Shown here piece by piece: positions 1-64,000 of a stretch of DNA of 64,000 bases. Source of the stretch: Linum tenue (Eukaryota; Streptophyta; Magnoliopsida; Malpighiales; Linaceae). Under the pieces are notes generated by a model. That model had not been told where the DNA came from. It saw nothing but the letters and a program-made list of their open reading frames with translations, and ran no database searches. The stretch lies in assembly GCA_946122785.1 (NCBI GenBank), contig CAMGYJ010000005.1, positions 80,842,547-80,906,546 of the forward strand. Direction: 5' to 3'. The position numbers and the translations under genes are program-made. Each line of letters opens with the position of its first letter. The first letter of the stretch is position 1.

Positions 1-625
1 AATCTTGACTCGTATTTGATAAATTTATTTTGTACGTCATACAATCATACATGATACATGTGATTAATGTTAAGATTAAAATAATAATAAAAAAGTTAAG
101 TGTTCAATATTAACTAATCTCATTTTATACTTTGTGTATCACACTATTTAGTTTATACTTGGATATTAAATTTTTCTAGTGACTAAACATGACATGATTT
201 AGTAATCTTAGTGACCAAATGTGACATTTATCCATAAATTTTAACTAGTGAAATTATGTTATTTTATAGTATCGAAGCAATATTTTTAAAATTAAATAAG
301 ACATATTTGTTCACATAGTCTACGTGTTAAACTTCATATAGGGTGAGATATATAATTTAACAATCCTATGAATTACCAAAAATCAAACTCATATAGTTCG
401 ATTCGCTCATAACTCCGTAATCGAGTTGGCTCTCTGGCCACAATGTTGAGAGTTGAGACATCGAGTAGAGCTCAACAAACCATCGAGTCGTGCTAGCTCG
501 CAAGCTCCCCGTGCGGCAGAAGCGCTCAAGCTCGGCTCATCAGTAAACGAGCCGAATTTCGAATTAGTTTTTCCCGAGTCAAACGCCGAGCCACTCGCAA
601 ACAACTCTACTCATTTGCAGCCCTA
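1..625. mobile_element. MITE copy A (hAT-like), left part outside the window
   Basis: This is an inverted copy of the MITE at 1613-2135/23003-23140: both share the tract around the words GTTGAGAGTTGAGACATC and ATTAACTAATCTCAT. It ends at 625 with the terminus TAGGGCTGCAAATGAG (read on the minus strand). The left terminus lies before base 1. Compared with the other copy it holds about 75-95 extra bases near 163-245 that match the end of the Mutator-like element at 48634-50147 (TAGTGACTAAACATG, GTGACCAAATGTG). No gene is seen here; the short ORFs are low-complexity or repeat-derived. Confidence 0.65.
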
Positions 626-756
626 AGCGGGAAGGGAAGAAGATGGATCCCTAGCTTGGAATTGGAAGGGTGAGTGTCATTTTATAGGACAAGGGTTTGA
701 GCCCTTTGGTGATAAGTTTTAGAGTGAGATTGGGTTCCAGGTGAGATGGTTCGGGA

Positions 757-1513
757 TGTACGTGGGCACCGGGCTGTGTCGCCCACGGGCTAGCACGACA
801 CGATACGGTTAGAGCACGACACGAGCATGGGCACGAAATAAATGGGCCAGCCCGGCACGAGCACGAATAATTTATGGGTCGTGCCGGGCCTAAACTTCAT
901 GGGCACGGATACGAGCACGAGCACGACACGGTATATACGTGGGCCGTGTCGGGCCTAATATTTTCGAGACTTTATTGAGTATAAGAACGGACATGACACG
1001 AAAATAATATTTATTTGATAGAAAATAAATATAAAAAGAATTATAGGTTCAAATATTACAAAACACAAGTAGAAAAATAATTATTTGTTGTTGTTAGAAG
1101 TGTCATAAAGATATATACGTAATTACTAACACAAGTAAAAATGGACAAAGAATTATACAAAGCCAAATCACACTCGATATACTACCAATTTCCTTTTCCC
1201 CCTTATTTGTTACTTTTTTCAAACAATATCGGTTAATACTATCTTCCCCCGTCCAATTTTCACATTCTTTTTCATTCTTTCTTTTGTTTTCGCCCTTTTC
1301 ATTAAACACGAATACGAGCATGGCACGAGCACGAATAGGCACGACACGATTCGAACCGTGCCCGGGCCTGGGCCGCGCCTAGCAAAGTTAACAAATAGGC
1401 TTGCATGGCACGACACAAAAACTGACGGACCGTGCCAAGCACGACACGAAATATATGGGCCTGAAGCGTGCCCGTGCCGTGCCGGCCAAAGCACGGCCCA
1501 TCGCCCATGTACA
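757..1513. mobile_element. hAT-like MITE with CACGAGCACG-rich interior, copy 1
   Basis: The element starts TGTACGTGGGC and ends with the near inverse GCCCATGTACA. It is flanked by 8-bp duplications GTTCGGGA (749-756) and GTCCGGGA (1514-1521), one base apart, as expected for an old hAT insertion. The interior is rich in GGGCACGAGCACG-type words on both sides of an AT-rich centre. A second copy occupies 37910-38518 plus 40425-40535. ORFs in it are repeat-derived and I do not regard them as genes. Confidence 0.7.
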
Positions 1514-1612
1514 GTCCGGGATGGGCTTGGGTTCTTTATGTTGTAAGAAGCATTGCGGTGGGCTTAGCCCACATTGATGTCAATCAATTTTTTGGAACAA
1601 ATATATCACGTT

Positions 1613-2135
1613 TAGGCGCATTCTAGTAGGGAAAAAATTCGTTTGAAACTCGACTCGTTTACTAATGAGCTAGCTTGAGCTAAGCATTCTGCAGCTTGCA
1701 TAGCTCACGAGCTAGCTTGACTCGGTGGCTTGTTGAGTTCAAGTTGTGAACTTGCTCGTTTAGAGCTCATGAGATGTCTCAACTCTCAACATTGTAGCTA
1801 GAGAGTCAACTCGATTACCTACTTAATTATGAGCGAATCGATCTAAATGAGTATGGTTTTGACAATTGATAGGATTCTTAAGCTATATATCTCACTCTAT
1901 ATGAAGTTTACACATAGATTGTGTGAGAAAGTATGTCTTATTTAATTTTAAAAATAAATTATGTATCATAAATGGCTCCGATACTATGAAATAACATAAT
2001 TAACTAATTATAAATTTTATCTAAACAATATAATACCACTATGTATAACATGAGATTAGTTAATATTGAACATTTAAATATTATTATTATTATTATTATT
2101 ATTATTATCATTTTGACATTAATAACATATATCAT
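1613..2135. mobile_element. MITE copy B, left piece (split by the gypsy element)
   Basis: The left terminus is TAGGCGCATTC, preceded by the 8-bp site ATCACGTT (1605-1612). The right terminus is at 23140 (TAGGGCGACAAATGAG on the minus strand), followed by TTCACGTT (23141-23148). The pieces 1613-2135 and 23003-23140 together make one element of about 660 bp, interrupted by the LTR retrotransposon 2136-22997. An (ATT)n microsatellite lies at about 2080-2108. Confidence 0.7.
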
Positions 2136-2537
2136 TGTTTGTGCTGGCTGGTGAGTAGGAGTCCGACACGGGAAAGAAAGAGATCCGACCGTCACTCCGA
2201 AGAGAGAAGCAGCCGACGAGGTTCAGAGTTGGGAGAGTATTTCTTAGAGAGAGAAGTAGAAAGAGTGATAAATATTGGGAGAGAGAAAATCTGATCCCTT
2301 TGTCAGGGGGAGTAAATGTTGTATTTATACGGTTTACTTGTTAGCTGGGTCATAAATGCGACAAGACAGGTCTGACAGAGCAACTGTGTTTGTTCCCGAG
2401 GCGTTCCTTGAGCGGCGAGAGGCGGTTCCCGCGTTGCCTGCGGGTGGCCAACCGCGGCGGCAAGGTCCGAATCCGTACCAATCGCGTCAGGTCGCTTTTA
2501 GCACAGTGGCAATCCGTACCAACAATTGCCCCCAACA
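2136..2537 (-). repeat. 3' LTR of the gypsy element
   Basis: It matches 22594-22997 along its whole length with scattered differences, for example in the last 60 bases, where 22960-22997 carries GCGGTGATAGCGCTAACC. It begins TG and ends CA on the plus strand. The visible divergence implies an old insertion. Confidence 0.88.
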
Positions 2538-2813
2538 GGAGGTAAGCTGCAGTTGCCTCCTGCGTTTGGTTCTATGACTCTTCTGATCTTGGGTATTTAA
2601 GGTACCGCGGTTGCCTCCTGCGTTTGGCTCTATGGCTATATGCCTCAGTCACGCTTGTTTTGAGTTTTTGTTCTGCTTTCTTGTAAGCTGCGGCTTTTTG
2701 AGATTGAATTGTGGCTCGCTTTTTGAGATTTGAACGACGAAGTGACGTGCTGGCGCTGGTTTCGAAGAGTCGCGTGTCGATTGGCTATTCCTGGCAGTTC
2801 AGCTTCGTGTGTC

Positions 2814-2822
2814 TATATAAAA
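2814..2822 (+). promoter_or_regulatory. TATA box of the antisense extra gene
   Basis: TATATAAAA sits about 135 bases before the first ATG (2956) of the plus-strand extra ORF, in the retrotransposon between the LTR and the ORF. The spacing allows a 5' leader of about 100 bases. It suggests transcription opposite to gag-pol. Confidence 0.5.
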
Positions 2823-2955
2823 GGGGTCGTGGTTTCGTGAACCTTTCTCACTTCTTTTTTTATCCCCTGCTCCTTGCCTTCTTTGCTTCTTCTTCCTGAG
2901 GCTCTGTCTTCATTTCCGATCACTGTTGTGAATCTTTGTCTGGCCTGTCTCTAAG

Positions 2956-5900
2956 ATGTCCACCGACAAGGCCCCCCAGGTAGTGATCGAGATCGACGAT
3001 GGAGGTAATGATCTCTCCGATTCTTATGTAGATGTTAGGAATTTATACGTAGGAGTAGAATGTTCTTCTTTACCTAGTACTCCTGGGTTTGATTTAGTCG
3101 ACGGTAGCGAGTTCCTCCGTAGCTCCTCCTCCGACATGGCTTGACGCAACGACGGTGAGGAAATTCTCCGGGAGGAAACCATGGCAGGTGTGTACTCTGG
3201 TGTGACTTCGGTGCGGTGGAAGGGGAAGGGCGTAGCATTGGGGGAGTCGTCCGCCAGTCCATATTTGACGGTGGAAGATGTGGCCGGCGATATGGAGACT
3301 GATAGCTCTCTCGCTTTGTCCGAGGGGGATCCCTCGGAGTCCGATGTGCTGGTTGCTGCCACCCGCATGACTGAGGCCTTCGCACGCCGCGGTGTGTGGG
3401 GGTTGGGTGCTGACTCACATGAAACTACACCAATATAAAATCCCAACTAGAGCCCAAGTTTTTAAACTCTAATCGGGTGCAGTATAGGGCAAGTATTTAG
3501 ATATCGATCCGGGTCGGTCCGTCTAGAATAACAGACCATTGTCCCCGGCAACGACGCCAAAAACTTGACTCGCACGAAACTACACCACAATAAAATCCCA
3601 ACTAGAGCCCAAGTTTTTAAACTCTAATCGGGTGCAGTATAGGGAAAGTATTTAGATATCGACCCGGGTGTTGCTTCCCCCTAACTGCTACCATGCTATG
3701 TGAATTGGAACGATTGCTTTGGGCACGGTAATCGTGAACCGTAGAGGGATGCATATATGGTCGGAGACCACAATCTCAATTGCTAAACCAAGGTGAGCAT
3801 GAAAGGCCGTGTCACTCGACCCTCTCGGTTTAGACAATCAGTAATTGACTTACTCCCTCACTCAACTCTAAGGTCGGACGGCTTGGTCGCGATTAACCGA
3901 CTTGCTTAACTCAATATCGAGGTTTGCCCTAATTTAACCTAGATTAGGTGTCTTAGAAAGCAGAAGGAAAACCAACTCGATTGAATCTCCCTTGGAAGGG
4001 AGATTTTCCTCTCTAAGCTAGGGTAAGGTGGCTAATTAGATTGCTAGCACCTACATGCACAAACCTAAGGGTGCTAAGCACAAAACATGCACAACCCCTA
4101 AGTTTCTAAGCACAAGTATGCACAATCATGAAAAATAATGCCTCAATCATTGAATTGAACAATACCCAATGACAATCATCCAATACACATAAAAGAAAAC
4201 TACATGGTAGAGTTAGGGTTTCACAACAATAAAGTGAAAGGAGGTCTACTCCATGCTAGAAGTGGGGAAAACAAAAGGGAAAGAGATGGAAACCATCTTG
4301 GGGGATGCTCCCGGTCTTCTTGGCCCTTGAGTTGAGCTTTCCTTGGAGGAAATCTTCCCAAAATTTGCCTTGAAGCTAAACCCTAGCCTTCTTCTCTCCT
4401 TGGTTCGCGTTTCTCTCTCTAGAATGTAGAAGAAGGCTTTTCACACCAAATGGGCCCCCTCTTCTCTCCTCCTTTGAGCTCATCTTTTAAACTAGAGATG
4501 ATATGAGTTCACGGCCGTGAACCATGAAACGCGTCCATGAACTATAGGCGTGCGCCAAAACGCACCGCATCGTTCACTCGAGTTCACGGTCAGCTGCCTT
4601 TGTTCATAGTCTTAGTGACCGTGAACTCACCCTGCGTCAGTAACCTTCACTTTGGCTCTGGTTGCCTCGCGATTCACGATCAACTCCTCTTCTTCACGGT
4701 CATGCAAGACCGTGAACTCCCTTTGTTATCCGTGAACTGGTTCTTTTTACCTCTTCTCCCGATTTTCGATCCTTTTCGCCAATCTTTCGACTCCGAGGCT
4801 GGTTTCACCTGCTGAATCCTGAAACACACTCAAACACGAAGAACCTAGCATAAAACCAACATTTAAGGAGTGAATTTGGCACAAACACCTAAGTAAAACG
4901 GGGGCAAAACATGTGCAATTAGACCCGAATCAGGCGCGGATTACAACATCATCGATTGGGTGGATATGTTTCTAGATGACGCGGTTCCATTTGAGCATTT
5001 GGTGTGCGGTCCTGATCACCCGTCGATATTACACCATGCTGATCTAGAGATGTATGTGCGCGGGCTGGGTTTGCCATCTCACTGGCAATACGCGGTGCCC
5101 TCTGAATATAGCCGCGTCGGTAACTGTCCAGCTGGTTGGTTCGGCGTATATACAGAGTATTGGCGGATGGGTTTCAAATTTCCCATCGACCCTTTACTTT
5201 GCCACCTGTACAGTTTGGTGAAGTGTTCTTTGGCACAATTCTCCCCTTCGGTTATCTTCCACACATGCGCGATGCAGGAGATGTGCAAACGGCGGAACTT
5301 GCTGCCTACCATTGGCTTGTTCCTCCATATCTACAAGCTTAAGGTCCCGAGATTGACGGGGCCAAAGAGAGGGAATGGGTGTCCATTAAGCGGCACGACA
5401 ACAAACCTGACGGATACGTGTATGGGTCGCCAAAGCTGGAGAAAAACAGGTTTGAAAAGTTTTTCTATGTCCGACCGCCCCCCGGAGAATTGACCGCGGT
5501 ACCAGTAGATTTCCCTACCTCCTGGTCGAACGAGCATGTGAAAGATTTCGAGTCTAATCTGGGAAAGTATCCGCAGCTCTAGAGGAATTATGACTTGCTG
5601 CTGCTAGAGAAAGTAAATCTCTACGAGAAGAGGACTCACGAAGCCGTGCTTAGCGAGTTTTTTTGTTGAGGGTTAGTATCTTTCCGCGTTATTTATAACT
5701 CCCTGTATTAATTGGACCCTTATGCCGCTTTGTTGTAGGAGTGGATTACAACACTGTTGCCTCCATGATCACTGTTGTCGAGGAGCCTGCGCGGGGCGCG
5801 AAGCGGAAAGCTGGTGGCACTAACGCAAACATTCGTTTGCTGAAGCTCGTCCGCGCCGAACCCGTAAGCCATGTGGAGGCTTGCTCTGAGGTGGCCTTGA

Positions 5901-6922
5901 AGAAGCCTCCCCGATCAGACAAGGGGTCAGGCGGCAGTGGCGGGAGTTCAACCTCTCATTCAAGTCAGCAGACTTTGCCAGATATGGGGGTCTATCAAGA
6001 CTCGCATGCCAGTCAGTATCAAGACCCGCGAGTACCTATCGCGGTCGCTCAGAACCTTGCCTCTGCTCAGTTGGCTCTGAAAGCGGTGGGCAGCGCGCTG
6101 GTTTCATCTGAGAGGGTAGAGGGCAGTGATCCCTTTGCTAACTTAGCACTTGCTCAATTCCAGGTATGGTTTCTCTCTTTTGGGTCCCATTTGTTATGGC
6201 ATCCTAACATTATGCTTCCATTCTTTCCTTGTTTGTTGACTTAGCCGTATTTCGTAGGCTACACTGGCGTGCTACTTCGCGCAAAAGGAGCGGGCTGAGA
6301 CTACGGCACATTTGGGATCTGAACAGGCGCGGGTCATTCAACTTCAAGGCCGGGTCGCAGAGGCGGAGCAATGGTTCACCGACGTGAAGAAGAAATGTGA
6401 GGACGCTCTCACGCGTGCTCGCGATTTGAGTCAGAAGTTAACCGACGACCTTGCTGTGGAGCGGGAAAAGGCGAGATCAGAGGAGCGGACGACCCTCCAA
6501 GAAGAACTGGAGACAGATTTTGAAGAAGAGCGGAAGACTTTCATCGAGGAATTGGACTCCAATCGGGACAAGGCCGAAGTTGAAAAGGAAGAGTTGAAGA
6601 AAAGGATCGAGGAGCTCGAGGGGAAGGTTGAGGTTGACAAGGCAGCTATTGCGGCTGAGGCCGTCGGGGCCTACAAACAGTCCATCGCCATTAAGTAGCA
6701 GCTAGACGATTGTATGTACCGAACAATCGTGGCGGTGAGAAAGAAGGTTAGGCCCGACAACCCGGGGAGTCGCTGGAACACCAAAGACATGGTACGTCAT
6801 GTGCAACATTTCTTTGCGGATAAAACACAGCTTACCGCGGATTCCGAGAGCGAAACCGAAGAAGATGGACAGCTTGGCGGAAGCAGTCATTCCGTGCCTC
6901 TAACTAATCGTGAATGTCCTTA
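2956..6922 (+). pseudogene. Antisense extra ORF of the gypsy element (PF04195-like N-terminal part, coiled-coil C-terminal part)
   Basis: The frame opens at ATG 2956 and meets one in-frame TGA at 3142. It resumes in frame up to the Athila-like insertion (3411-4932), which splits the codons between GLGAD and DYNIIDW. From about 4938 it continues with a block like the putative gypsy-type transposon domain PF04195 (PAGWFGVYTEYWRMGFKFP). A frameshift lies near 5350, then KFFYVRPPPGE. Likely introns are about 5663-5739, ending TTGTAG, and 6164-6257 (CAG|GTATGG to CGTAG|GCTACA). The rest (6312-6695) is strongly charged coiled coil with a late in-frame TAG at 6696. It lies opposite to gag-pol, downstream of integrase. 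Extra antisense ORFs of this kind are known in Tat-lineage elements. Function is unknown. Confidence 0.65.
3411..4932 (-). mobile_element. Athila-like LTR retrotransposon reduced to one LTR, its PBS and the tip of the other LTR
   Basis: On the minus strand the LTR runs from 4932 (TGATTCGGG) to 3566 (GAGTCA), about 1367 bp. It is followed by TTTTTGGCGTCGTTGCCGGGGA (3542-3563), a primer site that fits plant tRNA-Asp with one change. About 40 bases later the last 100 bases of the LTR recur (3411-3514 repeats 3566-3669), ending again in GAGTCA. The flanks GGTGC (3406-3410) and GGCGC (4933-4937) are a 5-bp duplication with one change. The whole interior between PBS and 3' LTR end is deleted. No coding region remains. 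Confidence 0.75.
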
Positions 6923-7054
6923 ATCATCAATTCGAACTTCTTTTTTGGTATCGCATTTTTTAACGTTTGTCTCTCAGTTTTATTTGATGATCTTCTGTTG
7001 TGATTCGCACTGTATTTCATGTTCTAACGCCGTTTTAATGATATCACACTTGTT

Positions 7055-7340
7055 AAAGGGGCGGATCCGCACCCGTAGTTGAATTATTCCATGGAGTAAA
7101 ACCGTTGTGACGCCAAAGAGCTAATATGTGCTCGTAGTAGTTTGGTTAAAGAGGCAGATTAGCACTCGTAGTAGGAAAAAATCGTTGTGACGCTCAAGAG
7201 GCTATTATGCGCTCGTAGTAGTATAATTAAAGAGGCAGATTTGCACTCGTAATATGAAGAATCCGTTGACGCTAAAGAGGCAATTATGCGCTCGTAGTAG
7301 TTTAATTAAAGAGGGAGATCCTCACTCGTAAAAGGAAGTC
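7055..7340. repeat. Tandem repeat, 3.5 units of about 79-93 bp
   Basis: Units start at 7055, 7148, 7229 and 7308, each beginning AAAGRGGCRGAT and containing CGCTCGTAGTAG. The repeat lies between the end of integrase and the antisense ORF, where Tat-type elements often carry tandem repeats. Confidence 0.75.
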
Positions 7341-7470
7341 GATGTCAGACAAAAGAGGGATATTACCCTGGCGCGCCACATTCACATTGACATTGGAAAT
7401 AGCATTACATAGGTTGGGAAGGTCGGTATAGGCGGAGGTTCTGCGCATTCCAAGTTCTTGGAATATGCGT

Positions 7471-8690
7471 TCAGCTTAGTTCTGCCAGTTTGAACGTGTT
7501 TGCGCCCACCACTTCGTGGATCTGATAGGGACCTTCCCACGGAGCTGCGAGCTTTCCGTGTTTTCTGTCGGGTCTGAAGTTATGCTTCAGGACTTGGTCT
7601 CCCTGATGAAGGTGGTGTGGTCGAAGCTTAGAGTTGTAGGCCACTAGAAGCTTTCCAGCTGCCAGCCGGATGCTGCATGCTCCCGTCGTTCGATTGGAAT
7701 AACCGTTTTTGTCCCATAGGTGAGCGCAAAAGGGGTTTCTCTTGTGGCAGTCTTGTGCGTGGTGCGGTGTGCCCACAACACACTGTGGAGCTCTTCTGGC
7801 CAATTTCCCTTCGCCTCGTCCAACCGGGTGTGAAGCCCGTGCAATATTGCTTTATTGGCGGCTTCCGCCTGTCTGTTGGCTTGGGGGTAAGCGACGGAGG
7901 CGAAGCGCGCTATGGTGCCTACCTGGTCACATAGATCAATTACTTTCGCGCAGTCGAACTGCGTTCCGTGTTCGAAGACTATGCTCTACGGTGTGCCGAA
8001 TCTTGAGAGTATGTTTTGAGTGAGGAATCGCGTGACCTGTTGGGCTTTGATGGACGCCAGGGGTTCTGACTCGATCCACTTGGTGAAATAGTCTACGACG
8101 ACTATCTAGTTCTTCCTTTTTCCTTTGGCGGTGGGGAAGGGTCTGAGTAGGTCAACTCCCCACTATGCAAAGGGCCATGGGCTTATATTTGGATGGATCT
8201 CCGAGGTTGGAATGTGGTGCAGTCGCGCATGTATTTGGTATTTGTGGCACTTCTCGACGAAATCGCGAGCATCCTTTTTTATCCGGGGACAGTAGTACCC
8301 TCGTAGCAACATTGTGCGTTCGAGGCTTTAGCATCTGTGATGCATCGCGCATATACCTTCATGGGTCTCCTGTATTGCCCTTTTTGCTTCTGACCGTCCC
8401 AAACACTTCAGGTATGTTCCCGAATGGGAACGGCGGTACAGCTCTTGCCCGACGATCGTGCAACGTGCCGCCTTCTGTCTTAACGCCCATGCTTCTTTTG
8501 GGTCGTCTGGTACTCCGCGGTCGTTGAGGTATTCCATGATTGGTGTGCGCCAGTCTTCGCCACTACTTGCCCCGTCGATTATCATTGTTTTGGTGGATAG
8601 TTCTGGCCCGCTTTGCTTCTGTACCACGACCATTCTAGACTCGTCGAAATCAGTGGCTGTGGTGAGCTTTGACAGTTAGTCTCATTCGAT
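7471..8690 (-). pseudogene. gypsy integrase and end of RNase H, broken
   Basis: Reading the minus strand from 8690, the end of RNase H (LSKLTTATDFDESR) leads to the integrase zinc-finger side (LYRRSHSGTYLKCL, ETHEGICAMHH). Core remnants follow, then the C-terminal part (GDQVLKHNFRPDRKHGKL, WEGPYQIHEVVGANTFKL) at about 7471-7600. Frames change several times. It belongs to the element 2136-22997 and is cut from its own RNase H by the 8.5-kb insertion block that follows. Confidence 0.8.
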
Positions 8691-9334
8691 TTCTAGCTAC
8701 TACTAACTAAGATAAATATCGGTGCCATATGTGTTTAATATCATACTTAATTTTTGTCATCAAATCTCTCAATTCGAATTTAGAGTATGTTGGAGAATTT
8801 ACTTATAGTCTCATTGAATGCATAGTTGAGGCCCTTCATTTTCTCATACACAATAATGATAGCGTGTACCTCAGATTGTGCAAAAAAAGTATGCTAAGAG
8901 CTTTATGTTGATTTGTCCCTTCCTGATAATTTTGCATCCAACTGTGTTGCATCATAAACCTAGGTGCTTATGAAATTTCTCGGATGTCCCAACCCTGCCC
9001 AATTACTGTATTTTAACTGATTCATTGTAACATCCCGAATCTTTGAATTAGGCTCGACCGATAATCGATTCGGTTCGGATTTGGGTAAAATAATCTATCC
9101 ATAACTATATAGACGTTCCCCTTGAGCACCCAATCAATCTCCATTTTCCTGGCTCCTGCACAAGCCACGGAAGGAGCTTTTGGTCTTTTTCTTTAAGTAA
9201 AACAAATGGGCCTCAGGCCCTCTACTTATTTTAGGCGGCCAAAGCAGGTGCAAATTAGGAGTGTAATTATTTTGATTACTTATTATAGTTTCTAGGCATG
9301 TGGCTAGGTTACGCAAGGTTACGCAAGGGACGGA

Positions 9335-9390
<56 letters not shown>

Positions 9391-11043
9391 CAGGCTAGCG
9401 TACGTCAGACGTACATTGTACGCATGTCGAGCTTTACTATTTAGAGCACGAATTAATTGGAGTTTGGGGTATAATACTATACCCTATTATCTAACGGGTG
9501 AACTCCATTCCCTAATTCTCTAACCCAAGCCACAAGATTCATTCAATCTAAAAAAAATAAAAATTGGCAGTTCTAATTCAGCGAAATATATTGAAATGCA
9601 AAACCAAGTGTGAACACAGGTGTAGAGCGTACGCCCAACGTACGCTAGCTTTTGCCATATATTATATGAATATGAATAAGGCTGGCAATTAGTTCCTTTC
9701 GGTTATTATCGGAACCGTTTAGTTAATTTTTGGTTAATTGTTAACAACTTTGTACTTCTCATTAATTGCATCATTTATATTAGTTGGTTAACCGTATTCG
9801 TATTGTCGGTTTTCGATTAATTTTTCGATTAACCGGATTACCATTAAGCAAGTGGTTCAGTAAGTTTAAAAAATAATTGTATAAAAAAAATTATACAATT
9901 ATTAATTTTTCTATTAACCGGATTACCGTATTCGTATTGTCGGTTCTCGATTAATTTTTCGACTAACCGTATCCGTATGTGTTCTTTTTAAAGTTGTTAT
10001 CATTGTATAAAAAATAATTGAACTTAGATATCAATCCATAATCAACTCAATCCAACACAAGTACACACTAACACCATTCTACCGTCAAATTTGATTAAAG
10101 AAGCAGACAAAAATAAGAGACACAACAACAATTACTCAACTCATGAAACCCCGTCAATTTACATGGAATGTTAAATGTTACCGATTGTTGTCGAGCTATG
10201 TGGCCAGTCCAAAACATCCCATTTTTTTGGCCTATGCATGCGGTTCATCGAAGTCTATTATTTTTTCCTCACTATGATGATGGTAATAATCAGTTAGTCA
10301 GTTAACTGCCAGTTATAACTGTTTAACCATTGGTTATTAATTAGCTAAATTTGGCTGCTAAGCCGACCATTTACTGTTTAATCAGTTATCCATGTAACCG
10401 TTAACCAAATATGCATATGATTTTTATATTATTATACTAGCATGAGAATATGAATAGGATGGTTACTTAACTGTCCAAGAATATGGGTTGGTTAATCAAA
10501 GGTGCATATTATTTTTGTATATTATTATTTGTGTTTATTCTTTGTAGTTTGATATTTGAAAGACCATGCGGTGAGTCGTCCAAACAATTAAATAGTATTT
10601 CAATTCAATCATAAAAAATTAAATGTAAGTACATGTGTTTTTATTTCATAATGCTAGAAATCTTACCATTATATATCTGTCAATCCCACGTGTTATTTAG
10701 GAAAATATATACGAACTCAAAAAATAGATTGTTAACGTCCACCAAACTTGCTGATAGTCTTTGCAATAATCTTCGGGTGATGTGTTTTTTGAACCTCACT
10801 CCTCGAAGGCAGCGATCTAGAGGATTTGAATATGCTGTTGTAAGCAAATAATTTGACGAGGCGTCATTCTTTTTAAACATCTCCGAGACTATGATGATGT
10901 CTCCTGACAGTTTGTTTTTTCTCCTGAAATATTTCCCATTTTTCCATTCGTTGCTGGTTCTATCATTGTAACGAAGTATTTAATATATCATCATCGGTAT
11001 CAAGCTGCTATACGATTAACTTTATTCTAATGGGTTAGAATTA
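8691..11043. other. Insertion block inside the gypsy element, no gene seen
   Basis: This is AT-rich DNA between the gypsy RNase H/integrase junction and the Helitron remnant. It holds an (AT)n microsatellite at about 9340-9387. A possible small element at about 9390-9650 is bounded by inverted GCTAGCGTACG words (GGCTAGCGTACGTC at the left, ACGTACGCTAGC at the right). A TAACCG-rich tract at 9680-10420 looks like another MITE, but I could not fix its ends. No reading frame resembles a protein. Confidence 0.4.
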
Positions 11044-11374
11044 GTGCATCCACATCAATCTACCACATTGAATTGCAAAGTAGCGACGTGGCAATAGAAA
11101 TGCAATTGCACTTTTAATTGCATTGATGGAAGTGTCAATTGCAATAATGCAAGCTACCATTTTATACAATTCCATTTGCGATTCCGAGATAGACATCCAT
11201 AACTTTTTATTGGGTTTTTTCTTCCTTTTTTACTTTATTAAAAAAAAAAATTGGAATCAAATATGCAATTGCAAGTTATGCCAATGAAAGTAATGTAAGT
11301 TTGATTGCAAAAAAGTTTAGGTGGCAATAAAAAGCACAAATGAAATTAAAAACAATGCATTGATGTGTATGCTC
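11044..11374. mobile_element. Tourist-like MITE
   Basis: The ends are GTGCATCCACATCAATC and, on the other strand, GAGCATACACATCAATG. The element is flanked by TTA on both sides (11041-11043 and 11375-11377), the 3-bp target of PIF/Harbinger-type elements. The interior of 331 bp is rich in TGCAATTGCA words and non-coding. Confidence 0.65.
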
Positions 11375-11799
11375 TTAGGAGCGTTTTATTATTAATATTT
11401 ATATTACTAAATTATTATTTTTAGTTAGGGAAAGTGGTTTTTTGAATTATATAGCATAGTGTGAGACGTTTGTGTTTATTGTTTAGGATTTTTCTACATA
11501 TTTTTATTTTCTGACATAGTAACTCGCTACTCGCTCAACCAAGAGAATAAAATTATCACCAAACTTCCAAATTGTTACCATTGGAAATATATAGATTAAA
11601 ATATGGTGAAACCAAATTTTAAAAGTAAATATATAACCCTTTAAGATTTCAATAGATTTTTGTTACTTTATTATTGCATTATTTGAATGTTTCGAGTTAT
11701 ATGATTAAATTACTATTTTATTTTGTGCTATCAAGTATTGGTTCAAGTATTTTAAAGTACTAGGTGATAATGAAACACAACCCCAACGCCATTGAAAAT

Positions 11800-13803
11800 C
11801 TCAGCAACTTGCGTTTGTATTGAAGAGATTAAAGTATTTCTAGACAGTTGCTACTAACATCAGGCGAAGCATGTCAGAGAATTTTTAAGTTTGATAATAG
11901 ATGTAGTTCACCTTCTATGTTGCGTATGTCACAAGCATATGGAGAATAAAGTATTAATGAAGGAGAACCAAACAACTGAAAATACTATCATAAAAAATAT
12001 GAATTTTATTGCCATGGATGAAAAGCAATGCTCATTCTTCTAAGGCATACAAATATTCTTTGTGGAGTTCCCTCAATATTTCATATGGACCAAAAATTGA
12101 GAATGCGCCAGATGAGAAAGAAAAAGGTGTGTATTGGAAGATTGTATTTTATGCTCGCAAGTCGCTGCATTTAGTCAGAGGTTGTCATCTTATGGAGAAA
12201 TTAGAACAGTTAATGGTGGAGTACATGATTCCTTTCGAAAAATGTCTTTTGCTCTTAGGTTATTGGCAGATGATGAGTGAAGTGACTTCTTGAAGGAAAT
12301 TGCCTTTTGTGGTTCTAGATATAAAGTAAGAAATCTATTTGTCACAATTCTTATTCACTATCAAATGTCTGATGTGCAATCTTTTAAATGAGAAATTGGG
12401 AATTATTGAGTGATGATATCACGTTCAATTGAAGGAGATAGTTAAATTTATCCAATTTGTAACTTTTTACTGATGTGATCAAACATATATACTCGATGGA
12501 TATAGATAAACTATTGCATAAAGTTTGGAAACCTCTACGCCTATTCCATATGGAGCTATGAGATTAAATTCTCAAAATTGAATGATCGTTGAGGAGTTAA
12601 ATACTTAAATTACAATCCATAAGATTTACTGAAGAAGTAAATACGTTGTAACCAAAATTGATTCAGAGAAAATGAAGGCATTCGTTGAAATTATTCGGGA
12701 TGTGGAGGAAGAAAATTGAAACCACTTTTTTTTGTTGATTTGAGGTACGCGGAAAACATTTATTTGGAAGTTTATTTGTTTGAAGCTAAGACCAGAAAAA
12801 GAAAGTAGTGTCGTGGATTGCTTCGCATGGCATTGTAGCCTTGCTAATGGTTGGAGGTAGAACTGTTCATTCTCGATTCCGTATTCTAATTAACTGTGAC
12901 TCAAAATTAACATGACATATTGAACATGAAAGCAAGTTAGCATAACTGATTTAAAAAGTTCTCCTTATTATTTGGGATGAAGCTCCTATGGCTCATAAGT
13001 ATAATATTGAAGCACCAGATAGAATTCTCAAGACTTTTTGCAAGTGAAACAACCAAATAGACAAGACATGATCATTGGGGGAATTTATGTTGTGTTCGGT
13101 GGAGATTTTCGACAAACTTTACCAATAATTACTAAGGAACCCCGAGCAGATATTGTAAATTCTTTTATCAAAAGGTTGTATTTATCACTCTCAAAACATG
13201 CGATTCTGGCTAAAAATTTGTGGGTTTGAAGAAGTTATTTAGATTGAAGAATTCAACAAATGGATTTTGCATATAGGTGATGGAGTGGGATCCAGTGTTT
13301 GTGGGGAGTCAATTATCTCAACTCCAACTTCTTTGAGCATTCTGCTTGAAGGAGATGACATTGTTGATATTGTGAATCATGTTTATGGTGATCTCTATTT
13401 CAATTACAGTGAAGGAACATATTTCAAACGAATATATTATTATTGATGATATACGAAAAGAAAAGTTGTAGTAATCTCTGACGATGATGCGTAGACAAAA
13501 GGGTGATTTGAATTAAGAGCCGAATCCCTTTCATGATGTTTTTCTTTCATTTTTCATAAGGACATTTTAGTCGATGAGTCAGTTAGAGTGTCATAAAACA
13601 TTATGATGTTGATCCTTTTAAATGGTTGAATTACTAAAATAATTTTGATTGTCTTATACTACCAATTAATTTGAATGTTTTAAGTATTTGAACAAATCAA
13701 AATTTCTCATACTACCAAAGAAACGCATATCTCGCATACAATAGCTATTGTTGTTTACGTGATTGGCAAATGAACTCGGCCAACTGACCGGGCCCCTGAC
13801 TAG
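11800..13803 (+). mobile_element. Helitron remnant with helicase pieces and a 3' end
   Basis: The helicase part has clear Helitron Pif1-type words on the plus strand. A region like EIRTVNGGVHDSFRKMSF lies at about 12190-12250. Then come IASHGIVALLMVGGRTVHS at about 12810-12870, IIWDEAPMAHK at about 12970-13000, FGGDFRQTLPII at about 13097-13132 and FAKWILHIGDGVGSS at about 13255-13300. Many stops and frameshifts break it. A candidate 3' end is a GGCC-containing hairpin at 13777-13795 followed by CTAG (13800-13803) and T, the usual Helitron terminus. The 5' end was not found, so the left boundary is a guess. Confidence 0.65.
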
Positions 13804-14775
13804 TATTCATTATGAATTGGAAATTTTTATTTTTTAAATTAATTGATGGATCTTAATTAAGGATTAACGTATTTTAATTGGGGATTGCTATTCGTCGCCC
13901 TAATTATGTTAAATTTACTCTAATTTAAAATAAATAAAAGGGAAATCCAAAAGCCCACCCATTACCCTTTCTCCCTCTCGGCCCCAACATCTTTCCCCCT
14001 TCACCTCCTAATATTAAAACCTAATAACTCTACACATACACTAAGCAACAAGAGTTCCTCGTGAATTCCTTCCAAGACGCAGAATTGTTATCGAAGAGAA
14101 GGACCCATTTTAGAGAATCGATCAAGCGGTTTGTGGCAAGGCAGCAGCTAAGGGACATTTTTGTCTCCTCGATCCCAAAACAACAATTGATCACATGAAT
14201 GGAAGCGACGGTGAGAACGAGAGAGATGGCGACCGGAGTTGGGGACGGATCCATAGCGAGATGTTGTCGTACGTATATAGAGGTGGTGACTGAATCTTCG
14301 GCGGGCTGGTTCAAGCATGGCTTCAAGCCAATCGATGGCGGCGGGGGATCGTAGGTGACCTGCCAATTGGAGGTCGATGACAATAGGCGATGAGGTGATG
14401 TACACGACTGCTGATTCATAGTGGAACTAAGTTAAGGAGTTTTGCTCTCTTTATAATCGTGATCATTATGTTGGGGATGTGTTGGGGAAGAAATAAAATC
14501 CTGATATGAAAATTACCCCAGGAACCCGTGATGGAATTCTCAAGTTAATTGTGGTGGGAAGGACTTCATGGGCATGGATATATAACTGGTAATTAGTAAC
14601 GTGGGATGGGGATTCATGTTGCAATTGAGTGCCTTTATTTCATTTGCTAACTAGGGACGTGTTCTGGGTGACTCGGCACGATGAGGCCAAGGTAATGGCC
14701 TTCGACGATGAGGATGAGCAAGCCGATCCGATTAAACAATAAAATGAGCTGAGTGTAAAGGGGTAATATCTAGGT
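13804..14775. other. Insertion-block spacer, no gene recognised
   Basis: The tract at 13,850-14,420 has a minus-strand frame of 129 codons that I do not recognise. A small plus-strand frame near 14,660-14,740 (VTRHDEAKVMAFDDEDEQAD) may be a retrotransposon scrap. The last five bases before the TRIM are its target duplication TAGGT (14771-14775). Confidence 0.3.
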
Positions 14776-15930
14776 TGTTATGGGACAAATTCAAGTTCCA
14801 CATTGGTAATATAAGGGAAGAACTCTTGTATATTAGAGTCCACCTACCCAATTAGTACGAGACTTTTTGGGGAGGACACCAAAGAGTAAAACCATGTGGG
14901 CTTGGCCCAAAACGGACAATATCGTACTAATTGAGCGGCCCCTATTTGACAAGTGGTATCAGAGCCTGGTTTGGTTCGGGGCGGTGGACAGCAGTTTGGT
15001 GGACCCTCATTCGGTGGCCTCGGGATTTGCGATTCGCGTCTGTTTGATGGATCCAGGAGAGATCCACGTTTTGGCTTGGCGGATCAAGAGAGATTCGCGT
15101 TTGATTTAGCAGATCAAAGAGAGTTATGCGTTTGGAAGCAGATCAAAAAAGAGTTCTGCGTCTGGTAAAGTCCTTGTACCGAGAAGGCCATCGATACAAG
15201 GCGTTTGGCGGATCAAGATAATCGCTGAGGTGAGGACACGAAGTTCGTGGACCTTGGCTTGAGGGGAGGATTGTTATGAGACAATCCAAGTACCACATCG
15301 GAAATACAAGGGAAGGAACTCTTGTATATTAGTGTCCACCTTGCCCAATAAGTACGAGGCCTTTTGGGGAAAGAAACCCAAGTGGAAAACCGTGCAGACT
15401 TGGCCCAAAGCGTACAATATCGTACTAATTGAGCGGCCCGATTTAACAAGTGATATCAGAGCCTGGTTCGGAGGATCCGTGGTGGTCGACGTCAGCTTGA
15501 TGGACCCTCATTCGGTAACCTCGGGATTTGAGATCCGCGTCTGTTTGGTAGATCAAAGAGAGTTTTGTGTCTGGGCTGTTTGGTGGATCCAGGAGAGATT
15601 CACATCTGTTTGGCGGATCAAAGAGAGTTCCGTGTCTGGAAAAATCCTTGTAACGAGAAGCCCATCGATACAAGGTGTCTGGCGGATCAAGATAATCGCC
15701 GAGGTGAGGACACAGAGTTCGTGGTCCTTATCTTGAGGGGAGGATTGTTATGGGACAATCCAAGTACCACATCGGAGATACAAGGGAAGGAACCCTTGTA
15801 TATTAGTGTCCACCTAACCCAAATCTCCATTAGTACGAGGCCTTTTGGGGAGGACACCCAAGAGTAAAACCGTGCAGGCTTGGCCCAAAGCGGACAATAA
15901 CGTACTAATGGAGCGGCCCGATGTTTGACA
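14776..15930 (+). mobile_element. Tandem TRIM retrotransposon (three LTRs, two internal domains)
   Basis: LTRs lie at 14776-14951, 15272-15448 and 15746-15930, each beginning TGTTATGRG and ending TTTRACA. A primer site for initiator tRNA-Met follows the first LTR (TGGTATCAGAGC, 14954-14965). A changed copy follows the second (TGATATCAGAGC, 15451-15462). Purine tracts GAGGGGAGGA precede LTR 2 and LTR 3. TAGGT stands on both outer sides (14771-14775, 15931-15935). The internal domains of about 300 bp code for nothing convincing, as expected for TRIMs; the ORFs within them are incidental. Confidence 0.88.
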
Positions 15931-16114
15931 TAGGTCTTTTAGTTTATGCTTTTATTTTAAGTAATGCTAGTTAATTTATGAGTTTGCGTGGTTATTGTGT
16001 GAGGCATCTCACCGCCAACTTAAGGTGGAGGCACACGTTGTGCTATGTATGTTATGTATGTTTGTATGTAAGATGAACCCCCGGGCGGTTGGGCCACTGC
16101 TGGACGCGGTAGTT

Positions 16115-16771
16115 GGTCGGATCACTGCTGGACGGCGAGACGTAACGCAGTAGTTGACTGGGCATGGACTGGACGGCGAGACGTAATGCAGTGCCATTGC
16201 GAGTTTGGGTATGCAATCGGACGGCGAGACGCAACGCGGTTGGCATACTAGGGTAGGACACCGGACGGCGAGACGTAACGCGGTGGTCTTTGTGTCTTGT
16301 GTTTGAGTTGAGGGTAGAAGTCGAGAACTTCTATAAGTTATGTCAGAATAAAGTGTTAAGGATAGAATTAAATAACTTCTATAAGATAATGTTAGGAGTA
16401 AAGATATTCCACAAGCTGTTGAGTTAATGTTGAAATAAGTTATGGTCGGATCACTGCTGGACGGCGAGACGTAACGCAGTAGTTGACTGGGCATGGACTG
16501 GACGGCGAGACGTAATGCAGTGCCATTGCGAGTTTGGGTATGCAATCGGACGGCGAGACGCAACGCGGTTGGCATACTAGGGTAGGACACCGGACGGCGA
16601 GACGTAACGCGGTGGTCCTTGTGTCTTGTGTTTGAGTTAAGGGTAGAAGTCGAGAACTTCTATAAGTTATGTCAGAATAAAGTGTTAAGGATAGAATTAA
16701 ATAACTTCTATAAGATAATGTTAGGAGTAAAGATATTCCACAAGCTGTTGAGTTAATGTTGAAATAAGTTA
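16115..16771. repeat. Two 329-bp tandem copies built on a GGACGGCGAGACG motif
   Basis: 16115-16443 and 16444-16771 are nearly identical. Each copy holds four GGACGGCGAGACGYAAYGC motifs spaced about 40-55 bp apart, with a weaker related one before the first copy. The rest of each copy is AT-rich. It lies in the block inserted in the gypsy element. Frames through it repeat ALRLAV peptides because of the motif and are not genes. Confidence 0.85.
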
Positions 16772-17199
16772 TTGAGGATGAAAGCGAGAACGACTTTCGT
16801 CTAAAAAGGGAAACCCGCTAATAATGTGTTTAGTAAGGGTTTGCTTAAGGCAAGACCTTAGGAAGTAACGACGAGACTGACTCATTCTCACTCACCAGGT
16901 TGAGGAAGGGTTAGCAGAGGTGGATTCCGAGAAGAAGTAAGACGAGACAAGCTGTCACACCAGCATGGAAGAGACCTTAGGGAATCAGCAAGGAGTTAGA
17001 GCTAGAATTAGTTTAATTATTTTCTTCATGATAATGAGTTTATGTATCGGAGATTCAAGGTTCAAGATTCTGTGTTAAGTTGTTTTAAGTGTTTTAGATT
17101 GAGAATTTGCCCAAGTGTTGGGGCATTTTGTTTAAAATTCTCAAATAATGTTAGTTTGTTTTTTTTTTAATGTGGTTTTGGGTTGCTCTGGAGTAACTA

Positions 17200-18850
17200 G
17201 TTTTCGGTTTGAGTTATGGTTTGGTTTTCAAAAAGAGTCGTGACTTTTCATTCACCACCAGAGCGGAGTCGGAGAGGACTCTCAGCGCGTGTGCATCGAG
17301 CTCGCTTGCCTCGTTCAATCCTGCTAACACGGCTTCGTATTCTGCCGCATTGTTCATCTTTAGTTCGCGGAAGCGTATCGCTGTCTCATATACAACCCCC
17401 AATGGGGATCACATGACAACTCCCGCTCCGGCGCCGTGCTTGCTGGCCGCTCCATCCACATGTATCTCCCAGGTTCCTGGCGGTGATGGTTCGAGGACGA
17501 TGCCTTCTGCAATGAAGTTCTCCAGTATCTATCCCTTTATGGCTGGCCTTGGCGCGTATTGGATATCATACTATGAGAGTTCTACCGCCCATTTGGTGAG
17601 CCGCCCCGATACTTCCATGGAACTCAGTATCTTGCGGAGGGGCAAGTTGGTGAGAACGGTGATTGGATGGGATTGGAAGTAAGGTCACAACTTTTGTGAA
17701 GCTGAGACTAGCGCAAGCGCAGCTTTCTCGACTGGGGAGTATTTCATTTCGGGGTTCGTGAGTGTTTGTGAGGTGTACACAACTCTTTCTTCCTTGTTCC
17801 TCTTAGATACCAGGACCGCGCTGACAGCGCGTATTGAAACAGCGAGGTAGAGGAACAACATCTCATTCTGTTGCGGCGCAATCAAAACAAAGGGGGATAC
17901 AAGGTACATTTTCAGCTGTTCGAAAGCAGCCTCGCATGTAGAGTTCCACTCAAATTTGGCGCCGGCCTTGAGGGTTTGAAAGAACGGAGCACACCTATCC
18001 GCGGATCTTGGGATGAACCGTGTAAGAGCAGCTAACTTCCCTGTAAGTAATGCCCTCTCCCCGTTGTTCGAGTATATTCGTTCCTTCGCCCTTCGGGCTC
18101 ATAATAAACCTTCGGTCGAGCATATTGCATAACCTCTTACCCCAACCAACTAAGGGCAAGCACAATCTCCTAAAAAAAGGAAAAGCAGCGAGCTCCGCAA
18201 CGCAACAAAAGCGAAGCTTAAGCGCTACTAGCGCGCATCTCTTTTTCAGCTGGCTTCAAATCAAAGCTTGACTAATTAATAGGGGCGCATAAATCTAACC
18301 TAAGTGATTGAACTTCAGCCTTATTGCGGGTGATTTCAGCTAACGAATCGCGGCCATCTCCTTAGGCTCTGCCTTGATTCCCCTTCGGTTAATGATGAAA
18401 CCAAGGAATTTTCCCGCTTCTGCGCCAAAGACACATTTGAGCGGATTGAGGCGAAGATCGTGCAGTCGAAGCTTTTCTAAGGTCTCGCGCAAGTCGTCCA
18501 GGTGAGTATTGTCGCACTTTGAATTGACAATGAGGTCATCCACATATGCCTCAATATTATGCCCTATCTGCTTGTTAAATACCGTGTTGATCAAGCGTTC
18601 TTCAAACCAAACAACATCCCAATGAAGCATAAATTTCCGAAGGGCATCATGAAATCGGTCTTCTCTTCGTCGTCACAGCTCATTGGGATCTGGTGGTATC
18701 CCGAAAACATGTCTAGGAAGGACAACATGTCGTGGTTGGATGTCGCATCCACCAGCAAATCGATCCGAGGAAGAGGATAAGGATCACTAGGGCACACCTT
18801 GTTGATAGCATGGTCCATGAAACCGTACCGTACCGATGGTTCAACCACGA
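17200..18850 (-). pseudogene. gypsy reverse transcriptase and RNase H, broken
   Basis: On the minus strand, RT motifs start at about 18848 (SDPYPLPRIDLLVDATS, FLDMFSGYHQIPM, TDFMMPFGNLCF). The active-site block AYVDDLIVNS is near 18540 and FLGFIINRRGI near 18390. After the insertion at about 18045-18340 follow LTGKLAALTRFIPRSADR, the RNase H start RAVSAVLVSKRNKEERVVYTSQ and MKYSPVEKAALAL. The second RNase H part is NNAAEYEAVLAGLNEA at 17214-17402. The RT N-terminal part is missing around 18850-18935. It belongs to the element 2136-22997. Confidence 0.85.
18045..18340. other. Foreign insert in gypsy RT, possibly organellar (NUMT-like) DNA
   Basis: The RT frame is clean on both sides (LTGKLAALTRF to the left, KAEPKEMAAIR to the right). 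Between them stand about 295 bases of different composition (GCCCTTCGGGCT, GCGAGCTCCGCAACGC, CGCTACTAGCGCGC). The style is that of plant mitochondrial intergenic DNA, but this rests on impression only. No duplicated site was found, and some RT codons are lost at the junction. Confidence 0.35.
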
Positions 18851-19889
18851 AATACTAGTATCGGAGGCTAAAACGGTAGGCGGTATTTAACGGTCTAACG
18901 GTTGAACTACGGTTAAACCATGGTTTTAGGAGCGGTTCCATCATGTCCTCCGGAACGTTCGTTGATATGCGCACTTGTTGGTCTGGTTTGCTCGGGTCAA
19001 GGGGGACTCCGAAGCCAGAGTCAGCAGGGGCGGGGCGCGGTTCTTCCGCCGCTTGAGCGTCGACGATGTTGTCCTTTTTGGCACCTCACCTCTCTGCATA
19101 TCCTCTTTAGATGTTTCCTTTTCTCGATATTCCCCTCTAGAGTAGCCGATTCCTTTGGGGGTCGGGAATTTCACGAGCTGGTGACACGTCGATGGGAGAG
19201 CGTAGAATTTGGCTAGAAAGGGGTTCCCCAGTATGTCGTTGTGGGGGATGGGCAGTCAACAGTGGTGAATTCCACATTCTCTGTGGCTCGCGGAGATTGG
19301 TCCCCCACGACCATTGGTAGAATGATGGATCCAATGACCGGGACGCGCGACCCTAAGAACCCTACAAGGCTTCCCTCTATACGGCGGATCATTCGTGGAT
19401 CAATCTCCATTTGGCCGAGGGTACTTTTGAAAAGTATGTCTGCTGCCCTTCCTCCGTCTATGAGTATGCAGTGGACTTTGCACGCTGCTACGAGAGCGGT
19501 GATGAGTAGGGGTTCTTCCGACGGAACTCCATCCGAGAATTCGTCGAGGCTGAGGTGATGAGCGCAATATGATTTGTATCCATCGTAACGAGATCTACCG
19601 CTCTTTGCCTTTTTGTCTTCTTTGCTGGGCGAGCCCCCTCCACAGTAACCACACCAATCTCTTTCGGCATCATCAGTTCCCCCATTGTTTCGTTATATCC
19701 GGCTGGTGGGGGTGGGGAGGCTTTTGCTCGAGTGCTCTGTGCTTTGTCTATACGTACTTGGACAAGTGCCCCCGCTGAATGAGGGCCTCGATTTTCCAAC
19801 GGAGCACGTAACAATGCTCTGTTAGGTGTCCCGTTTCGCGGTGAAACTCACAAATATTTTTGTGATCGCGCCTATTCTCTGGCTGCCAC

Positions 19890-20591
19890 TAGGGATGGCA
19901 ACAGAATCCGAACCCACGGGTACCCACCCGACCCAACCAGGTCAACGCGGGTAAAATCCGTGTTGACTGGTTTTGGACCGGGTTTGGGTTTAAACCCGTT
20001 CACTATTCACCAGGTTGGGTTGGGTTTGGGTTTAGGTTTAGATAAACCCGGCCCGTGGGTACCCGCCCACACCCATATAATTAATTTTCTCGGTATATTT
20101 AATATTCTAAATAACTAATCTTATTTATGTTGTGGAGACATGTCTAATTTTCTTTCTAATTGTGTAGAATGAAGTTGATGTTATGGAGTGGAGAGTGAAG
20201 AAACTTAATTGAAAGGAATAAGCTTAAATATGGATAATTTATCATGTTATTTATGGATAATTTGTTATTTGCTTCAATTTTCTTGAGTTTTTTAGATTGG
20301 TGTTGAACAATTTGTATAATTAATTTGTGGTTTGCTCGAATTTTCTAGAATGATGTTTTATATATGGATAATTTGTATTGAGAGATTGATATTTGACTTT
20401 AATTTTGATAGGAACTTGTTATTGTACATTTTTTACGACAAAACCTCGTGGGTACTCCCGCGGATACCCAGCGGGTTGGGTTGGGTTTGACTTTTTCAAA
20501 CCCAGCGGGTTTTACCCAGGGTTTTTTCAGGATAAACCCATGGGTTTGGGTTTGGCAAAACCCGACCCAACCCGACCCATTGACATCCCTA
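19890..20591. mobile_element. hAT MITE with TAGGGATGGCAA ends, copy 1
   Basis: The ends are TAGGGATGGCAAC and, on the other strand, TAGGGATGTCAAT. The 8-bp flanks are GCTGCCAC (19882-19889) and GCTACCAC (20592-20599), one change. The subterminal parts are rich in GGGTTTGGGTTT and CCCGACCCAACC. It is the inverted relative of 32931-33623 and lies inside the gypsy gag region. Confidence 0.85.
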
Positions 20592-20769
20592 GCTACCACT
20601 GGGGTGCTGGCCAGTTAATACGATATCCCCTCTCCCGAATCACGTGGAATATGTTTCGCACTGTGTCTTTAAGGTGGGTGTAGTTGCGGTCATTCCTGTT
20701 TCTATATGGTGATCTCCTTCTGAACTGTTCCGCGGGCCGCGGGTGGCTGATGGGATCTGTTGTACCCGC

Positions 20770-21540
20770 CAGTGCAGTCAAAATCGCGCATTAAAACGTA
20801 AAAACTTACGTTTTTACGTATCCAGATCACCAAAACATTTCAGTTTCTACCTAAAGTCGCTTAGTCACAAAAACTGGTAAAAACGTGGGTAAAATCGGTA
20901 AAATCGCGATTCTGAAGCGTTTTTATACGATTTTGATCATCTCATACAAATGTGCTAATTGGCCCAAAATGATGTAATTTTGGAAACATATAAGCAAAAA
21001 ATAAAAAAAAAATAAAAACATGATTCATCTCTCATTCTACAACTATTGTGAGATAGGGGCTTCACATTAGGTTGAAAAGACACCTAATGGTATTCTCAAC
21101 AGCCGTTGACCTTCTATCAGTCTTCTCCCTTAATCTTCACCTGTGGATCTTACCTGGGTTACGATAAAAGTTTATTGGTAATTGATCTTATGTAATTATG
21201 TAAACTCAAACCAACTTATGAGAATTTGGATTCTCAAGCTCGTTTACGGGTTACGATCTACATTTATGAGCTTATTATTAAGATGTGATGAGTTTTCTCT
21301 ACTTTTGAGTCAACACAAATTAGTTTGTGTTAGATATTACATTTTAATTATGAAATTCATGTAGTTATTCACTTATCTAAAATCTACACACTCACATTTT
21401 ACATACTATATGTTGTATTTAACATATTTTAGCTATTTTAGAGGGTGCGTAAAAAACTTACGCTTTTACGCTTTGATTTTACGTTTTACGATTTTACCCA
21501 TTTTCCGCTTCTAGGTAGAATCACGCTTTTAACTACATTG
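20770..21540. mobile_element. hAT MITE with CARTGCAGTCAAAATCG ends, copy 1
   Basis: The left end is CAGTGCAGTCAAAATCG and the right end, inverted, is CAATGTAGTTAAAAGCG. Flanks are GTACCCGC (20762-20769) and GTGCCCGC (21541-21548), 8 bp with one change. The interior of about 770 bp is AT-rich and non-coding. The same family occurs at 55063-55908. Confidence 0.75.
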
Positions 21541-22593
21541 GTGCCCGCCTTGATTGACGTTCAACGGCAACGCGGGATGACGACGTGGATGGTCTTCTCT
21601 TCCTCTTTTGGGTTCAAATCTCCTCACAGATCCCGCTCCCAGGGTTTCTTCAAGCGTGACAGCCTTCTCTACCTTGACCTCGAGTTCCGAGGAGGAGAGG
21701 ATTGGGCGCTTCGCCAGCGAGCGCCTCAGTTCCGAGTTGATGGTAGAGTCCATGAGATGTCGCGCGGCGTTTTCGGGCGTGAGATCGCGGGCCACCATGG
21801 ATACTCTGGACCATCGGGAGTAGAACACCCTAAGGCTTTCTCCTTCCTTTTGCTTCACATCTACCAAGGCCACAGTGAGCTGTGACCTCCACTTTTGCGA
21901 GCGCAAATTTGGTAGTAAAAAGTAGGATGAATTCCTCGAAGGTTCGGATGATGCCGTTAGGCAGGCGATTATACCAATCGAGGCATATCCCCACAAACGT
22001 GGACGGGAAGCAAAGGGCGGCGTTGGAGCACGTTTGGAGTTGCATGCGAAGGCAGAGCGCGGTCACGTGATCCTCCGGGTCGGTTGTTCCACTATAAATG
22101 GGGAGTGTGGGAAGATTCCCTGGCATTAGCTCCGCCATGATATTCGGACACAGGGGTTGGTGCAGAGTAATCCACGGCAGGGTGCGGTATGCCGGAGAGA
22201 GGTGCTACTCTAGGAAGTCGAGATCATGGCGCGGAGCCGATTCCACGGGAGCATTAGTACCCGTGGTCGGTTGCGCGTTTGCCTGGGCGGTCATGAGGGC
22301 CATCATCTGGCTCATCTGGCTCTGCATGTGGACGATTGCCTTGTTTTGCTGCTCCATCTGCTGGCGGATTTTTGCGGGCAACAACTCTTCTTCGATAAGC
22401 ACGGTGTCCAGGTTTTGCGCAACGTGGAACTGCGTTCCCGCGTTGGGGTCGGTGGCGGCGTCGTATAACCTTTGGCTGGTAATGACTTTGAGCGGGGTGG
22501 TCTCAACCTCCGAAGGGTCTCGAGCGTCTTGGGTAGTCTGCGGCTACCTCGTCATCGTTGCTTTTGACATCGGGCCCCACGGTGTGCGCCAAT

Positions 22594-22997
22594 TGTTTGT
22601 GCTGGGCTGGTGAGTAGGAGTCCGACACGGGAAAGAAAGAGGTCTGATGGTCACTTAGACGAGAGAAGCGGCCGACGAGGTTCAGAGTTGGGAGAGTAGT
22701 TCTTAGAGAGAGAAGTAGAAAGAGTGATAAATGTTGGGTGAGAGAAAATCCGATCCCTTTGTCGAGGGGAGTAAATGTCGTATTTATAGTGTTTACAGGT
22801 TAGGTGGGTCATAAATGCGACAAGACAGGTCTGACAAAGCAGCTGTGTTTGTTCCCGAGGCGTTCCTTGAGCGGCGAGAGGCGGTTCCCGTGTTGCCTGC
22901 TGGGTGCTAACCGCGGCGGCAAGGTCCGACTTCGTACCAATCGCGCCAGGTCGCTTTTAGCACAATGGCAATCGCGGTGATAGCGCTAACCCCAACA
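22594..22997 (-). repeat. 5' LTR of the gypsy element
   Basis: It pairs with 2136-2537. On the minus strand it is followed directly by ATTGGCGCACACC, a primer-binding-like start, and then gag, which makes it the 5' LTR. The duplicated site ATCAT follows at 22998-23002. Confidence 0.88.
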
Positions 22998-23002
22998 ATC
23001 AT

Positions 23003-23140
23003 ACATCACATACAAAACAAATATATTAAATACGAGTCAAGATTTTAACAACCAAACTAGCTCGAGCTCGCCTCGTTTATTAACGAGCCGAACTCAACCT
23101 GGGGTAAAACTCGGTTTGACTTGGCTCATTTGTCGCCCTA
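23003..23140. mobile_element. MITE copy B, right piece
   Basis: This is the continuation of 1613-2135 beyond the gypsy element, ending in the terminus TAGGGCGACAAATGAG (minus strand). It is followed by TTCACGTT, which nearly matches ATCACGTT before position 1613. Confidence 0.7.
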
Positions 23141-23148
23141 TTCACGTT

Positions 23149-23760
23149 GGTATAGATGGACAATATATGAGATTATTAATAAGTATCCATTGCTTTTGTA
23201 TTCATGTTTCCTAGTGTGACAAACAAACTATATACGACCTTTGCTTCTGTACCTGCAGATCAATCCAGGCCTTTATGGTAACACTGCAAATCGGTATTTC
23301 ATAGACACAACAACTGCCATCCCCTTCCCACAATGGCCCATGGAAGTGGAGGACAGCCATCCCTCAACTTACCCCGTACGTCTAGCTTAATGGGAATAGT
23401 TACAGTGCTTCAAGGTTAGGCGACTCTCTTGCCCATCCACTAATCTCCCTTCCCTTGTGTTATGTATTGACCTTTTACCCATCAATTACTTTTGAAAAGA
23501 AGAAGATGAGTTGCTTCGATGGCCACAGACCATTCATTCTCATTGGAAGACCAGAAGTACTGGCTGTAAACGGCCGGTGGGTAATACATATAGCAGTGGG
23601 AAATGAGAAACCGAGATTTGCTGCAAATGGACTCTCTCCAATCTTGTTTCCCACGTTACTCTACGGCCTAATGATTAACATTGCACAGCCACCTCTCCCA
23701 CCATCATTCCACCGATGGAGTGTCGACTGACCCAGGAGACATTGCACGTTACTATTATAT
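23149..23760. other. Spacer with a possible exon scrap
   Basis: After a CTGCAG at about 23,255, a plus-strand frame reads INPGLYGNTANRYFID and then TTAIPFPQWPMEVEDS before it is lost. I cannot name the family with confidence. A plus-strand frame at 23505-23730 is unrecognised. Nothing else is seen. Confidence 0.25.
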
Positions 23761-24030
23761 TTTGGGTTGAGCTCAACGTTTCAAGCAATGAGCTTTGTAC
23801 CAAACTCGAATGATCAGTGGATCAAACTGGACCCTGAAACGTCTCGTATTAATTGGGCTAGAGTGCTGGGTGGACACTAATATACAAACGTGTATTCTCT
23901 TGTATTCCTGATGTGGTACATATTAATTTTTGAGTTCCTTCTTAAGAGGCCTCCTACTTATAAGTTTATGAACACTTATATACAAGTATCTCCTCATTTG
24001 GATTTCGGATATGGTATTTGGGTTCTTCAT
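23760..24030 (-). repeat. Diverged LTR pieces related to the TRIM at 14776-15930
   Basis: On the minus strand the tract GTACCACATCAGGAATACAAG then TGTATATTAGTGTCCACC and TAATACGAGACG follows the order of the TRIM LTR. A second, weaker copy lies next to it (TACTTGTATATAAGTGTTC, AGTAGGAGGCCTCTTAAG). The ends could not be fixed. Confidence 0.45.
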
Positions 24031-24489
24031 TGCATAATTCATGGAAGAACTAAAGTATGAGCTGGTAAGCAAAAGAACGAGCTGAAATAGTGAAGAAGCC
24101 GTCCAAGGGACAGCCTTGATGTCTAAGCAAAGAACTTTGGACCACGAGTTAGGCGACATTATACCATGGCCCCTACCATAACTTGTTACGGGCTAGTGCA
24201 ACGTGAACACATATTGAAATTGTACACCAGGGTTATATAAAAATGGTTGTGATATCTAGTTCCTATATATATATATAGCTTGGCAATAAAGAAAGAGAGA
24301 GTTGAAAATTGAAGGTCAGATAACAGGTGGAGTACTACTTAAGGTATTTGAACATGCCTGCAATCTTCAGGTTCGATGTTAGTGGTAATATCACTAGATC
24401 AAGCTCGTGTTAATGTTTGTAAAATTTTTTCTTTTTCAAGTAGAAAGAAATGCATCTACAGTGTCTAAGATCAATTACGAATAAGACAT

Positions 24490-24885
24490 TTTTGAACAGT
24501 GCCCATTACATCACAAAAGATCCAGAATTTGAAATCGTTATCGCTCACATTGATAAGATATGTGCCAAAATTAAGACTATGTCCAGGAAATCTGCTGCAT
24601 AATGACATTCTCTATAGACCCCGGGAGATTTTAACATCCCAACCAAAATTCAGCATTCGAATAATCTCGTGCACTAGAATGGCATGATGGTGGTCATACT
24701 CCTCCTTGTTTGAGATAATCCTAATGGCCGTTGTTGAATCCACACACATGATAGTTTTCTTGTACCCTGCTTTTCCAGACACGTTTGATGAGGCCTACTT
24801 CTGCAGCTTTTAGCTCCGCTCGTGTAATTGAGCAAGTGTTCAGGTTAGTTGAGAACTGAAGGCGTCAAAACATCGACCTAAGCGA
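24490..24885 (-). pseudogene. RNase H domain fragment of a plant LINE-type element
   Basis: The minus strand reads SITRAELKAAEVGLIKRVWK. After a frameshift it continues GYKKTIMCVDSTTAIRIIS, then HHAILVHEIIRMLNFGWDV. This order (AELKA, then a strand ending in D-S, then a helix before a tryptophan-containing strand) is that of the plant RVT_3-type RNase H domain. Stops follow. No RT part is adjacent. Confidence 0.55.
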
Positions 24886-24889
24886 TCCT

Positions 24890-26008
24890 GGATGTCCATG
24901 ACATTTAGGTAATTATCTTCATCGAGAGTCATTGTCGGTATGATTAGAGATTCTTAATCCAGGATTAACATATTAACCAAATAAAATCAGACTTGAATCA
25001 TTTTCAAAAATGATTCTAGAGTGGTGGATGGATGCGTAATTTAGAACGATCCTCTCTTTAATATTTTGAAAGTTGAAACTATAATGTATGTATTCATATA
25101 TCAACAAAACATTGCAAGCGGCCGGCCAGACCAGAACATGATTAGCAAGGGTTAACAACGATCCGGTTCACATCGAACTCAATCGATATTCGGACCACAT
25201 TATATCGGGTTGAATATATTCTTCGATTTGGTTATGATCCTATGAATTATTTTTAAGTATGAAAAGAAATGGACGAAATTGAATTTAGACCGAAGCTAAT
25301 CGAACTAAATGAAGCAAACATGCTTTTGATCCGAGTGCTAAATCAATTCGATATGGTTCTGAACTGAATCGGATGTCCTCCCCTCGCTCTATATCGGACT
25401 TCATCATGGTCATATAGAATATAGATTCTCTCTGTGTTGTCCCTGTTCGTCAACCGCGCGAAGAAGAAAAATGCTACAATGGAAGGTTGGAAGATAATTT
25501 ACTCGAGCCCCACATCAAATTATGTATCGTTATTATATGAAGTAGCAGGTGAATCTTTTTCCTCCACTGACCCACCATTTATTTTTCACTGTAAATTGAT
25601 CATTGACTATTCAACACTCCTTCAAGTCAAGCTTTCTACAGTGATTATGTCGATCAAAGCCAAAAACTAGTAAACTGTGATTCCCATGATTGTTGTTGGT
25701 CTATGATTTCAATATAAGTAATTGCAATATGGACATTATTAATTTATTATCTCAGTATCGTTACTAGCTCAACGTTTAAGCTATTTTTAAGTAAACTTTC
25801 AATAAAGTAGTTAGGGCTGTTAATGAACCAATTCGCTTATGAACGCTCAGCATCCAACTAGAGTAAAACTTGTTCGACACTCTGCTCATCTTCAATTGAT
25901 TGATCTTGCGAACAATCTCGTTTGAAAATGAGCGGAGCTCAAGCCATGACGAGTTCAGCTCGATAATTTGGCGAACCATCTCGAAGGCCTTTAAGTGTTT
26001 GTTGTTCT
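24890..26008. other. Intergenic region upstream of the LRR gene
   Basis: It contains a GGGCTGTTAATGAACC-started tract at about 25,805-25,990 that resembles the TAGGGCTG MITE family, and otherwise AT-rich DNA. I see no gene. Confidence 0.35.
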
Positions 26009-26015
26009 ATATAAT
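26008..26015 (+). promoter_or_regulatory. Putative TATA box of the LRR gene
   Basis: TATATAAT lies about 155 bases before the first in-frame ATG (26165) and 245 before the preferred ATG (26255). It is the only good TATA-like word close upstream. Confidence 0.45.
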
Positions 26016-26254
26016 GCAAACAAACAAAATAACAAACACACACAAGAAGCTGAAATTCTGGGAAAGATGGAGTGATAGCTAGCTTAGCTAGCTCGTGAAA
26101 TGAACCCGAATGGAGGCCCACCATCACTTCCCTTTGTCCGATGCTTTGTGACTTCTAAGCCTTAATGGCCATCTTCTACACTAGCCACAAGATCAACAAA
26201 CAAAAACCTACACAAATCCAAAAACACACCCATCAAAGTTCACAGTCTCTGAAA

Positions 26255-27559
26255 ATGATGCAGACCAGGAGCAAGCGCCATACCCATCATACCAAGATCT
26301 CCCTCTTGTCTCTGTTCTTCCTCCTCCTCCTCCTACCCACAACCAACACAGCCGCCGCCGCCGTCACAATCGGCGGCGGCGTCAGCGTCGGAATCGGCAA
26401 TGCAGGTACAGGAGGCGTGTGGATCGGCGGCGGAGTCACCTCCCAAAACCCTAACCCTCCTGCCGGCTCGACCCTCGACGCCGCTTACTCTGCTCTCCAG
26501 GCCTGGAAATCCGCAATCTCCGCCGACCCTTCCGGCGTCCTCGCCACGTGGGTCGGCCAGAATGTCTGCTCCTACAAAGGCATCTTCTGCAAACAACAAT
26601 CCCCCTCTTCTTCCTCCACTCCCACCGTCACCGGAATAGATCTCAACCGTGCAAATCTCCAGGGAACCCTCGTCACCGAGCTTTCCCTCTTAACCGATTT
26701 GACCCTCCTCCACCTCAATTCCAACAGATTCCGCGGTGCCGTCCCGGAGACATTCCGTGACCTAATTTCCCTCCAGGAATTAGACCTCAGCAACAACCAA
26801 TTCTCCGGCCAGTTCCCTTCCTCCGTCCTCTACATCCCCAATCTCGTCTACCTCGACCTCCGATTCAACTCCTTCTCCGGCCCAATCCCCGACGCCCTCT
26901 TCGACAAGCGCCTCGACGCCATCTTCCTCAACAACAACCAATTCGACGGCGAAATCCCCGACAATCTCGGCAACTCCCCTGCCTCCGTCATCAATTTGGG
27001 CTACAACAAGTTCACCGGACAGATCCCCTTAAGCCTGGGGTTCATGAACTCGAGGCTCAAGGAGATTCTCTTCCTCAACAACCAGCTCACGGGGTGCGTC
27101 CCCGAAGGAATCGGGCTCTTCTCCCAGATGCAGGTTTTCGACGTCAGCTTCAATTCCCTGATGGGTCATTTGCCCGACACGGTGGCGTGCTTGAACGAGA
27201 TCGAGGTTCTGAATTTGGCACACAATGAGCTTTCGGGTTCGCTCCCCGAGCTGGTCTGCTCGTTGCGGAGCTTGGTGAATTTGACGGTGGCGTACAATTT
27301 CTTTTCTGGGTTCAGTCAGGAGTGCGCGAAGCTGTTTGTGAGGAACGTCGGGTTTGATTTCGAGTCGAATTGTATCCCCGGGAGGGATATGCAGCGGCCG
27401 CAGCCGGAGTGCTCGTTGGTGCCCGGCGGTGGGTTGAGTTGTTTGAGGATTCCGGCGGCCCAGCCGCTGGTTTGTGGGTCGATTTTGGGTAGGGTTGGTT
27501 CCGGCGCCGATCGGCAGGTTCGGCCGGGACCAGGATCAGGATCATCCTCTTCGCCGTGA
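26255..27559 (+). CDS. Secreted leucine-rich repeat protein (LRX-like N-terminal type, no extensin tail)
   Basis: This is a single exon of 434 codons from ATG 26255. An in-frame ATG at 26165 would add 30 polar residues. I prefer 26255 because it puts the hydrophobic signal core (LLSLFFLLLLLPTTNTAAAA) about 17 residues from the start. A Gly-rich spacer follows, then the LRR cap (AAYSALQAWKSAISADPSGV with the NVCSYKGIFC cysteines). About ten plant-type LRRs of pattern LxxLxLxxNxFxGxIP end in a Cys-containing cap (CAKLF, NCIPGRDMQRPQPEC). The family includes LRX and LRX-like cell-wall proteins; those have a Ser-Pro extensin domain after the cap, which is absent here, and only a short GSGSSSSP tail remains. 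It likely acts in the cell wall. Its ligand is unknown. Confidence 0.85.
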   Translation: MMQTRSKRHTHHTKISLLSLFFLLLLLPTTNTAAAAVTIGGGVSVGIGNAGTGGVWIGGGVTSQNPNPPAGSTLDAAYSALQAWKSAISADPSGVLATWVGQNVCSYKGIFCKQQSPSSSSTPTVTGIDLNRANLQGTLVTELSLLTDLTLLHLNSNRFRGAVPETFRDLISLQELDLSNNQFSGQFPSSVLYIPNLVYLDLRFNSFSGPIPDALFDKRLDAIFLNNNQFDGEIPDNLGNSPASVINLGYNKFTGQIPLSLGFMNSRLKEILFLNNQLTGCVPEGIGLFSQMQVFDVSFNSLMGHLPDTVACLNEIEVLNLAHNELSGSLPELVCSLRSLVNLTVAYNFFSGFSQECAKLFVRNVGFDFESNCIPGRDMQRPQPECSLVPGGGLSCLRIPAAQPLVCGSILGRVGSGADRQVRPGPGSGSSSSP

Positions 27560-28074
27560 CATTTGGGGTAGGGTGGGTAATTTTGGGTTGACGGGTTGGG
27601 TTGGTTTGAGTTGACTGTTGTAAGTTGAATCATCAATCAGTATGTATATTAGTTGATGGGATGGGATCGGTTCATTAATGATTCTGAACTTCCTTCTTAT
27701 CTTCTGGGTGGCTAACCGATCTTTCTCTCTGATTTATTGCTCTCGTGGTGGTTGGGATTTACTGGGAATGGTTTTCGGGAATGGTGCTTAATTAGTTATG
27801 TATGTGTTGGCAAATGGCAATGGAAGTAGAAATGATGGTGTTCGCAAGAGGGACCATTTTGTGGGCAATGAACCAGAAATGGTTAAGAAGGGACATCTTG
27901 TCGTGGGTTTCAATGGTTTCAACTTTTTGGTGAAAACGCTTCAATGTTCCTGCTCAACTGAATGTAGATCGAAATTGGTAGGTGCTTATTCGATGTTAGA
28001 GCACGTTTGGAAGTTGTCATTGCGATTGTTAAATAGATGTATTGTTGTGAACTTATGTATAATAATATATATTG
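27560..28074. other. 3' flank of the LRR gene
   Basis: This is probably 3' UTR and spacer. The plus-strand frame at 27798-28097 and the minus-strand frames here show no family features. No poly(A) signal stands out clearly. Confidence 0.35.
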
Positions 28075-28518
28075 ATGAATTTGATGAAATATATTAACAA
28101 ATACAGCCCTGATGCAGTCGTGATTGATGCCAACGGCATTGGTGTACAAACCTATTATTACCTAGAGGATTTGGGATATTTTGTTACGGCAGAAAAAGGA
28201 CAAAGTCGAGCCGATGACCATGAGTCCTATAGGAATCGTCGTACAGAACTATACGTAAAATTTTCCGAGTGGCTGTTGTTGTCACCAATCCCTAATCACG
28301 ATGGCTTAATCCGAGATTTTAAATCTTTAGAAGCGTTTTGTGAGCCGAATACGGGCAAATTAGCCCTAGAGTCTAAGAGGGTAAAAGGGACAGTGAGTAC
28401 CGATTATTCCGATGCTCTCGCTTATACTTTTGCGGTAAATCCTGCGAGAAAGGATAACCAATATAGCCGAAGTATTGGTTTGGCATATGAGATAGTGTTA
28501 AAAGTTGAGATAAAATAA
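28075..28518 (+). pseudogene. Phage terminase large subunit-like C-terminal nuclease domain, N-terminally truncated
   Basis: This is an open frame of 147 codons from ATG 28075. It reads SPDAVVIDANGIGVQTYYYL early, RADDHESYRNRRTELYVKF in the middle and GKLALESKRVKGTVSTDYSD followed by ALAYTFAVNPARKD near the end. The spacing matches the RNase H-fold nuclease of tailed-phage terminases: a strand ending in a metal-binding Asp, a helix with N-R-R-E, a basic LESK loop and a final D-S/A-DAL-A helix. The N-terminal ATPase half, about two thirds of a normal terminase, is absent. After NPARKD the frame runs into unrelated residues and stops at 28518. I saw no intron, and the frame is undamaged, unlike nearby decayed elements. 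Plants have no known terminase. Phage or bacterial DNA transferred to the genome, or an assembly chimera, are the alternatives. Confidence 0.6.
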
Positions 28519-29480
28519 TATGTGTTTACTAAAAAAAATGATGCATTCTAAACAATACAAGTGTAATAACAATCTCATAGAAACAATGAGGATTTTTTTT
28601 TAAATTTGAATTAAAAAATAATAGATTTATGATGGATTTGTTGGTATTATAGATTTAATGAATCTATTGTTTGCTTGTTGGATTTATTATGGATTTTGTT
28701 TGATTATATTTGTGAGAAGCGATATGGTATTGGAAAATGAGGATTTTGATAAATTTTGAGTTTTAGAAGATTCAAGATTCATGATAGGCAATATAGATTT
28801 GAAGAATCTGTTATTTCTTTGTTGGATTTTATTATGGATTTTGTTTGATTATATTTGTTGGTGTGATTAATTTTTACTCTCCTAAAATTGGCTATCAAGC
28901 AATGGACTTTGGGGCAAGTATATAATTTATTGGATTTAGGACCCAAATCTCTCAAAAATCCATGAAGCAAATTAAAAACTACCCTACCAAAAAGTTTACT
29001 CAAAAAATTTGCGTCTCAAAGATGTGATTGTAGGTAGGGATGACAACGAATCGGGTTGGGGCGAATAGTGCATATTCATTATTCTACTAACATAGTTAAA
29101 ATCAAAATAATAACTAATGGAGTTTCAGATATCCACTACTATCCATGAGTAATAGTTTATCTTTATAACTCCAACCATTAACATCCACACTTGTAGTGAC
29201 ATTACACAAGTGACGCACGACAATAAATTGCTAGAATGAAAAAAATTAGTTAAAACAACATAATTTCATGAAAATATTATATATGTATAATATATGTCAC
29301 ATATATTGAAAAAAAAAATAACAATATCTAGACAAAATACATATACATGTGTATAATCGGGTGGGTTTGTGTTGAATAGTGGGAAACCAATTCATTATCC
29401 GTAATGTTCGAAATTGAATCTCACGGATTCGAATTGATATTCACAGATATTTTTTCCATTTGACATTCCAAACTGTAGGT
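28519..29480. other. AT-rich spacer with a partial repeat
   Basis: A tract around TTGTTGGATTTATTATGGATTTTGTTTGATTATATTTGT occurs twice about 130 bases apart (28,670-28,720 and 28,815-28,860). It resembles inverted material at 51,230-51,390. From about 29,100 the sequence resembles 36,960 onward, the start of the segmental duplication. I see no gene. Confidence 0.4.
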
Positions 29481-30030
29481 TGCAAAGTAAAGAAGATACA
29501 CATCAGGTTAAAACAAACTGTACTCCCCACCCTCTCCTTTCGCATGTGCATTGTTAGGCTAAAAGCATATTCAACAAGTTCCTTGGGAAACAATCAAGCG
29601 TGAGCAGCTAACATGGGTCTTGTTGCAGACGAATGGGGCATGCTAGCATATAGACAAACAGTGTCTTTTGTCATTCTCCGGTAGGGTTTATTCCATCTGC
29701 GTATCTCAGATGGCTGTCCCTTTGCATTATACAAATCAGACCTTAGATAGACACCAGGTCCATCGACTGTCTGTATCTAACACATTAGGTCACATGGATG
29801 AGTGCTCATCGCAATTCGGTCCGGAATCTGCAGCCAGGAACCTGACGTTTGTTGACAACAGGACATCTTATCGCATTTTACAACAGTGTGAATCACACAA
29901 CTATCATTGAACAATTATAGAACATGCAATTCAGTGTCGGTCACAGCTTCGTTGTATAATCATTTTATTTCGTATTAAAAAAACATATTCCCGTGGTGTA
30001 CACAATCAAAACAACTCGTTTCCATGCGAT

Positions 30031-30358
30031 TTAATCAAACTCTTTTGATGTGATACTTGTGATGTCCTCATCCACACCAGAAGTAGGGTTTACCATTAAC
30101 AGGAAAGGGTTCGGTTCTAGACTTCTAGTCCAATAAGTCAGCCTTCCAGAGTCCACCAGAATTTCTTGCAGCGAAAGGTAACTCCAACCTAACCTCTGTA
30201 ACTTTTCTGAACTCATTTCTTTCTTCTCCTGTCCATCTGTAAAGCTACCACCCACCGACAAAAATGTTAAACTGCATTAGCCACACTTGGAAAGGAGAGG
30301 CAGATAAGCAAAACTAAGAATGCCGAATCGAGCAGATGCATAAAAACTATTGTTGAGA

Positions 30359-30391
<33 letters not shown>

Positions 30392-31928
30392 ACCTTAATC
30401 TGGCGCCTTAGACCAACTCGGCCATCTCAACTTGTTGATACCTAATATCTTAATGTGCTTCTAGTATTAGTTCTATGCAGGATTAGTCAAGAAGAGTAAT
30501 AGAACTGTGAAGGGCTTACTTCTTAGGATAATTGTAGTTGGGATATTTGTCCTTCAATATATCCACAATATCCTTTATATGGACAGAATGTGAAGTACAG
30601 ATGTATCTTTCTTGTGCCTCAGGCTTCTCGTACACCAGAACCAATGCTTCTGCTACATCGCACATCCACCACCCGGTGGTGCCAATTATCCGCCAAGTCC
30701 GATCCTTCTGCATATGGCAGCAAATAAAGCTCATGAATGAGAATACATTACAGTTCTAGCTGCAGTAGCACAGCAAAAGGGAAGATCGAAACCCATAAAC
30801 CAACTTTGGAAGCAACTCAGCTACATGGATGGAAGCTTGACAATTCGCACACAGGATACCAATGGCTGGCTACCTTTCAAAAGCTTGGCGAGAAGCAAGG
30901 TGCTTGCATTCGTGGTGGGCTGCAGGATTGGCCCGAGGATGAGATTGGGACAAACACTCACTACATCAAGTCCATTGGCTTTCCCAAACTCAAATGCCTT
31001 GCTCTCAACTTCTGTCTTGGAGACACAGTACCATTTCTGCAGGCAACCAACAGTATAAAATTAACATGGTTCCCGTTAGAGTTTGGATAAAAAAGCAAGC
31101 CGTTTTTTTGTTCTTGTCATACCATTACTACCTATGAACCAATTCAATGAGAAGTTAAACACAGGGTCTTGTACTACTAATTAATAAAACAGCATTGCTT
31201 TCTCCATAAGAGAGTAGTAATAACCAGACCTCAATAGCTCTGCAATGTTCAATGTCGGACCAGCAAGACTCGTCCATGACCCGACTATCAGGCCAAGAAG
31301 GGTTCATCATAAGAGCAGCACTAGAAGACACAACCACAACTCGCTCGACCTTCGCTTCGAGGCATGCTTTCAGGACATTTAGGGTTCCTTTCACTGCTGG
31401 CTCGATCAAGTCAACCTAAGAACAGAGCTCGTGTGTGAGGGAAGTCGCTTCCTTTTGTTTGTGGGTCGCTGTAGATTGTAATCAATTGAAGAACCCAGAA
31501 TCAGGGGAATAAGAAATAGGGAACTGGCCTGACCTGAGGGTTTGCCACAGAGGAAGAGGGAACAGGGCTGGCGACATGGAAAACTCCCGAGCAGCCTTGA
31601 ATTGCATAGAACAGAGATGAGTAGTCCAGTAAATCGGCCTTCACGAGCTTCAGATTCGAGGATGCGTTTGGGAGCTGCTTCAAATGGGCATATTTTTCAT
31701 CCTCTGCAACATTCAAATTCAAAAGCCATTACTAATCAAATTGAAGTACTTCTAGTAAAGAAGATGGGTTTGATGAATCAAAATTGGGGGTTTTATTAGT
31801 TGAAACTTACAGGGATCTCTGACGGTGCCTCGGACTGGATAGTTCTTGGAGAGGAGGAGATGAACAACCCAGGAGCCCAAGAAACCTCCGGCGCCGGTCA
31901 CGCATACAGTTCCCTTCGCCGTCGACAT
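30031..31928 (-). pseudogene. CCR-like gene A, broken (short-chain NAD(P)-binding reductase family)
   Basis: Six exons can be placed: 31811-31928, 31534-31703, 31230-31415, 30874-31036, 30520-30707 and 30031-30244. The N-terminus has the Rossmann loop [11 protein letters not shown], and exon 4 has the catalytic Y-x3-K (KWYCVSKTEVES). Intact copy C has 319 codons. Copy A has three lesions. The codon formed by joining exons 1 and 2 is TAG where C and B have TTG. Exon 5 lacks 2 bases (188 against 190), shifting the frame at VVDVR. Exon 6 lacks bases near its end, replacing the [10 protein letters not shown] tail by an unrelated tail to the TAA at 30031. A tRNA-Leu gene lies in intron 5. The family includes cinnamoyl-CoA reductase and relatives; the CCR signature NWYCYGK is not present. 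Confidence 0.8.
30351..30431 (-). tRNA. tRNA-Leu (anticodon AAG), in intron 5 of CCR-like gene A
   Basis: An 81-nt cloverleaf can be folded. The acceptor stem is GTTGAGA/TCTCAAC with A73, and the anticodon stem-loop is CCAGA-TTAAGGT-TCTGG. There is a long variable arm of the Leu type (TCCGAAAGGGC) and a T arm GTGGG-TTCAAAT-CCCAC. A-box (TGGCCGAGTTGG) and B-box (GGTTCAAATCC) are present, and a T5 run follows on the minus strand as a Pol III stop. It is on the same strand as the host gene. Confidence 0.95.
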
Positions 31929-32229
31929 GAGATCGGACTCGGAGAGTGTGGGGAGGGAACGATGAGGTTTAATGTCTGAGGCTTCTCTGTAGCTTTTGAA
32001 AACCCATTTTTGTAAGCTGCCATTGAAGAAGCTTGGTGTGGGCTTGCCACCGAATGCTGTTCTGTGTCCGAATCAGCCGCCATCTCCAAGTGGGATTAAG
32101 GCGAAATTCTTGACGCCAAGTCGTCAAGAGCGACCTGTGTTCTCATTATTGACGACGCAAGTGCTGACGTGGGTCGGTGCACAGGCAGTGCTTTATTCAC
32201 TTATTTTTTTTTGTCACTGAAGGACAAAT

Positions 32230-32930
32230 TGGTTTGGCATTTTGAGAAATTGTAAGGGATTTATTTGATTCAATTGTATTGTTTTGGGTAATTGAATCAA
32301 ATTGAATGTTCGGCCGCAGAAAATTTGATCCGATCAATTTGATTTTTCTGAATTGATCCGCTTTAAGTCAAATTTCAATTGTTTGGGATGACGGTAGAAA
32401 TAATTGTGAAATCACACTCGAGATTCTACCGAAAAGTTATACTATAATCATGATTTAACCGTAATTCAACTATTTCGTACCACTAATCACTTATCATTTT
32501 GGGATACTTATCTAATATTTCTGGACCGTTCAAAAGGTAAAGTACGAAAAATATTGCTTACTAGACTTCCCCTTAAAACATTGAAAAACATGAGACTCAT
32601 CTCACAAAGTTAGAAATCCACAAAGTTAGAAACCTTTCAAGCAAACTCCCTCAAGTCAAAAGTATACACCGAATGAACTGAAAGCATGATCCAACTGTCG
32701 ATGCTCATTTGCGGTTAATGGAGAGCAGTATCTTGGAAAACTTCCACTCTGATTCGCAACACTCGCTCGCAGAAGAATTCAATTTAACTTTCATAACTTT
32801 AGACAAATTTCTAATCACCAATGCCCATCCTCCCTCAAGAGAGTACTAATTAACTTGCGTGGAAACACCAAGGTGTATACATTAGTTGAAGGAAGGATTC
32901 AGCTATAGTCTAAGAACCCTGCCTTCTTAT
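32230..32930. other. Spacer between CCR-like genes A and B
   Basis: It holds AT-rich sequence shared with 43,250-43,790 (for example TTTTGGGATACTTATCTAATATTTC), part of the segmental duplication. At its right end stand bases of the original last exon of gene B (GCCTTCTTAT), cut off by the MITE at 32931. No other gene. Confidence 0.5.
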
Positions 32931-33623
32931 TAGGGATGGCAATGGGTCGGGTTGGGTCGGGTTTTGTCAAACCCAAACCCATGGGTTTATCTCTGAAAAA
33001 AACCCGGGGTAAAACCCACTGGGTTTGAAAAACTCAAACCCAACCCAACCCGTTGGGTATCCGCGGGTTCATGGGTACCCACGGGTTTTGTCGTAAAAAT
33101 TTTACAATTACAAGTTCTTATCAAAATTAAAGCCAAATATCAATCTCTCAATACAAATTATCCATATATAAAACACCATTCTAGAAAATTCAAGCAAATC
33201 ACAAATAAACTATACAAATTGTTCAACACCAATCTAGAAAACTCAAAAAAATTGAAGCAAATCATAAATTGTTCAACACCAATCCATAAATAACATGTTT
33301 AATTGAAAGATTCTTTTCTTTACTCTCCACTTCATAACATCAACTTCATTCTACACAATTAAAAAGAAAAAATTAGATATGTCTCCACAAACATAAATAA
33401 GATTAGTTGTTTAGAATATTAAATATACCAAAAAAATTAATTATATGAGTGGGCGGGTACCCACGGGCCGGGTTCATCTAAACCCAAACCCAACCCAACC
33501 CATTGAATAGTGAACGGCTTTAAACCCAAACCCGGCCCAAAACCCGTCAACACGGATTTTACCCGCATTGACCGGGTTGGGTCGAGTGGGTACCCATGGG
33601 TTCGGGTTTTATTGCCATCCCTA
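32931..33623. mobile_element. hAT MITE with TAGGGATGGCAA ends, copy 2, in the last exon of gene B
   Basis: It has perfect termini TAGGGATGGCAAT...ATTGCCATCCCTA and a perfect 8-bp duplication CTTCTTAT (32923-32930, 33624-33631). It is the inverted counterpart of 19890-20591, with the same GGGTTTGGGTTTAAA and TTCACTATTCA subterminal words. It interrupts the last coding exon of the CCR-like gene B, and its first three bases, read on the minus strand, form an in-frame TAG. Confidence 0.92.
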
Positions 33624-35280
33624 CTTCTTATAGCTCTCCACAGATTCAACAACAGTTTCTTGTAGTGCACGGTAACTCCAACCTAGACCCTGCAACTTTT
33701 TTGAGGTCGTTTCTTTCTTTTCATGTCCCTCCTCAATAAACCTGCCAAAAAGAAAGAAAGGAACAAAAAAAAAAAAAAACGTTTCAAACTGGGATTCGAA
33801 TTGTGTTCTTTCTAAACCAAAACCCTTAATGTGAACACAAAAAACTAACTATTTTGAAGAACACGCGTATGCATGAACACCAAACTGCTTATAGTTTCAT
33901 AAGAAAACTTACTTCTTGTGACGATTGTAGTCAGGGTATTTTTCCGTCACAATATCAACCATGTCCTTAACACGAACCGAATGAGCCGAGCATATGTATC
34001 TTCCTTCCGCGTCCGGTTTCTCATACACCAAGACCAAAGCTTCGGCTACATCACGCACATCCACAACCATCCAATGCTTGTTCTCAACAGAGTCGTGACC
34101 TCCTTCTGCAGTTACCGTAGCAAAACAGAGTCGATGAATGAACAAAACGGAAACCCTATTTTAACATCGTTCCAAATCATCACAAGGTACCTTTCAAAGC
34201 CATGGAGAGAACCAAGGTGCTTGCGTTCCTCGTTGGTTGCAGAACAGGTCCCATGATGAGATTGGGACAAACGGTTACTACATCGAGTCCAGTGGCTTTC
34301 CCATACTCAATCGCCTGACTCTCTGCTTCTGTCTTTGAAACTTGATACCATCTCTGTAGATGATGAACAGTAATAGGAACAAATTTACATTTTTTTATAT
34401 GATAGGCAGTGGCGGAGCCACTTGAGACCAAATAATGTTCTTTCTAAGGATACTAATCTGTTTGATTTCGGTTAACCACTGAACAATATGATGGTTAGTG
34501 ATTAACCAATAAGAGAGAAAAAAATCAAAACCAATAACCAAATCGATAAACCTTATCGGTTGATTATAATCACACACCTCAGTAGCTCTGCAATATTCCA
34601 CATCGGACCAGCAAGATTCGTCCATGGGTCGACCGCTGGGCCAGGCAGGGTTCATTATAACAGCAGCGCCAGAAGAGACAACCACCACCCGCTTCACCTT
34701 CGTTTCGACGCACGCTTTAAGAACATTCAGTGTTCCAGTCACTGCCGGCTCGATGATCTCTACCTGAAAAAGAAGAAAAAAAAGACTGAAATTCTCTTCC
34801 GTTGAGATCAAGGAAAATTTTCGAGTCCGTTTTAAGTTCAGTTTGTCAGGAGCTGTATAAATCAAAGGAAGAAGATCATGTTACTAGTTGGATATATACA
34901 CTAGCCTGTGGATTCAGTACGACGGAGGAAAGAACAGGGCTGGCGACATGGAAGACACCGGAGCAGCCCTGAATTGCAGAAAGCAGAGAAGGATAATCCA
35001 GTAATTCGGCCTTCACGAGCTCCAGATTCGTGGATGCGTTTGGGAGTTGCTTCAAGTGGGCATTCTTTGCGTCCACTTAAAAGAGGAAGTTTGGCAATCG
35101 GCAAGTCAGCACCGCCGGCGGCGGGATTGTTGATCTGAGAAATGTGGAAAAGGGGAACTTACAGGGGTCTCTGACGGTGCCGCGGACTAGATAGTTTTTG
35201 GAGAGCAGGTGGTGAACAACCCAAGAGCCTAAGAAACCTCCGGCGCCGGTCACGCAGACGGATTCCTTCCCCGTCGACAT
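33621..35280 (-). CDS. CCR-like gene B (NAD(P)-binding reductase, stop codon from a MITE)
   Basis: The six exons are 35163-35280, 34906-35075, 34578-34763, 34191-34353, 33913-34105 and 33621-33741, 951 bases with stop, 316 aa. The parts in order are a Rossmann loop ([11 protein letters not shown], residues about 10-20), SGVFHVASP, the [19 protein letters not shown] strand, and catalytic Y-x3-K in [25 protein letters not shown] and a C-terminal helix follow. Bona fide cinnamoyl-CoA reductases carry NWYCYGK here, so this is a CCR-like (CRL-type) reductase whose substrate I cannot tell. Intron 2 begins GC (CACAG|GCTAGT). The hAT MITE ends the frame after ESYKK, removing the last residues AGFLD and beyond. 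Exon lengths agree with copy C, with 3 bases more in exon 5. Confidence 0.82.
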
Positions 35281-36135
35281 GATTAAAATCGTTCAATGAG
35301 ATTGAGTATAGTGGAAAGATTAGATTAAGTAGGAAAACCCCAAAAGCGGCCGTCCTTGCTTATGAATTAGTCAGAGTTGTGTTTTCTTGTTTTCGTTAAA
35401 ACATTCATTCTCCAATTCACACAAGAAAGTAAAAGGACAAATTGTTGTAGTGAGCATATGTTGGTGAAACTTTGAAAGGAGACCGAGTCGTTGTCACCTT
35501 CATTGGATGGTTCATCAAGGGATCTATTGGCCTGTGGCAGAGTAAGTTGATGATGATGTATGTTTGGGTTTTTATTTTTTTTATATTTGACAAAGGTATG
35601 TTTGGGTTTCATTGATTGATTTCCTTCCAATCAAGATTGTTAAGATCGTACCGGAAGTTGCAAACCGAAGAGTCAGCAGTAGAATATTTTATACTGAAAT
35701 CATGACCGTTTCATACCGCTAAAAATCACTTATCCATTTAGATTTCGGTAGAACGTGTTCTAGACCGAACCACCAATACGGTACGGTCATGCAAACATTG
35801 CTTCAACTGCTTTTTTAGCTTGATGACTTGGCTGGTCTTTGGTTCTGATTGGATTATGCTCCAAAATTGTTTCTACTCCAGCTCAAAAGTTATTGTTCAC
35901 ATCTATATATAAAACATTTTGGATGTTGTTGGGTGAATGTTCCGCGTTGTCAAACCGATTTAAATCATTATGTCAATTTCGCAAGTAGTATGATTCAATT
36001 AGACTACAACTGGTTTATATGTTAGTTTTAACAAAACAAGGGTGAGCAAAGTGAGAAACCATTAACACCAAACCAAGTATGCATAGTCTACTCTGCCCAA
36101 ATGAAACAACAAACAAGCTTGGCAAATCTCCGAGT
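35281..36135. other. Upstream region of gene B and spacer
   Basis: 35,290-35,640 matches 48,573-48,633 plus 50,148-50,330 upstream of gene D, once the Pack-MULE in D is removed. The rest (35,640-36,130) is AT-rich. I see no gene. Confidence 0.45.
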
Positions 36136-36759
36136 TCACTCTGCAGCTAGTTCGTCATGATTTGGCCTATCCGCCAGATACAAGTGTGCAATGCCAGGAA
36201 TTTGAGGATCATCTGCAGAAAAACTAACCACTGAGTTCAGAAGTTTGATCGAACGTTCAGTTTTTGAATGGATCAGGCCAGCATCATTAGACTACAACAC
36301 TATCATTATACAAGAACCCAGAAAGAAGTATGGGGGGGAGAATTACAAGGATCGGGGTTGGTGAAAATCGAGCTCATTGATATTGAATCTTGTTCATGTA
36401 AGTAATGGTGAGAGCTGGACTCCAGCTCTCTCTCAGGATGTCCATGTTTAGGTTGACAGCAGAATCGACATTACAATGGTAAATCCTGGTGTTGAATACT
36501 ACCTGGAAAAAAGAAGTTTGTGATCATACAAACTGATGAGGCGATTAGAGTTGGGAGGCAGAGATCATTTCTCCACTTGTTCAAGCAAGCAGCCAAAAGC
36601 ATTTGCATTTGTTTCAGCGCAGAAAGCGTAAACCTTTTGCTCCAAGTACAAATGAACTGAACAGGATCTTTAGTTCTTTACCTTTGGCGGTTTGAACGGA
36701 TAGTGGCTTGGAAACATTAATTATGTCAAGGAAAAATATGCCACCTTGATAGGGTGTTC
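36136..36759 (-). pseudogene. E2 ubiquitin-conjugating enzyme pseudogene
   Basis: Three exon-like pieces lie on the minus strand: 36682-36759 (GTPYQGGIFFLDI, then in another frame FPSHYPFKPPK), 36357-36502 ([34 protein letters not shown], then in another frame SIFTNPDP) and 36136-36212 (PGIAHLYLADRPNHDELAAE then stop). These match the UBC fold around its active-site Cys in IYHCNVDS. The typical piece after the Cys differs, the frame is shifted at least twice, and the N-terminal exon and the usual WTLRFAK-type tail are missing. Splice-like CAG acceptors remain, so it is a decayed genomic copy and not a processed one. Confidence 0.72.
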
Positions 36760-37358
36760 CTGCAGTAATGAGTCAAAGAAGGTCATCAGAGCCGGTTTGG
36801 CAGAGGTGAATCACGTTAAAAATTTATAATAGTTAGATCCTTAAATCAACTACGATATATGAAATTAGAGAATCGCCAGATTCGTGGAAGTAGGACACAA
36901 AGCAGCTTCTGTTCAATAACCATATGAAGCCTGCATTGAACGTAGTAACGAACCAACATGTTATTCACACCTATATTGACTTTACATAAGTGGAACAATA
37001 TGACAATAAATCACTAGAATGAAGAAAGTTGGTTAAAAATAATATTTCACGACAATATGATATATATGTATAATAAATATCAAATATGTTGAGAAAAATA
37101 ATAATTTCAAGACAAAATACATATGTATGTGTATAATCGGGTGGGTTTGAAATAGATAGTGAGCGAACTCGCCACTCATTATCCATAAAATTCGAATTTA
37201 GATATTACTATTATCAGCTGAAAATTTTTCGAGTTCGAATTTTACCCTATCCAACTAGATTGGATTAGCTATCTGCCACGGTGGATATTTTTATTTGTAG
37301 GTAGTAAACATACAACATCAGGTTAAAACAAATTGTACGACCAAAACAATTTTTTTTT

Positions 37359-37865
37359 AGGGTTAATATTTTCGTATGGCCTGAACTTTGACCAAAATAA
37401 ACATCCTGGCCAATCTTTTCGATCTATAACATCCTGGCCCGAACTATACACCAAAGTAAACAATTTGGCCAAACCCGATGTTTGACCGTTAACTTGGACG
37501 GTCAAATGCGTTGACTAACGGTCAACGCGCCACGTCACTGCCAAGTCAGAAGATCTGATAAATATTTAAATTTTTTTCGTTTTTTATTTTTGGTTTAACT
37601 AAGGTATTAGATGATTTTTTTAATTTAAAATGAGGGAATGTGTGGAAATTGTGAATTATTTTAAATATTTTATGCTGACTTGGCAGTGACATGGCGCGTT
37701 GACTAACGGTCAACGCGTTTGACCGTTCAAGTTAACGGTCAAAAGTCGGATCTGGCCAAATTGTTTATTTTGGTATATAGTTCGGGCCAGGATGTTATAG
37801 ATCGAAAAGATTGGCCACGATGTTTATTTTGGTCAAAATTCAGGCCATACGAAAATATTAACCCT
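37359..37865. mobile_element. Mutator-like foldback MITE
   Basis: Long inverted arms of about 190 bp start AGGGTTAATATTTTCGTATG and end in the inverse. The flanks are runs of T on both sides, so the target duplication cannot be sized. The sequence between the arms is AT-rich and non-coding. It is absent from the equivalent place in segmental copy 1. Confidence 0.75.
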
Positions 37866-37909
37866 TTTTTTAAAGAAAATCAAAACATTTTTTAATTCAT
37901 AGTTTCCCC

Positions 37910-40535
37910 TGTACGTGGGCAACGGGTCGCGCCGCCCACGGGCTAACACGACACTGCACGGTTAGAGCACGACACGAAATATATGGGCAGGTCCGGCACG
38001 AGCACGAATAATTCAAGGGTCGTGTCGGGCCTAAACTTTAAGAGCACGGGCACGGCATGGTCTGTAAGTGGGCTGTGTCGAGCCTAATATTTTCGAGAGC
38101 TTATTGAGTATAAGAGCGAAAATGGAACGAAAAGAATATTTCTTTAATAGAAATAAATATAAAAAGAATTATAGGTTCAAATATTACAACATGCAATTAT
38201 AAAAATAATTATTTATTGTTGTTAGAAGTGATCATAAAAATATATGCGTAATTACTACCAAAAGAAAAGACAGACGAATAATTAAACAAAGGCAAATCAC
38301 ACCACGATATACTTCCAATTTTCTTTTCCACCCTTTATTTGTTACATTTCTCAAATATCATCTGTTAATACTTACATTCTTCGCCCAATTTTCTCCTTTT
38401 TTCATTGCCTCTTTTATTTTCTTCCTTTTTAATTAGCACGATTATGAGTGCATCACGAGCAAAAATAGGCACGACACGATTCAAACCGTGCTCAGGCTCG
38501 GATCGAGCCTAGCTAAAACTAGATTGTATCCCGGCCCGTTGGCCGGTTGCAATATGATACATTAACTAACAAAGTTTTTAAATTTAAATTTCAATAATCT
38601 CCACTTCTCTTATATTCGTGCCAGGATTATATGTTAATGCCATGCGAATTAACAAATAATGATATCAATTTTATCAAATCGCAAGCTAGTTTCTTAGTTT
38701 TTATCTTTTTAAGAAAATCAAATTATTAAATTCTTCGAGAAGAGAAAATGTGCATCCATCATAAGAATCACCAACATTGTAATCAGAGCCATCTATGTCA
38801 ATTCTGGTTGAAATTAAGCATGTAGGTGTTTCAAAATAATCGATATCACCTCTTAACCATCAACAATCTTCATCATCAACTCCACAATATATTGTCAAAA
38901 AAACTCCACAATATTCATCATTGATAGGTGCTTCAGAACAAAAGAATTTGTCTCATTATAGTTTCACCTTTTGTTTGAAATTCATTTTTTTCCATCAATA
39001 ATTATGTTCAAAATTGTTAATTTGCTTATGGAATTGCTAATTTGTGATCCAACTTGACGATTCATTCTTCCACTATTTTTTTTATAGATTTTCAACAGTA
39101 GTTCTCAGAATCCTGAATTCTTGATGATCCAAGACAACAAACTCATATTTGGTAGTATTCACAACTCGAGTTGGATCATAAATGTGAAAAATGTTAGTAG
39201 TTGATTGGGTAGTTGGATCTTAAATATGAAAAATGCTAATAATTGAGATTCATTATTTAGAAGAGCAATATAAGCTTTACTGAGGATGATTCCCGTATCG
39301 ACTATAGGAGCTTGATCTCATTTGTTATAATAGAAATTAAATAATTTAAGATGCATAGTATTAATAGCCTTCTATAAAAAAAAGCCTTAGTAAGAATTTA
39401 TTGAAATTAGCAACAATTCTGCTTCATTGATTTATTTTCACAATCCATCTCTTTACTCGAATTGAAACTTAGAACTTTAATAAAACCAAGTGATTTAAAT
39501 CGGTAATTGTTTGTTGTCTGATAACTAAGTGTAAAAATATCTATTCACTTATTACAATCTGAAACCCTAGAGGCTCAAAATTGCTAATAAATGTTTTCGA
39601 AATTCGCAGGAAATTATCATTTTTTTGTCGAACAATTATCATTCTTTGAGAAGAAAGCAATGATATTAGAAATTAAATTTTAGACCAAATTCTTGTACAC
39701 TCGAGCTAAACATATAAGTTTATCACCGAATGACAAAATGATCATATTCTTGAATTGTTAAATCGAAAACCATATGGAACTTCATTTTTTATACGATATA
39801 ATTAGGGTTAATTGCATGGTTGGTCACTGAAATTACAAAAAACGTTTAGGTTTGCTCACACGAAATATTTAAATCCATTGGTGGTAATTTAGTTTACTGA
39901 AACCGTTCACGTTTGGTCATTCTCTGTTCGTCTCCGTCCAACTCCGTTAATTGAGTCCGTTAAGTGCTGACGTGGCAAACGGAATCGTCTAATCAGCTGA
40001 ATTTAACCCGAAAAACACTATACCCAACCCGCCACATCATCAAAACCCGCCACGTCATTAAATGCATTTGAAAATGTTAAATGCATTTGAAACTCTTGAT
40101 AAAATGTTTTTATTTTTATGTTTATTTATTCAATATGTATAACACGTATAACAATGGTCAAAGAAATCATAAGTTTATGTCCAAATAAACTAATGATGTA
40201 TTAATTTATGTTGATTTGCAATTATAAGTTATAATTTGGTGGGCTGTGGAAAAGGAAACGGAAAGCCCAATTGACATGTCCAGTTGTGTGAGTTACCCAT
40301 AGTAGCATGCACGAAAAATTGAGATGCCAAAAGACTCATAAGGGCTTCCTTGCTTTGCGGGGAGGCCAGGAAAATTTTAATTGGGTAGGTGCTGAGCAAG
40401 AATCTCCATATATGTATGGTAGGATAACAAATGGACTGATACAACAGGACACAAAAAGTCAAAAACTAATGGACCGTGTCAAGCACGACACTAAATAAAT
40501 GGACACGAAGGGTGCTTGGACCGCGCCCACGTACA
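37910..40535. mobile_element. hAT-like MITE with CACGAGCACG-rich interior, copy 2, split by a Helitron
   Basis: It starts TGTACGTGGGC and ends GCCCACGTACA. The halves 37910-38518 and 40425-40535 align with 757-1513, and the break holds the Helitron 38519-40424. The flanks (TTTCCCC and TTTCCCT) suggest a target duplication but are not clean. Confidence 0.65.
38519..40424 (-). mobile_element. Non-autonomous Helitron with both ends
   Basis: On the minus strand the 3' end has a hairpin CCGGCC-AACG-GGCCGG followed by GATACAATCTAG, ending in CTAG at 38519-38522 and then T. The 5' end starts TCCTACCATACAT at 40424, preceded by A. The host element reads across the empty site as AAAA|TAACAAAT, matching AAAGTTAACAAAT in the other copy, so insertion was between A and T without duplication. 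It carries no helicase. A tract at about 39,800-40,033 matches one arm of the Mutator-like element at 48634-50147. Confidence 0.82.
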
Positions 40536-40954
40536 TTTCCCTCACTCCATTCCCATGTGCATTGTAGGGTAAAAGCACAAACAACAAGTTCCTTGGGAAA
40601 CAATCAAGCGTGAGAAGCTAACATGGGCCTTGTTGTCAGACGAATAATGCTAGAGTATTGAGTATTGACAATCAGTATCTTTTGTCATTCTCGGGTAGGG
40701 TTATATTATTCCATCTGCGTATCTGAGATGGCTGTCGCTCTGCCATTATACAAATCGGACCTTAGACACCAGGTCGGTCCATGAACCGTCCGTATCTAAC
40801 ACAACAAGTCACATGGATGAGTGCTAATCGCAGTTTGGTTCAGAATCTGCGGTCAGGGCCCCTAATGTTCGTCGATATCAAGGCGTCTTTATCGTGTTTT
40901 ACGACCGTGCAGATCATGTAACTATCGTTAAACAGTTATAAAACCTGCGATTCA

Positions 40955-41095
40955 ATGTCGGTCGCAGCTTCGATGTATGATATTTTATTTAGCATAAACA
41001 ACCCATTCTCGTGGTGTACACAATTAAAACAACTCTCTGCAAAAAAAAAAAAAAAAAAAAAAAAAAAAGATCAAACTCTTCGATGTGAACTTGTG
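40955..41095. other. A-rich tract downstream of gene C
   Basis: A run of 29 A at about 41,040-41,068 interrupts sequence otherwise homologous to 29,940-30,060. It may be a slipped microsatellite or the tail of a lost retroposon. The short frame through it is meaningless. Confidence 0.4.
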
Positions 41096-41151
41096 ATGTC
41101 CTCATCCACACCAGAAACTTGGGTTTACCAAGCACAGGAAAGAGTTCAGTT

Positions 41152-42982
41152 CTAGTCCAATAAACCAGCCTTCTTATAACTCTCCACAGAGTCCACCAGG
41201 GTTTCTTGCAGTGAACGGTAGCTCCAGCCGAGCCTCTGCAACTTCTCTGAACTCATTTCTTTCTTCTGCTGTCCATCTGTAAAGCTGCCACTCACCAACA
41301 AAATTGTTGACTACATTAGCCGAGAGGTAGATAACCAACTTAGAATGCCGAATTGAGTTGCGATAGCAGAAGCACAAAAACACTTGTTGAGAGTGGGATT
41401 TGAACCCACGCCCTTTCGGACAAGAACCTTAATCTGGTGCCTTAGACCAACTCGGCCATCTCAACTTGTTGATGTTTAATATCCTAGCATTTTTATACTT
41501 CTGGGATTATCCACGATTATTCAAGCAAAATATTGAGATATGAAGGGCTTACTTCTTAGGATAGTTGTAGCTGGGATACTCGTCCTTCAAAATATCAACA
41601 ATATCCTTAACATGGACTGAATGCGAAGTGCAGATGTATCTCCCTTGTGCCTCAGGCTTTTCGTACACCAGAACCAATGCTTCAGCTACATCCCGCACAT
41701 CCACAATCCGGTGGTGCCTATTATCCTCCAAGTCATGTCCTTCTGCATATGACAGCAAACAGAGCTCATGAATGAGAATACATTTATTGTTCTAGCTGCG
41801 GTAACACAACCGAAGCAAAGATCAAAACCCATAAACCAACTTTGGAAGCAACTTTGCTACATGGATGTAAGCAAACTCAGCGTAATCAGAACACTGTTTT
41901 AGACATTCGCACACAAGATGGCTGGCTACCTTTCAAAAGCTTGGCGAGAAGCAAGGAGCTTGCATTCGCCGTAGGCTGAAGGATTGGCCCGAAGATGAGA
42001 TTGGGACAAGCACTTACTACATCAAGTCCATTGGCTTTCCCAAACTCAAATGCCTTGCTCTCAGCTTCTGTCTTGGAGGCACAGTACCAATTCTGCAGGC
42101 AACCAACAGTATATAAGATTAACATGGGTTCCCATTATAATTTGGATACAAAAGCAACCGTTTTTTGGTTCTTGTCATACCATTACTAACTATGAACCAA
42201 TTCAATGAGACCCTAAACATAGGGTCTTATCCAACTATTTGACAAAAAAGCTTTATCGATATCCCTTTTTCTCCATAGGAGAGTAGTAATAACCAGACCT
42301 CAATAGCTCTGCAATGTTCAACGTCGGACCAGCAAGACTCATCCATGGCCCGAGTATCAGGCCAGGAAGGGTTCATCATAAGAGCAGCACCAGAGGACAC
42401 AACCACAACTCGCTCGACTTTCGCTTCAAGGCATGCTTTCAGAACATTTAGGGTTCCTGTCACCGCTGGCTCGATTAAGTCAACCTAAAACCAGAGTTTC
42501 TGTGAGAAAGTCGTTTCCTTTCGTTTCTGGGTCGCTGAAAATTGTAATCAATTGAAGAATCCAGAATCAGGGAGAGAAGAAATAGGGAACTGGCCTGAGG
42601 GTTTGCCACAGGGGAAGAGGGAAGAGGGCTGGCGACATGGAAAACTCCCGAGCAGCCTTGAATTGCAGAGAACAGGGATGGGTAATCGAGTAAATCGGCC
42701 TTCACGAGCTTCAGATTCGAGGATGCGTTCGGGAGCTGATTCAAGTGGGCATATTTCTCATCCACTGCAACATTCAAATTCAAAAGCCATTACTGATCAA
42801 GTTGAAGTAATTGAAGATGTGTTTGATGAACCTAATTTGGGGTTTTTTTTATGGTTGAACTTACAGGGATCTCTGACGGTGCCTCGGACTAGATAGTTCT
42901 TGGAGAGGAGGAGATGAACAACCCAGGAGCCCAAGAAACCTCCGGCGCCGGTCACGCATACAGTTCCCTTCGCCGTCGACAT
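41152..42982 (-). CDS. CCR-like gene C (intact NAD(P)-binding reductase)
   Basis: The six exons are 42865-42982, 42595-42764, 42299-42484, 41930-42092, 41553-41742 and 41152-41284, together 960 bases, 319 aa plus stop. All phases agree. The parts in order are [20 protein letters not shown], the Rossmann cofactor loop, then [43 protein letters not shown], and catalytic Y-x3-K in [29 protein letters not shown] and [18 protein letters not shown] follow. The length is usual for the family. The CCR signature NWYCYGK is changed to NWYCASK, so I call it CCR-like; monolignol activity is not implied. Intron 2 begins GC (CTCAG|GCCAGT). A tRNA-Leu lies in intron 5. It is the best candidate for the functional member of the A/C pair. 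Confidence 0.88.
41385..41465 (-). tRNA. tRNA-Leu (AAG), second copy, in intron 5 of CCR-like gene C; anticodon stem mismatch
   Basis: It is duplicated together with the host gene, so it has the same place, strand and length as 30351-30431. Acceptor stem, T arm, A73, boxes and a following T5 run are kept. The anticodon stem has changed to CCAGA/TCTTG, leaving one mismatch in place of a C-G pair, and the D-side GGCGCC reads GGCACC. It may be decaying, though folding is still possible. Confidence 0.9.
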
Positions 42983-43249
42983 TAGATAGGACTGAGAGCG
43001 TGCGAGGAGGAAGGATAGGGTTAATGTCTAAGAGTTACCTGTAGCTTTTGAAAACCCATTTTGAAAGCTGGCATTATAGATGGTTGGTGATGGGAACCTG
43101 GCACCGAATGCTGTTCTGTCCTGAATCAGAATCAGCCGCCATCTCCAAGTGGCATTAAGGCGAAATCCTTGACGCCAAGTGCGACCGGTGTTCTCATTAT
43201 TGACGACGCAAGTGCTGACGTGGGTCGCTGCGAAGGCAGTGCTTTTACA

Positions 43250-43802
43250 AGAAAAAAAAAAAAAAATGTTAGTCAAGGACAAATTGATTTGGGGTAGAAG
43301 TTCTAACGGATAAATTTGATCTAATTGTCTCGTTTTAGGACATTTGAAGCAAATTCACTCGTTAGAAAATTTGGATGGATTTATTTGACCCAAAAAATTT
43401 TGAATTGATCGGTTTTGAATAAATTTCAATCGTCTAGGATGGGGCAGATAATTCGAATTGACTCGTTTCGATTAACTCGTTTTATATAATGACACAACTG
43501 ACTAAATTTTTTTTTCTTCGTTTTTTAATTGATTCATCCAAACAATCCCATTTAGGATTGTCATTTGTGTAGATGCCTTACTAGCAATGATTGTGAAATC
43601 ACACTAGAGGTTATACCAAAAAAGTTAGTGATATAGTATTTTATACTATAATCATAATTTAAATAGTTTAACTATTTCATATGCTAATCACTTATCATTT
43701 TGGGATACTTATCTAATATTTCCGGTCCGACCAAAATATTGCTTACCAGACGTCCCTTGCACTCCGGATTTCAAGTTCGAGTTTATCACATTAAAACATT
43801 GA
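43250..43802. other. Spacer upstream of gene C
   Basis: AT-rich, homologous in part to 32,220-32,590. It ends with the target duplication AAACATTGA (43794-43802) of the next element. I see no gene. Confidence 0.45.
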
Positions 43803-45396
43803 GGCAAAATTCACTTCCATAGCCATAATTTTGCACTTTGTGACAAATATAGCCAGATTCTAAGAAATACACAAAAATAGCCAAAATTTTGAAAATGCTT
43901 TGACAAATATAACCATTTTCGTTATTAAATGTGACGTCGTTAGGAACACCGTTAGTTACCTATTCGCGTCGCTGAGATGGCCAACATGTGGACGCCACGT
44001 CGTCGCCAACTGGACGGGAATTGCCACCTCCATGCCACGTCATCATGAGGAGAGAGAAAATGGTATCGAGCAATTAAATCACTCCATCGTCTTCTCCCAG
44101 CGACGCCGAAATCCGACTTCCATCTTATTTCCCAATCTTCAAATCACTTCGCTGCTCAATCCTTATCTTCTTCATCGCAAAAATCGGCGGCGGCGGACCT
44201 AATGGTCCTTGGAGAGAAGCGAGCTAAAGCTAGAGCATTTGTTTCTTCATTATTTGAATTTCAAATTGGGGTGGAGGAATGGAAGGGGAAAAGAAGTGTG
44301 GAGTGAGCGAAGAAGGTGAAAGGTTGGGAAGTAATTGGAAGGGTGGTTGGGACAGCAGTGGTGGCGCCATTGACAAGAGTGAAGGACGGGAGGCAAGAGG
44401 AGGAGGATAGGCGGATGAGTGATGACAGACGAATGAGGGTTTCAAGATTTGGGGATTTTTTTTCTTTTTTCATGGGGAGGGTTTTCTTTAATGAATGATG
44501 GGGAGGGTTTCGTGACAAGGAAGATGACGATTATGTGGGGGAGGATGACGATTCTGAGGGGGGAGATGATGAGAGAGCTAGCAGCAGCGCTGACCGTACC
44601 TCTGTTTTCGTTATTCTCCGCCTGCGCCGGCCTTGCCCTGTTTTGCAGGCTGGGTCATCCGTCTCTCCTACCCAACTCTCATCTCCACCGCAGGAAGGAA
44701 GAAGATGATGACGACGATGGCGATTGAGGATGAAGAAGTTCTGGTGGCGGTGGTGGTATTTCAGCAGGTGGCGGTGTTTGTTGTGTAGATCTAGTCGAGA
44801 GTTGAGAGAGAGAGAGAGAGAGAGAGAAGACTATCCCTAGAAATCAACTGAGGACTTGCTTCAATTGGCAACTTCTCCGCTGGTTGGATCCCTTTGAGGC
44901 CGAGAAACGCCTCAAGCCGTCGCTGCAGCTAGCTCTACGAGGGACTTGCTTCAATTGGCGCCTCCACTCTCAGAAATCCAATTCTCAACTTCCCCTCCTC
45001 AATTCTTGCCTCCGCGCCGGAGAATTCTTCCCGGAGAAAAGATAAGTATTTGTTTGGCGACGCGTCGGGGAAAAAATGGAGGAGATGAACATGACGGAGA
45101 AGATGATACGACGAGAACGGACGGGAGGCAAGAGGTGGCCAATCGGAAAGGAGAGGGGCGGATGGAGAAGAGGTAAAGTAGGGTTTTTTTTTAATAAATA
45201 TTATTGAATTTAAATTCCACCCTAGCATTGCCACGTAGATGAAGGCAGGCGCGGTCATAGACGATCGTTTGTCCAGTCATCCATCATTAGATTTCCGTTA
45301 AGTTAATGGACGGAATGGCTATTTCTGTGTATTTTTCAAAACTTGGCTATGTTTGTCACAAAGTGCAAAGTTGTGGCTATGGAAGTGGATTTTGCC
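43803..45396. mobile_element. Mutator-like element (1594 bp) with 9-bp duplication
   Basis: The termini GGCAAAATTCACTTCCATAG and, inverted, GGCAAAATCCACTTCCATAG lead long similar arms (CACTTTGTGACAAA, AAATAGCC). The 9-bp flank AAACATTGA is perfect on both sides (43794-43802, 45397-45405). The GC-richer interior has purine-rich frames and the word GACTTGCTTCAATTGGC twice (about 44,857 and 44,944), but I recognise no gene. It could hold captured host DNA. Confidence 0.85.
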
Positions 45397-47392
45397 AAAC
45401 ATTGAAATCATTTTCTTATGAAGGTAGAGTCTACTCCATTAAAACATTGAAAAGCGTGAGACTCGTTAACAAAGTTAGAAATCCATAAAAGAATCAATCA
45501 TACACTATATCTAAACATTTAAAATAATCATTTATCTCAAAATTAAAACAACATCTATAGTCACTACACCAGACTCTCCGTATCAAAAATTTTGATTCAG
45601 CATACAATTAAATCAAAATTTCAAGTTTTCGACGGCTCAAACCAATACAGTGGATGACACATCTTTAGAAATCTTTCAAACAAAAACATGATTCAATGGT
45701 GGATGTTCATTTGAGGTTAATGGAGAGCAGTATCTTGAAATGAACTTCCACTTTGATTTGCAACTCTCTTAAGAAATCAATTTAACTTCATAGCTTTGGA
45801 CAAATTTCTAATCACCAATGCCTCCCATCCAGGCATCTAGTCCAAGAAGCCTGCCTTCTTATAGCTCTCCACAGATTCCACAAGAGTTTCTTGTAGTGCA
45901 CGGTAACTCCAACCTAGTCTCTGCAATTTTTTTGAGCTGGTTTCTTTCTTTTCCTGTCCCTCCTCAATAAAGCTGCCAAAAAAAGAAAAGAAAAAACGTT
46001 TCAAACTGCAATTTGAACCATGCTCTTTCCAAACCAAACCGGGAACAAGCGTATGCATGAGCACCGAACCGCGGTTTATAGTTTCATATAAGGAAGCTTA
46101 CTTCTTGTGACGATTGTAGTCAGGGTATTTTTCCGTCACAATCTCAACCATGTCCTTAACACGAACCGAATGAGCCGAGCATATGTACCTCCCCTGCATC
46201 TCGGGTTTCTCATACACCAAGACCAAATCTTCGGCTACATCACGCACATCCACAACCATCCAATGCTTGTTCTCCACAGAGTCCTGACCTCCTTCTGCAA
46301 TTACAGTAGCAAGAATGATGAACGAAAGGGAAATCCTTTTGTGATATCTTTCCAAAATTATCACGGGATAACAACTGCGCTACCTTTCAAAGCCATGGAG
46401 AGAACCAAGGTGCTTGCGTTCCACGTTGGCTGAAGAACAGGGCCCATGATGAGATTGGGACAAACGGTTACTAAATCGAGTCCAGTGGCTTTCCCGTACT
46501 CAATTGCCTGGCTCTCTGCTTCTGTCTTGGAAACTTGATACCATCTCTGTAGATAATCAACATCAACAGGAAAAAAATTACATTTTTGGATATGATACTA
46601 ATCGGTTCATCAGTTTCGTTTAACCACTAATCAATATGATGGTTAGGAATTAACCAATAAGGGAGGGGGAAAACTAATACCAATAACCGCATCGATAAAC
46701 AGTATCGTTCACACCTCAGTAGCTCTGCAATATTCCACATCGGACCAGCAAGACTCGTCCATGGTTCGACCGCTGGGCCAGGTAGGGTTCATGATGACAG
46801 CAACACCAGTAGAAACAACCACCACTCGCTTCACCTTCGTCTCAACGCAGGCTTTAAGAACATTTAGGGTTCCAGTCAGTCACTGCTGGCTCGATGATCT
46901 CAACCTGGAAAACAAAACCCACTTTTTTTTTTTTTTAAATTCACTTTCGTTGAGATCAAGGAAAATTTTCGAGTGCTTCAAGTTCAGTTTGTTAGGAGTA
47001 TAGGATATATACACTAGTCTGTGGATTCAGTACGACGAAAGAGGGAACAGGACTGGCGACATGGAAGACGCCGGTGCAGCCTTGAATTGCAGAAAGCAGA
47101 GAAGGGTAGTCCAGTAATTCGGCCTTCACGAGCTCCAGATTCGTGGATGCGTTTGGAAGGGGCTAAGATCAGGTGACTAAGGGGGGGTCCCTGTCTGTTT
47201 TGTTTTCTGGGAATTCTCCCGGCGGATCCCCAACCCACGCCGCCGTTCCCGGGGGAATTATAGCGGCGGAGGAAGCTTCCGAAGGCGCCATGACTGATGG
47301 GAATTTTTTGGGAATGAGAATTATTTGTTGGCAGAGAGAGAGAGGCCATGGATGATTGGAATTATTTGGGAATGGGAATTTTTTGTTGGCGG

Positions 47393-47556
<164 letters not shown>

Positions 47557-47796
47557 ATTTTCTGATCGTAGATTTTTTTTTCCGACGAACATCGTCGCCG
47601 GAGAAGAATTTTCCGGCGACAATGCTGATTTTTTAATGTTTGTTGACATATTTTGTAATGTTTGTATGCTTTGTTATTTTGTAATGTTTGTCGGTTTTTT
47701 TGTAATGTTTGTAAACTTTGTTATTTTTGTGCACCATGTTTGTAAATTTTGTTATTTTTGTGCACCATGTCTGTAATGTTTTTTATGTCTAAAAAA

Positions 47797-48010
47797 CACC
47801 CGGGTTGACTTTGTGAATGAGCCCCTCTATATAGGGTTGGAGCCTCCAAAGTCAACCCGGGAGTTTTTTCCCGTTCGTAAGGATTGTCGGTCTAGTTTGT
47901 CATTTTTGTCCACCATGTTCGTACTGTTTGTATGTCTAAAAAAACACCCGGGTTGACTTTGGGAAGGAGCCCCTCTATATAGGGATGGAGCCTCAAAAGT
48001 CAACCCGGTT
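47797..48010. repeat. Two copies of a 66-bp hairpin unit
   Basis: 47797-47862 and 47945-48009 each have arms CCCGGGTTGACTTTG and the inverse CAAAGTCAACCCGG (the second AAAAGTCAACCCGG). An inner stem is AGCCCCTCTATATAGGG. They lie about 148 bases apart within the insertion. Confidence 0.8.
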
Positions 48011-48633
48011 GTTTTTTCTTTTTGTATGGTTTGTATTGTTTGTAGGTCTAGTTTGTATTGTTTGTACAGTTCATACGTTTGTAATGTTTGTAAATCTGTT
48101 TGTATGTTTTGTCGCTCTAGTTTGTACTGTTCGTATGTTTGTATGGTTTGTACTGATTATAAATCCGGTTTGTATACTTCGTAATTTTCCATAATACCCA
48201 AACTACCCCTGTTATTAATTAAATAGCCCTTCCCACTTTTTAACCATTGGATTAAAGTGTACAGATCTAAGGGCTGGGAGGGGCTTAGTCAAGTGACTAA
48301 GCATCCCCTTATTCACCAGATCCGCACTCGTTTGGAAGTTGCTTTAAGTGGGCATTCTTTGCATCCACTTAAAAAGAGGAAGTTGGCAATTTTTAAAAAG
48401 TCAGCACCGCCGGCGGGATTTTTGATCGGAGAAATATGGAAAGGTAAAACTTACAGGGGTCTCTGACGGTGCCACGGACCAGATAGTTTTTGGAGAGTAG
48501 GTTGTGAACAACCCAAGAGCCTAAGAAACCTCCGGCGCCGGTCACGCAGACGGATTCCTTCGCCGTCGACATGATTAAGATCCTTCAATTGAGATTGATA
48601 AAGGGAGGGTAAGATTAGGCTACGTATATTATA

Positions 48634-50147
48634 GGGTTAAAGACACATTTGGTCACTGAGATTACAAAATCGGGACATGTTTAGTCACTAGAAAAAGTTA
48701 ATATCAAATTTGGTCACTACAATTACTAAAACTGGACGCATTTAGTCACTCGCCGTTAGTCTCCGTCCAACTCCGTTAATGAAGTCCGTTAAGTACTGAT
48801 GTGGCAAACAGAATTGCCTAATCAGCCGGATATAACCCAACAAAAATAAAACCCGACCTGCCACGTCATTATAACCCGCCACCTCATTAAAACCAACCCA
48901 ACCCAACTCATGACCCAACCCTACCCAACCCTTCTTCCTCCTTCCTCCCCAACCCAATTTAGGGTTTTCCCCATCCCATCCAAATTCGCTGAGCGGGGAG
49001 AAGATCTCTCCGCCATTAATCTTTTCCTCATCTGTCCATTACTTTTGCAGAAATTGTCTATGCTATAGTTGCAGCACATTTAACCTCCTTTTAGTTAGTT
49101 TGATGAGCATCGTTGTATATATGCTTTGATCGAATAAACTTTGCTTTGATATTGATGTATTCTTAAAATGAAGATGTCAAGTTGCAGTTCTGGTAAACCT
49201 AACAAATGAGTTTACAGCTTTGTTCTTCGATATCAACTCTCAACAAACAAGCATTCGAAATTTCAAATACCTAATATGGAATTCGAAGGAAAATCACCTT
49301 ACAATCCAAACAGAACCTAATTAGTAGAACAATAGAGATCTAGGAAAGGATCAGCTATCTACCGGCGATTCTCAAGCGGAAGCACCGCTCGCTGATTTGG
49401 CAAAGAAACCGTCGGTCCGGCGAGTTCCAGTCGGTGGCTGCTTGTTAGCAACTTCGCGCTTACGACCTACAGAATCCTCTTTCTGCAACTGAGGAGCTGG
49501 AGGAGCGGGAAGCGATTCTAAGAGGAAATCGTTGGTCGGTCGGTGCCTCTTGACGGAGATTCGGATGTGTTCAGTCTTCACAATCTTCCGCTTCTTCTCC
49601 GTGGCGACTTCGGCTCAGCGTGAAACTGAAGGAAAAGCTCCGTGGAGCGCGAGACGAGGAAAAGAGCCTCCGATGTCACCTTGTTGACTTCCTTGTCGAG
49701 CCTCATTATCTCCCTTGGACTAAAAGACAAAGCTTCAAGAAGATGAAGGAAGGGCGGCAGATTAATGGCGGAGAGATCTTCTCCTCGCTCAGCAAATTTG
49801 GATGGGATGGGGAAAACCCTAAATTGGGTTGGGGAGGAAGGAGGAAGAAGAGTTGGGTAGGGTTGGGTCATGAGTTGGGTTGGGTTGGTTTTAATGAGGT
49901 GGCGGGTTATAATGACGTGGCGGGTCGGGTTTTATTTTTGTTGGGTTATATCCGGCTGATTAGGCAAATCTGTTTGCCGCATCAGCACTTAACGGACTTC
50001 ATTAACGGAGTTGGACGGAGACTAACGGCGAGTGACTAAATGCGTCCAGTTTTAGTAATTGTAGTGACCAAATTTGATATTAACTTTTTCTAGTGACTAA
50101 ACATGTCCCGATTTTGTAATCTCAGTGACCAAATGTGTCTTTAACCC
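48634..50147. mobile_element. Pack-MULE: Mutator-like element with a captured NF-YC-like fragment
   Basis: Inverted arms of about 390 bp (48634-about 49025 and about 49760-50147) start GGGTTAAAGACACATTTGGT. The target duplication GTATATTATA is perfect (48624-48633, 50148-50157). The roughly 730-bp interior carries the histone-fold gene fragment listed separately. It sits about 60 bases upstream of the ATG of CCR-like gene D and separates that gene from its former promoter side (GGAAAACCCCAAAAGCGGCC at about 50,220). Confidence 0.9.
49372..49740 (-). pseudogene. NF-YC13-like histone-fold gene fragment captured in a Pack-MULE
   Basis: The minus strand reads IMRLDKEVNKVTSEALFLVS, then RSTELFLQFHAE, followed by a frameshift. 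It continues ATEKKRKIVKTEHIRISV, KRHRPTNDFLLESLPAPP and PPTGTRRTDGFFAKSASG to a stop at 49372. This covers the histone fold and C-terminal tail of the plant NF-YC13-type proteins (relatives of DNA polymerase epsilon small subunits). The N-terminal residues before the first helix are replaced by element sequence, and one frameshift with a few lost codons lies at about 49,610. There is no intron in the piece. Confidence 0.75.
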
Positions 50148-50463
50148 GTATATTATATATTCAAAGGATTTCTGGTAATGCCTTTAAACCCATTTTCAAG
50201 TGGTGATTATATTAAGAAGGAAAACCCCAAAAGCGGCCGTCGGTGATTATGAATTGGTCAGTTTTGTTTTTCTTGTTTTCGTTAAAGACATTCATTCTCC
50301 AGGTAAGGAAGAAGAAAAAGAAAAGACAAATTGTTGTTTGACTATAGTTTATATACTTCTTCGGTACAGGCACAATAGTTTATATAGGTTTGGTCACATC
50401 AAACCCTAGCTACATAACCTACACGAAGACTATTATAATAAAGTTCTCATATAATTAATACCC

Positions 50464-51020
50464 TTCCTCAAATTGATGTTGGAGTAAATTCCAGACATGC
50501 CGTCCCAGCAAAGCAATGTTGAAACCGTGGAGGTTCCTACAACCCATACCACCCTCATATTTAGGTCGACATAGTTTCTCTCAGCTCATCCAGTGAATCC
50601 TCTTTTCTTCCCTTTTCTTTCCCCACCAGAAGCTAGCTATCATACTCTGAATCTCCTGAATTACTCCTTGAGGGATTAGGAAAACAGACATAGCATAGAG
50701 TGTTTGAGCTTGTATCACTGCTTTAATAAGAACTTTTTTAGCAGCATTTGAAAGAAGTTTCTCTTTCCACAGTTTGATCTTGTTTCGCACTCTATCTATA
50801 AGTTGAGAGAATACAGCCTTTTTAGCTCTGTCAATCACTGTAGGAAGTCCCAAGTACTTGTCATGATACATGACATTTTTCATTTCCAGGATCTCTGCAA
50901 TTTCCTTTCAATTCGCTTCTGAAACATTTGTGCTGAAAGACAGTTCTAATTTAGTCAAATTGACTTGCTGCCCTCACGCTTTCTCATAGATTTGTAGGAT
51001 ATTCCTCAACATTTCACCCT
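50464..51020 (-). pseudogene. LINE reverse transcriptase C-terminal fragment
   Basis: The minus strand reads GEMLRNILQIYEKA-GQQVN, then EIAEILEMKNVMYHDKYLGL, KAVFSQLIDRVRNKIKLWKE, KLLSNAAKKVLIKAVIQA, YAMSVFLIP, ASFWWG, and after a stop PKYEGGMGCRNLHGFN and IALLGRHVWNLL. This is the usual order at the end of plant L1-type RT. It is truncated on both sides and has stops. Confidence 0.85.
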
Positions 51021-52083
51021 AAGGTAGATGATTAGTTAGTGGAGCCGGATTTAGAGTTTTCTCAGTAGACTGAGTTTGTATTTAAGGTTCTGTTTTTGCA
51101 TTTCAATAAAATTGTCAGTTTGCATCCAATTTGGTTTGCTTGACTATTTTTAGAAAATACTTGCGTCTCATGAATTTGTAAAAATCTAGTTTATAGTTGA
51201 GATTTGGACCAAATTCATAAATAGTGTAAAATCTGTTATGTATCCACGATATAATTCAACCAAATCTATCGTCAAATTCAACAAGCAAACAACAAAAATT
51301 TTCAAATCCATAATGGACCATTCCATCACAAAACCCAAATTTTTTAAAATCCATGTTATGATCAAAACCATCGTTTGTCAAATACAACAAGCAAACGATA
51401 TGTCTTCGGAGTGATAATTTGTCCATCTTTTATTCATCTGTGTTGCTTTGTGAATTGCTTTAGAGGCAACAGAGTTATCGATCCATTTCATGTTAATAAT
51501 TGTGTCTGTTCCAAAAACTGGGAAAAAGGACTGAATTCTCATTTACTGCCTTCATTATGAAGCAAAACTCGCTCCAGCTTCACTACCTAATCTTGTACTG
51601 ATCGATCAAGCTCGCCAGAAGCTCTGTCCATTGTAATGGTTCTTCTGAGTCCCTGATACATTTAACCCAAGAGTAACAAACCCAAGGGGTTCAGACCATT
51701 GGCAAAGGACACAGAATCCAGAGTGAGCTGCTTTCATCTTTCAACATCATTGATGCTTACAATTGAGGGATAGGGTAGTGCACTGGAAAAACTGCAGCAT
51801 CCTTTGCCCATTCTGTTGATTCCATAAAACAGCATCCTTTGCCATTGATTGATTTTATAAGACAAATATACATGTGTAAGTTTTTGACAGATAGGCAACC
51901 CAAGGCACTCATACAACATGTAACTCGAAACTATCTATGTTAAATAGACCATCTACTTGACATTTCACTCCTCCCTGCTTCTTAATCAGACACATAAACT
52001 CCCACAATACTCTGTACGCCTCGTCTAATACCATTTCCTGTGTTTCTTGAGAAATTGTGCAAGTCTTCAACACATATTAGTTG
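51021..52083. other. Spacer downstream of the INTS3-like gene
   Basis: The tract at 51,230-51,400 has words inverted relative to 28,600-28,720 (AACAAGCAAAC). Beyond the stop of the INTS3 frame the minus strand stays open for about 50 codons (about 51,890-52,045) in another frame, but I could not relate it to INTS3. No gene recognised. Confidence 0.3.
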
Positions 52084-53580
52084 TCAAGCACCTGCAGGTT
52101 CATGTTTTGGGTGTGAAGCTGGAGTCTCCAAATGTGAAGCATCTGCAGAACAGTGAGGCAGGCGGCTTGGACATAACTGATGAGGGAGTGTCTCATTCGT
52201 GCTTGACAATAGCTTCTTCAGTCTCTCTTTCAGAAAAGGCGAAAGGGCGTCACATGATGTCAGAGTATCCACATTGTTTATAACCCCTTTAGTGACAAGA
52301 CTGTTGAAGGCTAACGACACACCATTAGCAACTGTATAAGAATGCATCTGGTCATAGTTGTCCACAAGAAGCAACAAAAACTCCAGAAGGGATTGGGTCA
52401 TGCCGACATACTGTGGCATGGAACACACCATCAGAAGCATTGCCGGCTCAATATTCATTATGTTGTCCATTCTTTCATCAAAGTAAAGCCAGTCATAAAA
52501 TAATGCCAACTTTGCATTGGCTTCAACATACTTCTTTCTAAAACTACTTAGCAACCAACCTATAATTGCCCATCTAGGTACACTATCAGAGTGAATAATT
52601 TCGTTAGATGGATGATGAGCACAGCATATGAAACGAATCATGTCAACTATAAGAGTCTCCCTCTCCGGCTCAAACAGGAACTTCTTGGCAAACCACGTTT
52701 GGTAACGCTTCAGATGCCTAAACTTGACATGAACAAGTAAGAACCTCAATTGAAGCTCCATTTCTGGGGTGACTCGAAGCAAGAAGTACCTACTTGAGGT
52801 CCTAGTAGAGTACAGTTGTCCAACATCTGAAAACCCCTCAGTTCCAAATGTAGTTGGATCCAGAACTAAATCCTTCCATATATTGCGAAACTCTGGGACA
52901 TGAACCAAATCCTGAAGCAGCCTAACTAGGTCCCTCCCAATCTTCATACTCAAATGAAACTGCTCCCTCAACATCTTCACACAGAACTCAATCTCCAATT
53001 TCTTCAAGAAGTCCACTCGGACATTGCCTGATACTCTACAATGATCGGCCAACAATCGAAGATACACATACAATGCACTTGTCAACACAGAGGGCTCTTG
53101 TTCCAGTAAAGAGATGAAGTTTGTCAATAACAGATTAATAAGCTCAAAACACAACCATAAACCCCTATCAGTATAATCACAGCCGACAGTGTGCCTCAAC
53201 AAACCCAACAGCAAACCATCAAACCCAACCCCGAAAACACCAACGATTTCGTTAACAGCCCAAATCAACTGCTGCTTCACAGAATCAACTAGCTTGTTGT
53301 ACAACTCAAGCACAACCCTAAGAGTCAAACTAACAAAAAGGGCATACCCATCGGAGACCAAGCCATGAAGATGCTTAACATGAATCTTGGCAAACTGTGG
53401 TTCAGTTAGGACCCCGTAAAGAAGAGCATGATTGAGTTGGGAATACTCCTGCGGGGTTGGGATTGCTATAGAAAATGGGGGCCTTAATCTGGGTTCAAGT
53501 TCCATGAAAGCTTGCCTTAGTGAAGACTCAAACTCGTTTCCCGCTTCATGGGTACCAACATTCAGCAGCTTTGATTCCAT
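52084..53580 (-). CDS. Integrator complex subunit 3 homolog, N-terminal half only
   Basis: This is an uninterrupted frame of 498 codons from ATG 53580. It matches the INTS3 N-terminal helical repeat region: ELEPRLRPPFSIAIPTPQEY, LNHALLYGVLTEPQFAKIH, HLHGLVSDGY, VPRWAIIGWLLS, FYDWLYFDERMDNIMNIEPA and VDTLTSCDALSPFLKERL. INTS3 is a scaffold subunit of the nuclear Integrator complex that processes snRNA ends; in Arabidopsis the single gene is embryo-essential. Plant and animal proteins are about 1000 residues. Here similarity stops near residue 465, and a tail ending HPKHEPAGA leads to a stop. No C-terminal half is seen in the 1 kb downstream before a LINE fragment. It may be a truncated duplicate, or the rest may follow a long intron. 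Confidence 0.75.
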   Translation of the reverse strand: MESKLLNVGTHEAGNEFESSLRQAFMELEPRLRPPFSIAIPTPQEYSQLNHALLYGVLTEPQFAKIHVKHLHGLVSDGYALFVSLTLRVVLELYNKLVDSVKQQLIWAVNEIVGVFGVGFDGLLLGLLRHTVGCDYTDRGLWLCFELINLLLTNFISLLEQEPSVLTSALYVYLRLLADHCRVSGNVRVDFLKKLEIEFCVKMLREQFHLSMKIGRDLVRLLQDLVHVPEFRNIWKDLVLDPTTFGTEGFSDVGQLYSTRTSSRYFLLRVTPEMELQLRFLLVHVKFRHLKRYQTWFAKKFLFEPERETLIVDMIRFICCAHHPSNEIIHSDSVPRWAIIGWLLSSFRKKYVEANAKLALFYDWLYFDERMDNIMNIEPAMLLMVCSMPQYVGMTQSLLEFLLLLVDNYDQMHSYTVANGVSLAFNSLVTKGVINNVDTLTSCDALSPFLKERLKKLLSSTNETLPHQLCPSRLPHCSADASHLETPASHPKHEPAGA

Positions 53581-54121
53581 ATCTTTTCTCGATCTAGAGA
53601 ATAAAACAGAGACTAGAGTTAGCTCACCTGATCAAGATCACCTAAATCGTCACTTCTCCCGCTCCAAAATGCCACTTCCTGGCAATTCGGGAACTGCTTT
53701 TCAAATTGTCGCCGCCACCGGAGGCTGTCGCATATCTGATCACCGGGAAGCACTGCTTGAAGGGAATTTGACCCTTTTGGAGGAAGAAACTCGTCTGGCG
53801 AAATTCCTCCACATATTCGCAGCAAGGTAAGAGAACTGTGCGGGCAGCTGCTGAGGGATTGGAAGGGGACCCTAAAAAGGGTGTCTTGAAGGAATACTGA
53901 GAGAAGCGATCGTTATTGAGTTTAAGAAGTTACGATGTAGCGATAACGTGAAGGAGATCATGGGATATTGGAAAGAGTCATGGAAGTGAAAAGCGGAGTG
54001 GTCAGGCAGGCAGGAAACTGGGAAGGAGGTTTGAAGGGCTGAGCCGCTTTCAGAGTCAACCCCTCTTAAAACAGTTACCACTATTCTATCAAAAAAAAAA
54101 AAAACAGTTACCACTATTCTG
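53581..54121. other. 5' flank of the INTS3-like gene
   Basis: The minus-strand 5' leader and promoter side lie here. Small frames are incidental. At 54,069-54,120 the word ACAGTTACCACTATTCT occurs twice around ATC plus 14 A, like a target duplication around a bare poly(A) tail. Confidence 0.45.
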
Positions 54122-55062
54122 ACCGACCCGCTTGAATAAATCTAGATAATAAATAAAAGCCGAATGATGAAAACTGTTGCTCCATTTCAAATTTCCTGCA
54201 ACGAGAGTGATTATAGGAAGGACATTTTGGTCTTCACAATTGCTTATTTTCTTATTTATTTATTCATAAAAAAGGCATGCATTGGGATTTGAACCTTGGT
54301 CTCTTTAAAGGCAAGCAAGGATCATAACCAATCACACTAAGTATATTTATTGTATCTATTTAAATTCAAACATACACGAACCTAAATTATGAAAATCATA
54401 TGACTTTTTTAACGATTAGTTGGCCACTGAATCTCCCGTAAGTACTTATTTGGTGTTTTAATACTTTGATTATTTTAGTTGTAGTTTAATACTTAATTTA
54501 AATGTCTATCTATTTTATAAATATACAATAACCCTAAAATTGCAACCCAAATATCACTGGTTCGAATATTGCATATCGAATTGCAATATTAAACATGTAG
54601 AAGCAATATCGACTTCTTAAATTAATATTATTTTTCAGAATTACTATGGAGAAATTATATCTTTGTGCAAACTATATGAGACTGGTTCTTTTAATGTTTT
54701 AGTCGGGATAACCGCTACATTTTAAACTTCTTCATAATCTGGCATGATTGGATCCAATGATCATTATACAAGATTGTGTTTAATAGGGTGGCTCATTTCA
54801 CCACTTTTTGGCGTGTTAATGAATTTGTAGGACAATGACAGGTCTACATCTACACTCATCACAATCTACACATCATATAAATGTGAAATGTGAAATGAGA
54901 AAAGAGGGATTCCATTTCAAATTTGATGCGTACAGAGCAATTTTTTAGGGGTAAATTTAGAAGATGCCAGTGCGGTCGGTCTGTTGAGCACGAAACTAAA
55001 AATATGTTTTCATTTAAACGGGCCCAAACTGTTATTTGGTCCACTAATCGTGCACCCATCGC
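54122..55062. other. Spacer, no gene
   Basis: AT-rich. At about 54,285-54,345 GGGATTTGAACCTTGGTC resembles the B-box side of a tRNA-derived SINE on the minus strand, but no A box or body was found. It ends with the duplicated site CCCATCGC (55055-55062) of the next MITE. Confidence 0.35.
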
Positions 55063-55908
55063 CAATGCAGTCAAATTCGGGATTTTGATCGTAAAATCGT
55101 AGGATTTTACTTAGGGATTCCGATCTTGATTTTACTATAAAATCGGTGGACCTTAAAATCGTTTAAAATCGGGACTAAAATCGTTAAAATCGTAAAATAG
55201 TACCGAAATCGGGATTTTGATCGTAAGTGAACAAAATAGGTGGTTTGAGCCAATTTAAAATAAGTATAACTGTTTCACCGGAAAGGGCAACGGAATCTTC
55301 TCAGATATTTATCTATTAGAAAAATATTCAAAAATAATAAAAATAACCAAATTAGGGTTCGGTTAATCTCTTTCCCTTCACCCCATTTAACTTATTGGTA
55401 AAACACCTGTCCTAATATTGGAAGTATGTAAGAACTAAGAACTAACATCATTATTAACTAATTAATTTATTAATGAATATATTTGTACCAAGCCACTAAC
55501 ATTACTTATTTTATTGGAGTTCAATTATTTTTATTTTTAAATCATACTTAGTAAACGATGTCGAAATATTACTTTGAGTTAAACAACCTAGACATAACAT
55601 GAAAATAAGAGCCAAACCCATGAACTATATCCCTTCATCATGAATTATTTTGAGTTACACATTAAATAACAATTAAAATAGTGATTTTGGAACATTAATC
55701 TTGAGAATTATCTTATGGAAAAAAATCTTCTAAATTATCATTTTAAATGCTATGTGTCTTTGTGATATTAATAATTTACCTTATTAATATTCTTATATGC
55801 TATGTTCTATATGGTACTTAAAATCCTACGATTTTACAATTCGATTATACGATTTTGATTTTACCCCAATTTTCGATTTTAGGTAAAATCTCGATTTTAA
55901 CTGCTTTG
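55063..55908. mobile_element. hAT MITE with CARTGCAGTCAAAATCG ends, copy 2
   Basis: The left end is CAATGCAGTCAAATTCGGG and the right end, inverted, is CAAAGCAGTTAAAATCGAG. The 8-bp duplication CCCATCGC is perfect (55055-55062, 55909-55916). The subterminal parts are rich in AAAATCG words. The interior is AT-rich and non-coding. It is the same family as 20770-21540. Confidence 0.85.
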
Positions 55909-55916
55909 CCCATCGC

Positions 55917-58604
55917 AGCCTCTCCAAATCTTCCTATTCTACTCGCCGGGTCATCTCCTCCACTACAAAATATCTCCTCATGTACTCAAAGTTCTCACTG
56001 AAACCTAATATCTACAACTTAGGCGCAGAGGGAGCAACCGATGGATTGTAGCGACCCCCACTATTTTGATAGCTAATCAAGAAGAGCGCGTTTGTTTAGT
56101 TGTATGGTGATTCACTTAATTAACAATTTTTATTCCGTTGACAGCCTCCTCTCCGCAATTGTATTGTGTTCACGAAGATCTGAAGGCGCAAGTGCAACAG
56201 GTCCAGGGGTAAACAATATGTATAAAGCGTTGGCCAAATTGAATTGAGTCATTCTACTTGGAATATGAAGATTTTTGCTTAATTGCTTTGGTTCGTGATG
56301 CAACTATGTTATGTTTGAAGGTAGACCAACGCAAACAACAGCACAGCTCCAGGGCTATTCTGCACATTAGGTAGTTGGGGCATTAATTGATATTTATTTG
56401 GGATTATTCCTACAAGTACATAATTTGGAACGTGCCATTATATTGCATTGATTAATAGTTGTTTGAGATTTTTCAAATGATTGATTTGACTTGTTAAACT
56501 CTCTTATTTTTGAAAATGGAGTCTTCGAAGTGGAATATGAAGATTTTGGATTAAGCTTGGTTTCGTAACGCCTTATGGGTGTTTATTCTCTAAAATGCAG
56601 CTGTCTTTCAAAGTGCCCGTTGCAAATGGCAAGTCAGGATACAACGATGGTACCGGTACACGTTTATATCATTAGTAGGTAGCAGAATTGTGTCCATTCT
56701 ATTATATCATTTAGCTAAATACTTAGTTGTTCTTTTCTACTAAAAATTATGCTTAAATGCTGTGATTGGCCTCAGAAATGTATGTCTTTGCATTAACTGT
56801 TAATGATTGTGAGTTTTGGTTTAACGGTGAAAAGTCCATTTATTTAGAAGTCTAAATTGGGCAAACCTATTGGACAATAGGAATGCCATACATTAGTGTC
56901 GTGAGAGGTTTGTTTGATGTCTCAGGGTGTTAGATTTTTAAGAAGGTTGTTTGTTGTGGCAGAGAGTCCCTAAAGCTAGCGAGGTATTCCTATGTGGGCT
57001 TTTTCTTTGTTTGACTTTTTCTCGCCTTTTTTCTTATCTCTTTTTCTATTTTTGGTTTTTGTGTGCTACCTTCAGTTGCTACGTCTTCATTTGTGAGCCA
57101 TCTATACTTTTCTTATTCAGTGCCTAAAAATCATATATACTCGATTGCATAGTAGTTACTAATAGATACATTTATACCAATAGAGAGATTTTAAGTTTTA
57201 TCAGTTGTTAGTTTTAATATTTACTTACATTGGTTGTTTATGTAGTTTTCTTTGTAATATTTCTCATTATTCAACTAATTACTATGGCTACGTAGTTGTA
57301 TAAGTGGGGGTTGGACATGATAGTTCTTAGAAGCATCAATACTTGAAGGTTATTATAATGACCAAATTCTAAAGTTATGGTTTGCCTTCAACTTGCTTGG
57401 AGCATTTCAATTATGCATCAATTGTTCTCTCCGTGTAGTTAACTCTCAGACAAATCGAAAATCTTGCTGATATGTGCTTGATTGTAGTTAAATTTAGGGT
57501 TCTACTGCATTGTTGCTTTACTCTTTTTTCGTGGTTGAGTCTGCTTCAAAAAATTTAGTTTGATTTTAGAAAATTTTGCTTCTGCAGTCCTGTCTTGCCA
57601 CCAACGCGTTCAATAGATGGAGACGGGAGAGGAGAAGGCTATTTTTGTGTTGTTGTTGCTGGTTTAGGGATCGGTTTGTGAAGAAGAGGGAGAAGAGAGG
57701 GGGAAAGGGAAATGCAGGAGAGGGGGATAACTCTTTTCTCCGACAAAATGGAGTGAAGAAAGGAATTATGATTAGTAAGAATATGATTATCTTACATAAC
57801 GGTCTCTATTCTGTTTGAATTGAGCTTGCGAGGCAGTGATAAGGACGAGCTGCAACCAATTCATAGTGAGAAGAGAGCTATGAACTGTGATCATGTCTTA
57901 TTTCAAGTTAGAAGGTAGTTTCAGTATAAGGATTATTTAATTTGACAAGTTGTTTCGTCCATGATTCTTGGTAGTTTCAGTGCCATTCTAGCCAATGTTT
58001 AGTCTGTAATTTTTGAGAATTGATGTGCGAGTAATGACTTTCACTTAGCTTCAACTATTATGTGTGTATTTATTGGCATGTGATAGAATTCTCTTTTCCT
58101 TTTCATTGAATTCATTTTCATACTCTAATTGTATTATTTGTACATAGGCAAATCATGCTCGAGATGGCAACTCGCTGATATGGCTGGTGCAAGGAATGAA
58201 GCCATCGTTAGAATTCAGACCGACAACGGGGAGGGATGCCCAGGACTAATTCAATGATGATTGATGATGGTATAATAAAAACTGCAGTCTGCATCAGCAC
58301 CAATTTCTAGGCCTAAGTAAAGGTATTCAACCTAGAACTCTGCTTAGCGCTAAAAATTGCCCTCACCCAACCTTGATCCTGTTTGACCCACTTCTGAAGA
58401 GTCAAGATATATGACTAATCCTCCCCGTTCGTATTTTCTTATTGACTCTTTCTGACCCTGTAGGTTGGGGCGGGTCGAGAAGAATTGGATTAGTGGGTCG
58501 GTCCTAATCAAGTGGAATCCCAATCCCTTCACTCTCACTTGCTTTCTCTCCCATTCCACAAGTGGGTAACATACAGTAATCCGGCCAACGGGCCGGGTAA
58601 TAAG
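55917..58604. other. Non-coding tract ending in a Helitron 3' terminus
   Basis: No frame looks like a protein. The plus-strand frame at 57576-57818 is Arg/Lys-rich and starts at a TCTGCAG that could be a splice acceptor. Short GC-richer stretches at about 56,150-56,215, 56,600-56,660, 57,590-57,760 and 58,150-58,260 alternate with AT-rich DNA, like exons of a decayed gene carried by a Helitron, but I could not identify one. Confidence 0.3.
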
Positions 58605-58608
58605 CTAG
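58579..58608 (+). mobile_element. Helitron 3' terminus upstream of the SR protein gene
   Basis: The hairpin CCGGCC-AACG-GGCCGG (58581-58596) is followed by GTAATAAGCTAG, and the next base is T. It is the same hairpin and CTAG ending as the Helitron at 38519-40424 (minus strand). The 5' end, expected as TC after an A further left, was not found. Confidence 0.65.
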
Positions 58609-59599
58609 TTTATTAGAGAGCGGCGGAAAAGGTAAATGTGGTGGTGAGGCTTTCCTGGGCCGCGAGGGAGGGAGAGAGAAAGTCAGCAAGGGCACGACGG
58701 GAGAGAGTAAAAGCGTAACGTGTATGGAGATTCGCTACTGATTTTGCCGACGGAAGGAAGCTCGGCGAGGGCGAAAGAAGGAAGAGATAGTATCTAACAG
58801 AGTAAGCGAGATTGGGAAGAGAGTCGTGGCACGCTGCGGGTCCGACGAGAAGAGAAATCAGAACGAGTGAAGATCGAGGAGAGCGCAAGGTTTCTGCTTT
58901 GAATTTCTTGACGCCGTCGGTGATTTTCTTACCCTTTCTTATTTCGATTCTACATTGGGTTTCTTTGTGATTCGGCACTGCCTTCACGCAGGCGAAGTTT
59001 TAGGGTTTACCCTCCTCGGGAGACTGTTTGAGTAGTGGAAGGGAATGGTTTAGAATTAAGTGGTGGTTGAAATTGAAATTTACGCTAGTTAGCTCTTAGT
59101 GTTGGAATTTGGTATGCCATCGATAGACATGTTTGTGAATCTGTTGGTTGTTGCAGGTTGCTTGAGTGAAACTGCTCAAAAGGTGGCTTCTTTTTCTTCC
59201 CCTGTGATGTGACCTTTCTGGGGATTGACTGACTGCCTGCTTTATCTTCCCCTAAAACGTTTGATGTTTGTTTGATTCGTCTGGTCTTAACTAATGGAGA
59301 AATATCTTCTTGTGGTAAAGAAGTTGTTCTTCTACTAATCAGAGTGGAACTGGATTTTCACTTGCTTATCCTGAGATATCTAGTGTTTTCCGTTCTTAGA
59401 TAGGTTGGGGAATTGTGACTCACTGGCTTTTATTTTGTGCTGTGGTTGTTGAGTGGGGAGCATGAGAAGATAAATGCTTTTGGTTTCTGATTTGATAGAT
59501 ACAGTTTCACCATGAATGTCTGTGAGGTGTTGATTTAGTAGGTTTTATTTTGCTAACCGGGGTGTTTGTGGGAAATTATCCAGGGAAAAGCTTTGTGAA

Positions 59600-62093
59600 A
59601 TGAGAGGAAGGAGTTACAGTCCATCACCCCCAAGGAGCCACAGTAGGAGGAGGAGGAGTCCAAGTCCTAGGGGACGATATGGTAGTCGCGGAAGTGGGAG
59701 AGATCAGCCTACTAGTCTTCTAGTTCGGAACCTTCGTCACGATTGCAGGTTGGTGGAAAGTCCCCATTCGTATTCATAAATACTGGCTGGAGATGTTCTT
59801 TTGTGTGTGTGTGTGTGTGTTTGGTCTTGTCTGGTGTTGTCCTGTAAGATTGGCATTCTGTTTCCTGTAACCTAATTGCTTTCTCTCCACAGTTAATTGG
59901 TTGTTAATTCTCCTTTTTCACATACCGAACTGATTTGGATGAGACAGATAGTGTCAGCATCATACTTAATTGTAGTGTTCTGAACTTAAAAAGCTTTTCT
60001 GCAATTTCACACATGAGGAACTTAGGGTATGCAACTCCTTTATTTTGCAGACCAGAAGATCTTCGTAGGCCCTTTGAACAGTTTGGTCCTTTGAAGGATA
60101 TTTATCTGCCCAAAGATTATTATACTGGGTGAGGATGTGTTTCTGATTATAGACTGTTTTCTTTTTGTCTATGGCACCTCTTGGTTGTGGTTTTGTAATG
60201 ATTGCTGGTGTTTAAGTGTTCCTTGGTTATTTTCTTTTCTTTCCCTCTTATGCACGTTTAGCTGGTATCATTTTCTTTGTAGACCACTTGAAAAAAATAG
60301 GGAACGTGGAGCAGTTTCAGAGCTTGAATCTCTGGGAATACAAAAGAATGGTTGAATTCCTTAGGAACTGCAAATTTTAGAAGTTCAGTTTCTGACAGTT
60401 TAATTTTACTACTATAAGATTTTGGTAAGTGCATGTCATTAAGAACCATAGTTCCATGAAAGAATGGTTGAATTCCATAGAAATTGCAATTTAAAAGTGT
60501 AGTTTCTGACAGTTTAATTTTAGTAGTGTAAGATTTTGGTAAGTGCATGTCACTAAGCACAATAGTTCCATAAAAGCGCTAATTAAGTGAATCTTAAGTT
60601 TTTATTGTATTTTAGTTGGCTTAGAATTTGTGTTTGGATCAAAGATTTGTTTACTATGGGGTTTTCTTCATGATGTCATCTCTTGCAATTAAAGTTGGGT
60701 GGCCGTTAATTAAAGTTCTTGAGATGTTATAGTGAAATATAATGTTTCGAAGACATCAACCAAGTAATTAGAGTTTTCTGGAAGGTGGTGGTAATGGTAG
60801 TGAAGATTGAAGGAAGTGTGGGTTTGAATACGTTATGAAGATGTTTCAAGTCTTGAAGAGTCTCGAGACATCTTCTTACTAACACTTGAAGGTCAGCAAA
60901 CCAGGTGCTTGCTTTCTGATGTTAATGTTTATTGCGAATGACCTTTGTATATACTACGAATTGTGTTAGTACACTTTGTTGGCAAAGGATGGTGAACTTT
61001 GAGCTATTCATTCACGACCTATGAATTAGATCCTCATATTCCTTTTTGTTTCTGCACTTTTTATTTTGAAGTGAACCTCGTGGTTTTGGGTTTGTCCAAT
61101 ATGTGGATCCTCATGATGCTACTGAGGCCAAGCATCAAATGGATGGTCGAGTTCTTCATGGTCGCGAGTTAACTGTTGTGTTTGCGGAGGAGAACAGGAA
61201 GAAGCCTATTGAAATGAGGACAAGGGAGCGAGGGAGGTAGGATTCACTTGTTCACTGCCTTTCATTCTTTAGATTGAATGTTCTCTAATCAAACTATATG
61301 CGAGTGAGAAGATGTTTTATCGAGATTTCAATTAACATGGCCAAGTGCTTGATTTCCAGTGGTGTTCGGTTCTGTATCCTGTTGTGCTGATATTTCAACT
61401 GTGTGATCTCTTTCATATACTGGACCAAAATCATTGTTTCTTTGATCCATTTAGTTAACTTGTTGTCGCACTTAAAAGTCAAGTATTATAACTAATTGTC
61501 CTATACTCATCTTGCTAGAGTAGTATACTTTGGAATAAGAGGATAATTGATCAAGTACAAATCTGCATCCTCTGTATTAATTTGGAGATAGTATGTAGAC
61601 TTCTGCTGTCTAACTTCAGTGGAATGGTGGTTAACTTTGCAGTAGAGGAGGAGGAGGTCGAATGCGTGACAGGAGGTGGTCCCCACCTCGTTATTCCCGC
61701 TCCCCTCGCTATTCGCCTCCTCCACGCGGGCGTGCGAGATCAAGGTCACACAGTGGTGGTTATTATTCTCCACCTCCAAAACAACAAAGGCGATACTCTA
61801 GGTAAATGATGCTTTGGTACTTCCAGACTTGTTCATTTGTTAGTGTCTGTCTCATATGGTGTGACTTGGTTTATGATTCTTTGAGCAGATCGGTATCACC
61901 TCAAGAGAGGAGGTATAGCAAAGAGAGGTCGTACTCACCTCGATCGAGGAGCCGCAGCCAGACACCACCTCCGAGGAGGGCTCCAAGCGAGGAGGGAAAT
62001 GGGGTTGGGAGGAGCAGGAGTCCCAGCAGAAGCCGCAGTCCACCGCCACCTAGGAGGAGCAGGAGCCCTGCAGATAGGTCCCTTAGCCCGTGA
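59600..62093 (+). CDS. SCL30A-like: SR-family splicing factor, SCL30A/SCL33 type
   Basis: The coding exons are 59600-59748, 60051-60128, 61072-61236, 61643-61801 and 61889-62093, 756 bases, 251 aa. The N-terminus MRGRSYSPSPPRSHSRRRRS is the short charged extension typical of plant SCL proteins. One RRM follows, with RNP2 in SLLVRNLRHDC and RNP1 in RGFGFVQYVDP (residues about 38-117), then NRKKPIEMRTRERGR and an RS domain (RSRSRSQTPPPRR, SRSPSRSRSPPPP) to the end. SCL proteins act in the nucleus in 5' splice-site choice. The start is the first ATG after a TCCAG acceptor at about 59582, so a 5' UTR intron is likely. In Arabidopsis relatives a long RRM intron is alternatively spliced; here intron 2 (60129-61071) is the long one and splits the RRM. 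Confidence 0.92.
60341..60577. repeat. Two tandem 117-bp copies in intron 2 of the SR gene
   Basis: AAAGAATGGTTGAATTCC begins both copies (60341 and 60459), and GTAAGTGCATGTCA ends both. They contain TTTCTGACAG and GGTAAGTG, that is acceptor-like and donor-like words, in each copy. Confidence 0.85.
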
Positions 62094-62555
62094 TTCTTCA
62101 GTCTGGGTGGAGAGTTATTCTCTTCGCTCGCTCGTTCGTTCTGTGTCTTTTAAAACGGCCACCGAGTTTGCCCTGTAGCGGATTTGGGGATATTTGGTAA
62201 GTGATGTAGGCTGCAATATTCTCTGCTTCTGCTTTTGTTTTGATTCGGTAACCTGTAGCATGGTTAACCTGCAACTTGGAATTCTGTTGTTTTTAATCCA
62301 ACCAAGCCACTTTTAGCATAATATTTCATTTTGTTTTCGGTTACAAACCCAGTTCATAGTCTTGCATAGCAGGAACCTTACAACAATAGATAACTTATTC
62401 AGAAGAAAGGAATACAGGTCTGACTCGTTAACTGAAATCCTAGGACTAGGGGATGTAATTAGAGATGACAATCAAACTCGCGACGACATGATCCGAAAGA
62501 CAATCAATCAAGTTAACTGAAATCCATCCTAGCATGTTGTGGATGGAACTAAGAA
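62094..62555. other. Convergent 3' ends of the SR gene and the acid phosphatase
   Basis: The SR gene (plus) and the phosphatase gene (minus) converge over about 460 bases. The sequence holds their 3' UTRs. There is no extra gene. Confidence 0.5.
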
Positions 62556-64000
62556 TCAAGGGATGAAGTAGAGAGGGTTGGAGATTTTGAAAGACCTAGC
62601 AGCCACAGCATAGCCTTGCAAGTCACTCCATTGATCTCCACAGCTCCCATGGATCCTGTAACCTCCGTCCACCAGCCCCTGCCTCTTGTCCGATTTGTAC
62701 TGGCTCGCCGGCTTCTCTTCATCTTCCACCTCCCTGCATCCACCAGACACATTGGCATCGTTAAATTGTCATAAAAGTTTAAGGAAAATGGGTCTTGGAA
62801 ATGAAGGCGAAATTGATTACCTCAAGAAGAACTTCTCCCAGCCACTGTAACCTTGAGCGAGGAGATTCACGGCAGAAGCATTCCTCTGTGCTTCGAGCCG
62901 GCCGGTGAGAATGAAGATTGTGAATCCCAGGCTTTTCAGCTCCTTGTATAGTTCCAAGCTCGCCGGTAAGACTGGGCATGCGGCTTGGTCCACCCAATCG
63001 TTCCAAGACTGTTCATGGACCGACCGTTTCGCACTAGTTCCGGCGACCAGCCACACAAAAAGAAACGTTCAACAAAAACCACAACCCATGAGTGTGGATA
63101 TAAATATATATTTGATTTGTTACAAGAACCGGACTGGGTGGACGGTTATATCAAGTAGAATCGTCAAGCTAATTACAATAGCGGCGGTTCAATTTATGCG
63201 AGTGGATGGTAAGAACTAAGAAGTGAACCAAACAGTTTTTTATGGTTGGATATCGAATCAGTCAACCAAATGAACCATCTCAATTTGATTTGTTCACTCG
63301 TTAAGGTTACTAATTGTACTTACTCTTCATTTTCTACCTCTCTACTACCCTCCTAATTGCTAATTTGAATTTCGATAAATTTTTTATAAAATTTCTTTTG
63401 TGAGACAGTTTGAATGGTCCATCAGACGAGTTTTGGTGTTGGATTATATGAATTTGGAGTTATTGAGTCCTAAACTAAACTAGTATGTTATATATGTTTT
63501 ATTATCCGTTTTAATAATAATAATAATCAACCATTAAACCATGAATTTTTTCCAATTCAACAATCAAACATGGGTATGTGAAAGTATGGAGCTACATTGA
63601 GTGTTGAACCAACTAACTAATCAAATTGTACCTGAGACCGTGGATGCCGTAGTAAGGCAGATTGGAGAGCAGGGTCTCGTCGACGTCGAACACCCAAGCG
63701 TCCTTCCCGTCTCCGGCGACCGGCACGGTGCGGGCGTACGCCGCCGCCTCGGAAGCGTACACCTCCAGGTCCGAGCTGTACTGCTCCCCCTCGAAGTACT
63801 TCACGACGTAGTCGGCGCACCGCTTCGGCGGTTCGGTCCACGCGACGGAGTTGTTGGCTTCCACTGACAGCCTCCAGCTGTTGCAGTAGAGCTGGTCGTC
63901 GCCGTGACGGCGGTCGCTAGGGATTCGGATTAGTGGCCGGAAGGCGGAGGCAGGGCCCAGTACGAGTAGGAGGAGGAGAATCAATGTCGCCGGGATCGGC
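62556..64000 (-). CDS. Class IIIB acid phosphatase / vegetative-storage-protein-like (HAD family), 5' end outside
   Basis: The exons are 63632 to beyond 64000, 62821-63033 and 62556-62733. The visible N-terminal part PIPATLILLLLLVLGPASAF is the end of a signal peptide; its ATG is to the right of 64000, and the TTG near 63984 is not a start. Then follow LYCNSWRLSVEANNSVAWTE and the HAD nucleophile motif WVFDVDETLLSNLPYY. Exon 2 has FTIFILTGRLEAQR (HAD motif II) and exon 3 has YKSDKRQGLVDGGYRI and GDQWSDLQGY (motif III/IV), ending SNPLYFIP. All catalytic motifs are kept, including the first Asp of DVDET, so phosphatase activity is possible; in soybean and Arabidopsis VSPs the site can differ. 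It likely acts in vacuole or wall. Confidence 0.88.
63057..63600. other. Intron 1 of the acid phosphatase gene
   Basis: An AT-rich intron (63034-63631) with donor GTACAA at its high end and acceptor CTAG at 63034-63037 on the minus strand. I see nothing else in it. Confidence 0.6.

Follow-up and report, generated by a model that had tools for sequence, protein, structure and literature searches.

A phage terminase fragment, most likely of Liberibacter-type prophage origin, between plant genes in a Linum tenue contig

The findings of this analysis suggested that positions 28093 to ~28475 of the window (the whole 64-kb stretch of Linum tenue DNA that was analyzed) are a broken-off piece of the gene for a phage terminase large subunit (TerL), kin to those of Liberibacter prophages, and that this piece was probably inserted recently into plant nuclear DNA during break repair. 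An initial annotation had recognized tailed-phage terminase sequence inside plant DNA, and this was upheld by the match of window positions 28093-28491 to P0005, an intact terminase (88% identity over 133 residues, E 1.4e-71, tblastn), and by the phage records, in which 16 of the 20 matches listed were annotated as terminase at the match. The phage origin given at that stage therefore stood; the most informative point, that the likely donor was a Liberibacter-type prophage, had been missed.

When the open frame was compared with 50,697 phage records by tblastn, 23 records matched, and identity among the 20 listed ranged from 29.5 to 37.4%. Plasmid records gave four matches, at 27-34% identity. 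In viral contigs, the matches were three prophage loci (76-77%) and another three that were distant (27-30%). A search of a 5.8 billion-protein collection, restricted by length and by words in common, returned 16 candidates, two of which (P0001 and P0002) matched the fragment, both being terminase pieces. A check by profile and by phage database had been suggested for this frame, and its outcome was divided: the best phage record matched at E 5e-11 (37% identity), and Pfam placed the fragment alone in no family at E 1. In PHROGs, the fragment alone had a single weak match, to a family without an assigned function (E 0.29), and P0003, P0005, and P0012 matched Pfam Terminase_6N. Judged by these similarities, the insert is a piece of a tailed-phage TerL. 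The plant RNase H or transposon family that had been named at the outset as a competing best match did not appear, as terminases were best in the searches made; this origin was rejected, with no such Pfam match and with the two terminase pieces as the fragment’s homologues. Chance resemblance to terminase was ruled out by the E-value of the match to P0005.

The frame previously described as undamaged was found on the plus strand with 147 codons (28075-28518), from ATG 28075 to the stop at 28516-28518; read from TTG 28072, the same frame had 148 codons, and from stop to stop it spanned 28066-28518. The initial annotation had taken the whole of 28075..28518 for phage sequence, which held for a core from 28093 (at the earliest 28081) to ~28475 and failed for the ends of the ORF. 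Per 12 bases, ungapped identity between the insert and the best of three IMG/VR prophage loci (L001-L003) was 2-5 before 28093, 6-12 for 28093-28476, and 2-6 after that. The left edge was placed from 28081 to 28093, because a gapped blastn match to L002 began at 28081, with a one-base gap at ~28091. On the right, the last four residues clearly common to the window and P0005 were YSRS (last codon 28471-28473), and a weaker YE match could take the edge to ~28497, so that the right edge fell between 28473 and ~28497. From these edges, the phage part was therefore estimated at ~380-415 bases. If the left edge is at 28081, the one-base indel near 28091 is possibly the first sign of decay. The doubled TTGATGAA at the left edge is possibly repair filler or slippage; it is compatible with end joining and proves nothing. 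The ORF with its ATG ran open across both junctions (Table 1).

Table 1. Coordinates of the putative insert, its landmarks, and neighboring features in the window.
Feature	Position	Strand	Basis
Putative phage-derived insert, TerL codons (P0005 residues 364 to ~490)	28093..28475	+	tblastn, per-12-base identity
ORF containing the insert (ATG 28075)	28072..28518	+	frame analysis; ~20 bases 5' and up to 45 bases 3' not clearly phage
Left junction zone, TTGATGAA at 28072-28079 and repeated at 28081-28088	28066..28092	+	sequence
Second catalytic aspartate codon (VVIDANG, P0005 D375), present	28126..28128	+	sequence and alignment
DYSD motif codons (P0005 D467/D470), third catalytic position region, present	28402..28413	+	sequence and alignment
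Plant LRR-extensin-like gene, left flank	26165..27559	+	Pfam LRR_1/LRR_8/LRRNT_2; best match 76%, Corchorus olitorius
AT-rich right flank	28477..29533		28% GC; internal direct repeat
Duplicated reductase locus, first copy	29534..35331		partner pieces within 40545-48626

Gene content indicated that the window is plant chromosome. The insert had been described as lying between an LRR gene and a duplicated CCR locus with AT-rich flanking DNA, and the same arrangement was recovered here, with the LRR-extensin-like gene on the left, 28% GC DNA on the right, and the reductase duplication from 29534 onward. Host DNA is present on both sides of the insert in one contig, as the LRR-extensin gene and the reductase locus, and no N occurred in the 64-kb window. 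Among the best 120 of 1756 relatives of the LRR-extensin gene, the named organisms were all flowering plants, at 76% identity or less. In a tree of 61 of the 120 relatives listed plus the window, the window grouped with Punica (SH-aLRT 89), at a weak fork with long branches. Taken by itself, this position supports no more than a core eudicot, perhaps of Myrtales, and the plant may come from a lineage that lacks a close annotated genome in the protein collection, or whose own records were absent from it.

A direct repeat of ~130 bases (28585-28713 and 28736-28858, 76% identical, AT-rich) adjoined the insert on its right, and a diverged inverted copy of part of this repeat was located at 51249-51347. 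In the reductase locus, 29534-32390 and 40545-43441 shared 81% identity and are an old tandem duplication; further pieces of 33624-35331 were paired with 45855-48626. Each copy carried a tRNA-Leu(AAG) on the minus strand (30351-30431 and 41385-41465), and the best solved relatives of the reductase exon at 34398-34880 were kavalactone reductase and cinnamoyl-CoA reductase. Because the duplication starts 1.06 kb to the right of the insert, the window contained no empty copy of the insertion site. Farther away, the N-terminal domain of Integrator complex subunit 3 was encoded in one open frame at 52087-53631 on the minus strand (Pfam Ints3_N, E 1e-148), a weak gypsy-type transposon similarity that fell below the cut-off was seen at 4897-5490 on the plus strand (Transposase_28, E 0.009), and a long simple repeat, a microsatellite encoding (SL)n and then polyQ in an open frame, occupied 47169-47720 on the minus strand. 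When 190 stop-to-stop frames of at least 50 residues from five prophage loci were compared with the window at E 0.01, the matches were the insert, its minus-strand shadows, and one weak match at 52.7 kb (E 0.002). Beyond these, none of the 190 frames gave any sign of a more extensive prophage remnant.

P0005, the nearest relative of the window, has 507 residues and comes from a Logan contig of 5192 bases without an organism name. Between the edges, 12 of 127 residues differed, and one run of 47 residues was identical; the P0005 terminase is full length, whereas the window holds a fragment. P0009 followed at 80% over 120 residues, then P0003 and L001-L003 at 76-77% and P0004 at 72%, where P0003, P0004, and P0009 are the terminases named Candidatus Liberibacter solanacearum (72-80% to the window). 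These solanacearum terminases and those of L001-L003 were co-linear with the window and aligned without gaps over 120-135 residues. Their genes have ~510 codons (P0004 is named partial), in contrast to the ~128 codons that are set in plant DNA in the window. DNA identity between the window and L001-L003 was 73-75% over 356-362 bases, and viral contigs contained no DNA relative closer to the insert than these three loci. The other named Liberibacter terminases listed were 40-59% identical to the window, and two proteins without an organism name, P0010 and P0017, were at 61% and 47%. Among the 30 best rows, the best one outside Liberibacter reached 45%, yet P0012 (40%) and P0014 (41%), both Liberibacter rows, fell below it, which indicated that the Liberibacter terminase family is split and that the window joins one part of it.

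For the full terminase of L002, identity was 98% with a protein bearing the name Candidatus Liberibacter solanacearum and 76% with P0005 over the whole length of the latter. Among the 15 best matches of the L002 terminase, all 12 with names were Liberibacter or Liberibacter phage, from 98% down to 57%, and the other three were without an organism name (P0005 at 76%, P0010 at 66%, and P0017 at 61%); the rest of the best 120 of 447 relatives were at 37-43%. Two scans of reference-genome contigs detected no Liberibacter locus: the first gave no relative, and the 20 loci that came from the second (33-44%) belonged to other bacteria.

In a tree of 22 rows, from which P0001, P0002, P0015, and most of the distant proteins listed were left out, a group made up of the window plus 17 rows of Liberibacter type (three without an organism name, and three IMG/VR prophages) was separated from four outgroup rows with support of 100/99, one of these outgroup rows, P0020, carrying a long-branch warning. 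The window fell in a subclade of 14 rows (95/94) and stood beside P0005 (88/88), with equal end branches of 0.067. AU tests, run on groups chosen after inspection of the tree, did not reject a window placed beyond the 14-row subclade (p 0.117) or beyond the full set of 17 Liberibacter-type rows (p 0.121), but did reject a tree in which the window joined the solanacearum-type rows and P0005 was left out (p 0.024). Owing to the tree and the AU results together, the donor is called a Liberibacter-type prophage, without a species. Bacteria of this type are plant pathogens confined to the phloem, and a prophage of one of them is the most likely source of the insert.

The substitutions that separate the window from its relatives carried the pattern of a phage gene. 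At 75 positions where L001-L003 agreed and the window differed, codon positions 1/2/3 were represented 19/11/45 times, which matched the differences among the phage sequences (p 0.86) and departed from an even distribution (p 3e-6); the neutral share of these private changes was best estimated at 0, with an upper bound of 39%. Between the window and L001-L003, dN was 0.16-0.17 and dS was saturated (2.9 and 4.5; not computable for L003). The insert contained 20 CpG, compared with 13, 18, and 11 in L001-L003, and its CpG observed/expected ratio was 1.19, whereas the near flanks had 0.74 and 0.62; the LRR gene (0.95) and the whole window (0.85) were less CpG-poor than these flanks. The substitution and CpG patterns resembled phage and not decay, and so would fit either a young insertion or a sequence that is not really in the plant.

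The open frame had earlier been thought to mean recent transfer, selection, or an assembly join. Recent transfer and the assembly join both stand, and selection lost its footing, as the 19/11/45 pattern was phage-like and youth suffices to explain an open frame. In the fragment, 59 of 1152 possible single substitutions create a stop. Had such fragments diverged neutrally by 2%, substitution would have left 68% of them stop-free, or 31% with indels at a tenth of the rate, and at 5% the corresponding shares would be 37% and 5.5%. Because the stop-free share stays high at low divergence, the frame would be open through youth and not through selection; selection in the plant is not needed for an open frame if the insert is young.

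A profile of 17 full-length relatives matched solved terminase nuclease domains (8dkr, E 1.1e-6; Sf6 gp2 5c10, E 0.008), in a list that also held weak malate dehydrogenase rows. A conserved aspartate of the solved domains aligned with D323 of P0005, which, together with D375 and D467/D470, we take to be the TerL metal site; the GRGIGK stretch of P0005 is presumably Walker A. The structural models of P0005 and of the fragment were both of moderate confidence. That of P0005 (mean pLDDT 70, pTM 0.54, with residues 301-380 in blocks at 77-95) showed three strands (318-323, 332-338, and 341-348) followed by a helix (353-367) and then a further strand (371-375), and 36 of the 37 PDB chains matched at E up to 0.001 came from entries titled terminase, including Sf6 gp2. 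With residue 364 as its first, the insert therefore lacks strands 1-3, D323, and the whole ATPase.

The second and third acidic positions of the nuclease were present in the fragment, and the first (D323) lay upstream of the insert. The initial annotation had seen in this frame a C-terminal nuclease domain whose metal-binding fold had been kept. Neither point could be maintained, as an insert that has lost the first catalytic aspartate along with strands 1-3 is not the whole domain, and the fragment model (pLDDT 62) contained no strand of three or more residues and hence no sheet. No structural match of the fragment model was better than E 4, the best being at E 4.1. That the ATPase half is missing was correctly stated, since the prophage frames gave no window match upstream of ~28081 when the packaging ATPase was looked for. 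Based on these models, the product of the fragment, if made, would be inactive, with no ATPase motor and no nuclease core sheet, and its likeliest role would therefore be none.

We propose that the donor was a Liberibacter-type bacterium that would have lived in the phloem of the plant or of an ancestor. Sieve elements are the habitat of Liberibacter, whose prophages are able to lyse cells. Bacterial or phage DNA freed from lysing cells may have reached the nucleus of a lineage leading to gametes or clones, where a break that had opened downstream of the LRR-extensin gene could have been closed over it by end joining. The insert would then be a molecular fossil of an infection, open only because it is young. 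A broader proposal, in which Liberibacter prophage DNA enters plant chromosomes repeatedly without the T-DNA machine, with the window holding a young insertion and the truncated, interrupted Liberibacter-type terminase pieces P0001 and P0002 as a second and older one, is unlikely on present evidence. P0001 was 81% identical to the fragment over 58 residues and P0002 86% identical over 28 residues, and the two had an equal contig count (2) and an equal longest contig (5607 bases). The ~64 leading residues of P0002 matched no fetched locus better than E 0.7; its terminase part began at about residue 274 of L001 and broke off in a conserved region, and P0001 resumed further on. Either a bacterial terminase in decay or a further insertion, this time in some eukaryotic genome, may lie behind these two proteins.

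The main alternative to a recent insertion is a false join, in which DNA of a Liberibacter-type contaminant from the plant or its insects was joined into the plant contig by gap closing or a chimeric read, and we regard this as a real possibility that falls short of probable. The insert is short, its CpG is not depleted, and its codon pattern is phage-like, and this lack of decay is also what contamination would show; as is well established, Liberibacter is found in phloem and would be present in DNA of an infected plant. However, two joins would be needed, both sealed without N in the 64-kb window, which has one convincing prophage stretch. The insert was also identical to no sequence found (88% at best), and therefore an unsampled strain would have to be assumed.

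Two further explanations differ from a recent insertion out of Liberibacter by break repair in what became of the DNA or in how it arrived. DNA could have come by way of a psyllid or other vector, as free phage, or from a non-Liberibacter bacterium with the same prophage family, a route that we consider quite improbable. The absence of a named host for P0005 and the loose placement of the window in the AU tests leave room for this route, but every one of the 12 named proteins that exceeded 43% identity to the L002 terminase (within the best 120 of 447) belonged to Liberibacter or its phage, and the rest of those 120, apart from P0005, P0010, and P0017, were at 37-43%. It is still more improbable that the plant has kept a phage gene, with the 147-codon frame expressed and under selection, either for a small protein or for a prophage-interfering RNA. 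Such a gene would account for a frame that is open with its ATG through both junctions and for the strong lineage-wide constraint (dN ~0.16 against saturated dS), but that constraint is equally explained by time spent in phage. The stretch with the first catalytic aspartate is also missing, and the fragment model, devoid of a sheet and of structural matches better than E 4, speaks against a selected protein.

T-DNA has a dedicated transfer machine and borders, and no gene of that kind was recognized in the window. T-DNA and the insert are alike in that Agrobacterium T-DNA in natural plants, as treated in the portion of a review available, is also bacterial DNA inherited in plant nuclear DNA (PMC8401529). 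The nearest parallel was that of phage WO and Wolbachia DNA in a grasshopper nuclear genome, where, according to the accessible part of the report, the prophage and bacterial DNA of an intracellular alphaproteobacterium likewise reside in host chromosomes (PMC4675112). That system, as far as the same partial text describes it, concerns an insect, a germline symbiont, and hundreds of kb, whereas the window concerns a plant, a phloem pathogen, and one short piece. Among the titles and abstract beginnings of the literature matches listed, which included few subscription papers, none reported a plant genome that carries Liberibacter prophage DNA. In the available sections of two reviews of plant gene transfer (PMC8401529, PMC12451028), no word began with “phage” or “Liberibacter,” and such an insert was mentioned neither in the accessible part of a Liberibacter prophage survey (PMC12109144) nor in that of a psyllid genome paper (PMC12203342).

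Prophage-terminase PCR tests for Liberibacter could yield false positives where the plant genome contains such an insert. If the recent insertion is true, the plant germline is accessible to bacterial DNA that is not T-DNA, with sieve elements as its probable point of departure. Should the joins be real, the prophage fragment in the plant chromosome would be a fossil left by a phloem bacterium, from which the place and date of an infection by this lineage could be worked out.
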